In this document: piece by piece, positions 1 through 38,775 of the stretch
Position numbering within the stretch: the first letter of the stretch is position 1
Layout of the letters: each line of letters begins with the position of its first letter
DNA from: a virus
DNA: 38,775 bases
Direction: 5' to 3' (one strand)
Virus record (IMG/VR): IMGVR_UViG_3300028610_002131
Coordinates: 1 to 38,775 of that record
Notes under the pieces: model-generated
The model's input: only the letters and a program-made list of their open reading frames with translations
The model's database searches: none
What the model was told of the DNA's origin: nothing
Position numbers and translations under genes: made by a program

Positions 1-658
1 TCTCTCTGACATGCTGTTCTGCTTTCTCGGCTCGACCGATAAACAGAGCAACACGACCATTGAAACTAGCGGCTCCGGCCTGCGGCCTTACAAGTCGGTT
101 GCCACTAATGGCACGTGGCGTAAAGTCAATCTCCAGATTGGCTTGAGCGGCAAACGCACCGCCATCAATCATGCGAATGACACCACGCTCGAGGTCAACA
201 ATTTCCCAGTCGGTGTCTTCCACATACACCGGAGTACCTGATGGTCCCTTGACCGCTTCAACTGAAGTGATGCCGTACATCCAGGTACCAGCAGCATTAA
301 CTAGCTTCACTAGTTTGCCTGGTGTCTGGTTGGCATGAACAACACTTGTGAGTGGTGTTGCTACCTGTGAGAAAGACTGAACCCCGTCGCCCGCAAAAAG
401 GATGTTGAGGTTATCCGGACTGAAGTTCGCTACAGTCAGGTTGTACGTCTCTTCAAAAGAGATCGTGACCTCATCAACCTTCTTGAGAATACCGCCATCG
501 GGATCGCGCAGCGTCGCCTGCTCGGTCTCGACGGCTGGCTCAACCTCTGTTATGACGCCAAAGTCTAACAGTGGTTGAATCACGCCACCAATTGCATCGC
601 GAACGATGAAAACTCGGGCACCTGCGACCCAAAACTCTTGAGCCCCTGATACGGCCAT
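1..658 (-). CDS. Tail tube-like major tail protein (3' end missing)
   Basis: This is an open frame that runs off the left edge, so the C terminus is missing; 219 codons are visible, starting MAVSGAQEFWVAGARVF. The translation is acidic and beta-rich, with segments such as ITEVEPAVETEQATL and FEETYNLTVANFSPDNL, as in phage tail tube subunits. Tube subunits polymerise into the hollow tail. Position supports the call: it lies directly after the connector and tail-terminator-like genes, where the tube gene usually sits. The ATG at 658 is preceded by GAAAGGAACTC, a good ribosome site. No decisive motif is visible, so it could be another abundant tail protein. Confidence 0.6.
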   Translation of the reverse strand, partial: MAVSGAQEFWVAGARVFIVRDAIGGVIQPLLDFGVITEVEPAVETEQATLRDPDGGILKKVDEVTISFEETYNLTVANFSPDNLNILFAGDGVQSFSQVATPLTSVVHANQTPGKLVKLVNAAGTWMYGITSVEAVKGPSGTPVYVEDTDWEIVDLERGVIRMIDGGAFAAQANLEIDFTPRAISGNRLVRPQAGAASFNGRVALFIGRAEKAEQHVRE

Positions 659-669
659 TTGAGTTCCTT

Positions 670-1095
670 TCAGTAAGAAATCATGAACGTAACAACGTAA
701 CCTTGAACATTAAAATCGGCACTGTGCCATTCGACACTACCTTGCAATTCGGAGTTGATGATGACGTTATCGTTCTCTGTTGTAAACCTTTTCAGAGCAC
801 TTAACGCATCGACCATATCCTGTTCCAGAACATCTAATGTTTCATCATCAATATCCTCCTTAGCAGCAGGTCCAGGGATCCTAGTCCCTACCGTGAGAAC
901 CAGAGTAGTTTGCGTAGGATTCTGACTGGACGCGGGAAAATTCTCAGGACAACGTACCGAAACCGCAAATGACTTAGGCCATGCAAATGTATCCCAGAGA
1001 ATTGCTCCTCTGCGTACAAAATACTTATTGCTATCCAGATCCCTCAGGATACGAAGTAGTTCTTTGAGCCAACGATGTCTTGGAGTAAATGCCAT
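670..1095 (-). CDS. Tail terminator / tail completion-like protein
   Basis: A 141-residue protein with an N-terminal amphipathic helix (RWLKELLRILRDL) followed by alternating strands, the layout of small tail-terminator proteins that cap the tube and join it to the neck. No signature motif is visible, so the call rests on size, fold-like pattern and place between an HK97 gp10-like gene and the tail tube. Its ATG overlaps the stop of the upstream gene by one base, which suggests translational coupling. Confidence 0.5.
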   Translation of the reverse strand: MAFTPRHRWLKELLRILRDLDSNKYFVRRGAILWDTFAWPKSFAVSVRCPENFPASSQNPTQTTLVLTVGTRIPGPAAKEDIDDETLDVLEQDMVDALSALKRFTTENDNVIINSELQGSVEWHSADFNVQGYVVTFMISY

Positions 1096-1868
1096 TAGAA
1101 AATCTGAAACGTATCACGTGTTGATATGAGTGTTTCTGCTCTTCTTGCAGAGGCTTCAATCATTTCTCCCTGTCTCAAGATATCAAGATTCTCAATTCTC
1201 TCTAGCAACTTCTTCATGATCGTGGGAAAGTATTCCTCCACTCCTCTGCGTACGTAAAATCGTGGCTTGACTTTAACAAACGTCAGCAGGAAGAAAATTG
1301 GAGTGAGGCCACTAAAGTCTGGCTTTCGTTCCTCTGCTATTGCAGATTCACGCTCTTCCTGAAAAGCTATTGCACTAACTAACTTGCCTGCGACATTGTT
1401 GTTCATTCCTCCTAATTTGCCAAACATAAGTGCTTGAAGATCCTCGCCCAGATCTCTAACAGACATCTTTGCCGCATCTCCAACATTTGCAGGCACCGTC
1501 AGAAATCTTGCATTTACAGGCGTGATATCGGGAATAGCACTCCTAGGATTTTCGCTCCTTGTACCCACCTCAAGTACCACGGCTCTTTGCTCTACCTTTG
1601 ACGGGCCAATAATACTAACTGTTAACAGTGCGGCTTGACTTCTTCCTGCAGTGCCACCTCCAACTATAGACTTCTTGATCTGTCCTGTACGTGACTGTAT
1701 GCCTCTAGAATCCATAGTCTTGCGTACGAACGCAGCAACCTCTGGCCCAAGATCTTGTTTGAAGAATAATGTAAGATCTGCTCGTAGCCTTTTAGCCCGC
1801 ACATTGATCTCACGTGCAAGTTTATCCAGGTTTGGCCTGGTGATGACTTTGAAAGCAATTGCGGCCAT
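1095..1868 (-). CDS. HK97 gp10-like head-tail/neck protein
   Basis: A 257-residue protein. The first half (about 1-130) has the pattern of the HK97 gp10 family: a basic helix (LAREINVRAKRLRADL), a segment on resisting or aligning with the tail (FVRKTMDSRGIQSRTGQIKKSI), then a strand with VVLEVGTRS. The usual family length is 110-150, so the C-terminal half is an extension. That half includes a YVRRGVEEYFPTIMKKLLERI helix. Members act in tail completion or at the neck. Its start and the upstream stop share TAATG, which fits a coupled connector operon. Confidence 0.55.
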   Translation of the reverse strand: MAAIAFKVITRPNLDKLAREINVRAKRLRADLTLFFKQDLGPEVAAFVRKTMDSRGIQSRTGQIKKSIVGGGTAGRSQAALLTVSIIGPSKVEQRAVVLEVGTRSENPRSAIPDITPVNARFLTVPANVGDAAKMSVRDLGEDLQALMFGKLGGMNNNVAGKLVSAIAFQEERESAIAEERKPDFSGLTPIFFLLTFVKVKPRFYVRRGVEEYFPTIMKKLLERIENLDILRQGEMIEASARRAETLISTRDTFQIF

Positions 1869-2503
1869 TATAGAGAATTGAGCCTGAATGTTCTCGCAAG
1901 ATCTCGGAACAAGGGGTGAACACTCGAGTTGCGCAACCCAACGGCACCACTTTCTGGCCCGCCCAATGCTACGCTAGTTGCGATTACATTTTCCCTCTTG
2001 TTACGTTCATATTGATATACTGCTTGGACGAGTAGTGCTTCTTTAATAGCTTCCCCTTGATCATGAACAGTAATAAGCGTACTCGCATTGTATCCTCCTG
2101 TAAGCTCAAATTTTAGCCAGTTGTCGGGATGACGCCAATCGATAAAGAACCAGTTGGATCCCGCAGTTTGGAGTATAGTCACCTGACCTGTATCCATATC
2201 GATTACATAATCAGTATCCCTGGTAAGCGTAACGGTGAAATCTGCTGGCTCTGTTTCTCCGTCCGCCCAACTAACAAGCTGGGCTACAGAGAGCGGATAC
2301 AGAGGAAGCATAACTACTTTCTCAAATTCATCGAGTTCCGTTCTCCACGCATAAGCAATTCGTGCGTCCCATAGTCGTTTGGTCTGAACCTCCCACTGTG
2401 CGGTTACAATCTTACCGAGACGTTCTGCTTCTACGTCTCTGGTAGGTGGCCAACCCAGAGCATTTCGTACATCTTGTGTATTTACTAACATATCTTGACT
2501 CAC
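1868..2503 (-). CDS. Head-tail connector (adaptor) protein
   Basis: A 211-residue protein. The N terminus (NTQDVRNALGWPPTRDVEAERLGKIVTAQWEVQTKRLW) and the C-terminal helix (IKEALLVQAVYQYERNK) resemble gp6-type connectors, which are built from helices that pack below the portal; the middle is a beta insertion. It is expected to form a ring joining portal and tail. The start is GTG at 2503, sharing GTGA with the stop of the gene before it; an ATG at 2491 is the alternative. The placement after the capsid and before gp10-like and terminator-like genes is standard for a connector. Confidence 0.55.
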   Translation of the reverse strand: MSQDMLVNTQDVRNALGWPPTRDVEAERLGKIVTAQWEVQTKRLWDARIAYAWRTELDEFEKVVMLPLYPLSVAQLVSWADGETEPADFTVTLTRDTDYVIDMDTGQVTILQTAGSNWFFIDWRHPDNWLKFELTGGYNASTLITVHDQGEAIKEALLVQAVYQYERNKRENVIATSVALGGPESGAVGLRNSSVHPLFRDLARTFRLNSL

Positions 2504-2850
2504 ACAGGTAATGCGACTATAGGCTCAACGATGAATATAAAAGTGTCAGATACAATTATGGGACTTGTTTTTATCCAAAAATCTGCTACATAAGTACCAG
2601 GAGCCAAATTTCCTAGATGAGTAGAATTGAATGTTATACGCACCTCATCTGTCGGACCATCTACAACCAGTTCAGGATCCGTTTCGCTTATCGAAACAAG
2701 AATTACTGAATCTACCATTGCTACCTTGATGCCAAAGTTTACCTCTTCACTACCACTCAGAGGCACCACCACTTCATCTTCATCAATAAATTTGAAGTGC
2801 ATCGTGCCTGTAAAACCTTGCTTGAACCGAAATTCACGGAGGGTACTCAT
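2500..2850 (-). CDS. Small beta-rich virion-associated protein
   Basis: A 116-residue protein with a regular strand pattern (FRFKQGFTGTMHFKF, NFGIKVAMVDSVILVSI, VADFWIKTSPIIVSDTFIFIVEP), suggesting an immunoglobulin-like or similar beta sandwich. Such small domains occur in phages as decoration or adaptor proteins, but I do not recognise the family. It begins immediately after the stop of a 56-residue gene and overlaps the connector start, so it belongs to the morphogenesis operon. Confidence 0.6.
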   Translation of the reverse strand: MSTLREFRFKQGFTGTMHFKFIDEDEVVVPLSGSEEVNFGIKVAMVDSVILVSISETDPELVVDGPTDEVRITFNSTHLGNLAPGTYVADFWIKTSPIIVSDTFIFIVEPIVALPV

Positions 2851-3021
2851 CTACGGTGTCTCCGTTCCATGCGAGATTCTCGTTGGCAACGTAATTGACC
2901 GTTTTATTGGTGCCCTGAGTATGAACGGACTACCAGCAGGAGCAGGATTTGCTAGATCCTCTAGCTCAGCTTCCCTGTCCCTATCAACATCAGGACTGAC
3001 CCATGGATTTTGTTCGGTCAT
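2851..3021 (-). CDS. Small hypothetical protein (56 aa) in the connector operon
   Basis: A short gene encoding 56 residues: MTEQNPWVSPDVDRDREAEL at the N terminus, a Pro/Ala linker, then a basic tail (RAPIKRSITLPTRI). A ribosome site (GGAG, 7 bases upstream) precedes the ATG at 3021, and its TAG stop abuts the ATG of the next gene at 2850. Without it the operon would have a 240-base hole. Function unknown; the acidic-to-basic layout suggests a disordered virion or assembly peptide. Confidence 0.6.
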   Translation of the reverse strand: MTEQNPWVSPDVDRDREAELEDLANPAPAGSPFILRAPIKRSITLPTRISHGTETP

Positions 3022-3090
3022 TACATACTCCGAAAACCCTGGCGAGCCTTGTCAGCCCGCCAAGGCGGCATGAACACACCGCAGGATACG

Positions 3091-3573
3091 CTATCGCGCA
3101 CCCACGCCGTGAATCGCAGAGAATGCGTTGCCGCCAAGATTGGCAGCAACGGCATCCGCAACTACAGGAGCATCATACGGCTCACCCAGCCGCATTAGTA
3201 CGCTCAAGTCCATAGCCAGAACACCGATCGTCGCTACAGCCCGCAGGTGGGATGTATTGAGTGGCAGTTCGACGTTGTAGATGAGACCGCGAAAAACGGT
3301 ATCATCATCAGTACCAGGCACAACCGCTGGGAACGCCACAACCGTTACACCATCATCACCCAGAAGATCAGCGAACGTGGTACCGTCCGTTGAGCTCTGA
3401 ATTTTGACGATACAGGTTGTGGTACTGCCCAAGGTGCCGTAATTGGCAATCACTTCCGTCTTGCGGAAGTTTGAGATTGCAACCGCAGCACCATTGACTG
3501 TGCCCGTACTGTACGCATCTGCGTCAAGTGAAGCCACAACACTTGACTTTTCCGTGAGTGTATTGGCAGGCAT
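3091..3573 (-). CDS. Putative capsid decoration / minor head protein
   Basis: A 160-residue protein, mostly beta-rich and rich in Ala, Val, Thr and Asp, lacking Cys clusters or basic patches. It lies directly downstream of the major capsid gene, the usual place of decoration proteins. The ribosome site AGGAAAGGAGGCAGC before the ATG is one of the strongest in the window, which fits high expression. A GC-rich hairpin separates it from the capsid gene. The family is not recognised, so decoration is inferred from context only. Confidence 0.5.
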   Translation of the reverse strand: MPANTLTEKSSVVASLDADAYSTGTVNGAAVAISNFRKTEVIANYGTLGSTTTCIVKIQSSTDGTTFADLLGDDGVTVVAFPAVVPGTDDDTVFRGLIYNVELPLNTSHLRAVATIGVLAMDLSVLMRLGEPYDAPVVADAVAANLGGNAFSAIHGVGAR

Positions 3574-3599
3574 TGCTGCCTCCTTTCCTGAGGGGAGCT

Positions 3600-3620
3600 C
3601 CCGGGAGGATCACTCCCGGG
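3600..3620 (-). other. Perfect 8-bp hairpin between capsid and decoration-like genes
   Basis: CCCGGGAG pairs with CTCCCGGG around a 5-base loop. It lies in the 84-base gap after the capsid stop, just upstream of the next ribosome site. There is no T-run on the minus strand after it, so it is more likely an mRNA-stability or processing element, or a partial attenuator, than a full terminator. Confidence 0.5.
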
Positions 3621-3657
3621 GAACGCCCAGAGGGATTTGACTATCCAGTGCTCACAT

Positions 3658-5052
3658 TTACACCGGATATGAGAAGACTCGAACATCACGGGCGAACAGG
3701 ATAGCTTCAGTGTGCCGGAAAGCAATATCCATGTACATCCGCATCTTGATGGACCGCAGATCAGCAAACCAGTTCTGGCCAGCAAGCCCTTGGTCACTCA
3801 GGATCTCGACCCCGCCCCATCTACCGACCACGCACTCGGACCAGTTGCCGAAGAATAGGTCAGTATAGGTAGTGGCACTACCTGGGGTGGTTGCGGAGAC
3901 CGTTCTATTCGCAGCGATCTGGGTGGTCTTATCAAAGTCACCCAGAAGATCCGCCAAGGCCCGCATCGTCAGTGGCGGCAGACCCGCCAGATACGGTCCA
4001 GGCTCCACGCCTTCAACATCCTGACTTGAGAAGTTCAGAACACGAAGGTTCGCGAGGTCTCTGAAGAATGACGGACTACTGATCCATGCAGCCGTGTTAT
4101 TGATGGTAACCTTAGCATTCTCCAGCTGGAGCATCATCAAGTTCATCTTCGACCAGTCACCACGTCCACCAATGGGAGTTCCCCCAGGAGCAGTTGTGGT
4201 TCCATTCTCGAAGTAGAACTGACTGATGTTGGGGTCGTTGATGATACCACGCGGCTCAAAGTTCGTGCCTGACCCGAAGGGGATAACACGATCAATCTCC
4301 GCAGCGGCAACCCGACGCATGTCGTTCCTCAACAGGCTGTCGAACCCGAAGCTTGCCCTGGTGGCCATCTCATCCGTAAGCGTGGTCAGGAGTCCCAATT
4401 TCTTGGGGTCTAACGTCACGACTGCGGTGGTGGGCTCTGATGCCGTGTACGGCACCTTTTCCCCAATCCAGAACGCGACCATACCAGAGTTGAACTTCGG
4501 AATGCGAACCTTCGCACCAGTCAAGCCGGTGATCAAGCTCACACGAGTACGACCCGTCGTTGCATCCAAGGCAAGGAACACACTGTCCTCGTACAGAGCC
4601 TCAATGACATCAGCGATGACCTGGTCCGGCACGAACCAGCCACCTTCCGAGTCAATGCCTGCGACATTCTTAGCAATGTCGGTAGTCTGCTTCATGATCT
4701 CGTGCTCTTTGGTATCCTTCCACATCGACCAGTTGGTCGCTGCTCCGGCAAGAGCCTTGATGAGATTGAAGTCACGACCTTCATCCTCAATACCCGAGAT
4801 GTACAGACCACCTCGGTCCTTACGGATCTGATCTTTGAGAGTCTCCTGACCAGACTTGATCTCATCGATCCTGCTCAGGATGTCCTTCAGATCTATGCCG
4901 TCTAGCACATCGCTGACGGCCTTGTAAGACCCGATCATCCTCTTCTGTTCCTCGACGGTAACCTCAAGCTTCGAGATGCGGCTGAGAAGCTTATCACGCT
5001 CCTCCTGCCGCTTCTTGACTCTTGCGGCTTTTTCCTCTTCAGTCAAAGGCAT
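3658..5052 (-). CDS. Major capsid protein, HK97 fold, with N-terminal delta domain
   Basis: A 464-residue protein with the HK97 capsid layout. Residues 1-80 are a charged coiled coil (delta/scaffold domain; EEKAARVKKRQEERDKL, EIKSGQETLKDQIRK), which is normally removed by the prohead protease. The fold follows: DSVFLALDATTG, an E-loop region, VTLDPKKLGLLTTLTDEM in the spine region, and FGSGTNFEPRGIIND, a typical P-domain/A-domain signature. It forms the icosahedral shell. The gene lies directly after the protease gene, the standard order, and has AGGAGG 8 bases upstream of its ATG. Confidence 0.9.
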   Translation of the reverse strand: MPLTEEEKAARVKKRQEERDKLLSRISKLEVTVEEQKRMIGSYKAVSDVLDGIDLKDILSRIDEIKSGQETLKDQIRKDRGGLYISGIEDEGRDFNLIKALAGAATNWSMWKDTKEHEIMKQTTDIAKNVAGIDSEGGWFVPDQVIADVIEALYEDSVFLALDATTGRTRVSLITGLTGAKVRIPKFNSGMVAFWIGEKVPYTASEPTTAVVTLDPKKLGLLTTLTDEMATRASFGFDSLLRNDMRRVAAAEIDRVIPFGSGTNFEPRGIINDPNISQFYFENGTTTAPGGTPIGGRGDWSKMNLMMLQLENAKVTINNTAAWISSPSFFRDLANLRVLNFSSQDVEGVEPGPYLAGLPPLTMRALADLLGDFDKTTQIAANRTVSATTPGSATTYTDLFFGNWSECVVGRWGGVEILSDQGLAGQNWFADLRSIKMRMYMDIAFRHTEAILFARDVRVFSYPV

Positions 5053-5078
5053 AATGATGCCTCCTGTGTTCGTTGTGA

Positions 5079-6335
5079 TTAGTCACTGTCCCCAAAGATT
5101 TCTTCGAGATATGAGGAACCCACAGGCTGTGACCGACCATCAGGATCGGACTCAACAGATTCATCATCATCTTCGTCGTCATCATTGAGTTCGTCCAACA
5201 ATTCATCGTCGTCCTCGTCGTCGTCGTCATCATCCTTATCTTCAGGATCTTGTTTCCCTCGTACTGAGTCTTGGATCGTTCCGTCCGTTGGGTACAGAGC
5301 AACCAACCCAGCCTTAAGATTCTTGAACCATCCGATAAGTTCCTCGGCCACTTTGGCCTGAACTTCTTTGATCTCGTCGATCTGTTTTTGGAGCCTTTCA
5401 ATCGATACATAGTTGCAAACAGAATCATCCAGAGCAACCGTTGTCGTTGGCTCCTTGACTTCATCGGGGAAGAGCTCCTTGAACACATCACAAACGGTCT
5501 TGTCAAATCCACTCGTCAGTATCCCGATAGACTCTTCATGCAACAAATCTTCTTTGTGACGAGCAGCAACAAGATATCGCACCATATCTTGGTGATCCGC
5601 CTTGAGGAAGCCCGAGTCTCTTGATGCCTTGAGGCTATTGAGTACATGTGCTCCCTCGTTACAGGCAACAGCACAGGTAGAAGTCTCGATCAACTTACTC
5701 CTATCGAAGATCAAGCCCCACCGACCAAGACCTAGCTTTGCCCGTTCATCCTCATCCTCGACATGGATGATCTTTAGCGGGAGGAATCCTACACTCGTCT
5801 CTGTGAGAAAGCGTGCCTTGACCATATTCCTGATCAATTCACCCATAGGATTAACATCTTGCGGTGCAAACAAGAATACCTGTAACAAAGCGGGTCCCTT
5901 GAAGTCCTCTTCGTTACGCTTGACTATGTCCCATCTGACAGATCGACCTATTGGCAGTCCTGCCCAGTTATGAGCGTGGAGAACTCGACTGAGCTTTTCA
6001 TAACGAGAAAAGTCCCAGTTCTGACGCACGATATCTCCATCGCCATCTACTCGCTCATCACTAGTCCAGAACAATTCAGAGCGACCAACAAAGTCATCTC
6101 TCCAAGGCATACCACGAGCTTCGACCAAAGTCTTCAGTTCATCCGCTGAGGGAAGTTTGTGACGACCTTTGTCTACTACGATCCCTGTCGGAGAGCTAGG
6201 CTCAATGATATAGCCTTCCTCCGAATGCGTGCGAATGGCGGGACCAGAAGGATGTTCACGTGCACGTTGCGTTATGAACTTGTAGATCTCATCCGGATCT
6301 TCGATTACTCTTGCACTCTTGATTACTTCGGGCAT
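5079..6335 (-). CDS. Prohead serine protease (S78-like) fused to scaffold-like C terminus
   Basis: A 418-residue protein. Residues about 85-190 match the HK97 prohead protease family: SDERVDGDGDIV (92-103), a His near LHAHNW (120-122), PIGRS (128-132) and the nucleophile-type TETSVGF (178-184, candidate Ser181). This protease digests the scaffold/delta domain and itself during capsid maturation. Family members are usually 180-250 residues; here a coiled coil (about 305-345) and a very acidic Asp/Glu tail (about 367-400) follow, as expected for a built-in scaffold. AAGGAG precedes the ATG. It stands between the portal and capsid genes, the standard position. Confidence 0.85.
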   Translation of the reverse strand: MPEVIKSARVIEDPDEIYKFITQRAREHPSGPAIRTHSEEGYIIEPSSPTGIVVDKGRHKLPSADELKTLVEARGMPWRDDFVGRSELFWTSDERVDGDGDIVRQNWDFSRYEKLSRVLHAHNWAGLPIGRSVRWDIVKRNEEDFKGPALLQVFLFAPQDVNPMGELIRNMVKARFLTETSVGFLPLKIIHVEDEDERAKLGLGRWGLIFDRSKLIETSTCAVACNEGAHVLNSLKASRDSGFLKADHQDMVRYLVAARHKEDLLHEESIGILTSGFDKTVCDVFKELFPDEVKEPTTTVALDDSVCNYVSIERLQKQIDEIKEVQAKVAEELIGWFKNLKAGLVALYPTDGTIQDSVRGKQDPEDKDDDDDDEDDDELLDELNDDDEDDDESVESDPDGRSQPVGSSYLEEIFGDSD

Positions 6336-6349
6336 GGACGCTCTCCTTG

Positions 6350-8794
6350 TCAGCCTACTGGTACAAGAACACAGCGGCAGTTTATGACTTGCCTCGGCGG
6401 ACCATCCGGATCCGTCGGGTAGAGGAGGGTGCCCGGTTCACCGAGATCCTCCATGAAATTGTGACCGATATTCTGGGGTCCTGTACTGCCCAAGATAACA
6501 TGGGCTTCACGAACCTTTTCGTCACCAGCAGTTGCCCAGACAACTCGTTTGACACCTTCTGCTGCAAAGATCAATGAACGGACTCCGCTCATAGTTTGTG
6601 CTGTCTCTGTTCGGGCAATACGAAGCTCACGGAACGGACTTACCTGTTGGTTGAATACCTGACGAATACTATTCTGAAGCTGATCGAATCCCGCTCCCTC
6701 AATTATAGCCGTGGCGATGGCCGCACGAAGAGCTCGTCTGATTGTACCATTGACACTACGAATCATTACCGACCTGCGTCGTAGAAAAGTCTCTACCTGT
6801 ATGTCTGTCGGGTCAAACTGGAAAAACCTTCCTAACTCACTTTCCGTAAAGTCCGTGATATCCTCAATCATCTTGGAGTACAGAGGTGCGGTACGTGCTG
6901 TAATGTCCAATCCTGCTCGCTCTAGATTGAAGAGTATAGTCTCTATCTCCTCGGGAGTAAAGAGATCCTTGTTCACCTTTGATCCAGATGCTACTCGGTC
7001 TAGCTTATCCCTAGACACTCGTTCAAAGTTGATGAGTGTTTCTCTGCGTAAATTGAACACATGATTACGAAAACGCTTGCGGAATAACTTTTCATGTGCC
7101 CCAACAAGCTTCGCAAACGCATCACGTATTCGATTGGTATCCTTGGTAACCTGATCAAACCAAACCTTACTCGTCATACCACGTTTATGAGCTAGTGAAG
7201 AACCCTCTGGTCGTTCAAATCTTAATCGAGGCAAAGCCTGTTCATCCTCCTCATCTCCCGGCTCTTCATCTGGAGGCGGAGCATTCGGATCAACAACCGT
7301 ATCCTCCGGAGGATCTTCTGCATCTTCTAAGATACGATCAATCGTTGTCAGCAACGGCGGGACCAAAGCCTCTTCGCTACCATCGTAATCCGCTACATCG
7401 ATCCCCACTAGCTCTAGAGCCTGGCCCGGTGGCATATGGATCTCTTGGCCTGTAAGCTCCTTGACTGTCTTTACTTTCGAAGTGATATCCTCTTGAAGTG
7501 CTTCGACATCCTCTAGCTTAAACGCAGCAACCGTTGAATCTGGTTCAATAACCATAATCGTTTTATCAATCACACTCTCGTAGTATCGCACTCTTGGCAG
7601 CAACGAGCGTTGCCAGAAGGCTCGATCCTGCGCAAGATGCGTGGCATGATTGATGTCCTCCGTCAAGCCAAGCACTGACTTGTTCGTCCGGAGAACCGCC
7701 ATAACCGTTTCCCGATTGAATGACTGGAGATCGAAAAACTGCATCTCCTCTGGAGTCATTCCCGTCTTCGTCCATTTAAGATCCCCATCAAGTACCGCAA
7801 TCTTTCGACGAGAATGGGGACCTCCATGACGATCATTCCACTTCTTGATGATCTTTCGTTTCTCTCTGGGATCAATTGGCTCGGCACTCGTCAGAATACC
7901 ACCAGGATCTGCTCCGTTTTCAAGAACAGCAGTGTTAACCTGTTGCGCCATTATATCTTGAATGATAGCTCCAGCTGCTGGATTGATAAGGCTGAGACCT
8001 TCAACCACATGATCCATATTGAAGTTGCGAAAATGAACAACTTCCTGCATCATCAGTCTAATTGATTGACCATTTGCTCCAACGCCTAGACCCTCAGATT
8101 TTCCCGTGACATCAAATTGCCATCCTACTTGAACGCCTGTACCTTGATCAATTAATGGCTTCATGTCCACAGGATGAAGTACAAGGATCCGTTCAATACG
8201 ATCCCCAGGAAACCATGGCGCACCGCTCTCTGTCACCAACCACCAATAACAGTTACCTGCTAGCTGATAGTATACGTCTGTCGCTTTCCACAACGTCACT
8301 CCGGCCATACGAGGATTAGGATTGCGGAACAACTTACTAAGCGGATGATCTGTATCTTCTTCTAGAGCCTTGATATGTTTGCCAGTAAACCGCCGTTTGG
8401 TATGAGTATGACGTTGGAGTATACTACGGTTCTTGCCCCTGTTAGGAATCCACGCGGAAGTATGTTTGACTCGGCCGCGTCGTAGAGATTGCTTTGCACG
8501 CCTAGTCTGTTCTGCTTCCGTCTCCTCCCATATCAGGAAATCTACCTGAGCAATATTATCTGCGTTCGCGGCCGCAGATGCAAAAACCCACGCATGATTG
8601 CAATACGGCTGCTTTGCACGTGAGGCAGCAGGACTACGAGTATCCCTAAGAGCCATTTCAAATAGCTGACTCTTCTGGATCGATTGCCAAGTCTTCTCTT
8701 CCTTCAGGCTAAGAGGCCCATCAGAAACTTCCCCGATAGGGACTAGCTCTTGGCCTTGTGGCCCTAGAAGGTATTTGGGCTTTTCCTGCGGCAT
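6350..8794 (-). CDS. Portal protein fused to a MuF-like minor head domain
   Basis: An 814-residue protein. Residues about 130-480 follow the portal family: WKATDVYYQLAGNCYWWLV, the DMKPL segment, GVGANGQSIRLMMQEVVHFRNFN and the ENGADPGGILTS segment. The portal forms the dodecameric DNA gate. An acidic Pro/Glu linker (about 485-530) follows. The C-terminal end is a MuF/SPP1 gp7 domain with IARTETAQT and YPTDPDGPPRQVINCRC (NCRC at 805-808). In most phages these are two genes (about 500 and 250-400 residues), so this is a fusion. The start sits 4 bases past a small upstream gene and lacks a clear ribosome site. Confidence 0.88.
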   Translation of the reverse strand: MPQEKPKYLLGPQGQELVPIGEVSDGPLSLKEEKTWQSIQKSQLFEMALRDTRSPAASRAKQPYCNHAWVFASAAANADNIAQVDFLIWEETEAEQTRRAKQSLRRGRVKHTSAWIPNRGKNRSILQRHTHTKRRFTGKHIKALEEDTDHPLSKLFRNPNPRMAGVTLWKATDVYYQLAGNCYWWLVTESGAPWFPGDRIERILVLHPVDMKPLIDQGTGVQVGWQFDVTGKSEGLGVGANGQSIRLMMQEVVHFRNFNMDHVVEGLSLINPAAGAIIQDIMAQQVNTAVLENGADPGGILTSAEPIDPREKRKIIKKWNDRHGGPHSRRKIAVLDGDLKWTKTGMTPEEMQFFDLQSFNRETVMAVLRTNKSVLGLTEDINHATHLAQDRAFWQRSLLPRVRYYESVIDKTIMVIEPDSTVAAFKLEDVEALQEDITSKVKTVKELTGQEIHMPPGQALELVGIDVADYDGSEEALVPPLLTTIDRILEDAEDPPEDTVVDPNAPPPDEEPGDEEDEQALPRLRFERPEGSSLAHKRGMTSKVWFDQVTKDTNRIRDAFAKLVGAHEKLFRKRFRNHVFNLRRETLINFERVSRDKLDRVASGSKVNKDLFTPEEIETILFNLERAGLDITARTAPLYSKMIEDITDFTESELGRFFQFDPTDIQVETFLRRRSVMIRSVNGTIRRALRAAIATAIIEGAGFDQLQNSIRQVFNQQVSPFRELRIARTETAQTMSGVRSLIFAAEGVKRVVWATAGDEKVREAHVILGSTGPQNIGHNFMEDLGEPGTLLYPTDPDGPPRQVINCRCVLVPVG

Positions 8795-8797
8795 AGC

Positions 8798-9016
8798 TTA
8801 TATCCCGAATAAATGCGCGTGGGTGTGATAGACAGCTGCGGCCATCCCCTTCTCTACAGGAGTCAATCCACGTGCTGGCTTAGGCTTCTTAGGAGCAGCG
8901 GGATCTGACGCCAAGCACATTCTCAGCGGCAATATGCTGATTGGTTCAATCACTTTACGTGATGGCCTCTTTACAGTACGACGGACGGTCTTTCTGGTAG
9001 CTTTTTTCTTGCTCAT
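8798..9016 (-). CDS. Small basic hypothetical protein
   Basis: A 72-residue protein with a strongly basic N terminus (SKKKATRKTVRRTVKRPSRK) and a short helix near the end (PVEKGMAAAVYHTHAHL). The basic tail suggests nucleic acid binding, but no domain is recognised. Its ATG overlaps the upstream stop (ATGA), and its stop lies next to the portal start, so it is part of the packaging/head operon. Confidence 0.6.
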   Translation of the reverse strand: MSKKKATRKTVRRTVKRPSRKVIEPISILPLRMCLASDPAAPKKPKPARGLTPVEKGMAAAVYHTHAHLFGI

Positions 9017-9315
9017 GATCTTCCATTCACACGTGCTAATGCCTTTGTGACTTCTGTTAGGGCAGTACTATTGTTATGCATTGCCTCGTGGACTTTACCA
9101 AGGACATGCGTATTTCTATCTAGGGCTTCTCGGCTGTCTCGTTGAGCCAGATTAGATTCATTACCCATTTCCTTCAATATCTGGTCTCGTCTCTCCAGTG
9201 TTTCCTTGATCTGATCGTCACGTTTTGACAGGTACTTCATAAACAGCCATACCATAAGTACCATTGTTGCAAGCTCAGGTACTCTTTCTAACAGATTCCG
9301 AAACAGAACTTCCAT
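9013..9315 (-). CDS. Membrane-anchored coiled-coil protein (possible lysis accessory)
   Basis: A 100-residue protein. One transmembrane segment (about 14-28, ELATMVLMVWLFMKYL) is followed by a long charged helix (RDDQIKETLERRDQILKEM and beyond) ending with KALARVNGRS. This layout fits a small holin-like or inner-membrane protein. It sits immediately downstream of a spanin-like gene. Function is inferred only from topology. Confidence 0.55.
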   Translation of the reverse strand: MEVLFRNLLERVPELATMVLMVWLFMKYLSKRDDQIKETLERRDQILKEMGNESNLAQRDSREALDRNTHVLGKVHEAMHNNSTALTEVTKALARVNGRS

Positions 9316-9750
9316 CTATGAGCCTTTCCGTTTCCTGATCCCCCGGACTAGAAGGTAGAGGACAAACAAGCTTGCAATGAATGCTCCTACGAATATGTAC
9401 CGTTTATCAAAATCGCTCGAACCTTGTTTTCCTATTCTCCTTTCTGGTGATTTTTCAAGACTCCCAATTATATCATCAATCGGAACGAAATGCACCGTCA
9501 TACCTGCCGGTATTGTGGTGCGTTTGCTTATATCGAAGGTCTTGGTGTCCTTATTCCATAGCAGGAATCGTGCTGTGATCGGCTCTGCCGTGAGCATTGG
9601 CTCAGTTTCATTCGGAATCGCCGGAATCAGCGTTATGTTCGGACCCGGACCCCGACAAGCTGTCACGTAGGTGATCGACACTAGCATCCCCAAAATCAGA
9701 ACTAGCACGCTCTGCTTCGTCGGGTAATGATTGACGATCCCAGATGACAC
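9316..9750 (-). CDS. Unimolecular spanin-like lipoprotein with C-terminal TM
   Basis: A 144-residue protein. The N terminus holds a hydrophobic stretch ending in a lipobox-like VTAC (Cys32), a signal for lipid attachment at the outer membrane. A beta-rich periplasmic domain follows. A C-terminal transmembrane helix (about 118-136) with a basic tail (VRGIRKRKGS) ends the chain. This outer-anchor/inner-anchor layout is the hallmark of u-spanins (such as T1 gp11, about 130 residues), which fuse the two membranes in the last step of lysis. No sequence homology is claimed. The first 143 bases overlap another reading frame (9608-9799). Confidence 0.55.
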   Translation of the reverse strand: MSSGIVNHYPTKQSVLVLILGMLVSITYVTACRGPGPNITLIPAIPNETEPMLTAEPITARFLLWNKDTKTFDISKRTTIPAGMTVHFVPIDDIIGSLEKSPERRIGKQGSSDFDKRYIFVGAFIASLFVLYLLVRGIRKRKGS

Positions 9751-9799
9751 TAAACAATGCCTTGAAAATACTAGAAATTATATCCAGAATGAAACTCAC
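9608..9799 (-). CDS. Overlapping small membrane-active ORF
   Basis: A 63-residue frame starting at GTG 9799, which shares GTGA with the stop of the preceding gene. It overlaps the spanin-like gene by 143 bases in another frame. The N terminus is an amphipathic or membrane-active helix (MSFILDIISSIFKALFSVIW), and the rest is acidic and disordered. Overlapping frames are common in spanin loci, but the ribosome site is weak and this could be incidental. Confidence 0.4.
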   Translation of the reverse strand: MSFILDIISSIFKALFSVIWDRQSLPDEAERASSDFGDASVDHLRDSLSGSGSEHNADSGDSE

Positions 9800-9996
9800 G
9801 CTCCGCCGCCCTGTGCCTCCTTAATTGCGTCGATCTTCGCCATGAGACTGGCGTGAGTGGCATCAACTTCTGCCTTGGTGCTGTTTAAATCCTCGATCGT
9901 GATGTCCTGAGCGTTATTGACGTCGATAACGCCAAGCAGTTCACGTGCACCCATCATCGCGAGTCGGATCAGTGATATCATCTCTACTGGGGGCAT
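9796..9996 (-). CDS. Small hypothetical protein (66 aa)
   Basis: A 66-residue protein, largely helical: a hydrophobic N-terminal helix (MISLIRLAMMGARELLGV) and a charged helix (NSTKAEVDATHASLMAKIDAI), ending in Gly-rich GGGA. The start shares a base with the upstream stop, with AGGAGGTGAATA as a strong ribosome site. Not recognised; its place among lysis-like genes suggests a holin-like or antiholin-like role, which is inference. Confidence 0.6.
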   Translation of the reverse strand: MPPVEMISLIRLAMMGARELLGVIDVNNAQDITIEDLNSTKAEVDATHASLMAKIDAIKEAQGGGA

Positions 9997-10349
9997 TATT
10001 CACCTCCTCGCGTTATTAGGTACGGCAGCACACGAGCGATGGCTTCTTCAACAACATCGAGAAAGCGTTCAAAAACTTCACCTCCCTGGGGAGTCGTCCC
10101 TGCTGCGAGGTCAGCAACCATTTGATTGAACGCTTCATCAAGAGCTCCCTTGCCCATTTGTAGATAAGGCTGGAGAGCCACGAGATCTTCGTCCTGAACT
10201 AGACCCGAATCATGAGCCAAGTTCAAGCTTTTTTCAGTGCCCTGGAAGACCAGTGCAGCTTGTTTCCACTGCTTTGCTGGACTTGCTCCACAGCCAACCA
10301 GGGCAACGAGGACCAACAATGCAGTGATCTGCGAAAGTCTTCGTCGCAT
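9996..10349 (-). CDS. Phage lipoprotein with helical periplasmic domain
   Basis: A 117-residue protein with a clear lipoprotein signal: basic MRRRL, a hydrophobic stretch, then the lipobox LVGC (Cys20). The mature part is mostly helical (AAKQW-like start, DEAFNQMVADLAAG, FLDVVEEAIARVLPYL). It is probably exported and lipid-anchored. It lies between a holin-like gene and other small membrane genes, suggesting a lysis or superinfection-related role. The family is not recognised. The start overlaps the upstream stop by one base (TAATG). Confidence 0.65.
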   Translation of the reverse strand: MRRRLSQITALLVLVALVGCGASPAKQWKQAALVFQGTEKSLNLAHDSGLVQDEDLVALQPYLQMGKGALDEAFNQMVADLAAGTTPQGGEVFERFLDVVEEAIARVLPYLITRGGE

Positions 10350-10570
10350 TATTTCGCTCCTACATCTTCAGAGGTTTTGTTACCGTCACGGGCGAAGATC
10401 AAACCCACAGCGGCGGTAAGGGCTGGAATGACAACATTCCAGTTTGGATTTGTCGTGGCATCACCGTCTAGCAGAAGCATCCCGGCTGGAATGATTACTG
10501 CTAGAGCGGTCATTATGGCCATTGACGTCGTCTGCCACGACTTTATCCCCGTCACAAGTGCTTTTGGCAT
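10349..10570 (-). CDS. Holin-like small membrane protein (two TM segments)
   Basis: A 73-residue protein. I chose the ATG at 10570 because AAAAGGAG lies 7 bases upstream; an in-frame start at 10621 would add 17 poorly supported residues. Two hydrophobic helices are visible (about 16-34, TSMAIMTALAVIIPAGML, and about 45-60), joined by a polar turn with DGDATTNPNW. Size, topology and place next to the lipoprotein and spanin-like genes fit a class II holin, which would open the inner membrane. It could instead be another membrane protein. Confidence 0.6.
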   Translation of the reverse strand: MPKALVTGIKSWQTTSMAIMTALAVIIPAGMLLLDGDATTNPNWNVVIPALTAAVGLIFARDGNKTSEDVGAK

Positions 10571-10670
10571 TACGGTCTCCTTTTGTAATACCTTCTGGAT
10601 TGAGCTTGGCACCGTGCACAAGCTTCTTTTGGAAGTCTGTCATGTGTTGTCTTGTATCTGCTTTGTTCAT
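10461..10670 (-). CDS. Possible small ORF overlapping terminase stop and holin-like gene
   Basis: A 69-codon frame whose ATG at 10670 shares ATGA with the terminase stop. Its first 37 codons (MNKADTRQHMTDFQKKLVHG and on) fill the otherwise empty 96 bases before the holin-like start. The rest overlaps the holin-like gene and looks like a Ser/Asp-rich shadow. The overlap style supports translation; the composition argues against it. Confidence 0.3.
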   Translation of the reverse strand: MNKADTRQHMTDFQKKLVHGAKLNPEGITKGDRNAKSTCDGDKVVADDVNGHNDRSSSNHSSRDASARR

Positions 10671-13132
10671 CCGACTGCAACCGAAGGCGATCCGCCTCGG
10701 CTCCTCATTTGTTCACTGATGCCCCAGCCGAAGATCGTATCATCGTGACAACCAGGGTCTGCTTCAAACTTACCATTCTTCTGAAGTTTGAATGTCGTGC
10801 ATTGGCCAAGATATACATCATCATGAATTAGTTCGGGATTGTCATCTTGAAATACACGGTCATCACTAAGAATCATCGGACGAGTACTACTGTTGGTGTC
10901 CCATCCTGACCGCCGCTTGTCGAACTTGAACAGATAACGATATCCAATCTTCCTGACTTCTGATATCACGGCATGACCGTGATTGTTCCGCTCAATGCCC
11001 CAGAATGCATTATTGTACTCCCTACACATCTTCACGCCTAGTTCCGCTAGATACTCAGGTCGCCATAGACCATGAGCCCAGGCGACCTGTTCACCTGTTC
11101 GCTTGTCCTTAATGCATACGTTTCCCAGATCCCCTCCTCTGATGCCTTCAGACGTATCGCTTCCCGCAACATATCTACGTCCCTTGACGGGGGACTTGTA
11201 TCTGTAGATGTTGCCCCCTGGAACGGACTGGACCTTGTATGTCCGGGCGAGTTTTTTGAGAAGGGCAAGAATGCTGCCAATGTCATAATAAGCGGTCCCG
11301 CTAGTGAGGAAGCAACTTTCGTCATCTTCAGGATACTCTTGAGGAAACAGCACACCCAGGTCACGTATCTTCTGTCTTCGCCAGGCAACCTGGGCCATAG
11401 TCAGTACAACTTTCCATTCGGAAGCTGCACGTTTGATTAGATCTTTTTCTTCTTCTGAAAGGGTCTCAGCAATCTCTTGCGGATTGTAGTCCCCCTCTTG
11501 TTTCGTATTCAGAGGATCAATATACCAAGGCAGAAAGATAGGCCACCAGTTATTTGCTCCAACCTTGGCCTCGCGATAATTCGGACAGAACCATCCATCC
11601 ACCCCATTGGCGGTACTCTCCATAACCATAGTACCGTGACTGGTTGCTTCCTGAAGTCCAGCAATCAAGTCATTTACAATGTCCGCTTGGTTAGGTCCAA
11701 TACACCATTTGGATACCTCAGAGCCATGTACACGGCTGAGAGTATCCCCACGACCAGGAGCGTTTCCCGAAGCAGTGGCGGTAAAATACTGACTATCAAG
11801 AATAGGAAACTCGAGACGGCGAGCATTTCCCACGCCTTTAATTTCTGGAGCCTCGGGGTCGTTTTCGTGATACCGTTTAGAAATCCTGAAGATTTCCGTA
11901 GTGCTTTCTTCTGTGTGGGCGAGAGTGAGACATCTGGTATGCTTTCGAGTAGTCGCCAGCTTATAACTTTCTGCTTGCTCATAGGTTGTAAATCCTCCCC
12001 GTCGATATTTGAGCAAGATGCATTTGCTGAAACCTTTTGCTGCTGCACGTGCCTTCTCCTGCTCATAAAACATCTGCAACGGCCAACACTCAAATGGCAC
12101 CACGCTGCCAGTCTTATCACGAATCCAAAGTCTTTTGGCCGTGAAATCACTGACCTCCATGGTAGAATATTCATGCCGTAGGAGCCGACGATCTATTGTG
12201 TTCTCAACCTTGTCCTTCAAGTTATCAGCAAGCTCGCTGTGAAACTCTACTGCTCCCTCCTCGAAACGTTGAGGCTGAGCTTGATCAATACGTTTGCCCA
12301 AGACAAGTTGCTCGTACTCAGGTGACTTCTTGCCATGCTCCTTTGTGATCTTAGCTATCGTCTTCTTGTCGATACAACCTGCGATAGCAATACGGCCATT
12401 CTTAATGTTGGGGTGATTAAGCCCGCTCATTGTCAAACCGTCTCTGCTATAGGTAGCCCAAGCACCGTTGTCTTGGCCTCGTCCTATGATGATACGGGCA
12501 AAACCATTAGCCTCTGCCATATCCATAATGATATGCCAGGCTTCTTGAGGATATCGATCTGCGGCATCTAAGATCAGCATTCCATCTGACGCTTGTGTAC
12601 TTGCGTACTGTTTGGCTTGCGAAGCCTTAAAGGCAGTCAGATACCAATTCTCTGACAGATCGACAATTGTCCCCGACCATTGTCCGGGTAGAGGCTTCAC
12701 GGCTTGCTGACTAAGATCCCTCATCTGGCCCCAGAGACCACTCATCAGCAAAGCCTTATTAGGTGCTGTAACAAACACCTTGGTTCCCGGTCCTCGAGCA
12801 TGCAACCACCATAGTCCCAGTATCGCAGCTACAAATGTTGATCCCACGAAGTTCGCAGAGATCATAGAAACATCTTGATCCTCTTCCGCTAAAGCAATCA
12901 CCTTCCTTTGATCGAGCGAGAACCTTTTAATATTCAGGATTTCCTTGGCAAACGCAAGAGGATCTGAAACGTAATCTGTGAAGTGAATGCGATTGAGTTG
13001 TGCAGACACCTTCGCCTTGAGCTCTCTACGCATAAACTCCCCAGGCGTAAGCTCATGGCGTGCAGCTTCCGGCCGCTTTAGCGGTACACGTCGTTTGTGT
13101 ACCCGCCAATCTTTTGTAGCTTCAACTGTCAT
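10667..13132 (-). CDS. terL: Large terminase subunit with an extra N-terminal ATPase-like domain
   Basis: An 821-residue protein from the ATG at 13132 (AAAGGATAAGG upstream). Residues about 55-285 look like a terminase ATPase (DPLAFAKEILNI, VFVTAPNKALLM, SPEYEQLVLG), but the Walker A place reads NFVGSTF (94-100, no Lys) and Walker B LILDAAD (186-192, no Glu). A complete terminase follows: LKYRRGGFTT (374-383, Walker A-like), HGSEVSKW (469-476, Walker B-like), MESTANG (504-510), then nuclease motifs GSDTSEG (657-663), IERNNHG (713-719) and HDDTIFGWGI (796-805). It packages DNA and cuts concatemers. Usual length is 450-650. The double-ATPase layout is unusual. Confidence 0.88.
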   Translation of the reverse strand: MTVEATKDWRVHKRRVPLKRPEAARHELTPGEFMRRELKAKVSAQLNRIHFTDYVSDPLAFAKEILNIKRFSLDQRKVIALAEEDQDVSMISANFVGSTFVAAILGLWWLHARGPGTKVFVTAPNKALLMSGLWGQMRDLSQQAVKPLPGQWSGTIVDLSENWYLTAFKASQAKQYASTQASDGMLILDAADRYPQEAWHIIMDMAEANGFARIIIGRGQDNGAWATYSRDGLTMSGLNHPNIKNGRIAIAGCIDKKTIAKITKEHGKKSPEYEQLVLGKRIDQAQPQRFEEGAVEFHSELADNLKDKVENTIDRRLLRHEYSTMEVSDFTAKRLWIRDKTGSVVPFECWPLQMFYEQEKARAAAKGFSKCILLKYRRGGFTTYEQAESYKLATTRKHTRCLTLAHTEESTTEIFRISKRYHENDPEAPEIKGVGNARRLEFPILDSQYFTATASGNAPGRGDTLSRVHGSEVSKWCIGPNQADIVNDLIAGLQEATSHGTMVMESTANGVDGWFCPNYREAKVGANNWWPIFLPWYIDPLNTKQEGDYNPQEIAETLSEEEKDLIKRAASEWKVVLTMAQVAWRRQKIRDLGVLFPQEYPEDDESCFLTSGTAYYDIGSILALLKKLARTYKVQSVPGGNIYRYKSPVKGRRYVAGSDTSEGIRGGDLGNVCIKDKRTGEQVAWAHGLWRPEYLAELGVKMCREYNNAFWGIERNNHGHAVISEVRKIGYRYLFKFDKRRSGWDTNSSTRPMILSDDRVFQDDNPELIHDDVYLGQCTTFKLQKNGKFEADPGCHDDTIFGWGISEQMRSRGGSPSVAVG

Positions 13133-13415
13133 CCTTATCCTTTGATTTCCTCTTCTTAGCAGCAGCAGCGGCAGAATCTGCAACAGTGGCAGCCATAGTA
13201 GGTTCAGGCACATGCTTTACGCCTGCTGCCTTCAAAATATTTACCTCTTCTATCCTACGAGCATGTTTCTCGTACAAAGCTGCAACTTGATTGAGGTGGT
13301 TTGCTGCATACTCAAGATGCTCCCTGCCCCCGTGTATCATGCCTCCACGGGCTTCCATCATGTGTAGTACCATAGAACGAATTTTAGCAGAATTTTGGAA
13401 ATCCTCTGGCCTCAT
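13122..13415 (-). CDS. Small helical protein upstream of terminase
   Basis: A 97-residue helical protein: HLEYAANHLNQVAALYEKHARRIEE forms a probable coiled coil, followed by an Ala-rich linker and a basic KKRKSKDKDD tail. Its stop overlaps the terminase start by 11 bases, so the two are translationally coupled. Position would suit a small terminase subunit, but there is no visible DNA-binding helix-turn-helix and it is short for one. AGGAGC precedes the ATG. Confidence 0.55.
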   Translation of the reverse strand: MRPEDFQNSAKIRSMVLHMMEARGGMIHGGREHLEYAANHLNQVAALYEKHARRIEEVNILKAAGVKHVPEPTMAATVADSAAAAAKKRKSKDKDDS

Positions 13416-14272
13416 TAATTTCGTGCTCCTACAAGTCTTGCGTGGAATTGATCTAAGAAACTCTCTGTAATTTCCCGACCTATTTGAACCTGATACTCTT
13501 TGCCATTTTCAAAGATAAATGACGAACTGCGTTTGATCTCGGTTGTTCCTACCGAAGTAAAGGACACTGTCGAATTGGCTACCTCTACACCGTCTGTGAG
13601 ATTAAAAACTCTGAATGTTATGGCAGGAGAGGCCCCGGTAGCCCTGGCCTCAACAAACCACTTGACCGCATTGGCATAGTTGCTCGCTACATACTTGAAC
13701 ACGAGTCCTACAGGCTGATAGAATCTAGTGTCTTCTACCTCGGTAACACCTACTGTACTATCAATGACCTCGATCTGCTCTACGCCAAGGTTGGTATCCT
13801 CTGTTTCCGTAACGCCGATGGTACTGCTGAAGATTTCAACAATAGCCTTTACATGCAGATTGCCTTCCGTTATACCAATTGTTTCATCATCTACGGGCAA
13901 GTGTACAATGAATGGAACCAAATCCTCCGTAACACCTACGATACTTTCAACGAGTTGCGGTCCAAAAGGTTGTACGGTAACTATGCCCTCGGCAATACCA
14001 AGAGTACTCGCAAGCAGATCAAAGAACCCTGGTACACGATCATTGGTCTCTGTAACGCCTATGGTCTCATCAAGAACCTTATTAAAGCCCAGAATGAAAG
14101 TGATAGTCTCTGTGCCGCCCACAACATCATTTAACTCAAGCTTCTGCGTGGACTTGAGGGCGGCATCTGCGATCCCAACGTTCTCGTTGAACTCCTTAAG
14201 CATCGGTATAACGCGAGTCAGAATCTCGGCAGATCCGACGTCGTTATCGATGACTTCTACAAGAGCTACCAT
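13415..14272 (-). CDS. Structural protein with tandem GVTE-type repeats
   Basis: A 285-residue protein. Residues 1-185 contain about nine imperfect repeats of roughly 18-25 residues, each centred on a (T/V)(I/V)G(V/I)(T/A)E core: DVGSAE, NVGIAD, TIGVTE, TLGIAE, IVGVTE, TIGITE, TIGVTE and TVGVTE among them. The last 100 residues form a separate beta-rich domain (FRVFNLTDGVEVANSTVSF, ENGKEYQVQIG). Repeats like these suggest an elongated fibrous or surface-binding protein, perhaps part of the tail tip or an adhesin. The start and upstream stop share TGATG. Confidence 0.6.
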   Translation of the reverse strand: MVALVEVIDNDVGSAEILTRVIPMLKEFNENVGIADAALKSTQKLELNDVVGGTETITFILGFNKVLDETIGVTETNDRVPGFFDLLASTLGIAEGIVTVQPFGPQLVESIVGVTEDLVPFIVHLPVDDETIGITEGNLHVKAIVEIFSSTIGVTETEDTNLGVEQIEVIDSTVGVTEVEDTRFYQPVGLVFKYVASNYANAVKWFVEARATGASPAITFRVFNLTDGVEVANSTVSFTSVGTTEIKRSSSFIFENGKEYQVQIGREITESFLDQFHARLVGARN

Positions 14273-14796
14273 CAGGCCCCAAGCATTGTATGGTTCACGA
14301 ATACCTTCAGCGTATCAGAAGACGTCTTGGTGAATTTGGATGCAAAGTTCGCGATCGCTAAGGACTTTGTCGGCGTAGTCAAGTTGTCTGGCAAGTCAAC
14401 GGTCGCAAGATCTGCCGAGTTCCCCTCGCCAGTACCCCAACTGGACCGCCAGGTCACGGCATCTGCCAGAGCACCTGTGTTGTCGGTATCGTCGTCATCT
14501 GACTTAGGATAGCCAACATCAATAGGCTGGTTCCCCGAACCGCCCAAGACCGATGATCCAGTTGTCGTGGTCATATCGACATCTGTCTTGATCGGAGTAG
14601 TTGCCGCTCCTGCATTTGTACCCAGGCGAATACCAGCTATCGTGAAGTTGGGTGTTTCCTGTGCGCCAACTTCGGCATAATACTCATCGCCCGAGTTTGT
14701 GACAAGATTATGCGTTTCTCGAATCTTGATATTGCCGTCCTTGTCCTTGAGGACAATTACAACTGTTCCCTTGATTTTGCATTCTTCATCCGGCAT
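14272..14796 (-). CDS. Virion-associated protein, beta-rich
   Basis: A 174-residue protein. I chose the ATG at 14796 because GAAGGAG lies 9 bases upstream and it overlaps the previous stop by 11 bases, the spacing seen at the terminase; a longer frame starts at 14865. The N-terminal strands (VVIVLKDKDGNIKIRETHNLVTNSGDEYYAEVG) resemble a domain common in phage tail/fibre-associated proteins, followed by a Thr/Gly-rich segment and a C-terminal domain. Function inferred from place between fibre and repeat-protein genes. Confidence 0.55.
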   Translation of the reverse strand: MPDEECKIKGTVVIVLKDKDGNIKIRETHNLVTNSGDEYYAEVGAQETPNFTIAGIRLGTNAGAATTPIKTDVDMTTTTGSSVLGGSGNQPIDVGYPKSDDDDTDNTGALADAVTWRSSWGTGEGNSADLATVDLPDNLTTPTKSLAIANFASKFTKTSSDTLKVFVNHTMLGA

Positions 14797-14983
14797 CTGC
14801 TTGATCTCCTTCAGGAGGGTCTGTGTCGAGGAGACTCTCGCGAACCTCCTGATCGAACGCGACATTGATTCGAGCGTCTTTACTTACCAGTGTTACGCCT
14901 TGAGGATTTTTACTCACGTCTTTGAATGTGTCCATCCCTAGCACAATTTCAAATAACATAACCTGCGTAAAAGAATTCGGCAT
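14786..14983 (-). CDS. Small hypothetical protein (65 aa)
   Basis: A 65-residue protein. The ATG at 14983 is favoured over one at 14989 because AAAGGG lies 6 bases before it. The sequence has a hydrophobic start (SFTQVMLFEIVLG) and an acidic end (DTDPPEGDQADAG). Not recognised. It sits in the fibre operon and overlaps the next gene by 11 bases. Confidence 0.5.
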   Translation of the reverse strand: MPNSFTQVMLFEIVLGMDTFKDVSKNPQGVTLVSKDARINVAFDQEVRESLLDTDPPEGDQADAG

Positions 14984-14993
14984 GTTCATCCCT

Positions 14994-16472
14994 TTAAGTA
15001 TTGTCCCGTACCAAAGTCAAACAGATACTTGATTCACCAGCAATTAATGTTACACTGCCTCCGCCCGCTTCTCTGTTACACACCACTTCAATATAATCAT
15101 TAGCAGCCAGACTCACAAGTGTATTGATATGAACAGAAGATTCATCATGAGTACCTGTGGTGACAATACCACCTGCACCTTTACCTGCTTGAAGCGTTGT
15201 GCCATTAACCCGAAGCTGCGCATTGACACTAACCGTATTGGAAGCTGTTGACATCGTCAGGATGACATCAACTAGATAAATGCCCGTCTTTTCAACTTCA
15301 ATACGAGAAGGATTACTACTGGGATTATGCGTAAAGACGCTCGGGCCTTCGTCGATAGATGCTGTTTGATCCCAATCGACAATTACATTTGTTCCGTTCA
15401 AGGAACTACCGAAGTTGGTTGTTGTCTTAAAGCAAGAACCTAAATTCGGCACCCCACGGATTTCTGTAGTGTCTTGGAAATCTATTACACCGTCAGTATT
15501 GACCCACTGTATCGCATTATCAACTCGAGCCGTGATATCAGCTGCATTAAACTCGAAGAAGCAATCTGCTGCTGTTCCTACGAACCCCGCAGCATCAACG
15601 TCTATGTCTGCTACGTTGGTTAGGCTTATCGAATTGAAATTGACCTCTGCAACATCAATAGTTATTATCGTTGCGCCAGCAGAATCTTTAAACAGTATGA
15701 GGCCATCTGTTCCACCGCCTGCGGCCGCACGAGCTTCAAATATAAGATCTCCCGCAGGGAAAGTTGAAGCCCCTATGCCCGCCTTTAAGGTAAGATCTCC
15801 TCCGCTGGCTGCGATGATACCATCTTGACCTTGGATGAGCAAATCGTTAACAAGAGGACTCGTTGGTACCGTCCATACGCCTATCGAAATGTCCATCACT
15901 GCGGTAGCAGAAATGAAGATCTCTAGACTTGTACCTGGGGCCTTTAGATAACTTGTTCCTGCCACATTAAAAACAAATCTGCCGCCATTTGCTTTGAAAT
16001 CACCTGCACTGGAAAGAAATTGTATTTCGTTAAAATCTATTCTGACGATATCAATAGTTGAATGCTTGAAGATATAACCGATATCTCCTGAAGATTCACG
16101 AATACTCGAAAGCGGACTGGCTTTGAATATCAGATCATTGGCATCAAGATCCAGATCCCCCGTCATCTTTCGCGTACCATCAGCAAGGAAATAATGGGGG
16201 TGATCGTCATCGCCCAGTCCCGTTAGAGCACCGTGGTCGACGGCTCCAGGAGGCGTATGCGGCTCATACATATGTATGGTAAACTCACCGCCAGGAAAAG
16301 CATCACCAACAAGACCAACTCCTTCTCGAACGCCAACCTGGCCATCAACTATTTCGACGGCTCTACGATTCTCAAAGCGTTCTTGAACGCTCTTGGTCGT
16401 GTTTGTGCGCAGATACCATTCTGTATCAGAACCTATCTGCGAAGAGGAGTTGAGGTTCTTGCTGAAGCTCAC
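14994..16472 (-). CDS. Tail fibre / receptor-binding protein
   Basis: A 492-residue protein. Near residue 79-107 it has the tail-fibre hallmark HGALTGLGDDDHPHYF followed by RKMTGDLDLD, an element seen in fibre shafts and head-attachment segments. The central part (about 110-340) is repetitive and beta-rich. The last 140 residues resemble a C1q/TNF-like trimeric head: IEVEKTGIYLVDVILTMS, VNGTTLQAGKG, LAANDYIEVVCNR. This protein probably binds the host surface. The start is GTG 16472 sharing GTGA with the upstream stop. Confidence 0.75.
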   Translation of the reverse strand: MSFSKNLNSSSQIGSDTEWYLRTNTTKSVQERFENRRAVEIVDGQVGVREGVGLVGDAFPGGEFTIHMYEPHTPPGAVDHGALTGLGDDDHPHYFLADGTRKMTGDLDLDANDLIFKASPLSSIRESSGDIGYIFKHSTIDIVRIDFNEIQFLSSAGDFKANGGRFVFNVAGTSYLKAPGTSLEIFISATAVMDISIGVWTVPTSPLVNDLLIQGQDGIIAASGGDLTLKAGIGASTFPAGDLIFEARAAAGGGTDGLILFKDSAGATIITIDVAEVNFNSISLTNVADIDVDAAGFVGTAADCFFEFNAADITARVDNAIQWVNTDGVIDFQDTTEIRGVPNLGSCFKTTTNFGSSLNGTNVIVDWDQTASIDEGPSVFTHNPSSNPSRIEVEKTGIYLVDVILTMSTASNTVSVNAQLRVNGTTLQAGKGAGGIVTTGTHDESSVHINTLVSLAANDYIEVVCNREAGGGSVTLIAGESSICLTLVRDNT

Positions 16473-16834
16473 GGAGTGACAACTACCCCTGTAACATTAC
16501 ATCCCGCATTAGAGGTAGTAAGTTCTACTTCAAAACGGGGCGTTTTGCCTCTGGCTCCTTCAAATTGCCCTAGGAATGAGGCTGCATTGCCAAGTGTCGC
16601 CGAGCTCATGCTAAATACTATTTCGTCTGCTGTAGCGGTATCATCATCTCCAACGAAAAGTCTTATTCTGCCTGCACCAGACGCAAAATCGTAATTCATT
16701 ACTGCAGCATAGCAGATAAAACGATCATTCGCTCCTATCGTAATGGTATTGCCATCACGATCCCTAAGAACTATACCAGTTACCGAGGGTGCTCCGGTTT
16801 GGGCTACCGCACCTTGGACTGTTGTTCTAGCCAT
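16469..16834 (-). CDS. Small beta-rich structural protein, paralog of the next gene
   Basis: A 121-residue protein from the ATG at 16834, which has GGAG 6 bases upstream. It shares a scaffold with the gene at 16827-17213: VLRDRDGNTITIGANDR, IRLFVGDDDTATADE and a GQ.G..G..P segment recur in the same order. Both probably derive from one duplication. The beta-rich pattern and place next to the fibre gene suggest a tail-tip or fibre-associated component. Confidence 0.55.
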   Translation of the reverse strand: MARTTVQGAVAQTGAPSVTGIVLRDRDGNTITIGANDRFICYAAVMNYDFASGAGRIRLFVGDDDTATADEIVFSMSSATLGNAASFLGQFEGARGKTPRFEVELTTSNAGCNVTGVVVTP

Positions 16835-17213
16835 ATTCATCTCCAATCACACGAGCTATGAAACTAGCTTCTACAGCACCTACCGCATCAGCAATAAGAT
16901 GGGGCTTGGCTCCGAGTTGTCCCCGCCAAGGTGAATTGCCATAAAGTCCTTGCGAAGAGAAAGGAAATGCCGCTATACCTCTTCCCACAAGGACTTCCTC
17001 TCCTGCATCTACAGCATTATCATCATCTGCATCGCAGAACACTATGATGTTACCAGCAGCAATTCCACTTGCCTGTACATAACTAAAGACAAGCCGCTCA
17101 TCTGCTGCGAGGGTAACGGCTGCACCGTTCAGGTCAAACAGCACCATCTCAATTGCCGTAGTTGCATCGGCAGACTCAAGATTACTATGTACCGTTATAT
17201 TTCGATTGCTCAT
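16827..17213 (-). CDS. Small beta-rich structural protein, paralog of the previous gene
   Basis: A 128-residue protein from the ATG at 17213 (an alternative start at 17225 would overlap the upstream gene further). Segments VLFDLNGAAVTLAADER, IIVFCDADDDNAVDAGEEV and RGQLGAKPH align in order with the adjacent gene at 16469-16834. It overlaps that gene by 8 bases. The function is probably structural, by context. Confidence 0.55.
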   Translation of the reverse strand: MSNRNITVHSNLESADATTAIEMVLFDLNGAAVTLAADERLVFSYVQASGIAAGNIIVFCDADDDNAVDAGEEVLVGRGIAAFPFSSQGLYGNSPWRGQLGAKPHLIADAVGAVEASFIARVIGDEYG

Positions 17214-17842
17214 TGTGGTAACCACTCCAACTTGTCTAGTGAAACCCTGAGCTGATGGAGCTTCTCGGTATCATCACCGATGATCTCCATGACTGTATTG
17301 ATCAGTTCGCCTACTAGCAGCGTAACCTGAACCATAGTAAGAGTATTGCCCTCTTGCTTGGCTCGGATGTCTGCGATAGTCTGGATGACCTTCCGTATCG
17401 ATTCAACCGTCTGGCGTACTCGGCTCAGCATCACATTGTATTGACGCCAATACTTCGCCCGCTCGCTCGCGTCCATCTCATCAATCTCGTCCTTCCAATA
17501 TTCATAACGGGCCGAGGTCTCCTCAAGTTGGGTGGCAAGGGAGGCTCTAAGGGTTCCAAGTTCTTGGCTGAGGTCGTCGTCACCCATCTCAGCCAACATT
17601 GTTTCAAGAAGCTCACCAAACTTTCCACTCACAACTTGGCGAAGACCTGCGGCCCTGAAGATCGTTCCATTTTCTACAGCACTGTCATAGTTTGATTGAT
17701 CTCTGCGTCCACCGTGCCTCCTGCAATACGTGTGTCCGCTTTCAGCCCATAGCTTGCAACGCTTTTTGGCTAAACCCCGTTTGCCAGGGATTACCTTCTT
17801 GCACTGCTTGCGACCGCTGGCTGCTACTCTGAGATCATCCAT
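17210..17842 (-). CDS. Zinc-motif (C-C-C-HGG) protein, possible small terminase
   Basis: A 210-residue protein. Residues about 12-45 contain CKKVIPGKRGLAKKRCK, then YCRRHGG: a C...C...C..HGG zinc-knuckle-like motif that in other phages marks small terminase-type or DNA-binding proteins. The rest is a long helical domain (LGTLRASLATQLEETS, YWKDEIDEMDASERAKYW, VESIRKVIQTIADI) that could oligomerise. Small terminase is a reasonable but unproven call, because the gene is more than 4 kb from the large subunit. Confidence 0.5.
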   Translation of the reverse strand: MDDLRVAASGRKQCKKVIPGKRGLAKKRCKLWAESGHTYCRRHGGRRDQSNYDSAVENGTIFRAAGLRQVVSGKFGELLETMLAEMGDDDLSQELGTLRASLATQLEETSARYEYWKDEIDEMDASERAKYWRQYNVMLSRVRQTVESIRKVIQTIADIRAKQEGNTLTMVQVTLLVGELINTVMEIIGDDTEKLHQLRVSLDKLEWLPQ

Positions 17843-17858
17843 GATGACTTATCTCAAT

Positions 17859-17886
17859 GGGCGGAACGACAGCATTGCTGCCGCCC
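17859..17886 (-). other. GC-rich hairpin between two minus-strand genes
   Basis: GGGCGG pairs with CCGCCC, and an inner CAGC/GCTG stem closes on a 3-base loop, with a 6-base bulge between the stems. It lies in the 79-base gap upstream of the zinc-motif gene. No T-run follows, so it may modulate the mRNA rather than end it. Confidence 0.35.
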
Positions 17887-17921
17887 GCCCGAGAAAGGGG
17901 AGAGAGGTCAAGACAACAGGT

Positions 17922-18419
17922 CTAGTTAGGTTCAATACCTCCACGCCCTGGCCCACTGATCCCTCTCTGAGGTGCTGACTCAGGAAGATCAATTGGCGTG
18001 GCCTTCTCGATGTACATGTCGATGAAGTTCTCTACCTTCAAGCAGATTGCGGTTAGTCGTGCGTCGTCGAAGGTGTTGAGCCCAGCAGGTCTACGACCTG
18101 ACTGACTGTTAGTCAACTCGTCCCGGCAGATCACGAGCATCCGGAGAACGTCGTTGCAAGACTCGTTCTCGACCACGTCTAGCACTGGCGGGTCATCGAG
18201 CGTGTACTTCCTGGGTGCTGTCTCCGGCAGATCGAGCTGCGGCTGAGCCACCATCCACTTCTGATACTCTTTGATCGCAAAGAGGTATGTACGCAGACGA
18301 GTGACGTCGAACTCGATGAACTCGTCTGCCTGACTGGATGAGACGCTCTTATGCATCTCGACGCAAAAGCGGTTGAGCCTGTTGTAGAGGCCAACCATGT
18401 CATGATTCAGTACTTCCAT
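17922..18419 (-). CDS. Hypothetical helical protein with two DLPE(T/S)AP motifs
   Basis: A 165-residue mostly helical protein (VGLYNRLNRFCVEMHKSV, RLRTYLFAIKEYQKWMV, ARLTAICLKVENFIDMYIE). It contains two copies of a DLPE(T/S)AP motif, DLPETAP near residue 63 and DLPESAP near residue 143, with a Gly/Pro-rich tail after the second. The family is not recognised. The ATG has GGAG 8 bases upstream. Confidence 0.6.
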   Translation of the reverse strand: MEVLNHDMVGLYNRLNRFCVEMHKSVSSSQADEFIEFDVTRLRTYLFAIKEYQKWMVAQPQLDLPETAPRKYTLDDPPVLDVVENESCNDVLRMLVICRDELTNSQSGRRPAGLNTFDDARLTAICLKVENFIDMYIEKATPIDLPESAPQRGISGPGRGGIEPN

Positions 18420-18429
18420 TCGGTGTCTC

Positions 18430-18765
18430 CTAATGAGTATCGTGAGGTTCTATAGCCAAATCCGGCCAAGGCTCTATGTCTAGACCGGCTTGCACGCGTA
18501 ATACAGTAATTTGATCTCGTTCCCAACTATGAAGCTTCCAGAATTTACTCAGAGTATGGCTCTGATTGATATCTACCTTGTCATCTCCCTTCAATCCTTC
18601 GATAGCTGCAAGAATTTGCCCCTGACGCTCCATAGCTATAGCGATACGTGTATCGCTCTTGATACTAATAATCTGTAGCAATGCCCAGCTCACCAGGCCC
18701 AAACTAATTGTAGACAATATCCCTAGCACGATAGAGAATGCCTTCCATCCGCCATTACCAGACAT
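18430..18765 (-). CDS. Membrane-anchored protein, single N-terminal TM
   Basis: A 111-residue protein. A transmembrane helix spans about 10-34 (FSIVLGILSTISLGLVSWALL), followed by a charged soluble domain. This type II topology is shared with inner-membrane spanin subunits and small holin-like proteins, though no sequence relation is evident. Its start overlaps the upstream stop (TAATG). Confidence 0.5.
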   Translation of the reverse strand: MSGNGGWKAFSIVLGILSTISLGLVSWALLQIISIKSDTRIAIAMERQGQILAAIEGLKGDDKVDINQSHTLSKFWKLHSWERDQITVLRVQAGLDIEPWPDLAIEPHDTH

Positions 18766-18992
18766 TATAGTGCATCAAGCCTAGTCTGAAGGTCTGTGAG
18801 TCTTTGGGTAGCGTCTGTCTTCTCCTGAGTGGTGAATTCACTACTAGCATTGACCAGGATCCGTTGAGCAACAATCTGCGGCTTCAGAACCTCTAGGACC
18901 GTAACCAGAGCCTCAGCCTGCCGAATGGACTTCAGATAGGGCCTGCCTAGCGTTTGCCGCTCTGTCGCTTCAATTGCGTCTTCAAAGGCCAT
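18765..18992 (-). CDS. Small helical hypothetical protein (75 aa)
   Basis: A 75-residue protein, almost entirely helical: EATERQTLGRPYLKSIRQAEAL, VTVLEVLKPQIVAQRI, then a C-terminal coiled-coil-like KTDATQRLTDLQTRLDAL. Not recognised. It precedes the membrane-anchored gene and the two are coupled. Confidence 0.55.
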   Translation of the reverse strand: MAFEDAIEATERQTLGRPYLKSIRQAEALVTVLEVLKPQIVAQRILVNASSEFTTQEKTDATQRLTDLQTRLDAL

Positions 18993-19015
18993 TTATTGGA
19001 ACCTTATTATACCCA

Positions 19016-20020
19016 CTACTGAACGTCTAAATTTGGTTGGAGGCTTACACTGTCCTCTAGGCTGGTGTCCACCGATGGCGGGGGAATTGAGGGTGGTACG
19101 GGTGGTTCACCATGATCCATGCCAAACATCAGCTGTTCAATCGTCATCCGATGCATAGTATCAAAGAACCAATAGGCAACATCAAAGTCCTCTGCGATAT
19201 CCTTCTGCACCAACGGCGGTGCCCACAGGTGGTAGGTATCGTACATTTCCTGCCTAGGCAACGCGGGAGTACCGTCGGGGTTCAGCGGCTGGGCATGCCC
19301 GGAGATCATCAATGTACCCCGACCTGCCATCTCCTCTCGCTGTGCCCACCGGGACACATAGCCTTCCTTACGAGGTGGCCAGGTGTTGCCATGTTCAGAA
19401 TCTGCAATGTTGCGCCAATAATGACCGTGGTTCGCAGTCCAGTCAAAGCTACCCAGCCAAGCCGTTCGCTCCTGGGGATGGCAGGTGCCTTCAATGTAGC
19501 TCTTTGTCCCTAGAGCTCTTAGCATCTTAGCTGCATGATGCTCGGGGCCACCCTCGCTCCAACCGCCTCCTGCGGCATCATACGCGATACTACATCCTGA
19601 GTTGAGGATGGGACGAATGGATCTCACAAAGCGATCGATCCAATTGTCGTCGCTGTATCGTTTCGTGATCAGCTGTAGCATATCACGGTCTAAGCCCAAC
19701 GCTCCAACGTAACAGATTACTTCTATGCCCTGACGAGTCAGGCTTCGCATAGATCTCGCGAAGCCACGGTATAACCTGGTCAGACGACGCTCTCTCGCTA
19801 CGAGCAAGCTATCAAAGCTCATAGCACTCTCTAGCTCGTTCTTGCCGAAAGGCAGGTGGAACATAAAGCGTCGAAGGCCCCAATCGATCTGGGGCATGAT
19901 CTTTTGATCTATGTATTGCGGCCAAGTCAGGTCTTTCCTATACAGAGTACTATGCATAGGAACCGTACGAGCCATAGAGGCCATGGGATGAAACGCCATC
20001 AAATTACTAGCATCGGGCAT
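19016..20020 (-). CDS. Putative TIM-barrel-like hydrolase
   Basis: A 334-residue protein from the ATG at 20020, which has AGGAG 8 bases upstream and shares TAATG with the stop of the dockerin-like gene. Segments DWGLRRFMFHLPFG, QGIEVICYVGALG, CSIAYDAAGGGW and GTLMISGHAQP look like successive beta/alpha units of a glycosidase-type barrel, with many Trp, His and Asp residues. I infer a carbohydrate- or cell-wall-active enzyme; no catalytic motif can be named. The Pro-rich tail (PPVPPSIPPPS) is probably disordered. Coupling to a dockerin-like gene suggests the two act together. Confidence 0.5.
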   Translation of the reverse strand: MPDASNLMAFHPMASMARTVPMHSTLYRKDLTWPQYIDQKIMPQIDWGLRRFMFHLPFGKNELESAMSFDSLLVARERRLTRLYRGFARSMRSLTRQGIEVICYVGALGLDRDMLQLITKRYSDDNWIDRFVRSIRPILNSGCSIAYDAAGGGWSEGGPEHHAAKMLRALGTKSYIEGTCHPQERTAWLGSFDWTANHGHYWRNIADSEHGNTWPPRKEGYVSRWAQREEMAGRGTLMISGHAQPLNPDGTPALPRQEMYDTYHLWAPPLVQKDIAEDFDVAYWFFDTMHRMTIEQLMFGMDHGEPPVPPSIPPPSVDTSLEDSVSLQPNLDVQ

Positions 20021-20355
20021 TAGGGCGTCTCCTGACATCGGAATTCATTCCACGCATCGCGGTCGAAGTCACCCCACCACGCCAACAGAATTATTAGGTC
20101 TGCAATCCCCACTACACCGTCACGATCAAGGTCGCCCCATTCGCAGCACATACCCGTCGGGCCGAGACACGCCACGTCATCGCATGCACCCCAGCCCGCG
20201 AGCATACGGAGTAGATCGGGTACGCCAACGCTATCGTCAGCACAACTTCCACCGCCAGCCGAGGGAGGACCAGCAGCATCGGGAGTCTGATAGCATACCA
20301 TTGCGGGATACGGGAGTGGACAGTCACATTGCGGAGGAGGACATTCACTAAACAT
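20020..20355 (-). CDS. Cysteine-rich protein with dockerin/EF-hand-like repeats
   Basis: A 111-residue protein with many Cys and Pro. Residues 74-95 (GDLDRDGVVGIADLIILLAWWG) match the dockerin-like calcium loop, with D75, D77, D79, G80 and D86 as candidate ligands; this type is common in Planctomycetes exported proteins. An earlier copy (about 38-57, ADDSVGVPDLLRMLAGWG) lacks the first Asp residues and may be degenerate. Dockerins bind cohesins or calcium outside the cell. AGGAGCC precedes the ATG. It is coupled to the putative hydrolase. No signal peptide is clear, so location is uncertain. Confidence 0.75.
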   Translation of the reverse strand: MFSECPPPQCDCPLPYPAMVCYQTPDAAGPPSAGGGSCADDSVGVPDLLRMLAGWGACDDVACLGPTGMCCEWGDLDRDGVVGIADLIILLAWWGDFDRDAWNEFRCQETP

Positions 20356-20367
20356 AATCAGAGGCTC

Positions 20368-20652
20368 CTATCGGGGTTTCCAATCTCTGGGTGCAACGCC
20401 GCGAGGAGTTCGGTTGGCACCTCGCGTGCTGATGTTGAGCGGAATATTGCTGCTCTGCATGAAACAGATGAGATTCTCTCTTGTCACCATTCGGTAACCG
20501 TATGGGCCTACGCGATAACACTTACACAAGCCGAGGTTCATGTAGTCTCTTATCGCATCGCGTCCAAGCTGACAGAGGAATGCCGCTTCACCAATCGTGA
20601 AAGTCGCAAGCTTGCTCGGTAGTGTCGTGGTGTCTAACATCGCCATATTCAT
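20368..20652 (-). CDS. Putative helix-turn-helix DNA-binding protein
   Basis: A 94-residue protein if the ATG at 20652 is used; an in-frame start at 20721 gives 117 residues but overlaps the upstream gene far more. TFTIGEAAFLCQLGRDAIRDYMNLGL resembles the helix-turn-helix of MerR or excisionase-type proteins, followed by VGPYGYRMVTRENLICFMQ, like the wing. It may be a regulator, perhaps of the adjacent divergent control region, which has repeated operator-like sites. No start has a good ribosome site. Confidence 0.45.
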   Translation of the reverse strand: MNMAMLDTTTLPSKLATFTIGEAAFLCQLGRDAIRDYMNLGLCKCYRVGPYGYRMVTRENLICFMQSSNIPLNISTRGANRTPRGVAPRDWKPR

Positions 20653-20971
20653 CCGTAAAGCAGATCTCTCGACGCTCATACCGCTGTTTGCCATTAAGCA
20701 CACGGCGTCGAAAGCCGTCATCCGTGAGCGATTGATAGCGTTGTGTCAGTTTCCAAGTGGTACGGACCAGTTGCTCCAGTGACCGAAAGTGCTCCCCATT
20801 GATCCGCCGTACAGCCAACCGATGCAAGGCAATATAGCACTGGCCCCGGTACTCGGCGTCGATACCTTGCAGCATCGGCAAGAACGGAGCAATTATTTGT
20901 TGAAGCCCTGACCGCCGTGCACTTGGAGGCGCAGTAGTAAGGAGACGGCCAGGGCACATGGTGGCTATCAT
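20588..20971 (-). CDS. First gene of the minus arm, hypothetical
   Basis: A 127-residue basic protein (ARRSGLQQIIAPFLPMLQGI, LHRLAVRRINGEHFRSLEQL, DDGFRRRVLNGKQRYERRE). It is the first gene transcribed leftwards from the divergent region and has AAAGGG 8 bases upstream of its ATG, but that site can pair in a hairpin. Not recognised; possibly a regulator. Confidence 0.55.
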   Translation of the reverse strand: MIATMCPGRLLTTAPPSARRSGLQQIIAPFLPMLQGIDAEYRGQCYIALHRLAVRRINGEHFRSLEQLVRTTWKLTQRYQSLTDDGFRRRVLNGKQRYERREICFTDEYGDVRHHDTTEQACDFHDW

Positions 20972-20979
20972 GTATAAGG

Positions 20980-21005
20980 CCCTTTGGAATTGATGTCACA
21001 AAGGG
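20980..21005 (-). promoter_or_regulatory. Hairpin sequestering the first leftward ribosome site
   Basis: CCCTTTG (20980-20986) pairs with CAAAGGG (20999-21005), loop of 12 bases. In the minus transcript one arm is the AAAGGG ribosome site of the gene starting at 20971, so the hairpin could hide it and limit translation until melted or bound. Confidence 0.45.
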
Positions 21006-21075
21006 CGTTCTCGTGGTGATAGAAATGAATGAAAATTTGTCGGGAAAAGGGTCCGCAAACACACTGTCGAAATTT

Positions 21076-21110
21076 CATGCGATTTGGTACCTCCATTTGG
21101 TACCGTTTTG
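21076..21110. repeat. Cluster of GGTACC-type operator-like repeats
   Basis: Three near-copies lie in tandem: ATTTGGTACC, CCATTTGGTACCG and TTTTGGTAC. The 14-mer TCCATTTGGTACCG (21092-21105) recurs exactly at 21377-21390. CATGCGATTTG (21076) recurs at 21150, next to the first 24-bp repeat. Spaced copies with a palindromic GGTACC core look like binding sites for a dimeric regulator. Confidence 0.55.
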
Positions 21111-21159
21111 GTACTCTTGAAGGAAGTGGTGCTGCTGCTTTTCGGTATTCATGCGATTT

Positions 21160-21183
21160 GTTACCGACTAACCTACCAATTGG
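21160..21183 (-). repeat. 24-bp repeat, copy 1
   Basis: This site carries the reverse complement of CCAATTGGTAGGTTAGTCGG plus TAAC, one mismatch from the perfect pair at 34552 and 36485. It faces copy 2 at 21443, forming an inverted pair around 259 bases of control region. Confidence 0.8.
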
Positions 21184-21272
21184 GGTACTATACGTTAGAG
21201 ACCATGGAGAACAATGGCGTGGGCCTGTAAGTTCTACTAGTGTAGGGTAATGAGAGATAGAGAGGATAGGAG

Positions 21273-21286
21273 ATCATCCGGATGAT
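21273..21286. promoter_or_regulatory. 14-bp perfect palindrome
   Basis: ATCATCCGGATGAT is a perfect dyad lying between the two facing 24-bp repeats. It may be a regulator or recombinase binding site; function not visible. Confidence 0.35.
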
Positions 21287-21376
21287 ATGTCTACTTGTGG
21301 CGGAATTGCGTAGTGATGGAGAATCATGTTATATTTCTGTATTCAGTAGGAAAGTATCGTTTCCCTGTGATCTAAG

Positions 21377-21390
21377 TCCATTTGGTACCG
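21377..21390 (+). repeat. Second exact copy of the 14-mer TCCATTTGGTACCG
   Basis: Identical to 21092-21105. Its first bases also match the tail of the 24-bp repeats at 21443 and 36485, where AAATGGA follows the element, so the two motif families overlap. Confidence 0.5.
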
Positions 21391-21442
21391 TATGAACAGG
21401 ACAAAATGGAATCACATTCTGGGCGAGACATTTGCCGAGCTC

Positions 21443-21466
21443 CCAATAGGTAGGTTAGTCGAGACC
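21443..21466 (+). repeat. 24-bp repeat, copy 2
   Basis: CCAATAGGTAGGTTAGTCG is exact, and the last five bases differ in three positions from copies 3 and 4. The site is followed by AAATGGA, as at copy 4. It is in inverted orientation to copy 1. Confidence 0.75.
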
Positions 21467-21605
21467 AAATGGAGATAATGGGTCATTAATCACAATATGC
21501 ACAGTCAGATCTTATTCACTTTCGTGAAACGATATTGGTCCTAGAATTTTTGCATATCATGAAACGGAAAACGGATTCACGCAAAATATATTACGCACCG
21601 CGAGA

Positions 21606-21637
21606 GGCCAAGCCTTATAAGCTTAGGGCCTTTTTTT
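21606..21637 (+). terminator. Rho-independent terminator-like hairpin with T7 run
   Basis: GGCC and AAGC pair with GCTT and GGCC around a CTTATAA loop, with an AG bulge, then seven T. No plus-strand gene precedes it, so it may end an unseen short RNA or leader. The overlapping AGGGCC (21625) and GGCCCT (21651) give a competing stem, as does TAAACCC/GGGTTTA (21656-21680), so alternative folds are possible. Confidence 0.5.
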
Positions 21638-21718
21638 AGGATTTTTTTGCGGCCCTAAACCCTTTAATACTAGGGGTTTACGGCGGTCAAAAAATAGTTT
21701 TAATTAGCCCGGTTTTAT

Positions 21719-21747
21719 TTGCGGCCGCCCGGTTTTTGAGGTATAAT
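21719..21747 (+). promoter_or_regulatory. Sigma70-like promoter for the first plus-arm gene
   Basis: TTGCGG (21719-21724) and TATAAT (21742-21747) are separated by 17 bases, the best spacing for a housekeeping promoter. It would start a transcript about 100 bases upstream of the gene at 21858. The leader contains several GGGCC and A-tract stems. Confidence 0.65.
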
Positions 21748-21857
21748 AGGGGCGTAACGCGGGCCTAAAAAAAAACGGGCCGCGTAAAAAAAACGGGCCG
21801 CTTAAAAAGCGTAAAAATTAAACGGCCTAAAAAAACTTACCTTTGAAAGGGTAAAAA

Positions 21858-22076
21858 ATGAAATTGGATTTAGGTACGCCTGAAGGCCGTGAAAAAGCCC
21901 GCCTTGAAATAGGCGGCCGGGTAACTAAAGTTTTTGAGGGCGTTCCGGTTCAAAAAGCTTACGTAACCGCTATACGTAAGCGGGCTGAAAAAGCCTTAAA
22001 CCGCCTACTTTATGAAGTAGGTTTACCTAGCGTAGGTTCTGAAGTTTATAAGCCCGTAGGTAAAAAGGCGGGCTGA
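21858..22076 (+). CDS. Small paralog family, copy 1 (72 aa)
   Basis: A 72-residue protein with a helical core (RAEKALNRLLYEVGL) and a shared segment KVFEGVPVQ.AYV.AI, ending YKPVGKKAG. By hand alignment 56 of 72 residues equal those of copy 2 (23052-23270); copy 3 at 24005 is more distant. Function unknown; the basic ends suggest nucleic acid or protein contact. GAAAGGG sits 8 bases upstream of the ATG. The codons differ strongly from copies 2 and 3 (many AAA, TTA, GTA). It has its own promoter and a trailing hairpin. Confidence 0.75.
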   Translation: MKLDLGTPEGREKARLEIGGRVTKVFEGVPVQKAYVTAIRKRAEKALNRLLYEVGLPSVGSEVYKPVGKKAG

Positions 22077-22084
22077 AAAAACGG

Positions 22085-22109
22085 GGGGCGGGCTACGGCC
22101 CGCCCCTTT
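22085..22109 (+). terminator. Strong hairpin after paralog copy 1
   Basis: GGGGCGGGC pairs perfectly with GCCCGCCCC around a TACG tetraloop, then TTT. The plus T-run is short, but the minus strand has T6 on the other side, so this could terminate either strand, better for minus. It also lies just before the ribosome site of the next gene, at 22131. Confidence 0.5.
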
Positions 22110-22130
22110 AACTTTTGAAAGTAGGTAAAA

Positions 22131-22358
22131 ATGAAACTTAGGCGTGAATGTGAAGGGTTTCTGATTCGGTGTGGCTTTACGGCCGCTGAGGCGTCTGTTG
22201 AGCTAAGTGGTGAGGCTGAGCCTGGTGATGATACGGGCTGGGCGGGCGTGGCTGTGCGTGATATCGTGACGTACGGGTCGTTTGTAAACCCGTACCGCCT
22301 GGGTACGCCTGAGCCGTTTGAGCCTGGTACGGGCTGGCGTAGTGGGCTAGGCTGGTAG
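22131..22358 (+). CDS. Small hypothetical protein (75 aa)
   Basis: A 75-residue acidic protein (CGFTAAEASVELSG, PGDDTGWAG, GTGWRSGLGW). GTAGG precedes its ATG and the leader resembles that of copy 1 (TTGAAAG..GGTAAAA). Not recognised. Base composition is G/T-rich, unlike its neighbours. A 10-bp hairpin follows the stop. Confidence 0.55.
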   Translation: MKLRRECEGFLIRCGFTAAEASVELSGEAEPGDDTGWAGVAVRDIVTYGSFVNPYRLGTPEPFEPGTGWRSGLGW

Positions 22359-22368
22359 GCTAGGCCTG

Positions 22369-22393
22369 GGGGCGGGCCTGTACGGCTCGCCCC
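22369..22393 (+). terminator. 10-bp GC-rich hairpin after 22131-22358
   Basis: GGGGCGGGCC pairs with GGCTCGCCCC around a TGTAC loop, with one G-T pair. No T-run follows, so it is a weak terminator or RNA stabiliser. It lies 10 bases after the stop. Confidence 0.45.
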
Positions 22394-22448
22394 TGTGGGG
22401 CCTGTGGGTACGCCTGTCCTGTGGGTACGTGCTGTGGGTACGCAGGGC

Positions 22449-22500
22449 ATTGTACTACCCCATTGTACTACCCCATTGTACTACCCCATTGTACTACCCC
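22449..22500 (+). repeat. Four perfect tandem 13-mers
   Basis: The unit ATTGTACTACCCC is repeated four times with no mismatch. Such iterons can be protein-binding arrays, including replication initiator sites, but they may also be slippage products. A T-free run of about 60 bases follows. Confidence 0.8.
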
Positions 22501-22596
22501 ACAGCACAGCCCAGGCCAACCCACGCCAGCACAGCACAACACAGCACAACACAGCACAGGGGAGTGTGGCCATGGCCAGAAACAAATGCTTGGGTT

Positions 22597-22694
22597 TGGC
22601 CAGATGGAAATCCTCTGTGTTGTAGCCCCACAGCCCAGTGGCCATGGTTCTGCTCAACAACCTGGTTTTGCCCAAATGGAAATCCTCTGTGTTG
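22597..22694. repeat. Dispersed 85-base repeat family, left block
   Basis: The core TGGAAATCCTCTGTGTTG is found at about 22605 and 22678, and relatives in the right block at 23411 and 23517. Around it, each unit has TGGCCATG, then a TTTGGCC stretch, then the core and a GAGGA tail. Copies are diverged and interrupted, in direct orientation. Confidence 0.6.
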
Positions 22695-22956
22695 AGGAGG
22701 CCTCAGGGCACAGTGCCCATGAATTTGCCCATGTGTTCAGTCAGAAGCGAAAATCTGGCCATGATTTTGATCAAATGCTTGACTTGCATGGAATGAAAAT
22801 CCATCTGCTCAGTCAGAAGCAAAAATTGCTCATGATTTTGATCAAAAGCCTGACTTAGCCCATTTGAAAATCCAACCCAGTTCAACACAACTCAGCTCAG
22901 CCCACCTCAGCACAACTCAGCACAGCTGACAAAAAAGAATTTATTTATTTTGTTTT

Positions 22957-22989
22957 TTGACTAGCTTTTTTGAATTATGCGGCTATAAT
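22957..22989 (+). promoter_or_regulatory. Promoter-like element of paralog copy 2
   Basis: TTGACT (22957-22962), then 21 bases, then TATAAT (22984-22989) and AGCG. The same TT(G/C)ACT-21-TATA(A/C)T spacing recurs upstream of 24005 and 24635. The long spacing is off for sigma70, so the upstream box may be a separate binding site. Confidence 0.55.
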
Positions 22990-23051
22990 AGCGTATGATC
23001 CGGCGGCGTTCGCCGGGGCCGAAAATTCTGTGTATCTTGAAAGGGTACAAA

Positions 23052-23270
23052 ATGAAGTTCGATCTGAGTTCTGATTCTGGCCGTGAAGCTGCCCGTAAGA
23101 TGGTCGGTGGCCGCGTGACTGCGGTTTTTGAAGGCGTGCCCGTCCAACCGGCGTACGTCGCGGCCATCCGGAAACGGGCGGAGAAGGCTCTGAATCGCCT
23201 CCTCCATGAGGTGGGCCTGCCCCAAACGGGCACCGAGGTCTACAAGCCCGTCGGCAAAAAGGCTGGCTGA
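23052..23270 (+). CDS. Small paralog family, copy 2 (72 aa)
   Basis: A 72-residue protein, equal in length to copy 1 and 56 of 72 identical by my alignment. Shared core: FEGVPVQ.AYV.AIRKRAEKALNRLL.EVGL. Codons are GC-ending (GCC, CTG, AAG), unlike copy 1, so synonymous sites are very divergent. I chose the ATG at 23052 because GAAAGGG lies upstream; an in-frame ATG exists at 22995. A terminator with T5 follows. It sits between two blocks of the 85-base repeat. Confidence 0.75.
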   Translation: MKFDLSSDSGREAARKMVGGRVTAVFEGVPVQPAYVAAIRKRAEKALNRLLHEVGLPQTGTEVYKPVGKKAG

Positions 23271-23276
23271 CCGGCC

Positions 23277-23311
23277 GAGAGGGGCCTCGCCTAACGGCGG
23301 GGCCTCTTTTT
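23277..23311 (+). terminator. Rho-independent terminator after copy 2
   Basis: A GC-rich stem (GGGGCCTCGCC with GGCGGGGCC, one G-T pair) closes on TAAC and is followed by TCTTTTT. It lies 7 bases after the stop. A solid terminator. Confidence 0.75.
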
Positions 23312-23410
23312 CCCCACGTTCTCTGTGCTGAGCACACGCTCAGGCCTCAGTGGCCATGATTCTGGCCAGAAAGAAGAATGTGGCCATGAATTTGAAGAAA
23401 TACTTGGTTT

Positions 23411-23547
23411 TGGCCAAGTGGAAATCCTCTGTGCTGAGGAGCCACTCAGTGCTCAGTGGCCAAAATTCTGGCCAACCAGAAGAATCTGGCCATGAAGATG
23501 AAGAAATACCTGCTTTTGGCCAAATGGAAATCGCTCTGTGGTTCCAC
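23411..23547. repeat. Dispersed 85-base repeat family, right block
   Basis: Two cores, TGGCCAAGTGG + AAATCCTCTGTGCTG (23411) and TGGCCAAATGG + AAATCGCTCTGTGG (23517), with upstream GAAATAC(T/C)TG stretches that match each other. Related to the left block at 22597. Confidence 0.6.
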
Positions 23548-23891
23548 AAAAATGTGGCCAAATTTCTGATCAAACACTTGGTTTGATGGAAATGGAAATC
23601 GCACACCCCTATTTCATGAAATAAAAGTCATGATTAAATTATCATGAAATGGGCGCATGAAATAATATCATGACTCGTTTCCACATGCTTGTGGGCAGAC
23701 TCAAAAGCAAATCGGTGCAGTGCGCAGTGTGATCGCGAGCTGCTTCGCACGGGGTCATATATCATTTGTGCGTACCAATTCGGGTCAACCTAATCAGCAC
23801 GCCTGTACGCAGTCATAAACAACGAAAACACCTATTTCTATTGCGGCAAGTGCGTATCAAAATTAAAACTATTTTTCTGATATTGTTATAT

Positions 23892-23924
23892 TTCACTTTA
23901 CTTTTGACCTACGCCCGCTATACT
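23892..23924 (+). promoter_or_regulatory. Promoter-like element of paralog copy 3
   Basis: TTCACT (23892-23897), 21 bases, TATACT (23919-23924). The 16-mer ATTGTTATATTTCACT at 23882-23897 recurs exactly at 24517-24532, upstream of the gene at 24635. A leader GGTTCAAAGTGAAC follows. Confidence 0.5.
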
Positions 23925-24004
23925 TATATTAGCGTTCGGGTTCAAAGTGAACCTCAACGCCGTCCAGTTTTCTGTGGCCCCTTGTGGGCCAGAAAGGAGC
24001 CAAA

Positions 24005-24259
24005 ATGGCTGCCACTAATCCCCCCAGGTCCGGCGGTTTGATCAGCATTCTGAGCAGCGAGCAGGGCAGGCAACAGTCCCTGACCGACCTCAGAAATCAG
24101 GTCACGAAGGTCTTTGAAGGCGTGCCGGTGCAGCCCGCGTACGTCAAGGCCATCGCCGACCGGGCCGAGAAAGCCCTCAACAGGCTTTTGCACGAAATCG
24201 GGCTGCAACAGGTGGGCACCCAGATCTACAAGCCTGCCGGTAAAAAGGCGTCCGCGTAG
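24005..24259 (+). CDS. Small paralog family, copy 3 (84 aa)
   Basis: An 84-residue protein with a longer N terminus (AATNPPRSGGLISIL) but the same core (KVFEGVPVQPAYVKAI, RAEKALNRLLHEIGL, YKPAGKKA). AAAGGAGCC precedes the ATG, the extended ribosome site of the plus arm. It is followed by a 36-residue membrane gene and a terminator, making a two-gene unit. Confidence 0.7.
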   Translation: MAATNPPRSGGLISILSSEQGRQQSLTDLRNQVTKVFEGVPVQPAYVKAIADRAEKALNRLLHEIGLQQVGTQIYKPAGKKASA

Positions 24260-24331
24260 TTCGCCTTCGACTTGCGGATCGGCAGCTCGAAAGGGCTGCC
24301 GGTTCTTTCCGAACAACAAAGGAGCACAACA

Positions 24332-24442
24332 ATGACCAACCTCTTCTTCATCATCTTCTTCGTCTGTTTGGGCCTGGCCGCCTACACTTCGGGGGCCGTG
24401 CGCGACTTCAATCGTGCGGCCAACCGCTCCGCCAATCAATGA
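24332..24442 (+). CDS. 36-aa single-pass membrane microprotein
   Basis: A 36-residue protein beginning with MTNLFFIIFFVCLGLAAYTS, a transmembrane segment, followed by a short polar tail (DFNRAANRSANQ). AAAGGAG lies 8 bases upstream of the ATG. A terminator follows at once. Function unknown; possible partner of copy 3. Confidence 0.55.
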   Translation: MTNLFFIIFFVCLGLAAYTSGAVRDFNRAANRSANQ

Positions 24443-24451
24443 ACCCCGTTA

Positions 24452-24477
24452 CCCGGCATTCAATCGCCGGGTTTTTT
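24452..24477 (+). terminator. Rho-independent terminator after the membrane microprotein
   Basis: CCCGGC pairs with GCCGGG around an 8-base loop, then six T. It closes the paralog copy 3 unit. Confidence 0.8.
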
Positions 24478-24526
24478 GGTAGCCGCATATTTCAAAGGAA
24501 GCACGACTTTCATGAAATTGTTATAT

Positions 24527-24559
24527 TTCACTAGCTATACCTAATTGCGGCGGTATAAT
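24527..24559 (+). promoter_or_regulatory. Promoter-like element of the gene at 24635
   Basis: TTCACT (24527-24532), 21 bases, TATAAT (24554-24559). Shares the 16-mer at 24517-24532 with the copy 3 promoter, and GGTTCAAA(A/G)TGAAC in the leader. Confidence 0.55.
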
Positions 24560-24634
24560 AGGGTATAGTAAGGGTTCAAAATGAACGCGAAATTTGTACA
24601 ATTTTCTCTGATTCTGCAAAAAAGGAGCCTTGAA

Positions 24635-24793
24635 ATGCTGACTGTGCTTGAAGAAATCCGCGAAGCTGCCGGCCTTTTTACTAGCAGTCATTTCGCCCGC
24701 CGTCGCCGGAACTCTGCCTCAATTTCAAATTTTGAGTTCTGGTCAGTTTGGTGCTTGAATCTGCCGCGAGCCCTCCGCTTTTATATCTGCTGA
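24635..24793 (+). CDS. Small basic hypothetical protein (52 aa)
   Basis: A 52-residue protein from the ATG at 24635, which has AAAAAAGGAGCC upstream; an in-frame ATG at 24581 gives 70 residues and lies in the shared leader. The chain is basic (FARRRRNSAS) with aromatic-rich C terminus. Not recognised. A strong hairpin follows. Confidence 0.5.
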   Translation: MLTVLEEIREAAGLFTSSHFARRRRNSASISNFEFWSVWCLNLPRALRFYIC

Positions 24794-24800
24794 GCCTTAG

Positions 24801-24830
24801 CCGGCAGCTGGCCCGCCAGCTGGCTGCCGG
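24801..24830 (+). terminator. Hairpin after the 52-aa gene
   Basis: CCGGCAGC pairs with GCTGCCGG, with an inner TGGC/GCCA stem and a GCTG bulge. No real T-run follows, so termination is uncertain. Confidence 0.45.
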
Positions 24831-24911
24831 GTTGATGAGTTTATTGTTTGTCCAACGCGGCCTTAATCTGCGTGGGGCTATGATTTTGTTAATCCTTAGG
24901 AGCCTGACCAA

Positions 24912-25139
24912 ATGCAAAAGCAAGGAATTGACGTGTACGATCTAGAGGCGGAAAACGAAGGCCGTGCCCTACGTTCTGCCCCTGGAATTGTAGGTCCGCG
25001 TGGCAAAAAACTCGGCAAAAGCATGACGATGAACAATGCTGTGCCGCCTGTTCGCCGGAGTAGCAGGGGCAATTGTATTACCAACGCCGCCGCCAAAGCT
25101 CTGTACCAAGCGTGGCGCAAAAACCTGAAAGGAGCCTAA
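24912..25139 (+). CDS. Hypothetical protein (75 aa)
   Basis: A 75-residue basic protein (GPRGKKLGKSM, RRSSRGNCITNAAAKALYQAWRKN) with an unknown fold. The last three codons plus stop read AAA GGA GCC TAA, so the C-terminal Lys-Gly-Ala is also the ribosome site of the next gene, at 25143. This makes translation of the two genes coupled. Confidence 0.6.
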   Translation: MQKQGIDVYDLEAENEGRALRSAPGIVGPRGKKLGKSMTMNNAVPPVRRSSRGNCITNAAAKALYQAWRKNLKGA

Positions 25140-25142
25140 ACG

Positions 25143-25481
25143 ATGAAGCCCGTATGTACTTTGAGTCCTTCTGACCTCAAAACTTTGAGCGACGAGTTCG
25201 ACAAGGCCAACCAGAGGTTTCTGGCCGCCGATGACGCCAAAGCCTTCGCCGTGAATTACCCGCATTATGCGGTCAGGGCCTTCGCGGCCTATGTGGCCGA
25301 ACTCATGTGGAATGATCGTAGCGGCCCCTTGGCCACGGTCTTCGTTGAGGGCGAAGAAGTCGTCAGCGAGATGTTTGATATGTTGCGCGAGTACGTGGAC
25401 CAATTCAGCAGCCACGACGTGTGGAGCGAAGATTGTGTGCCCGCGTTGTTTGAAGCTGACCCTAAGCTAAAGGTTGACTGA
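25143..25481 (+). CDS. Hypothetical protein (112 aa)
   Basis: A 112-residue acidic helical protein (SPSDLKTLSDEFDKAN, VRAFAAYVAELMW, EMFDMLREYVDQF). Not recognised. It follows the 75-residue gene by 3 bases, using its overlapping ribosome site. Confidence 0.6.
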   Translation: MKPVCTLSPSDLKTLSDEFDKANQRFLAADDAKAFAVNYPHYAVRAFAAYVAELMWNDRSGPLATVFVEGEEVVSEMFDMLREYVDQFSSHDVWSEDCVPALFEADPKLKVD

Positions 25482-25503
25482 AAGCAAACAAAAGGAGCCT
25501 AAG

Positions 25504-25836
25504 ATGAATCGGCGCAAAATTGAACCGGTGCTGTGTCGTATGATCAGCGACATCGTTACGGTTCGGGCCAACAAGGCGTTCAAAAAGCACCCGAAATTAA
25601 GCTGCGAAACCAGAATTGGAATAGTGAACGAAATCACCGCCTTCTTCATCTGCCAATGCCACGGGCTGACCAATCACGAGGTCGGTAGCCAGCAATTTGC
25701 CGCTCAGGTTGAGGATACAATTGACGGTGAGGCGGTTAATGCTCAAGAGGGAATTGCTGACTGTGACCCATGGCTTGAGGGTGATATGATGGATCCCGAG
25801 GAGGAGAAAGTGTATTCTGAGTATAAGCATCTCTAG
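25504..25836 (+). CDS. Hypothetical protein (110 aa)
   Basis: A 110-residue protein from the ATG at 25504, which has AAAAGGAGCCTAAG upstream. N-terminal half helical and basic (RRKIEPVLCRMISDIVTVRANKAFKK); C-terminal half acidic (DPEEEKVYSEYKHL). Not recognised. Confidence 0.6.
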   Translation: MNRRKIEPVLCRMISDIVTVRANKAFKKHPKLSCETRIGIVNEITAFFICQCHGLTNHEVGSQQFAAQVEDTIDGEAVNAQEGIADCDPWLEGDMMDPEEEKVYSEYKHL

Positions 25837-25858
25837 GTCCAAACAAAAGGAGCCTAAC

Positions 25859-26044
25859 ATGGACCGTATTATGCTGATCAGCGTGACGCTACGCAACGGT
25901 ACGCAACTGGCCAAGACGGTGAAGGGCGAGTACGACTTGAATGAAGTCGTGACCGGTCTTATCGGCCCGGGCAATAAAGGGCTCGTGGCCACCGTCGTGG
26001 AAATTGAAGTGATGCCGCAGTGCAGGATGGAGATGGCCACATGA
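25859..26044 (+). CDS. Small hypothetical protein (61 aa)
   Basis: A 61-residue protein with a beta-alpha-beta pattern (IMLISVTLRNGTQLAKTV, LVATVVEIEVMP). AAAAGGAGCCTAAC precedes it. Its stop and the next start share ATGA. Not recognised. Confidence 0.6.
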   Translation: MDRIMLISVTLRNGTQLAKTVKGEYDLNEVVTGLIGPGNKGLVATVVEIEVMPQCRMEMAT

Positions 26045-26331
26045 GTGCCGAAAAGAAACTCGACCTCAAAGCTCTCCACGATATGTTGGATAAGGCCAGG
26101 GTGGCTTTACTCCACGTGAAAGACCGGCTGCCCAGCCCCAAGGAGAACGATTATAATACCGTTCAGCGGGTGGCCCAGGTGCTGTTCGATAGAAACCCGC
26201 AATTGGCTGCCCAGGTGGCTGATGTTGAGTGTGGCGATATCTATCCGGAGTACAAAGAAGCGTGGCAATTCATGGTTGAGGCCATCTGTGACGCCGAAGA
26301 GAACTTCAAGGAAGAAAACAAGGAGTCGTGA
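26041..26331 (+). CDS. Hypothetical protein (96 aa)
   Basis: A 96-residue protein starting within the ATGA overlap. Helical and charged (LKALHDMLDKARVALLHV, FMVEAICDAEENFKEEN). Not recognised. AAGGAG near its end is the ribosome site of the following gene. Confidence 0.55.
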   Translation: MSAEKKLDLKALHDMLDKARVALLHVKDRLPSPKENDYNTVQRVAQVLFDRNPQLAAQVADVECGDIYPEYKEAWQFMVEAICDAEENFKEENKES

Positions 26332-26528
26332 TGTTTCATGGGTCGCACGAACTTAATGGCCAGAGCCTAGTGGTGGAGCTTGGCCGGGCCGGTGATGATC
26401 GGTCGGAGCACCAAGTGCGGAAGCCAGATGCTAGGCGGGAGACGGTTCGTGCGATCCACCCTTTCAAGGCTGGGCAGGCGGTAACGTCTGTCCGGCTTTT
26501 TGTCTCTGAACCTCTTCAAGGAGCCTAA
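26331..26528 (+). CDS. Hypothetical protein (65 aa)
   Basis: A 65-residue protein starting at ATG 26331, or at the adjacent GTG 26328. Basic (EHQVRKPDARRETV) with a beta C terminus (VTSVRLFVSEP). The last codons CAA GGA GCC TAA are also the ribosome site of the gene at 26530. Not recognised. Confidence 0.5.
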   Translation: MFHGSHELNGQSLVVELGRAGDDRSEHQVRKPDARRETVRAIHPFKAGQAVTSVRLFVSEPLQGA

Positions 26529-26529
26529 C

Positions 26530-26757
26530 ATGTCTATCGATCGGGACAACGATTGGGACTACAACACCGCCAGTACGGCGGGCAATGTCATCCTCACGGA
26601 GGTGCCTGAGGCCGCCAAATTGCTGGGGCAATGGTGGGATAATCAGGACCACAGCCAAATGGATGAAGGTGAACGTTATCTAATGGACTGTTTGATGGAG
26701 GGTGTTGCTGATGCAAACAAGTCTCACTATGATCAGCACGGTGTGTACAAAATCTAG
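26530..26757 (+). CDS. Hypothetical protein (75 aa)
   Basis: A 75-residue acidic protein (SIDRDNDWDYNTAS, AAKLLGQWWDNQDH, YLMDCLMEGVADAN). Starts two bases after the stop of the previous gene. Not recognised. Confidence 0.55.
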   Translation: MSIDRDNDWDYNTASTAGNVILTEVPEAAKLLGQWWDNQDHSQMDEGERYLMDCLMEGVADANKSHYDQHGVYKI

Positions 26758-26772
26758 CAAAAAAGGAGCCAA

Positions 26773-27048
26773 ATGATGAACGCTCTGACTCTTAGTGCTC
26801 GCACAAATCCAGATCTGAAGAGCCTTGCCGGTGTGCGTGAATGGTGGCAGAATAATCGCGAATGCAATAACCACAGCATGACGGGCGGCAGTTACGCCAA
26901 CAGAAAGGATTGCGAACGTTACGGCACCAAAGAAATTCACTTCCGCTACAAGGATTTGCGGGAAGTGGCCATCTTGACTCTCTCCGAAGGCAATTGGTTC
27001 ATCAACGCCAAGAAGTTCTGCCGAGCGACAGAGACGCAGAAAGTGTGA
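26773..27048 (+). CDS. Hypothetical protein (91 aa)
   Basis: A 91-residue protein with two ATG codons at 26773 and 26776; AAAAAGGAGCCAA precedes both. Contains WWQNNRECNNHSM and a KEIHFRYKDLREVAILTL strand. Not recognised. Confidence 0.55.
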   Translation: MMNALTLSARTNPDLKSLAGVREWWQNNRECNNHSMTGGSYANRKDCERYGTKEIHFRYKDLREVAILTLSEGNWFINAKKFCRATETQKV

Positions 27049-27065
27049 TACAAAAGGAGCCTATT

Positions 27066-27386
27066 GTGTCTGATCCTCGTGTGATTGCAATTCGTGACGA
27101 CAACCTTGTTGGTGCTGGTAGTTGCTCTTATGTAGATGAGTGTATGACTGATCAAGAACTTCTGGAGGCCCTTAACGATAGTCACATTCAGGGAACTGAA
27201 AATTCAATTCGTTGGGCACTTGATACGGAGCAACTCCATCTCGAGCAGGGTCTGAATGCCCGATGGGGTGAAGATGACGATCCCCAGAAATTGAGCTATG
27301 ACGAGTTTATGCAATGTGTACAAGCTCGTGAACGGACTGGTCCTCCTCCTCAAAGGCCAGCCCCCAACCCATGGTTAGGAGCCTAA
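27066..27386 (+). CDS. Hypothetical protein (106 aa, GTG start)
   Basis: A 106-residue protein. I chose GTG 27066 because AAAAGGAGCCTATT precedes it; longer in-frame starts lie inside the previous gene. Acidic middle (MTDQELLEALNDSH, RWALDTEQLHLEQG) and a Pro-rich tail (RTGPPPQRPAPNPW). Ends in GGA GCC TAA, the ribosome site of the next gene. Not recognised. Confidence 0.55.
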   Translation: MSDPRVIAIRDDNLVGAGSCSYVDECMTDQELLEALNDSHIQGTENSIRWALDTEQLHLEQGLNARWGEDDDPQKLSYDEFMQCVQARERTGPPPQRPAPNPWLGA

Positions 27387-27387
27387 C

Positions 27388-27774
27388 GTGTACCATCCCG
27401 TGTTCAAGACGGACCTTAACGCCCAAACGATCTCGTTCGAGACAGAGAATGAGGAAGGCATCGAGCGAACTATCGTGCTGCCCGGTAAACCCGCCGTGTG
27501 CAGAACCTGTCGTGGCAAGGGCCACAGAGTTCACCCCGATGTTGATGGCAACGGGCTGACCGCCGAGGATTTCGCCCAAGACCCGGATTTCGCGGAGGAC
27601 TACATGGCGGGTCGGTTCGACATCACCTGCTCCGAGTGCAACGGCAACAAGATCATCATTCAAGTTGATCGGAACATGGCCAAGCCCGAAGACCTGGCCA
27701 TCTGGGAGGACTATCTCAGTTGCATGGCCGAGGCCCAGGCCGAGTACGAGGCCGAAGTCAGGATGGGAGCCTGA
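27388..27774 (+). CDS. Protein with CxxCxGxG-type zinc motif
   Basis: A 128-residue protein from GTG 27388. Contains CRTCRGKGH (38-46) and CSECNGNK (81-88), a DnaJ-like CxxCxGxG pair likely to bind one zinc. Such small zinc proteins are common in phages with no known role. The last codons read GGA GCC TGA, so the ribosome site of the next gene is inside. Confidence 0.65.
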   Translation: MYHPVFKTDLNAQTISFETENEEGIERTIVLPGKPAVCRTCRGKGHRVHPDVDGNGLTAEDFAQDPDFAEDYMAGRFDITCSECNGNKIIIQVDRNMAKPEDLAIWEDYLSCMAEAQAEYEAEVRMGA

Positions 27775-28098
27775 ATGATATACAATCCGAAGCCGATGGA
27801 TAAGTGCAAAATGATCGGTATCTGCGATGCCACAATCAAATCTCTCCAAGAGGGCCGACGAGCTATTGTGGAAGTAGATTACGACAAGGCCCAGTGCTTG
27901 ATCAGCAGGATCTACACGCATGGCCTCGCGCAATTGATGGATGATTTACGTCGTCTCACTCAGCCCGAATGTGAGCATGAGTTCTTTCTCAATCTGAGTC
28001 ACGATCGTAAGACAGTCAGCCAGAAGTGCAGAAAATGTTACTTGGAACAGAAACTAATCACAGCCACTCAAGGAGCCTATATTGATGACGTACACTAA
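27775..28098 (+). CDS. Hypothetical protein with C-terminal zinc-like Cys pair
   Basis: A 107-residue protein. N-terminal basic-helical part (DATIKSLQEGRRAIVEVDYDKAQ), then a C-terminal C.H...CRKC arrangement (CEHEFF, CRKC) that may bind zinc. Starts immediately after the previous stop. Not recognised. Confidence 0.55.
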   Translation: MIYNPKPMDKCKMIGICDATIKSLQEGRRAIVEVDYDKAQCLISRIYTHGLAQLMDDLRRLTQPECEHEFFLNLSHDRKTVSQKCRKCYLEQKLITATQGAYIDDVH

Positions 28099-28369
28099 AG
28101 AACAACGCAGGATCATGACGGAGAAAGATGATATCGGATTCCTCAGCGATGAGGACATGTGGCCCCACTGGCCTTTCTGCTGCCTCAAGAAGCGGAACGA
28201 ACCAGGCGAGAACAAATTGATCGTGGCTACCCTCATGAAGACCAATAAAGGCTTTTGTCTGTGGAAGGATAAAACCGTCTTTGACGGCAGCAAAGAGTCC
28301 TGGGGCGAAGCAGACGAAACCTTTGGGTCAGCATTGCAGGTGATTCAGGCTGGATGGATCGTTGATTGA
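28085..28369 (+). CDS. Hypothetical protein (94 aa), followed in frame by a conserved tail
   Basis: A 94-residue protein from the ATG at 28085 (a TTG at 28082 is possible); AAGGAGCC precedes. Contains DMWPHWPFCCLKKRN and a WKDKTVFDGSKESWG stretch. After the TGA stop (28367-28369) the same frame reads on for 26 codons, with GRKFCSGFV, which resembles the tail SRRKSWLGFV of the gene at 32793. So either the stop is a recent mutation or limited read-through occurs. Confidence 0.55.
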   Translation: MTYTKEQRRIMTEKDDIGFLSDEDMWPHWPFCCLKKRNEPGENKLIVATLMKTNKGFCLWKDKTVFDGSKESWGEADETFGSALQVIQAGWIVD

Positions 28370-28450
28370 CATTCTCATCGAGTCTGGGTAGGACGAAAGT
28401 TCTGCTCAGGCTTTGTTCGAAATTCTAACACAAAAGGAGCCTATCGATGA
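28370..28450 (+). pseudogene. In-frame tail or remnant after the stop of 28085-28369
   Basis: 26 codons plus stop in the frame of the previous gene. The DNA matches 32880-32940 over about 60 bases (GACGAAAGT, GGCT, TTTGTTC, ATTC, AGGAGCCTA in the same order). No start codon lies in it. It is best read as a remnant of a duplicated gene end, or as a read-through extension. Confidence 0.35.
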
Positions 28451-29187
28451 GTAATGTGCCCGACGGGATCCTCCGCAAGCTCCAGGCCCTTGAGCGTATG
28501 GCCAACGCTGAAGGCGGAGCCACGGAGAACGAGATCGAACAAGCTTTGGCCCACATTCGACGTATCCGGGATGAATATGACATCTCGGAAGCGGAAGCTT
28601 TCCGCACACCGGAAACGGTGAGCATCATTGAGGAGGAAAGCCGCGAGTGGAACAGGCTCATCCCCTGGATGGAGATGTTGGCCTGGGTGCCCGCCGAACT
28701 TTGCGATTGCAGATGGTTCATTCGCAATAAGTTCAAGGGCTACACAGCTCGCGGCAGACCCAAGTACTACAAGGCAATCATATTTGTCGGTACTCCTCGC
28801 GATGCAGCCACCGCCAGCGGACTGTACCAGTTTCTGTACTCGACAGTCCGCATCATGGGAACCATGAGATTCGGGGGTGGCAATTGGAACGTATCGCACA
28901 CATCCTACGCAGAAGGCATCATCAGCACTTTGCGGGAGCGTGTACGATTCCTCAGGCAGAACGCTGACAACGTGACGCCGGGCATCGGAGCCATCGTGCT
29001 GGTGAAGGACCGGGCGGTGGATGACTATATGTGCGGCTTGGGCCTGAAGAGAGGCAAAGCCTTGAAACGACGGTCCTTCGACCACAGTGCCAATGCGGCG
29101 GGTCGAGTGGATGGTAAAAAGGTTGACTTGAACCGAAGCGATCGCGTAGTGAAAGGTTCTCGCCAGCGAACTCTACCAGGAGCCTAA
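28447..29187 (+). CDS. DUF2786-domain protein
   Basis: A 246-residue protein. Residues about 6-48 (DGILRKLQALERMANAEG, EIEQALAHIRRIRDEYDI) match the DUF2786 helical domain. The middle (about 75-150) resembles the conserved region that often follows in these proteins (WNRLIPWMEMLAWVPAELC, RPKYYKAIIFVG). The family has no proven function, although phages often carry it. A basic tail (KGSRQRTLPGA) ends in GGA GCC TAA, the ribosome site of the next gene. Confidence 0.7.
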   Translation: MSNVPDGILRKLQALERMANAEGGATENEIEQALAHIRRIRDEYDISEAEAFRTPETVSIIEEESREWNRLIPWMEMLAWVPAELCDCRWFIRNKFKGYTARGRPKYYKAIIFVGTPRDAATASGLYQFLYSTVRIMGTMRFGGGNWNVSHTSYAEGIISTLRERVRFLRQNADNVTPGIGAIVLVKDRAVDDYMCGLGLKRGKALKRRSFDHSANAAGRVDGKKVDLNRSDRVVKGSRQRTLPGA

Positions 29188-29191
29188 CCTG

Positions 29192-29596
29192 ATGAACACT
29201 GCAGCCAAAGAAGCTTTTCTGATCAAGTGCAAAGAAGCCAAGCCCGCCAGGGGTGCATACGTGAGTTTGTATGTGGACAATCCTTTTTACGGCGGTCCTG
29301 AAGAAGGCGGTTGGTGGGGCCATGATTATACTGTGGTTGCCTACCACCAAGTCGCCACCGAGGAAGAAGCTGAAGCTCTCAAGGCCAAAATTGAGGAGCT
29401 TGCCGCAAAGCTCAACGAGGAGGCCAAAGACTCCTTCGGCAAACAGTGCCAGGCCGAGATTGATTGGTGCGAAGCCAGAGGCATTGATGACTACAATACT
29501 GTGTTTGGCGAAGTGGACGGCAAAGCCAGTTACTTTGTGATGACTGAGGATCATCCCGGCAGCCACAACAGCAAGGGGTGCCGACATTATGAGTAG
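29192..29596 (+). CDS. Hypothetical phage protein with GGPEEGGWWG motif
   Basis: A 134-residue protein. A Gly/Trp-rich segment (NPFYGGPEEGGWWGHDYTVV) is a pattern I associate with a widespread uncharacterised phage family. A helix (EEEAEALKAKIEELAAKLNEE) and a C-terminal HPGSHNSKGCRHYE follow. AGGAGCC is 6 bases before the ATG. Confidence 0.6.
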   Translation: MNTAAKEAFLIKCKEAKPARGAYVSLYVDNPFYGGPEEGGWWGHDYTVVAYHQVATEEEAEALKAKIEELAAKLNEEAKDSFGKQCQAEIDWCEARGIDDYNTVFGEVDGKASYFVMTEDHPGSHNSKGCRHYE

Positions 29597-29792
29597 TGAC
29601 ATCACTATCAAGGCATACAAAGACGAAAAGAATAAAATCACGGTGGATATCTCTCCCTCGCCTCCGTTTGTTGATGATGCAGATCTTCGGCAACTTGCCT
29701 TGGATCTCGAAGCATATCTGATGAGGCACGGATGGATTAATACCATCAGGGACGAGTCCCACTCGATGAAGTTCCCGGGAGTAAGGCCATGA
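29589..29792 (+). CDS. Small hypothetical protein (67 aa)
   Basis: A 67-residue protein, starting 7 bases before the end of the upstream gene. Contains a strand pair (ITIKAYKDEKNKITVDI) and a helix (DLRQLALDLEAYLMRHGW). Its stop overlaps the next start. Not recognised. Confidence 0.55.
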   Translation: MSSDITIKAYKDEKNKITVDISPSPPFVDDADLRQLALDLEAYLMRHGWINTIRDESHSMKFPGVRP

Positions 29793-30229
29793 TCCAAATA
29801 GGATTCACAGGAACACGTAAAGGTATGAGCAAGAGACAATCAAGCCTCTTGGAGGTGATATTGATTCGGTTTGGACCTCTGGTGTTGCATCATGGTGATT
29901 GCATTGGTGCAGACGAGGAAGCTCATTATCTTGCTCTGGAAATTGGGGTATGCAAGATAGTTGTTCACCCTCCAAAGATAGCAACAGCAGCAGCTCATTG
30001 TGGGCTTGATCCCAGTGGTCTTCTGATGCCTCATGCGGGAGCAAGGAACACCAGAGTGGTTCGCCTGGCACCTGAAGATTACCTTGTACGCAATAGAGCA
30101 ATTGCCAAACAGACCAAATTCCTCATCGCCACGCCCAAGTCAGATCAAGAAGAACGACGCAGTGGCACATGGGCTACTGTGCGATACGCTCGTGGTTGTA
30201 ATAAGCCCATACTTATCCTGGGCAGGTAA
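29789..30229 (+). CDS. SLOG-superfamily-like protein
   Basis: A 146-residue Rossmann-type protein. GFTGTRKGMS (5-14), HHGDCIGADEEAH (34-46), a YLVRNRAIA segment (about 98-106) and SGTWATVRYAR (about 125-135) match the DUF2493/SLOG pattern seen in phages. SLOG proteins bind nucleotide-derived ligands, and some act in bacterial immunity or signalling, so this could be a sensor or an anti-defence factor. The role here is unknown. Confidence 0.7.
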   Translation: MIQIGFTGTRKGMSKRQSSLLEVILIRFGPLVLHHGDCIGADEEAHYLALEIGVCKIVVHPPKIATAAAHCGLDPSGLLMPHAGARNTRVVRLAPEDYLVRNRAIAKQTKFLIATPKSDQEERRSGTWATVRYARGCNKPILILGR

Positions 30230-30238
30230 AGGAGCCTT

Positions 30239-30505
30239 ATGATAGCAGACACCCCGGAACGCATCGAGATTTACAGACTGTTGACTTTGAAAGCAGCGTT
30301 GAAGTTGGAAATTCACGGCCTCAAACGACGCGGTCGCTCGGTTTACAGTATAATAAAGACCGAGCTAGGGTTCCACGGCGGCAAGAGGCGTGTCCTCAAA
30401 CAATTGGAGGCACATATCAATGACATGGCAAGACATAGTTCTTCTCCTTGTGTTCATCGCCCTGATCGTCGCAGGGTGGTACAGTCTGAGCCACGACGAA
30501 GTTGA
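30239..30505 (+). CDS. Small hypothetical protein (88 aa)
   Basis: An 88-residue basic protein. The core (TLKAALKLEIHGLKRRGRSV, IIKTELGFHGGKRRVLKQL) is a helical pattern seen in small phage proteins. The C terminus overlaps a membrane microprotein gene. AAAGGAGCC precedes the ATG. Confidence 0.55.
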   Translation: MIADTPERIEIYRLLTLKAALKLEIHGLKRRGRSVYSIIKTELGFHGGKRRVLKQLEAHINDMARHSSSPCVHRPDRRRVVQSEPRRS

Positions 30506-30563
30506 CATAGAGGAGCAAGTGTTCAATGGCAGACAGCAGAGACCTAAACAACCTAAGATATGA
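30420..30563 (+). CDS. 47-aa membrane microprotein
   Basis: A 47-residue protein: MTWQDIVLLLVFIALIVAGW forms a transmembrane helix, then a charged tail (SHDEVDIEEQVF). A strong ribosome site (GGAGG, 9 bases upstream) precedes the ATG at 30420. It overlaps both neighbours in other frames. The hydrophobicity and ribosome site make it more credible than a chance frame. Confidence 0.55.
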   Translation: MTWQDIVLLLVFIALIVAGWYSLSHDEVDIEEQVFNGRQQRPKQPKI

Positions 30564-30711
30564 TATGGAGGAAAAGATCGAATACGTTCAGAACCAAGTT
30601 AATCAACTTGGCCATCGGATTGATGGAGTAAACGAAGCCATCAGCTCTGTGTCAGAACGTATTGATGATCTTCAAGAGCAAATGCGAGATGCCGTACGAG
30701 ACCAACGATGA
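30526..30711 (+). CDS. Coiled-coil protein (61 aa)
   Basis: A 61-residue protein, almost all heptad-like coiled coil (LRYDMEEKIEYVQNQVNQL, SVSERIDDLQEQMRDAV). It probably oligomerises. GAGGAG lies 10 bases upstream. Its stop and the next start share ATGA. Confidence 0.6.
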   Translation: MADSRDLNNLRYDMEEKIEYVQNQVNQLGHRIDGVNEAISSVSERIDDLQEQMRDAVRDQR

Positions 30712-31361
30712 GTGCAAAACTAGTCAACCCGAAACTTGCTATGAAACGCCAGGAAGAGCGTACATGTGGAGAGTGTACACTTTGTTGCAAGGTCATGCCG
30801 ATTCTTGATCCCAAGGTGCCTTCTCTGGGTGGCCAGTGGTGTAGCCAATGCAAGATCGGGGTCGGTTGCCAGATCTATGACGATAGGCCATTGGAATGTA
30901 GAGAATATCTCTGCTTGTGGAGGCAGGGCATATTGCCGGATGATTGCAGGCCCGACAAATGTGGAGCGGTGTTCAGCATTCGTGCGGATGGAGCGTTCGA
31001 TAGAAATGGCGACCCTTTCCCGATTTACGTGGTTCACCCACGTACAGAATATATGCTCAACCCAATGGCGAGAGAATTGGTCATCTCTATCCTGCACGAG
31101 TGGTTGCCAGTAATCCTCATGGGACGTAACACGGGTTGCTGGGCTTATATGTACAGAAAAGCCCTACGCTTCACCGACAGACGTGAAATTGTGAACGGTA
31201 AATTGGATAGCTTTGCGGATCATGAAGTGGTAAATTTGCCATGGCGTAATTTGTTCGACCTTATGGGCTTACCACTTGAAATGCGTAAGACTTTCTTTCA
31301 CCAAAAAAAGGAGCCTCAAGATGTTACCGTCCGACAAGAAACAATACGACCAACTCAGTGA
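30708..31361 (+). CDS. YkgJ-like cysteine-cluster protein
   Basis: A 217-residue protein. Cysteines at about 20, 23, 26, 27, 45, 48, 54, 64 and 69 (CGECTLCC, WCSQCKIGVGC, PLECREYLC) match the CxxCxxCC cluster of the YkgJ family, likely to bind a metal, probably iron-sulfur or zinc. The rest is a mixed domain. The family is poorly understood. Its last 41 bases overlap the next gene. Confidence 0.65.
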   Translation: MSAKLVNPKLAMKRQEERTCGECTLCCKVMPILDPKVPSLGGQWCSQCKIGVGCQIYDDRPLECREYLCLWRQGILPDDCRPDKCGAVFSIRADGAFDRNGDPFPIYVVHPRTEYMLNPMARELVISILHEWLPVILMGRNTGCWAYMYRKALRFTDRREIVNGKLDSFADHEVVNLPWRNLFDLMGLPLEMRKTFFHQKKEPQDVTVRQETIRPTQ

Positions 31362-31629
31362 TGAGATGGCCAAGCGAATTCAGGCAATGATTGATTGCAC
31401 CTGGGGTGTCATTGCCGGCGATTGGCTCGACATGCACAAGAATGTAATTAAAGAGCCGTGTACCGTGGCCGATGCCGTTGAGGGTGTATGCGATGCTGAT
31501 CGGTATCTTCAATATGGAGAGGATCCCGAAGCAGCTGTTGTTTTTGGGGGTCTGCCTTACGAAGAGATGAAAGAACTTGCAATCCCTGTTCTTCGAGCGT
31601 ACGCCAACAAGAAAGGGTTCATCCGATGA
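31321..31629 (+). CDS. Hypothetical protein (102 aa)
   Basis: A 102-residue helical protein from the ATG at 31321 (AAAAAAGGAGCCTCAAG upstream). Acidic to neutral (DEMAKRIQAMIDCTWG, EEMKELAIPVLRAYANK). Its N terminus lies over the C terminus of the cysteine-cluster gene. Not recognised. Confidence 0.55.
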   Translation: MLPSDKKQYDQLSDEMAKRIQAMIDCTWGVIAGDWLDMHKNVIKEPCTVADAVEGVCDADRYLQYGEDPEAAVVFGGLPYEEMKELAIPVLRAYANKKGFIR

Positions 31630-31931
31630 GTAGACACGATGCTGGCGGACCTGATGGATGTGAAGGTCCAACTGATGCTGATTTGGCAGTTCAAGTACAT
31701 CTGTATCCCGTAACGAATGTACTCAATCCTCGTGGTGTGCCTTTGGCCAAGGAGAGTCTTAGCGATATAATCTACCGACACCTTATGGCAAGCTGGGAGT
31801 ATTGGACTGACCCAAATTATGGCGACAACCCAAAAATTGATGACTTGCGTCATATAATGCGTGTGAATCTTGAAAAAGAAGTTCGATCGGCATTGAACGC
31901 ATTCCTTCTCGAAAAAGCAAAGGAGTCCTAA
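31626..31931 (+). CDS. Hypothetical protein (101 aa)
   Basis: A 101-residue protein. Contains AKESLSDIIYRHLMASWEYWT and KEVRSALNAFLLEKAK. Starts in the ATGA overlap with the previous gene. Not recognised. Confidence 0.55.
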   Translation: MSRHDAGGPDGCEGPTDADLAVQVHLYPVTNVLNPRGVPLAKESLSDIIYRHLMASWEYWTDPNYGDNPKIDDLRHIMRVNLEKEVRSALNAFLLEKAKES

Positions 31932-31933
31932 CC

Positions 31934-32476
31934 ATGTTTAGTGAATTTGGTGAAGGTGACTATGATGCCTTTGCGGGTTGTGAGCCTGTTGGCGATCTGT
32001 CTCCATTGATCACGTATCTGAAGGTGAAAGGTTGGCCAGAGATTAGTCATGACAAGCCAGGACAAATAACGACTGTCGCTGCCATAATTGATGGCCTAGG
32101 AGTAACGCTCCAAGGTCTCAATGGATTTGGCAGAGTCTGTGAGTCAGAAGATGAATCTCTAGCAGGCAGGGCCATAAACTATCACCGAGCATGTGGTTAT
32201 GCAACACATCTGGTTGCAGCAGAAAAGAAGCCCATAACCTTCAGCTTGCTGACAATGATGGGATTCAAGTGGAGCAATTTCATTATTGAAGACCCTACGG
32301 ATCTTACAGTGATGGGCGAAATGCTTTACTTGGCTCCGGATAAGCTCCAGGCATTTATCAAGGACTCCGAGCATGATATTGTGATAGCGGAAAGAGCAAT
32401 AAACATTGCAAGATATGCTATAACTGAATGGCATCGGTTAACAGCAACCGAACGCGAAAAAGTCACCTCTTCTTAA
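31934..32476 (+). CDS. Hypothetical protein (180 aa)
   Basis: A 180-residue protein with a mixed alpha/beta pattern (PLITYLKVKGWPEISHD, GRAINYHRACGYATHLV, IVIAERAINIARYAITEWHRL). AAAGGAGTCCTAACC precedes the ATG. The family is not recognised. Confidence 0.55.
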   Translation: MFSEFGEGDYDAFAGCEPVGDLSPLITYLKVKGWPEISHDKPGQITTVAAIIDGLGVTLQGLNGFGRVCESEDESLAGRAINYHRACGYATHLVAAEKKPITFSLLTMMGFKWSNFIIEDPTDLTVMGEMLYLAPDKLQAFIKDSEHDIVIAERAINIARYAITEWHRLTATEREKVTSS

Positions 32477-32487
32477 AGGAGCCAGCA

Positions 32488-32682
32488 ATGGCAACGAAAA
32501 CGAAAGAACCCAAGGTTTACACAAGCATGGACGAAGCCGCAGAGGATGCTCTTGAATCACTCAAGAAGCGAGATCCCAAGGTCGTAATGATTGTCGCCAC
32601 TTGGTGGAAGGATTGGTATCTCAAGGCAGGCCATAAGAGATTGGGCAGGGGCTTGCTGAAATACCTCAAAGACAGAGGATAA
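32488..32682 (+). CDS. Small basic protein (64 aa)
   Basis: A 64-residue protein from the ATG at 32488 (AAAGGAGCCAGCA upstream). Charged helix DEAAEDALESLKKRDPK followed by WWKDWYLKAGHKRLGRG. Not recognised. Confidence 0.6.
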   Translation: MATKTKEPKVYTSMDEAAEDALESLKKRDPKVVMIVATWWKDWYLKAGHKRLGRGLLKYLKDRG

Positions 32683-32688
32683 AAGGCC

Positions 32689-32796
32689 ATGACGAAAAAG
32701 CAAATGGCCTTGCTTGGAATCGGGGTCGCGACATGGGTGGCGGCCTGTGTGTTGGCTCTGTGGAGGTTCTTGGTCTGGGGTACGGGTCCACTATGA
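32689..32796 (+). CDS. 35-aa membrane microprotein
   Basis: A 35-residue protein: MTKKQMALLGIGVATWVAAC and then VLALWRFLVW form one transmembrane stretch. AAAAGG lies 2 bases upstream. Its stop overlaps the next start by ATGA. Function unknown. Confidence 0.5.
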   Translation: MTKKQMALLGIGVATWVAACVLALWRFLVWGTGPL

Positions 32797-32933
32797 TCAA
32801 GGAACTGGTGTCCCGTGGGGACGGCCACACACTCCGTCTCAGATGTTTCACGGGGACCTCCTGGGTGTCGGAGCCCAGGCCGCTCGGGTCAAGACGAAAG
32901 TCTTGGCTCGGGTTTGTTCTGATTCAAACATAG
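32793..32933 (+). CDS. Small basic protein (46 aa) with SRRKSWLGFV tail
   Basis: A 46-residue protein (MIKELVSRGDGHTLRLRCF and on), ending SRRKSWLGFVLIQT. It starts in the ATGA overlap. Its tail resembles the in-frame remnant at 28370-28450. Basic, with possible RNA-binding character. Not recognised. Confidence 0.5.
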   Translation: MIKELVSRGDGHTLRLRCFTGTSWVSEPRPLGSRRKSWLGFVLIQT

Positions 32934-32942
32934 GAGCCTAAT

Positions 32943-33056
32943 ATGTCCGAAAAAAAGACCGAAAAGATTGCTCACCCGATTGCAGATGGATGTGCATTCA
33001 TCATCGCAATGATTGTTTTCTTTGTCACTTGTGGCTCAGGTTGCCTTTGGAGCTAA
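32943..33056 (+). CDS. 37-aa membrane microprotein
   Basis: A 37-residue protein: a charged start (SEKKTEKIAHPIADG), then a hydrophobic segment (AFIIAMIVFFVTCGSGCLW). AGGAGCC precedes the ATG. Its stop lies within the ribosome site of the next gene. Confidence 0.55.
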   Translation: MSEKKTEKIAHPIADGCAFIIAMIVFFVTCGSGCLWS

Positions 33057-33057
33057 C

Positions 33058-33552
33058 ATGCCTAGAAAAGATCCAATGACAGGCTGTATGGTAATGACCA
33101 CCGGGGAGTTTCTGGCAGCAGAAGCTGAACGTGAAGGCACAACACCAGGAGAGATTCTGGAAGATATTATTGGCCACATGGAGAAAGATAGACAGCAGCA
33201 GGAGAATAAACTCAAGGCTCCTGCTAAAGCATTGGAGTTCATCAAAAGAATTATTGCGGAGGAAAATAAATATCGTGACGAGCAGAAGCGATACGCCAGA
33301 CGTCATCCAGAGATTAAATGGGAAACAGAACCACCTTTGCCATTGCCCACCTGGGTCATTAAGGTCGAAGAGGTCTCTTTCAACGCGGGATTCAAAGACC
33401 ATCACGCGATGGTCGTGGTTCAGGCATTGTGTGACGACCTCAAGCATCACCGAATTAAATGCTGTGAATCATCATTCTATGGAGGTATGTGGGATCCTCC
33501 GGACTACGATGTGTACCTCGAGTACGATGGCGAAATCGAAGTTGAAATATAA
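33058..33552 (+). CDS. Hypothetical protein (164 aa)
   Basis: A 164-residue protein from ATG 33058; longer in-frame starts lie inside the membrane gene. A helical coiled coil (AEREGTTPGEILEDIIGHM, DRQQQENKLKAPAKALEF) leads into a beta C terminus (PDYDVYLEYDGEIEVEI). Not recognised. Confidence 0.55.
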   Translation: MPRKDPMTGCMVMTTGEFLAAEAEREGTTPGEILEDIIGHMEKDRQQQENKLKAPAKALEFIKRIIAEENKYRDEQKRYARRHPEIKWETEPPLPLPTWVIKVEEVSFNAGFKDHHAMVVVQALCDDLKHHRIKCCESSFYGGMWDPPDYDVYLEYDGEIEVEI

Positions 33553-33562
33553 GGAGCTTAAC

Positions 33563-33952
33563 ATGGCAACAAGAAAAAGGCGTGAACACAGGGAACGACG
33601 TAATGAATTATCTGCCACTATTACTCTTGATGAACGGACACTTCTGGAAGCTATCGAGCAGGTCATTGATGAAATGGACGTAGAGTCTATGGTTGATGCG
33701 GAGATTAAACGGTCAACGGACGAAGCAACTGACCGTTTCGATCTAGAGGAAACCGTGATGAACAAGGTTGAGGGTATGATGAATAATCCTTGCGAAGAGG
33801 GTCTGACTCTACTTGATGATGCCGTAGAAAGTGCCTTATATCGTTTGAAAATAGATTCACGAAAACGACGATGGCAATTTCTTCCACATGTTCTTCGAGA
33901 ATTTTTCTGGCCGACTCATAAGGAGCCTAAGCATGAACCACGAACCAGATAG
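33563..33952 (+). CDS. Hypothetical protein (129 aa)
   Basis: A 129-residue protein: basic N terminus (RKRREHRERRN), long charged helices (ERTLLEAIEQVIDEMDVESM, LDDAVESALYRLKIDSRKRR), aromatic-basic end (LREFFWPTHKEPKHEPRTR). Its last 20 bases overlap the next gene. Not recognised. Confidence 0.55.
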   Translation: MATRKRREHRERRNELSATITLDERTLLEAIEQVIDEMDVESMVDAEIKRSTDEATDRFDLEETVMNKVEGMMNNPCEEGLTLLDDAVESALYRLKIDSRKRRWQFLPHVLREFFWPTHKEPKHEPRTR

Positions 33953-34205
33953 TGTTGACTACAAAATCTACTGGATGGGTGGACCAAAGAGTGGTTGGTA
34001 TGTGGAACAATGCGGACATTGCAGAGGTCCATTTTCAGACATATGCGTAGCTGTTGCGAATGCCTACGCACACGCTAGGGAGAATGATTTCATCCCTGGT
34101 TTCTGGCGCAGAAGCAAGGATGAATGGAGCAACCCCTGTTGGATCATTCTGTCTGGAGGTTATCTAAGAGAGGCAGTAAGAAAGGCTGCTAATTTACCAC
34201 GATGA
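33933..34205 (+). CDS. Hypothetical protein (90 aa)
   Basis: A 90-residue protein with Trp/Cys-rich middle (WYVEQCGHCRGPFSDICVAV, WRRSKDEWSNPCWIIL). CGHC could bind metal but no second pair is clear. AAGGAGCC lies upstream. Confidence 0.5.
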   Translation: MNHEPDSVDYKIYWMGGPKSGWYVEQCGHCRGPFSDICVAVANAYAHARENDFIPGFWRRSKDEWSNPCWIILSGGYLREAVRKAANLPR

Positions 34206-34324
34206 ACCATCCTGGGGTGGCGTGTGGCAGCGAGACCGTGATGCCGAGGTTTTGGGTTAGGCTCCTTCCAAGGTATCACGTGTTCCCCACACGCCCCCTG
34301 GGACTTTACAGAGGAGGCTCATGA
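34202..34324 (+). CDS. Possible small basic protein (40 aa)
   Basis: A 40-residue frame with ATG in ATGA overlap with the previous gene, and a stop overlapping the next start. Basic (FWVRLLPRYHVFPTRPLG). Supported only by the tight overlaps on both sides. Confidence 0.4.
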   Translation: MNHPGVACGSETVMPRFWVRLLPRYHVFPTRPLGLYRGGS

Positions 34325-34563
34325 TGGATTGTCCAATGTGTGGCAAGAAAGTTAGCATCAAGACAATTAAGAAATCTCGTGGATGTACCAGTGGCATGAT
34401 AATTTTCGCGATGGGTGTTGCTATCACAATAGTTATACCAATTGTCGGGTGGGTTCTTGGACCACTCATCTGTATCAGCGTTCTGCTAGATGGCGGCGAA
34501 GAAACCAAGATAATCTATTGCAAAAAATGTAAATTAGATCTCCATCCTTCCGTTACCGACTAA
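34321..34563 (+). CDS. Membrane-inserted zinc-ribbon protein (LITAF-like layout)
   Basis: An 80-residue protein. CPMC (4-7) and CKKC (about 67-70) flank a hydrophobic stretch (about 25-56, MIIFAMGVAITIVIPIVGWV and on), the layout of LITAF-like domains, where a zinc ribbon is split by a membrane helix. Homology is not certain. Its last codons (VTD, stop) lie inside 24-bp repeat copy 3. Function unknown; might sit in the host membrane. Confidence 0.55.
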   Translation: MMDCPMCGKKVSIKTIKKSRGCTSGMIIFAMGVAITIVIPIVGWVLGPLICISVLLDGGEETKIIYCKKCKLDLHPSVTD

Positions 34564-34575
34564 CCTACCTATTGG
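34552..34575 (-). repeat. 24-bp repeat, copy 3
   Basis: The perfect reverse complement of copy 4 (36485-36508). It supplies the TAA stop of the zinc-ribbon gene and marks the left edge of a 1909-base segment ending at copy 4. Confidence 0.85.
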
Positions 34576-34586
34576 AAGACGCTACG

Positions 34587-34769
34587 ATGCACGAACCCGA
34601 AGAAGACGACGTCGAAGATGAATACGAATGCGTACTGTGTGAAAGGACATTTTCGCACTTGCCTAAGGTGTGTGAATGTGGAAACCATACGTTCAATAAG
34701 ATAGAGGAGCCAGCCGATGACCCAAGCGAAGAGTGGCTCGCAGGCGAGCAGCGAAACTTCTCCGACTGA
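34587..34769 (+). CDS. Small acidic zinc-ribbon-like protein (60 aa)
   Basis: A 60-residue protein from ATG 34587 (a TTG at 34572 is possible). Contains ECVLC (about 14-18) and CECG (about 29-32), a pair likely to bind zinc, within a very acidic context (EPEEDDVEDE). First gene inside the repeat-framed segment. GGAAG lies upstream. Confidence 0.55.
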   Translation: MHEPEEDDVEDEYECVLCERTFSHLPKVCECGNHTFNKIEEPADDPSEEWLAGEQRNFSD

Positions 34770-35610
34770 ATTCAGTCCAGCTGATTTTCTCGGTAAGGTT
34801 GATGTGCCAGAAGGTCAAGTGGGCCAGTATAAGATTCGTCACATTCACGATGGTGATGGCAGTATGCGACCTATCAGTAGCCTGCGAACCTCGATGTTCG
34901 GAGGACACAAGAGCGAAAGGGTCACATTTCCTCAGGGAGCCAAGTGGCATGAGCTGAGTTATTCCAACGGTGTTTGGATGACTGATCTTCCGATTGAACA
35001 ACAACAGTGTAACCAATTATTGAAAAACTTTTACGGCAACATATTGGTGGGTGGCTTGGGGATAGGCTATGCGGTCAACTTGCTCGCGTCCATGAGCGAC
35101 GTGAATGAAGTAACCGTTGTAGAGATCAGCCCAGAGGTTATAGAGCTAGTTGCCGGACACATCATAGATCCAGAGGGGAAAGTTGAAGTAATAGAGATGG
35201 ATCTCTTTGAATACCTCAAGAAAGAACAAGAGGACACTATCGGAACAGGCATCTACTTCGATTGTGCATTCTACGACCTCTGGCAAAGTGATGGCGAAGG
35301 AACGTTCCATGACATGGTCGTGCCACTTAAGAAATTAAGTGAAGGCACTGTTGAACATGTCGTTTGCTGGAATGAAGACATCATGAAGGGTCAACTCTTT
35401 TTCAATCTACAATCTCGGTTTCGTATGTGCAACCTCCCGCCCGAGTTCACTAGCCATTGTAAGATAGATCTAACTCTCGAACTACTGGCAACCATACAAG
35501 ACGACAAGTACTGGGATTGGGCTGTCCCATTCTGGAAGGATTGGATAGAAGGCGGCTATCCACCGGAGAAGTTCGACGATCGTGCAGCAGCGTTTGTGAG
35601 GGCCCAATGA
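34717..35610 (+). CDS. SAM-dependent transferase-like protein (spermidine synthase-like fold)
   Basis: A 297-residue protein with a class I Rossmann signature: GGLGIGY (112-118), VVEISPEVIELV (134-145, with the ribose-binding acidic residue E136), MDLFEYL (161-167) and FDCAFYDLWQ (181-190). The layout resembles spermidine synthase-like or methyltransferase proteins. Substrate unknown. AGGAGCC lies 6 bases upstream. Main gene of the 24-bp-repeat-framed segment. Confidence 0.65.
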   Translation: MTQAKSGSQASSETSPTEFSPADFLGKVDVPEGQVGQYKIRHIHDGDGSMRPISSLRTSMFGGHKSERVTFPQGAKWHELSYSNGVWMTDLPIEQQQCNQLLKNFYGNILVGGLGIGYAVNLLASMSDVNEVTVVEISPEVIELVAGHIIDPEGKVEVIEMDLFEYLKKEQEDTIGTGIYFDCAFYDLWQSDGEGTFHDMVVPLKKLSEGTVEHVVCWNEDIMKGQLFFNLQSRFRMCNLPPEFTSHCKIDLTLELLATIQDDKYWDWAVPFWKDWIEGGYPPEKFDDRAAAFVRAQ

Positions 35611-35831
35611 TTTGGAAAAAACAACCTCCGTCTGCTGTGGGTTTGTACCTGCGAGTAAACGCTGGCCACCAGATCAGCAGGCACTACGTCATCGATATCG
35701 ACGGTGTGCTCAATATCAACTGGGGCTGGGGTAGTGGAGCGTTAGTGCGGATTGACAAGCTCGGCAAGAAGCTCGACAACTGGTGGTGGTTTGGACCAAT
35801 TCCCGATGCACCTAAAGAGGCATATGAGTAA
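35607..35831 (+). CDS. Small hypothetical protein (74 aa)
   Basis: A 74-residue protein rich in Trp and Gly (NWGWGSGALVRID, NWWWFGPIPDAP) with a DIDGVLNI strand. Starts in the ATGA overlap with the transferase. Not recognised. Confidence 0.55.
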   Translation: MIWKKQPPSAVGLYLRVNAGHQISRHYVIDIDGVLNINWGWGSGALVRIDKLGKKLDNWWWFGPIPDAPKEAYE

Positions 35832-36495
35832 TATGAGAGTAGCATTTTGCATAGGCAATGGCGAGAGTCGTAGGCATTTTGATCTCAATCGGTTGCGTAA
35901 CCAAGGACCGATAGCGGGCTGTAACGCTTTGTACAGAGATTTTGAACCTACCTTTCTCGTTGCAGTTGATTCTGGTATGTGTGCGGAAGTACAAAGAAGT
36001 GGTTACACGGGCAAGATCCTTACCATCAGGAAAGATCACGCGAAAAAGCAGTATTGGCTAGTTGATGTGATAACAGAGGAGAAAATTTGCACACAACAGC
36101 CAATTTGGGCCAGTGGACCTTGGTCGGTATTGGCTATGGTCAGGTTGTATCCGAAAGTAGAAGAGGTCTTCTTTCTTGGGCATGATTTTCATGGATGTAT
36201 GAATTCTGGCGAGAATCTCCACAACAACCTCTATAAAGGTACCAAAAATTATGATGTAGTTGATTGCGACGCGAAGAACCCGTTGTCATGGATCCAACAG
36301 ATTGCACATGTAGTCATCAATCATCCGGGAATTCATTTCACACGTGTAGGACCAGTTCCATACCTAGTTGGAATAGACGAATGGGTGGGTGCATTCAGTG
36401 GATTGGTGGAACAGCCGAATTTCGGGTGTATAGAGTATCAAGATTTTTACAAGTGTCTGGAAAGTAGCTTTTCCATTGCGCCAGCCAATAGGTAG
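35824..36495 (+). CDS. DUF115/MAF-like Rossmann protein
   Basis: A 223-residue protein. CIGNGESRR (9-17), GPIAGCNALYRDF (28-40), LVAVDSGM (45-52) and FFLGHDFHGC match the DUF115/MAF-type family, common in phages and thought to handle nucleotide sugars or pterin-like substrates. The role here is unproven. Its last codons and TAG stop lie in 24-bp repeat copy 4. Confidence 0.65.
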   Translation: MSNMRVAFCIGNGESRRHFDLNRLRNQGPIAGCNALYRDFEPTFLVAVDSGMCAEVQRSGYTGKILTIRKDHAKKQYWLVDVITEEKICTQQPIWASGPWSVLAMVRLYPKVEEVFFLGHDFHGCMNSGENLHNNLYKGTKNYDVVDCDAKNPLSWIQQIAHVVINHPGIHFTRVGPVPYLVGIDEWVGAFSGLVEQPNFGCIEYQDFYKCLESSFSIAPANR

Positions 36496-36508
36496 GTTAG
36501 TCGGTAAC
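36485..36508 (+). repeat. 24-bp repeat, copy 4
   Basis: CCAATAGGTAGGTTAGTCGG plus TAAC, the exact inverse of copy 3, followed by AAATGGA as in copy 2. It supplies the TAG stop of the DUF115-like gene and closes the framed segment. Confidence 0.85.
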
Positions 36509-36569
36509 AAATGGAATCAAATCCAATGACCCCGAGACGTCGACTTAAGGGACTTAAGGGAGTTAAGTG

Positions 36570-36665
36570 ATGGACAAAATGCCTTGGACAACTAGAATTT
36601 TATTGCTTTGTCTGATTGTAGCGTTTGCTTGTGCCATTGGTTTAGCGTATCGTTGCGTATTATGA
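36570..36665 (+). CDS. 31-aa membrane microprotein
   Basis: A 31-residue protein: MDKMPWTTRILLLCLIVAFA is hydrophobic after a short polar start. GGGAG lies upstream. Its stop overlaps the next start. Function unknown. Confidence 0.5.
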   Translation: MDKMPWTTRILLLCLIVAFACAIGLAYRCVL

Positions 36666-36790
36666 AACGTAAGCCAGGCATGAGCCACATCACCCCTCTC
36701 TCCTGGATCCTGGTCGGGACCCTGGGCTTGGGGCTGTGGGCCTTGATAATTTGGTGTACCGGGCTGATCTTCGGATGGTGGGGTGATTAA
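36662..36790 (+). CDS. 42-aa membrane microprotein
   Basis: A 42-residue protein: basic start (MKRKPGMSH), then a hydrophobic segment (SWILVGTLGLGLWALIIW) and GLIFGWWGD. It starts in ATGA overlap with the previous microprotein, so the two form a coupled pair. Confidence 0.55.
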   Translation: MKRKPGMSHITPLSWILVGTLGLGLWALIIWCTGLIFGWWGD

Positions 36791-36883
36791 TGGCCAATGC
36801 GGTGGCCAACTGAAAAAAACTTTTGGTAAATCCGGGAATCTTCACCCCTACGTCAGCCAAGATCAGGTATACTACCAATAGGC

Positions 36884-37825
36884 ATGAGCAGGAAATATAC
36901 TGAACATGAACTTCGTCGAGGCGCAAACCAACCTTTCAAGAGGTTTGATGTAGACCGCATTGATTGGGAAGTCGCTTGTGTGATCCCCGGAACACCGGGC
37001 GAACGCTGGCGCAACCAGTTGCAAGCCTTGTTCGTGCCCTCGCGGATGTTTCATCAGGTAGAGGATCTCGATGTATCTGTCAGTAAGCTATTCCGTCGAC
37101 GGTTCCCAAAGTTACCACCCTACAGTCCCGCACGTAGAATTGCTGCTGTATGTATGTGCCATGCCAGTCTATGGAAGGAGTCTCGCGACTGGGGCAATTC
37201 AGCCGAAGCACAGCAACACGCCGTGGAATTCATAGAACGTTGGCTCGCGTTCCCGTACAAACGAGTCAAGCTCAGAGGAAATAGGGATCGCTTGAGGTAT
37301 GAACTACTAGGTGCGTTACCTGGTGAGCCTGATCCCGAACCCAATCAAGGAGACGTTATCATGGCTAAGAAAAAGAAAACCTCCAAGAAGGTCAGTACTG
37401 CTCCTGGTGGCAAGAAAAAGAAGGTTGGTCGGCCCGCTAAGGTCGGCAAGAAGAAGGCGGGTCGGCCCTCCAAGAAGGCCTCCAGCAAGAAGGCTGAACC
37501 CGCTCGTGACGACAGGCCCACGCCGTTTGGCGACAACACCAGCTACAACGCTGATGGCGAAGCTTACGACAAGCGGTTCGGGCGACCCGGTTCGGCCAGA
37601 GGTGTATTCTGCGAGTTGCTGCTCCGGGCCAAGGGTGCTACGGAAAAGGAGCTCGTCACTGCTGCCTGTAAGGCCGGTCTGTATCCCAACAACGAGGCAG
37701 GCCACACCAAGGCTCGTAACCAGCTGAAGATGAACATCATGGCTTTCCGTCGTGATGGCGAAGAGGATGGCTACGAGTTCAAGGTTTTGAATGAGGACAA
37801 GAAGCAGTACCGAGTCGTTGCGTAA
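36884..37825 (+). CDS. Basic DNA-binding-like protein with AT-hook-like motifs and internal start
   Basis: A 313-residue protein. N-terminal part (1-155) has basic helices and a Cys pair (AVCMCHASLW). Residues about 160-205 are Lys/Ala-rich with two GRP cores (182-184, 193-195), like AT hooks or histone H1 tails. The C terminus (RGVFCELLLRAKGATEKELV and onward) resembles a small helical domain that may act with DNA. An in-frame ATG at 37361 has AAGGAG 8 bases upstream, so a 154-residue product is likely made too. The main start has a weak ribosome site. Confidence 0.65.
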   Translation: MSRKYTEHELRRGANQPFKRFDVDRIDWEVACVIPGTPGERWRNQLQALFVPSRMFHQVEDLDVSVSKLFRRRFPKLPPYSPARRIAAVCMCHASLWKESRDWGNSAEAQQHAVEFIERWLAFPYKRVKLRGNRDRLRYELLGALPGEPDPEPNQGDVIMAKKKKTSKKVSTAPGGKKKKVGRPAKVGKKKAGRPSKKASSKKAEPARDDRPTPFGDNTSYNADGEAYDKRFGRPGSARGVFCELLLRAKGATEKELVTAACKAGLYPNNEAGHTKARNQLKMNIMAFRRDGEEDGYEFKVLNEDKKQYRVVA

Positions 37826-37841
37826 CGATTGCTCCTCTTGG

Positions 37842-37894
37842 AAAATGGGCTTGGGGGTTGAATGCTTCGGCATCTTCCCCCTCGACCCATTTTT
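37842..37894 (+). terminator. Long hairpin terminator with UUCG tetraloop
   Basis: AAAATGGG pairs with CCCATTTT; inside, GGGGG pairs with CCCCC and TGC with GCA, closed by a TTCG loop. It ends in TTTTT. Such a composite stem is a convincing terminator for the gene at 36884. Confidence 0.8.
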
Positions 37895-37925
37895 GTTCAA
37901 GGATGAACATGAACAAGGGGGCAAC

Positions 37926-38306
37926 ATGGACAACGTTGATCGGATACTGCAAGAGTCCTCAGAAATTTGCTGGATGTTGTTCGGAGTTGACTACCACTCG
38001 CTAGAGATCAATCAGTGGCCTCGGATTGCATCGTACTACGTAGCAAAGAAGATGTTGGCCGGTGAAGCAAATATCTTCCAAAGCCTTCAAGAAGTGGCGA
38101 ACGCGGTCCACAAGTACAACCGCAACCTCATCACTTCTCAGCAAGCCCATCACAACAATTCAGAAGCTGCCCAACAGATCGCCGCTCGGGGAATCCTACA
38201 CCTTGAAGGTCGGGACAAATTCGAGCGAGTCACAGGCCAGCGAGCTCCGGAAGGATTTGAGTACGAAGCAAGGCCGACTAGAGAGGAAGATCAATCTCTG
38301 GAATAA
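37926..38306 (+). CDS. Hypothetical protein (126 aa)
   Basis: A 126-residue protein from ATG 37926 (AAGGGGG upstream). Contains EICWMLFGVDYHSLEINQWP and a C-terminal basic/acidic stretch (RDKFERVTGQRAPEGFEYEA). Not recognised. It is the first gene after the terminator. Confidence 0.55.
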   Translation: MDNVDRILQESSEICWMLFGVDYHSLEINQWPRIASYYVAKKMLAGEANIFQSLQEVANAVHKYNRNLITSQQAHHNNSEAAQQIAARGILHLEGRDKFERVTGQRAPEGFEYEARPTREEDQSLE

Positions 38307-38384
38307 CATCAATGAGATTTTTTGGCATACAGGATTATTGTTTGAGGAATTTTAATATGCGCCATAGACCCAGAAAGGATTCGA

Positions 38385-38600
38385 ATGCCGCTACAGGACG
38401 TACAAACAAAAGACTCGACGGCACGAGACATAAGAGAACTTCTGCTCATTTGTCTTGAGGAAATGGATGTGGATGATATTCGCAGGGCTTTGAAGGAGAT
38501 GTTGACCAGATACAACGGACGTAATCAAAAAGTGTACAGTGCGTTGGTGGCTTTCAAGAGAGAGCTATCAGAACTCACAGGGACTGTGGCGGTAATTTAA
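38385..38600 (+). CDS. Small helical protein (71 aa)
   Basis: A 71-residue protein with charged helices (DIRELLLICLEEMDVDDIRR, ALKEMLTRYNGRNQKVY). AAAGGA precedes the ATG. Not recognised. A terminator follows. Confidence 0.6.
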   Translation: MPLQDVQTKDSTARDIRELLLICLEEMDVDDIRRALKEMLTRYNGRNQKVYSALVAFKRELSELTGTVAVI

Positions 38601-38634
38601 TCAGTCCTTGGTCGTTCGCCTGGTGGTAAAATAG

Positions 38635-38659
38635 GCGGGTCGCGAGGCCCGCTTTTTTT
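38635..38659 (+). terminator. Rho-independent terminator with T7
   Basis: GCGGG pairs with CCCGC around an 8-base loop, then seven T. It lies 34 bases after the stop of the small helical gene. Confidence 0.75.
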
Positions 38660-38671
38660 GTGGAGTTAAGT

Positions 38672-38717
38672 ATGAGTGAAATACCCAAGGATTACGTCAT
38701 CAAAGTAGGTGCTGGCG
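38672..38717 (+). CDS. Truncated gene start at the right edge
   Basis: An ATG at 38672 opens MSEIPKDYVIKVGAG before the frame enters adapter sequence. The ribosome site is GGAG (38662-38665), 6 bases upstream. This gene is cut by the adapter, so the 22-codon frame ending in a stop inside it is an artefact. Confidence 0.45.
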
Positions 38718-38775
38718 AGATCGGAAGAGCACACGTCTGAACTCCAGTCACGGTAGCATCTCGTATGCCGTCTTC
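38718..38775 (+). other. Illumina TruSeq adapter (non-biological)
   Basis: The last 58 bases begin AGATCGGAAGAGC and continue as the standard TruSeq index read adapter. They include a six-base index (GGTAGC at 38752-38757) and then ATCTCGTATGCCGTCTTC. This is technical sequence from library preparation, not phage DNA. Confidence 0.97.

Follow-up and report, generated by a model that had tools for sequence, protein, structure and literature searches.

The window analyzed here is the whole 38,775-nucleotide stretch of IMG/VR virus record IMGVR_UViG_3300028610_002131. It contains on its minus strand (13132..10667) a gene for an 821-residue protein that is very probably one large terminase (TerL), in which an extra, degenerate ATPase domain (D1) precedes a live ATPase and a nuclease (together D2). 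An earlier note on this DNA had placed the gene correctly at 10667-13132. The relevant features are as follows.

13122..13415, minus: 97-aa gene immediately upstream of the TerL gene, overlapping its start (ORF list)
10667..13132, minus: double-layout TerL gene, 821 aa (predicted pseudo-ATPase D1, linker, D2 ATPase, nuclease; ORF, start overlapping the upstream gene's stop, AAGG-rich leader, sister contig L059)
12290..12979, minus: D1, degenerate TerL ATPase domain, residues 52-281 (hhalign, alignment, HMM E 1.4e-18)
12833..12850, minus: D1 Walker A remnant FVGSTF (GxGKT/S in relatives), the early P-loop basic residue also being gone (I for K/R) (alignment)
12557..12577, minus: D1 Walker B remnant LILDAAD (VDEA in relatives; Asp retained, Glu replaced by Ala) (alignment)
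12473..12493, minus: D1 motif III remnant IIIGRGQ (GNPT in relatives) (alignment)
11333..12145, minus: D2 ATPase, residues about 330-600, with LKYRRGGFT P-loop, HGSEV and STANG motifs (alignment; AF2 pLDDT mostly >85)
10670..11332, minus: D2 RNase H-like nuclease, residues about 601-821, with invariant D659, D668, E714, D797 and D798 (phmmer, Foldseek, alignment)
6350..8794, minus: portal protein fused to a Mu F-like head morphogenesis domain, an 814-aa chain and packaging partner (Pfam PF04860 2e-51, PF04233 2.5e-7)
17210..17842, minus: TerS-like protein with CxxHGG and helical parts, 210 aa, candidate small terminase (HMM of proteins upstream of the relatives' TerL, E 6e-11)

The TerL frame opens at the ATG at 13132, behind an AAGG-rich leader and in overlap with the stop codon of the 97-aa gene; the longest possible ORF would begin at 13213. 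An internal start that would yield D2 alone was considered and rejected: an ATG is present at 12160, but no Shine-Dalgarno-like leader is visible there. The sister contig L059 is 99.9% identical to the window over 13 kb, and its TerL gene differs by one codon, located within D2; the window has no other near relative. A frameshift or assembly error as the cause of the layout is ruled out by this identity, by the single open frame and by the occurrence of the layout in independent contigs and MAGs. The window also encodes the portal protein and a capsid protein (3658-5052), as expected of a head and packaging block around a TerL gene. Between TerL and the portal gene (8798-10621, minus) lie small genes, some with signal-peptide, lipoprotein or transmembrane-like starts, which are possible lysis or holin genes in an unusual place. 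Just upstream of the TerL block (13415-14272, minus) lies a gene for a 285-aa protein of repeated 'ETIGVTE'-like units.

The two ATPase-type domains

D2 (residues about 330-815) is, judged from its sequence, an ordinary intact TerL with its P-loop lysine at the early, lambda-like place. It presents a TerL ATPase followed by an RNase H-like nuclease, and the catalytic residues of both are conserved. Its Walker A motif is LKYRRGGFT, whose lysine stands at the P-loop start, the GK[S/T] position having none, and its Walker B motif is HGSEV. These non-textbook motifs represent the normal state of the family, since 29 aligned relatives show no variation at K375, R377, G380 and E472. The nuclease residues D659, D668, E714, D797 and D798 are likewise invariant. 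The P-loop of lambda gpA has the same early-lysine form (PMC9410871). The nuclease matches that of RB49 gp17 (phmmer E 0.001) and the structures 3c6a and 5m1f (Foldseek). Thus, the earlier description of the second domain as complete and joined to the nuclease holds for the intact ATPase and nuclease residues but not for a textbook Walker A motif. The closest familiar counterpart is the TerL of Stx converting phages such as vB_EcoS_P27, which likewise combines one ATPase with an RNase H-like nuclease and aligns with residues 337-812 at 26.5% identity (E 2e-30). However, TerLs of this type and of the lambda type start at D2 and have no D1. The full protein has 540 matches in public phage records; none covers at least 80% of the query, and the best among the matches listed all fall within D2.

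What is the N-terminal domain? The motifs that the earlier note quoted for it are all present: NFVGSTF (residues ~94-100), VTAPNKALLM (121-130), LILDAAD (186-192) and SPEYEQLVLG (270-279). D1 is not recognized as a terminase by Pfam, NCBIfam or PHROGs; it gives a weak match to the unnamed phrog_5902. Profile comparison nevertheless aligns residues 52-281 with the N-terminal domains of seven TerLs, including those of phiCD27 and Amigovirus (hhalign probability 98.7, E 4e-16), in an alignment that runs through DPxxFAKEIL, Walker A, VTAPNKALLM, Walker B, motif III and the SPEYEQLVLG element. D1 alone (12227-13132, minus) also matches TerL ATPases of unrelated public phages by tblastn at E 1e-6 to 2e-5 (Parageobacillus phage JGon, 1e-6; ctjtQ328, 1e-5; Arthrobacter phage Molivia and Clostridioides phage phiCD27 terminase B, both 2e-5). 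A chance resemblance of motifs is ruled out by the profile statistics and by 20 homologs.

Where the seven TerLs have a GK[S/T] P-loop, D1 has FVGST; the basic residue with which their P-loop begins is I in D1, their DEA corresponds to LDAAD, and GRGQ stands in place of their GNP (ANP in one of the seven). D1 has therefore lost not only the Walker A lysine and Walker B glutamate, as the earlier note had observed, but both of the P-loop lysine positions discussed for HK97 and lambda TerL (PMC9410871) and the GNP motif as well. Given established TerL biochemistry, a domain with neither P-loop lysine nor the catalytic glutamate would not be expected to hydrolyze ATP. The window D1 is thus, as far as its sequence tells, a TerL ATPase by descent but not a functional one, and the view of a dead terminase ATPase fused before a live TerL is borne out by the profile homology, the residues lost from D1 and those intact in D2. 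The TerLs of phiCD27, Amigovirus and JGon, whose N-terminal ATPase domains align end to end with D1, keep the P-loop lysine, DEA, GNP and a nuclease of their own, whereas D1 has lost the three motifs and the nuclease.

An internal duplication of D2 was considered as the source of D1 and rejected. A direct profile comparison of D1 with the D2 ATPase gives only E 0.45, whereas the D1-type TerLs are detectably similar to D2 (E 5e-5), indicating that the fusion joined two TerL lineages. Since D1 resembles another type of TerL rather than D2, the arrangement is a heterologous fusion and not a recognizable duplication.

Relatives and history of the N-terminal domain

Homologs collected from IMG/VR and from genome scans include 20 aligned TerLs, the window protein among them, in which D2 is preceded by an N-terminal domain of about 170-330 aa; L019 and L143 share this layout. 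They come from metagenomes and from two bacterial MAGs, one of Nitrospinia (L056) and one of Robiginitomaculum that carries the TerL in a prophage (L057). Single-protein scans from L060, L016 and L067 added only one double-layout TerL, L143, and genome searches with the D1 alignment recovered only the two MAGs already known. The loss of the Walker residues, which the earlier note wished to see followed in such homologs, is uniform: all 20 aligned D1s lack a GK[S/T] P-loop and, at the aligned Walker B position, an intact DE pair. The double-layout TerL of L019 (5173-8790), also seen in L096, carries an intein-like insert of about 350 aa with a LAGLIDADG-like motif and an ...SGILVHN/C end, adjoining the QEYPEDDESC element at the nuclease start.

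The D1s of the relatives form one family, each of the 19 being found by a leave-one-out HMM at E 2e-8 or better. The D1 of L016 is predicted to fold with a mean pLDDT of 91.5 (AF2, 19 sequences), and the 25 best PDB matches of the model are all TerLs (Sf6 gp2, P74-26, T4 gp17 and D6E; best E 1.2e-6, TM about 0.45-0.54), while its named matches in a viral structure library are overwhelmingly terminases. D2 does not account for these matches, since the modelled stretch stops short of its P-loop. The model thus assigns a RecA-like TerL fold to the relatives' D1, and the two outcomes that would have spoken against the ATPase reading, a different fold or an unrelated domain in homologs, did not appear; the D1 of the window itself is modelled in the full-length protein at low confidence (pLDDT about 30-65).

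Is the D1 of the window the same domain as that of its relatives? The relatives' D1 profile does not detect it, and by sequence the two are not demonstrably orthologous. In the D2 tree (IQ-TREE), the double-layout TerLs and six single-layout ones form a 27-member clade (support 100/99), the six singles group together (95/84) and the window and L067 are sisters at the base of the clade (97/91). This tree requires two changes of layout, most simply one gain and one loss. The single-layout relatives do not carry D1 as a separate gene; the D1 HMM finds none elsewhere, and a small terminase (TerS) gene abuts TerL in L058 and L065.

The D1 of L067 belongs to the relatives' type, which that of the window detectably does not, so the window D1 is either a slow-decaying form or a later replacement, and these are about equally probable. 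An explanation compatible with any function, credible if somewhat short of even likelihood, is that the relatives' D1 is an old pseudo-ATPase whereas that of the window is a newer capture of the ATPase of another TerL, which replaced the old one in the same slot and also died. Two histories would explain why the relatives' profile misses the window D1 even though the closest relative in the D2 tree has the other type, and why the window D1 alone still lies near the phiCD27-type TerLs (E 1.4e-18), which the D1 of no relative approaches. However, slower decay in the window lineage would look the same. The relatives' D1 also matches the TerL N-domain profile, weakly but in the right motif region only (hhalign E 0.0014, probability 17.6), and both types of D1 have a tryptophan at the same place (DNGAW / DRGHW), which speaks against two histories.

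Nei-Gojobori estimates, for which some dS values are near saturation, give D1 dN/dS values of 0.11-0.16 for one group of relatives and 0.21-0.27 for a second. For L005 and L007, the value is 0.153 for D1 vs 0.113 for the D2 ATPase and 0.139 for the nuclease; for L062, L064 and L066, it is 0.21-0.27 for D1 vs 0.06-0.11 for D2, and D1 evolves 2-3x faster than D2 in one group. The relatives' D1 is under purifying selection. The window D1 cannot be linked to it by sequence, so that it may be called kept by analogy. Since about 20 related viruses share the layout, it is probable that the dead domain does structural or docking work and is not a sequencing error.

Small terminase candidates and the role of D1

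TerS-like genes lie upstream of TerL in the window and in most double-layout relatives. A CxxHGG protein is found there in 11 of these relatives, and an HMM built from seven such proteins finds four further relatives and the window protein at 17842-17210 (E 6e-11), none of which were in the model. A CxxHGG homolog is also encoded two genes upstream of the annotated large terminase of phage ctIqW946. In L056, an HTH protein matches the PHROG terminase small subunit (E 6e-4) and has homologs in L069 and L077; in L063, L070, L081 and the L005 group, some of them on short contigs, no clear TerS is seen. From their position and domain make-up, we infer that the CxxHGG and HTH proteins are TerS. D1 occurs with both types, and there is thus no strict pairing of D1 with one TerS.

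We propose, with about even confidence in the explanation as a whole, that a TerL acquired by fusion at its N-terminus the ATPase domain of another TerL lineage, and that this domain lost ATP binding and hydrolysis and was retained as a pseudo-ATPase with a docking or assembly role. D1 would act as a non-catalytic module at the protein end where other TerLs bind TerS. In the motor ring, the dead D1 on each live D2 may hold TerS, neighboring subunits or both until the motor has reached the portal and begun to run, and D2 alone would hydrolyze ATP and cut DNA. The docking role taken by itself is tentative and somewhat less probable than its absence. It is suggested by P22, in which TerS docks at the N-terminus of TerL (residues 1-58), the position of D1 (PMC9611059). 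However, the TerS-binding part of P22 TerL comprises about 23-58 residues and not a whole domain, and the contact of D1 with TerS is hypothetical. The occurrence of D1 with two types of TerS-like genes and its faster evolution in one group count against docking, as does the existence of six members of the same D2 clade without D1, which indicates that D1 is dispensable in some lineages.

A role independent of TerS would fit the two TerS types. Instead of docking TerS, D1 could form a passive second ring, comparable to the degenerate ring of double-ring ATPases, which grips DNA or stabilizes the ring of subunits, given that the relatives' D1 keeps the fold of TerL ATPase domains, which form rings, and that one D1 per D2 would stack a dead ring on the live one. 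We consider this unlikely. In most members the net charge of D1 lies close to zero (-7 to +10), and its alignment contains no conserved basic patch, which lends no support to a DNA clamp, and one subclade has lost D1 while still having TerL. Less probable still is that D1 is a decaying relic of the fusion with no present function. Its missing catalytic residues, its loss in one subclade, its faster evolution than D2 and the small indels between near relatives would all suit a relic, but the dN/dS values are well below 1, the 19 relatives' D1s recognize one another with nearly invariant W and HW residues, and the frame is open in >20 distinct sequences. Finally, the earlier suggestion that D1 may replace TerS, in which case it would recognize DNA or regulate the motor in cis, draws on its N-terminal position and on the fact that Pfam, PHROGs and NCBIfam name no TerS among the window proteins scanned, but D1 is a TerL ATPase by homology, and the CxxHGG and HTH genes, including the ctIqW946 homolog, make this reading very improbable.

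The double layout has partial precedents. In double-ring AAA+ ATPases (NSF, Cdc48-type), one ring is degenerate. The window TerL resembles them in that each chain joins a live NTPase module to a weak or dead one, but they belong to another ATPase clade with another function, and a D1 ring is hypothetical. The Phi29-type packaging ATPase has an inactive vestigial nuclease domain (PMC9410871) and thus also keeps a dead terminase domain in a packaging motor; there, however, the dead part is the nuclease of a single-ATPase protein and not an extra ATPase. We regard it as rather doubtful that a lineage of tailed-phage motors has composite TerL subunits of one live and one dead ATPase, in which the dead one is essential to assembly or start-up and its slot was taken on at least two occasions by a dead terminase ATPase, once of the window type and once of the relatives' type.

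TerL, one of the best-studied proteins of phages, also serves as a marker gene, and searches with such a marker can split double TerLs of this kind or align the wrong ATPase. The double-ATPase layout, here a conserved TerL clade with an added pseudo-ATPase, was not met in 50,697 phage records or in the open-access papers searched. Such TerLs are a natural case of separated functions within a ring motor, from which the contribution of a non-hydrolyzing ATPase fold may be learned. They also bear on the cooperation of TerS and TerL, in which the mechanism of stimulation is poorly understood (PMC9611059).

The six single-layout TerLs without D1 are those of L008, L010, L013, L058, L065 and L071. 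Where the upstream gene is seen (L008, L010, L058, L065 and L071), it is of the HTH type and never CxxHGG, and the loss of D1 and the type of TerS may be linked. In L058, the HTH protein directly upstream of TerL (7243-7851) matches phrog_645. This family bears the label 'Rnase E', but the position of the L058 protein points to a small terminase, and the label may be wrong.

Follow-up and report, generated by a model that had tools for sequence, protein, structure and literature searches.

A four-copy composite DNA element shared by the central control region and one operon of an uncultured phage, with a probable regulatory role

An uncultured phage carries a 24-bp element in four copies, arranged as two facing pairs, one of which lies in the central control region and the other around a single operon of the right arm. 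Within the window, which is the whole 38,775-base stretch of the virus record that was analysed, copy 1 (GTTACCGACTAACCTACCAATTGG, 21160-21183, plus strand) and copy 2 (GGTCTCGACTAACCTACCTATTGG, 21443-21466, minus strand) face each other across 259 nt (21184-21442), whereas copy 3 (34552-34575, plus strand) and copy 4 (36485-36508, minus strand) do so across about 1909 nt and are the same at 24 of 24 nucleotides. Re-reading of these positions bore out the initial annotation, which had described two facing pairs, a 259-base spacer, and one and three mismatches to the perfect pair in copies 1 and 2, respectively. The four-copy element is real and statistically secure, and a regulatory role for it is probable.

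The core GACTAACCTACCWATTGG has four matches with at most three mismatches in the 38.8 kb window, against 0.05 expected from dinucleotide shuffles, and an 18-nt core, GACTAACCTACCNATTGG, has exactly four matches, with no additional site when three mismatches are allowed. A scan of the window with the 24-bp matrix, as the initial annotation had proposed, set the same four copies apart; these score 33-37 bits, the best shuffle reaches 17.1 and the next-best site in the window 10.4. Sites of intermediate score were found neither in the window nor in the approximately 6.5 kb added by a near-identical contig. Assemblers normally use words longer than 24 bp, and misassembly through the repeat is therefore unlikely. 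The contig in question, L020, is 99.9% identical to the window, covers positions 1-15938, extends leftward beyond them and holds no copy of the element that could be found; neither it nor a second near-identical contig, L030, extends to the element. Since L020 continues past the window, the genome is incomplete and further copies may exist elsewhere. In the leftward extension of L020 and L030 there is a long, tape-measure-like ORF. At the other end of the window, positions 38716-38775 are Illumina adapter (AGATCGGAAGAGCACACGTCTGAACTCCAGTCAC, an index and ATCTCGTATGCCGTCTTC), such that about 60 bases are artefact and not phage DNA.

The 24-bp element is the inner portion of a larger composite site. 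Over the 12 nt flanking the copies on their outer side, 39 pair-matches are observed among the copies, compared with a mean of 18.0 for random neighbourhoods and with none as high in 20,000 sets, whereas on the inner side the similarity ends abruptly and stands at chance level (20 pair-matches, P 0.32). As the similarity runs outward only, the conserved unit exceeds 24 bp and is polar. The outward similarity constitutes a second motif, overlooked in the initial annotation and here termed the A box (ATTTGGTACCG, consensus ATTTGKTACCG), while the inner B box (GACTAACCTACCWATTGG) is confined to the four copies. The A box is a full outer extension in copy 1 (21156-21166, plus strand, one mismatch), is degenerate in copy 2 (21460-21470, minus strand, two mismatches) and lies at the outer side of copy 4 (36502-36512, minus strand, one mismatch); copy 3 is without the ATTT portion. 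From the A box to the end of the B box a weak dyad can be drawn by direct reading, but is poorly kept in individual copies. In the whole window the A box has 17 matches with at most two mismatches, compared with 7.3 in shuffles, and five of the matches cluster within 21082-21470.

This cluster belongs to a divergent non-coding control region of about 800 bp (21063-21857), which separates the left gene arm, on the minus strand, from the right arm, on the plus strand, contains copies 1 and 2, and lies close to the cumulative GC-skew minimum near 21 kb. At least three A boxes stand alone within it, all on the plus strand: at 21082-21092 (ATTTGGTACCT), with CATGCG directly before it as in copy 1, at 21095-21105 (ATTTGGTACCG) and, between copies 1 and 2, at 21380-21390 (ATTTGGTACCG). 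Direct reading adds a weak A-box-like repeat, TTTTGGTACTC, which abuts the second of these (21106-21116, plus strand). The 14-bp perfect palindrome reported earlier inside the first pair is present at 21273-21286 (ATCATCCGGATGAT), and one GGTACC, the repeat that had been placed there, stands in the spacer at 21384, with two others outside the pair (21086 and 21099). Runs rich in A/T follow at 21600-21850. Adjoining the control region is a small ORF in three diverged copies on the plus strand (repeat D2; 21858-22076, 22995-23270 and 23984-24259; 67-74% identity). The early right arm also carries a tandem 13-bp repeat, CATTGTACTACCC, at 22448-22512 and a 53-nt repeat family with seven copies at 22560-23600.

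Copies 3 and 4 enclose exactly one operon, composed of four co-oriented ORFs on the plus strand (34587-36495). The first ORF (34587-34769) encodes 60 aa, the second (34717-35610) a methyltransferase-like product (phrog_15480, E 1.5e-15), the third (35607-35831) 74 aa and the fourth (35752-36495) a product resembling phrog_30607 (E 3.3e-29). Copy 3 holds the TAA stop codon of the preceding ORF (34321-34563), and the ATG of the first operon gene follows 11 nt further on; the product of this preceding ORF has a LITAF-like domain that is covered almost fully, with an E value of 0.0003 that narrowly misses the Pfam cut-off. Copy 4 holds the TAG stop codon of the fourth operon gene, the product of which ends at its C-terminus at about the same place as its homologues. 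Both copies are thus located at stop codons of complete-looking genes, and therefore occupy gene boundaries and leave the genes unbroken. Distant relatives of the fourth gene have no other window gene in common, and the loci of its nearest relatives show only weak, unrelated inverted repeats and no comparable flanking repeats.

These observations point to a composite, asymmetric site that would be bound by a single sequence-specific protein, probably a transcription regulator of the phage, a reading to which we give about an even chance of being correct. It is consistent with four near-identical copies without intermediates, with the presence of two of them in the divergent region at the GC-skew turn, with the solitary A boxes there, with similarity that extends outward and not inward, and with the position of copies 3 and 4 over stop codons, bracketing one operon. 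The first pair and the solitary A boxes would allow leftward and/or rightward transcription to be controlled from the central region, and copies 3 and 4 would place the four-gene operon under the same protein, possibly by blocking or allowing transcription into and out of the operon, or by looping. What we infer here is the binding of a protein, the phage origin of that protein, its control of transcription and the sign of its effect. The initial annotation had proposed that one phage-encoded protein, either a regulator or a recombinase, acts at both pairs. A single protein is still the most economical reading and is partly supported; of the two options the regulator is preferred, because the sub-box recurs alone in the control region, the genes are not truncated and searches for an integrase, a resolvase or a transposase found none.

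Several features fit a regulator less well. Graded weaker copies, which are usual for operators, are absent, the A box of copy 3 is incomplete, and no consensus sigma-70 promoter was found to overlap any of the four copies, although that consensus may not be the one used by the host, whose own promoters may differ. Candidate regulators were matched without confidence. The helix-turn-helix product favoured earlier (20368-20655, minus strand) has a weak MerR/HTH_17 resemblance with an E value of about 0.1, below the Pfam cut-offs, gives E values of 0.2-0.6 against solved MerR-type regulators, and yields an unusable structure model (pLDDT 40); as the regulator of the element it is a weakly supported candidate, to be treated as a lead only. 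The neighbouring product (20020-20355, minus strand) contains a dockerin-like GDLDRDGVVGIADLIILLAWWG motif. Such motifs are typical of Planctomycetota proteins, and this one is a possible hint of the host.

No sequence relatives covering either pair were found among 2.9 million viral contigs, phage records and 84,980 species genomes, the last being scanned by pattern only, and very near records may be absent from these collections. Searches for relatives through the proteins of the cassette, the control region and the flanks likewise revealed none at the element loci, and the left part of the element, TTACCGACTAACCTACC, had no match in the collections scanned. The core itself was matched five times in the viral collection, always at one locus within an ORF of small contigs, and four times in the genome collection, as single copies in four unrelated organisms; both sets of matches are taken as chance.

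Among known systems, the stoperators of cluster A mycobacteriophages have a 13-bp core and occur as many as 30 times per genome, mostly in one orientation relative to transcription (PMC6550527). The present element resembles them in being a short asymmetric site that recurs far from the control region as well as within it, and it may work like them, with one protein tying distant genes to the switch. Its sites, by contrast, number four, measure 24-28 bp and stand in facing pairs. For a cognate repressor there is a sub-threshold helix-turn-helix candidate. Cluster K mycobacteriophages carry 11-19 copies of a 13-bp start-associated sequence (SAS), with a 17-bp inverted repeat (ESAS) just upstream (PMC3203893). 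Here too the repeat is composite, includes an inverted component and lies at gene boundaries, but its arms are separated by 259 nt in one pair and by about 1909 nt in the other, and the copies number four. A separate, extended start-associated sequence, AAAAGGAGCCTA, precedes several right-arm genes on the plus strand (24313, 25841, 26757, 27048, 28428 and 33914) and is reminiscent of the cluster K SAS (GGGATAGGAGCCC).

The main rival to the regulator site, which we consider unlikely, is an inward-directed, phage-specific promoter recognised by an RNA polymerase, a sigma factor or an activator of the phage. Transcription of the operon would then start at copy 3, that of the rightward and leftward arms at copies 1 and 2, respectively, and an antisense transcript at copy 4. 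The length and invariance of the element are like those of the T7/T3 single-subunit RNA polymerase promoters, which are very uniform sites of roughly 23 bp with GG at the end, and the element has TTGG at its inner edge. In four of four copies an ATG lies 8-20 nt past that edge, which for copy 3 is the start of the first operon gene, with GGAAG as a possible ribosome site, and the location of copies 1 and 2 at the divergent region would also suit a promoter. Nevertheless, the similarity to T7/T3 promoters amounts to 10-12 matches in 23, near chance, with the best value of 12/23 reaching an uncorrected P of about 0.05-0.07 for copies 2 and 3 and with none for copies 1 and 4. A polymerase gene was not seen; PF00940 matched neither the window nor G006, in a search that had no positive control and on an incomplete genome. 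The copies moreover face each other, copy 4 would drive antisense transcription into the operon, and the remaining right-arm genes are without a copy. Elsewhere in the right arm a 41-nt direct repeat (23857-23897 and 24492-24532), terminating in TTGTTATATTTCACT, is possibly a pair of early promoters.

It is improbable that the copies are terminal inverted repeats that delimit two non-autonomous units, a MITE-like unit of 307 bp and a gene cassette of 1957 bp, mobilised by one transposase. Such units would agree with inverted ends that both pairs share although their interiors are unrelated, with the absence of intermediate copies and with the interior of the 307-bp unit, in which RNA structure does not exceed chance (z -0.2 and -0.3). 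Inverted ends also surround a short non-coding or small segment in MITE-like elements and in the mobile elements of mycobacteriophages (MPME). The terminal repeats of an insertion are expected to match sharply up to their outer edge and to be unrelated beyond it. Here the opposite is seen, as similarity runs past the supposed ends and halts inside. Reading of the flanks revealed no target-site duplication at either pair, although some families lack one, no transposase was found, and the flanking and terminal genes look intact. In the viral and genome collections there was no paired element elsewhere and no relative covering the loci, and comparable repeats do not flank the closest relatives of the final gene in the cassette.

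Less probable still are replication or partition sites, in which the A boxes would act as iterons of a bidirectional origin and the element would be its initiator site. The skew minimum, the direct repetition of the A boxes at a spacing of 11-13 bp and the A/T-rich runs accord with an origin, but the operon-framing pair is left unexplained, and the skew turn is explicable without an origin because it coincides with the divergent gene orientation. We regard as very improbable a set of sites at which a site-specific recombinase inverts the 259-bp segment, the 1.9-kb segment or both. Repeats of about 24-26 bp that face each other in inverted pairs, and the weak imperfect dyad over the A and B boxes, are compatible with such sites, but tyrosine and serine recombinases (PF00589 and PF00239) were absent from the window and from G006 in searches with working controls, on an incomplete genome, and flipping 34552-36508 would set the operon against the entire right arm. 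Recombination from one pair to the other would turn round a large part of the genome. Equally remote is a long RNA stem at both loci, acting as a processing site or closing a structured RNA, since the differences between the arms of the first pair are, by direct reading, mismatches that are neither compensatory nor G-U and thus destroy pairing, and the interior alone is unstructured; a 333-nt RNA over this pair does fold better than shuffles owing to its terminal arms (z -3.0 and -3.6), but Rfam gave no match and a stem would not need identical sequence at both loci.

Returning to the regulator site, a more specific form of it, which is unlikely, is that a phage protein reads facing pairs of one long asymmetric site so as to insulate or loop a complete accessory operon, which would be switched as a bracketed unit together with the central decision region. 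On present evidence the element is not a new kind of system; if the insulating or looping arrangement is true, however, phage regulons would be seen to have a new type of layout. An operon bracketed by facing sites would in any case be an unusual layout, should the regulatory reading hold. If that reading is correct, the regulon of an uncultured phage would have been identified from sequence alone, as a private site common to its control region and one accessory operon made up of a methyltransferase-like gene and its companions. The element would then provide a defined DNA probe with which its putative regulator could be fished out, and a handle on the control circuit of an uncultured phage.

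Follow-up and report, generated by a model that had tools for sequence, protein, structure and literature searches.

The perfect 24-bp inverted repeat that frames a block of four genes in an uncultured virus belongs to a family of four related copies, hereafter A to D. Judged from the sequence, we lean on balance towards these being operator-like sites, private to this phage, of a candidate phage regulator, with A and B placed at a divergent switch and with C and D bracketing the gene block, where they may serve as roadblocks or distal operators. The DNA under study is the IMG/VR viral record IMGVR_UViG_3300028610_002131, and the window denotes this whole stretch of 38,775 bases.

The window is organized in two divergent arms. 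Structural genes, including the terminase, the major head protein and their neighbours, occupy the minus strand of the left arm up to approximately position 20971, and many small early-type genes populate the plus strand of the right arm from 21858 onward, with the sign of the GC skew switching between the two. Copies A and B, together with a number of lone half-sites, reside in the intergenic region that separates the arms, and C and D are located in the right arm, 13-15 kb away from A/B (Table 1). A second contig, G001, is 99.9% identical to the window over 15.3 kb and extends 6.5 kb beyond its left end; no copy of the element was found in this 6.5-kb extension, and the overlap with the window stops short of the A-D sites.

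Table 1. Repeat copies, half-sites and genes of the control region and the four-gene block (window coordinates).
Feature	Position	Strand	Remarks
Intergenic region between divergent arms	20972-21857	.	886 bp; holds copies A, B and lone half-sites; delimited by ORF layout and GC-skew switch
Lone half-site CGATTTGGTA	21080-21089	+	1 mismatch to CCATTTGGTA
Lone half-site CCATTTGGTA	21093-21102	+	0 mismatches
Weak half-site CGTTTTGGTA	21104-21113	+	2 mismatches
Copy A	21153-21183 (24-bp core 21160-21183)	-	28/31 to D; points toward left (structural) arm
Lone half-site CCATTTGGTA	21378-21387	+	0 mismatches
Weak half-site CCATTTTGTC	21400-21409	-	2 mismatches
Copy B	21443-21473 (24-bp core 21443-21466)	+	28/31 to D; points toward right (early) arm
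LITAF-like zinc-ribbon ORF	34321-34563	+	outside block, ends in copy C; Pfam zf-LITAF-like E 3e-4, below curated cut-off
Copy C	34545-34575 (24-bp core 34552-34575)	-	left edge of block; core 24/24 to D, unit 28/31
Block gene 1, zinc-ribbon-like, 60 aa	34587-34769	+	CxxC/CxC motif by eye; no clear family match
Block gene 2, SAM-methyltransferase-like, 297 aa	34717-35610	+	phrog_15480 E 1.5e-15
Block gene 3, Trp-rich, 74 aa	35607-35831	+	no family match
Block gene 4, DUF115-like, 223 aa, full length	35824-36495	+	phrog_30607 E 2.3e-29; Pelagibacter phage homologues
Copy D	36485-36515 (24-bp core 36485-36508)	+	right edge of block; identical to consensus

As already stated in a first-pass annotation of this DNA, the core of C, GTTACCGACTAACCTACCTATTGG, and that of D are exact reverse complements. 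No perfect inverted repeat of the window is longer, and a random sequence of the window's length would be expected to contain about 2.7e-6 such pairs. The accompanying observation that the stop codons of the overlapped genes come from the repeats themselves is equally upheld: the TAA at 34561-34563, in C, ends the upstream ORF, and the TAG at 36493-36495, in D, ends the DUF115-like ORF. The 19-bp core CCAATWGGTAGGTTAGTCG is matched four times in the window against 0.01 expected from shuffles, and a search of the window at low stringency recovered no fifth copy, the next-best 31-mer having 12 mismatches to the consensus.

With the orientation of each copy defined by the direction of CCAATWGG..., conservation continues outward past the 24 bp, reaching 31 bp in D, and an AAAT in the outward extension is common to A, B and D. 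Copy D equals the consensus of this 31-bp unit, which, as the half-site motif described below, was defined post hoc, after inspection of the data. A, B and C deviate from D at three positions each, and from one another at six (25/31). All three changes of C fall within the outer seven bases of the unit, where it overlaps the final codons of the upstream ORF, and it is for this reason that C and D coincide over 24 bp. Since A, B and C are each 28/31 to D, C/D is no more a pair than D/A or D/B. The pattern looks like that of independent copies of one putative binding site, star-like around a single consensus, rather than that of partner arms. By eye, T7-type promoters or tRNA D-arms seemed similar to the repeat, a likeness that was discarded as chance.

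The 31-bp unit can be described as an imperfect dyad, in which 10-bp arms with the consensus CCAWTWGGTA flank a 10-bp centre. Its outward part read inward is CCATTTGTTA and its opposite end is CCAATAGGTA (CCAATTGGTA in A), all of which are similar to CCATTTGGTA. Compared with the inverted half-site, the left part of the unit matches at 8 of 10 positions in D and at 9 of 10 in A, values that shuffles reach in 0.5% (p ~0.005) and 0.03% (p ~0.0003) of cases, respectively. The symmetry, imperfect and defined post hoc, encompasses 7 of the 10 arm positions in A, B and D, and 5 of 10 in C, with the poor dyad of the latter counting against an operator function. Single extra half-sites cluster only in the stretch that separates the divergent arms, close to A and B; when no more than one mismatch is allowed, 21050-21490 contains six half-sites compared to a mean of 0.06 in shuffles, an excess that is overstated as the motif was picked from the same region. 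Another half-site-like sequence, CCAATAGGC at 36873-36884, overlaps the start of the gene at 36884 and shows 1 mismatch on each strand; it may be chance.

The simplest reading of a dyad accompanied by extra half-sites is a dimeric DNA-binding protein, for which A-D would represent full sites, supplemented by half-sites at the control region. Such a protein would recognise two inverted 10-bp half-sites around the 10-bp centre. At A/B and the single half-sites it would set the balance between the leftward structural and the rightward early arms, and at C/D it would govern whether transcription enters and leaves the four-gene block, acting either as a roadblock or from a distal operator that loops to A/B. 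One site in several related copies, some in a divergent control region (here A, B and the half-sites) and others elsewhere (here C and D), is the constellation by which an operator set is recognised. Among the three possibilities raised by the first-pass annotation, namely a mobile or invertible cassette, a recombination target and paired control sites, it is the last that fits best, considering the dyad-like family, the half-sites restricted to the divergent region and the independent deviation of the copies. No regulator gene was identified apart from one weak helix-turn-helix-like candidate (20368-20649, minus strand), with only weak Pfam matches (E ~0.11) and a poor structure model (pLDDT 45). 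If the operator reading is correct, the 31-bp consensus would offer a probe with which an uncultured phage's regulator could be sought, and phage-private operators would be able to occupy the edges of gene blocks besides the main switch. Moreover, four copies of a regulatory site can mimic a repeat-framed cassette when just two of them are compared.

The four ORFs attributed to the block are indeed located between C and D. The zinc ribbon assigned to it requires a distinction, as a zinc-ribbon-like ORF is present inside, whereas the LITAF-like zinc ribbon is the gene outside that ends in C. The DUF115-like protein is intact despite D, its alignment spanning both ends of the Pelagibacter-phage homologues. 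Base composition of the block genes is ordinary, and the methyltransferase-like gene is preceded by an AGGAGCC ribosome site that is typical of the right arm, and hence native in style; homologues of this gene in viral contigs display up to 40% identity. Just 5' of the LITAF-like gene we also observed a large stable hairpin (34209-34304, z -3.3), for which Rfam gave no match.

The element appears confined to this phage in the collections searched. Exact scans returned no copy in IMG/VR other than the window itself and none in the genome contig collection, none was detected in 17 terminase-related records, and neither a phage-record DNA search nor Rfam yielded a match. Across the three MAG genomes that encode a related terminase, matches with three mismatches occurred at roughly the rate seen in the backward control. 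That no relative among those searched carries the site counts against the operator reading. Single-protein queries with the block proteins and the 36884 protein revealed no close relatives in IMG/VR, and alignment queries recovered many distant homologues of the methyltransferase-like and DUF115-like proteins. Within the fetched flanks, these two main block genes occurred together in none of 145 loci, and no comparable pair of perfect inverted repeats of at least 18 bp surrounded a homologous gene among those loci; the sole bracketing pair, found in L192, spans 9.4 kb and is part of a sequence that recurs several times in a 10.7-kb locus of a 411-kb contig.

A terminase relative, G008 (L072-L074), provides a parallel: the region between its divergent arms contains a perfect inverted repeat of 33 bp, which is a duplicated sigma70-type promoter (TTGACT, AATTATGGTATAATAGGGG). 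This promoter is reused, with up to 3 mismatches, at 36615 (-), 42184 (+) and 45002 (+). Perfect inverted repeats can thus arise because one control sequence serves both arms, and paired inverted control sites do occur in this kind of genome. In total, five near-identical copies of the one strong sigma70-type promoter are found in G008, of which two form the 33-bp inverted repeat. Another genome, G005, has two inverted 18-bp copies in an intergenic position, separated by 184 bp.

C/D, and perhaps A/B, could instead serve a recombinase as crossover sites, with the 1.9-kb block being inverted or exchanged and a 0.26-kb control segment inverted, an explanation we consider unlikely. Perfect 24-bp inverted copies that frame a segment at gene boundaries, an imperfect dyad resembling recombinase core sites and the inverted layout shared by the A/B and C/D pairs are all congruent with site-specific recombination, and as the stop codon within the repeat is in frame with the ORF at either edge, inversion would spare the flanking reading frames. 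Gene gain and loss between short repeats, with empty sites that retain a single copy, is moreover documented in cluster O phages (PMC4351075). However, no inverted or empty version was seen here, no other contig in the scans holding the site, and partnerless extra half-sites are not expected of crossover sites. The centre of 10 bp also exceeds the norm for tyrosine recombinases, where it usually measures 6-8 bp. A recombinase elsewhere in the genome, for which the first-pass annotation proposed to look, did not emerge: searches for tyrosine (PF00589) and serine (PF00239) recombinases, in which control genomes were positive, came back empty for the window, for G001 and for six terminase relatives. 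This negative result carries little weight, given that part of the genome is missing and that the host might supply the enzyme. One may further conceive of a single site that serves two invertible segments, the 0.26-kb A/B control and the 1.9-kb C/D block, with a recombinase from the missing genome part or the host coupling the expression of arm and block, but we find this decidedly improbable. Even less credence is given to terminal inverted repeats, with C-D as a non-autonomous cassette and A-B as its 0.3-kb MITE-like relative. Two segments of unequal length with the same inverted ends would agree with such an origin, yet neither pair is flanked, at any boundary up to 10 bp away, by a direct repeat of at least 4 bp that would indicate a target-site duplication, the sequences adjoining the repeats on their inner and outer sides are no more alike than chance allows, and conservation in A, B and D runs outward past the supposed element ends. 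Likewise, no transposase was found among the clear family matches of the proteins scanned (a subset of the ORFs), and a mobile element is not borne out by further copies in IMG/VR or the genome contigs. With homologues that neither travel together nor are framed by comparable repeats, and with block genes of ordinary composition, the proposed mobile or invertible cassette finds no support, and the earlier interpretation as a whole is partly supported.

Two other explanations place the repeats in gene expression. Long-range RNA pairing, by which C and D on one transcript would form a 24-bp duplex that is cut by RNase III to release the block mRNA, in the manner of the rRNA processing stems, is very doubtful. 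C and D are perfectly complementary and associated with co-directional genes, and A and B pair too in an RNA fold of their region. Nevertheless, this A-B fold is unexceptional (z -1.5), the differences between A and B create mismatches in the A:B duplex that are left unpaired rather than being compensatory, and the lone half-sites are given no role. Somewhat better, though still quite unlikely, is the possibility of orientation-dependent promoters or polar terminator-type sites, used by a phage RNA polymerase, an activator or a repressor of the L5 stoperator type. A is directed into the left arm, and B and D into rightward genes, and G008 exemplifies inverted promoter copies at a divergent region. 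C is however directed against the transcription of its arm, and no -10/-35 elements are found at a constant distance from the copies; nor does any sigma70-type promoter match overlap A-D, -35/-10 boxes being absent from the repeat itself. The stoperators of L5-type, cluster A mycobacteriophages are asymmetric 13-bp sites present in >20 copies per genome, with an orientation that correlates with transcription (PMC9283540). They resemble the window's sites in being private repeated sequences in short gene junctions and promoter regions, but the window has four longer sites in opposed pairs, with C and D adopting opposite orientations within one rightward arm.

Returning to the operator reading, the operator sets of temperate phages, such as OL/OR of lambda, are functionally closest to the window's sites. 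In TP901-1, three related palindromic operators, OL, OR and OD, are described (PMC11149083). The likeness lies in few related dyad copies that are read as half-sites, concentrated at the switch and with others elsewhere. The window differs by a centre that is 10 bp and asymmetric, by far copies 13-15 kb off at block edges and by a regulator that is only a candidate. Cluster O mycobacteriophages possess private 17-bp dyad repeats in >30 copies, partly at gene junctions, and gene 60 of YungJamal lies between 24-bp repeats, of which relatives without the gene keep a single copy (PMC4351075). Both cases thus have phage-private dyad repeats, partly at junctions, and 24-bp repeats on either side of coding sequence, and by analogy the YungJamal insertion is a precedent for the earlier cassette idea, whereas the copy number (>30 versus four in the window) and the empty sites displayed by cluster O relatives set the two apart. 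Invertons similarly have perfect inverted repeats framing a segment; they differ in that the window has unpaired half-sites, with no recombinase found and no inverted form seen.

Several other features of the two arms were observed. On the minus strand, 20020-20355 encodes a small protein whose calcium-binding repeat (DLDRDGVVGIADLIILLAWWG) is dockerin-like and for which Pfam gave no match; this style of repeat is known from Planctomycetota, and a Planctomycetota MAG contains one terminase relative. The right arm opens with three paralogous proteins of 72-84 aa in series (21858-22076, 23052-23270 and 24005-24259), the second being 78% and the third 58% identical to the first, and TATAAT promoter-like sequences are present 5' of the first two (at 21742 and 22984). 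Between the paralogues, in an apparently non-coding stretch (22448-22512), the 13-bp CATTGTACTACCC is repeated head-to-tail, and these tandem repeats are adjoined by degenerate 36-70-bp repeats at 22560-23600. Finally, three hairpins (26465-26505, 28379-28418 and 32879-32916) sit shortly 5' of ribosome sites of right-arm genes, each with a stem of ~15 bp, a GNRA tetraloop and a U-rich tract behind it. All three are perhaps attenuator-like terminators, and for two of them the fold is much more stable than in shuffles (z -3.9 and -4.0).
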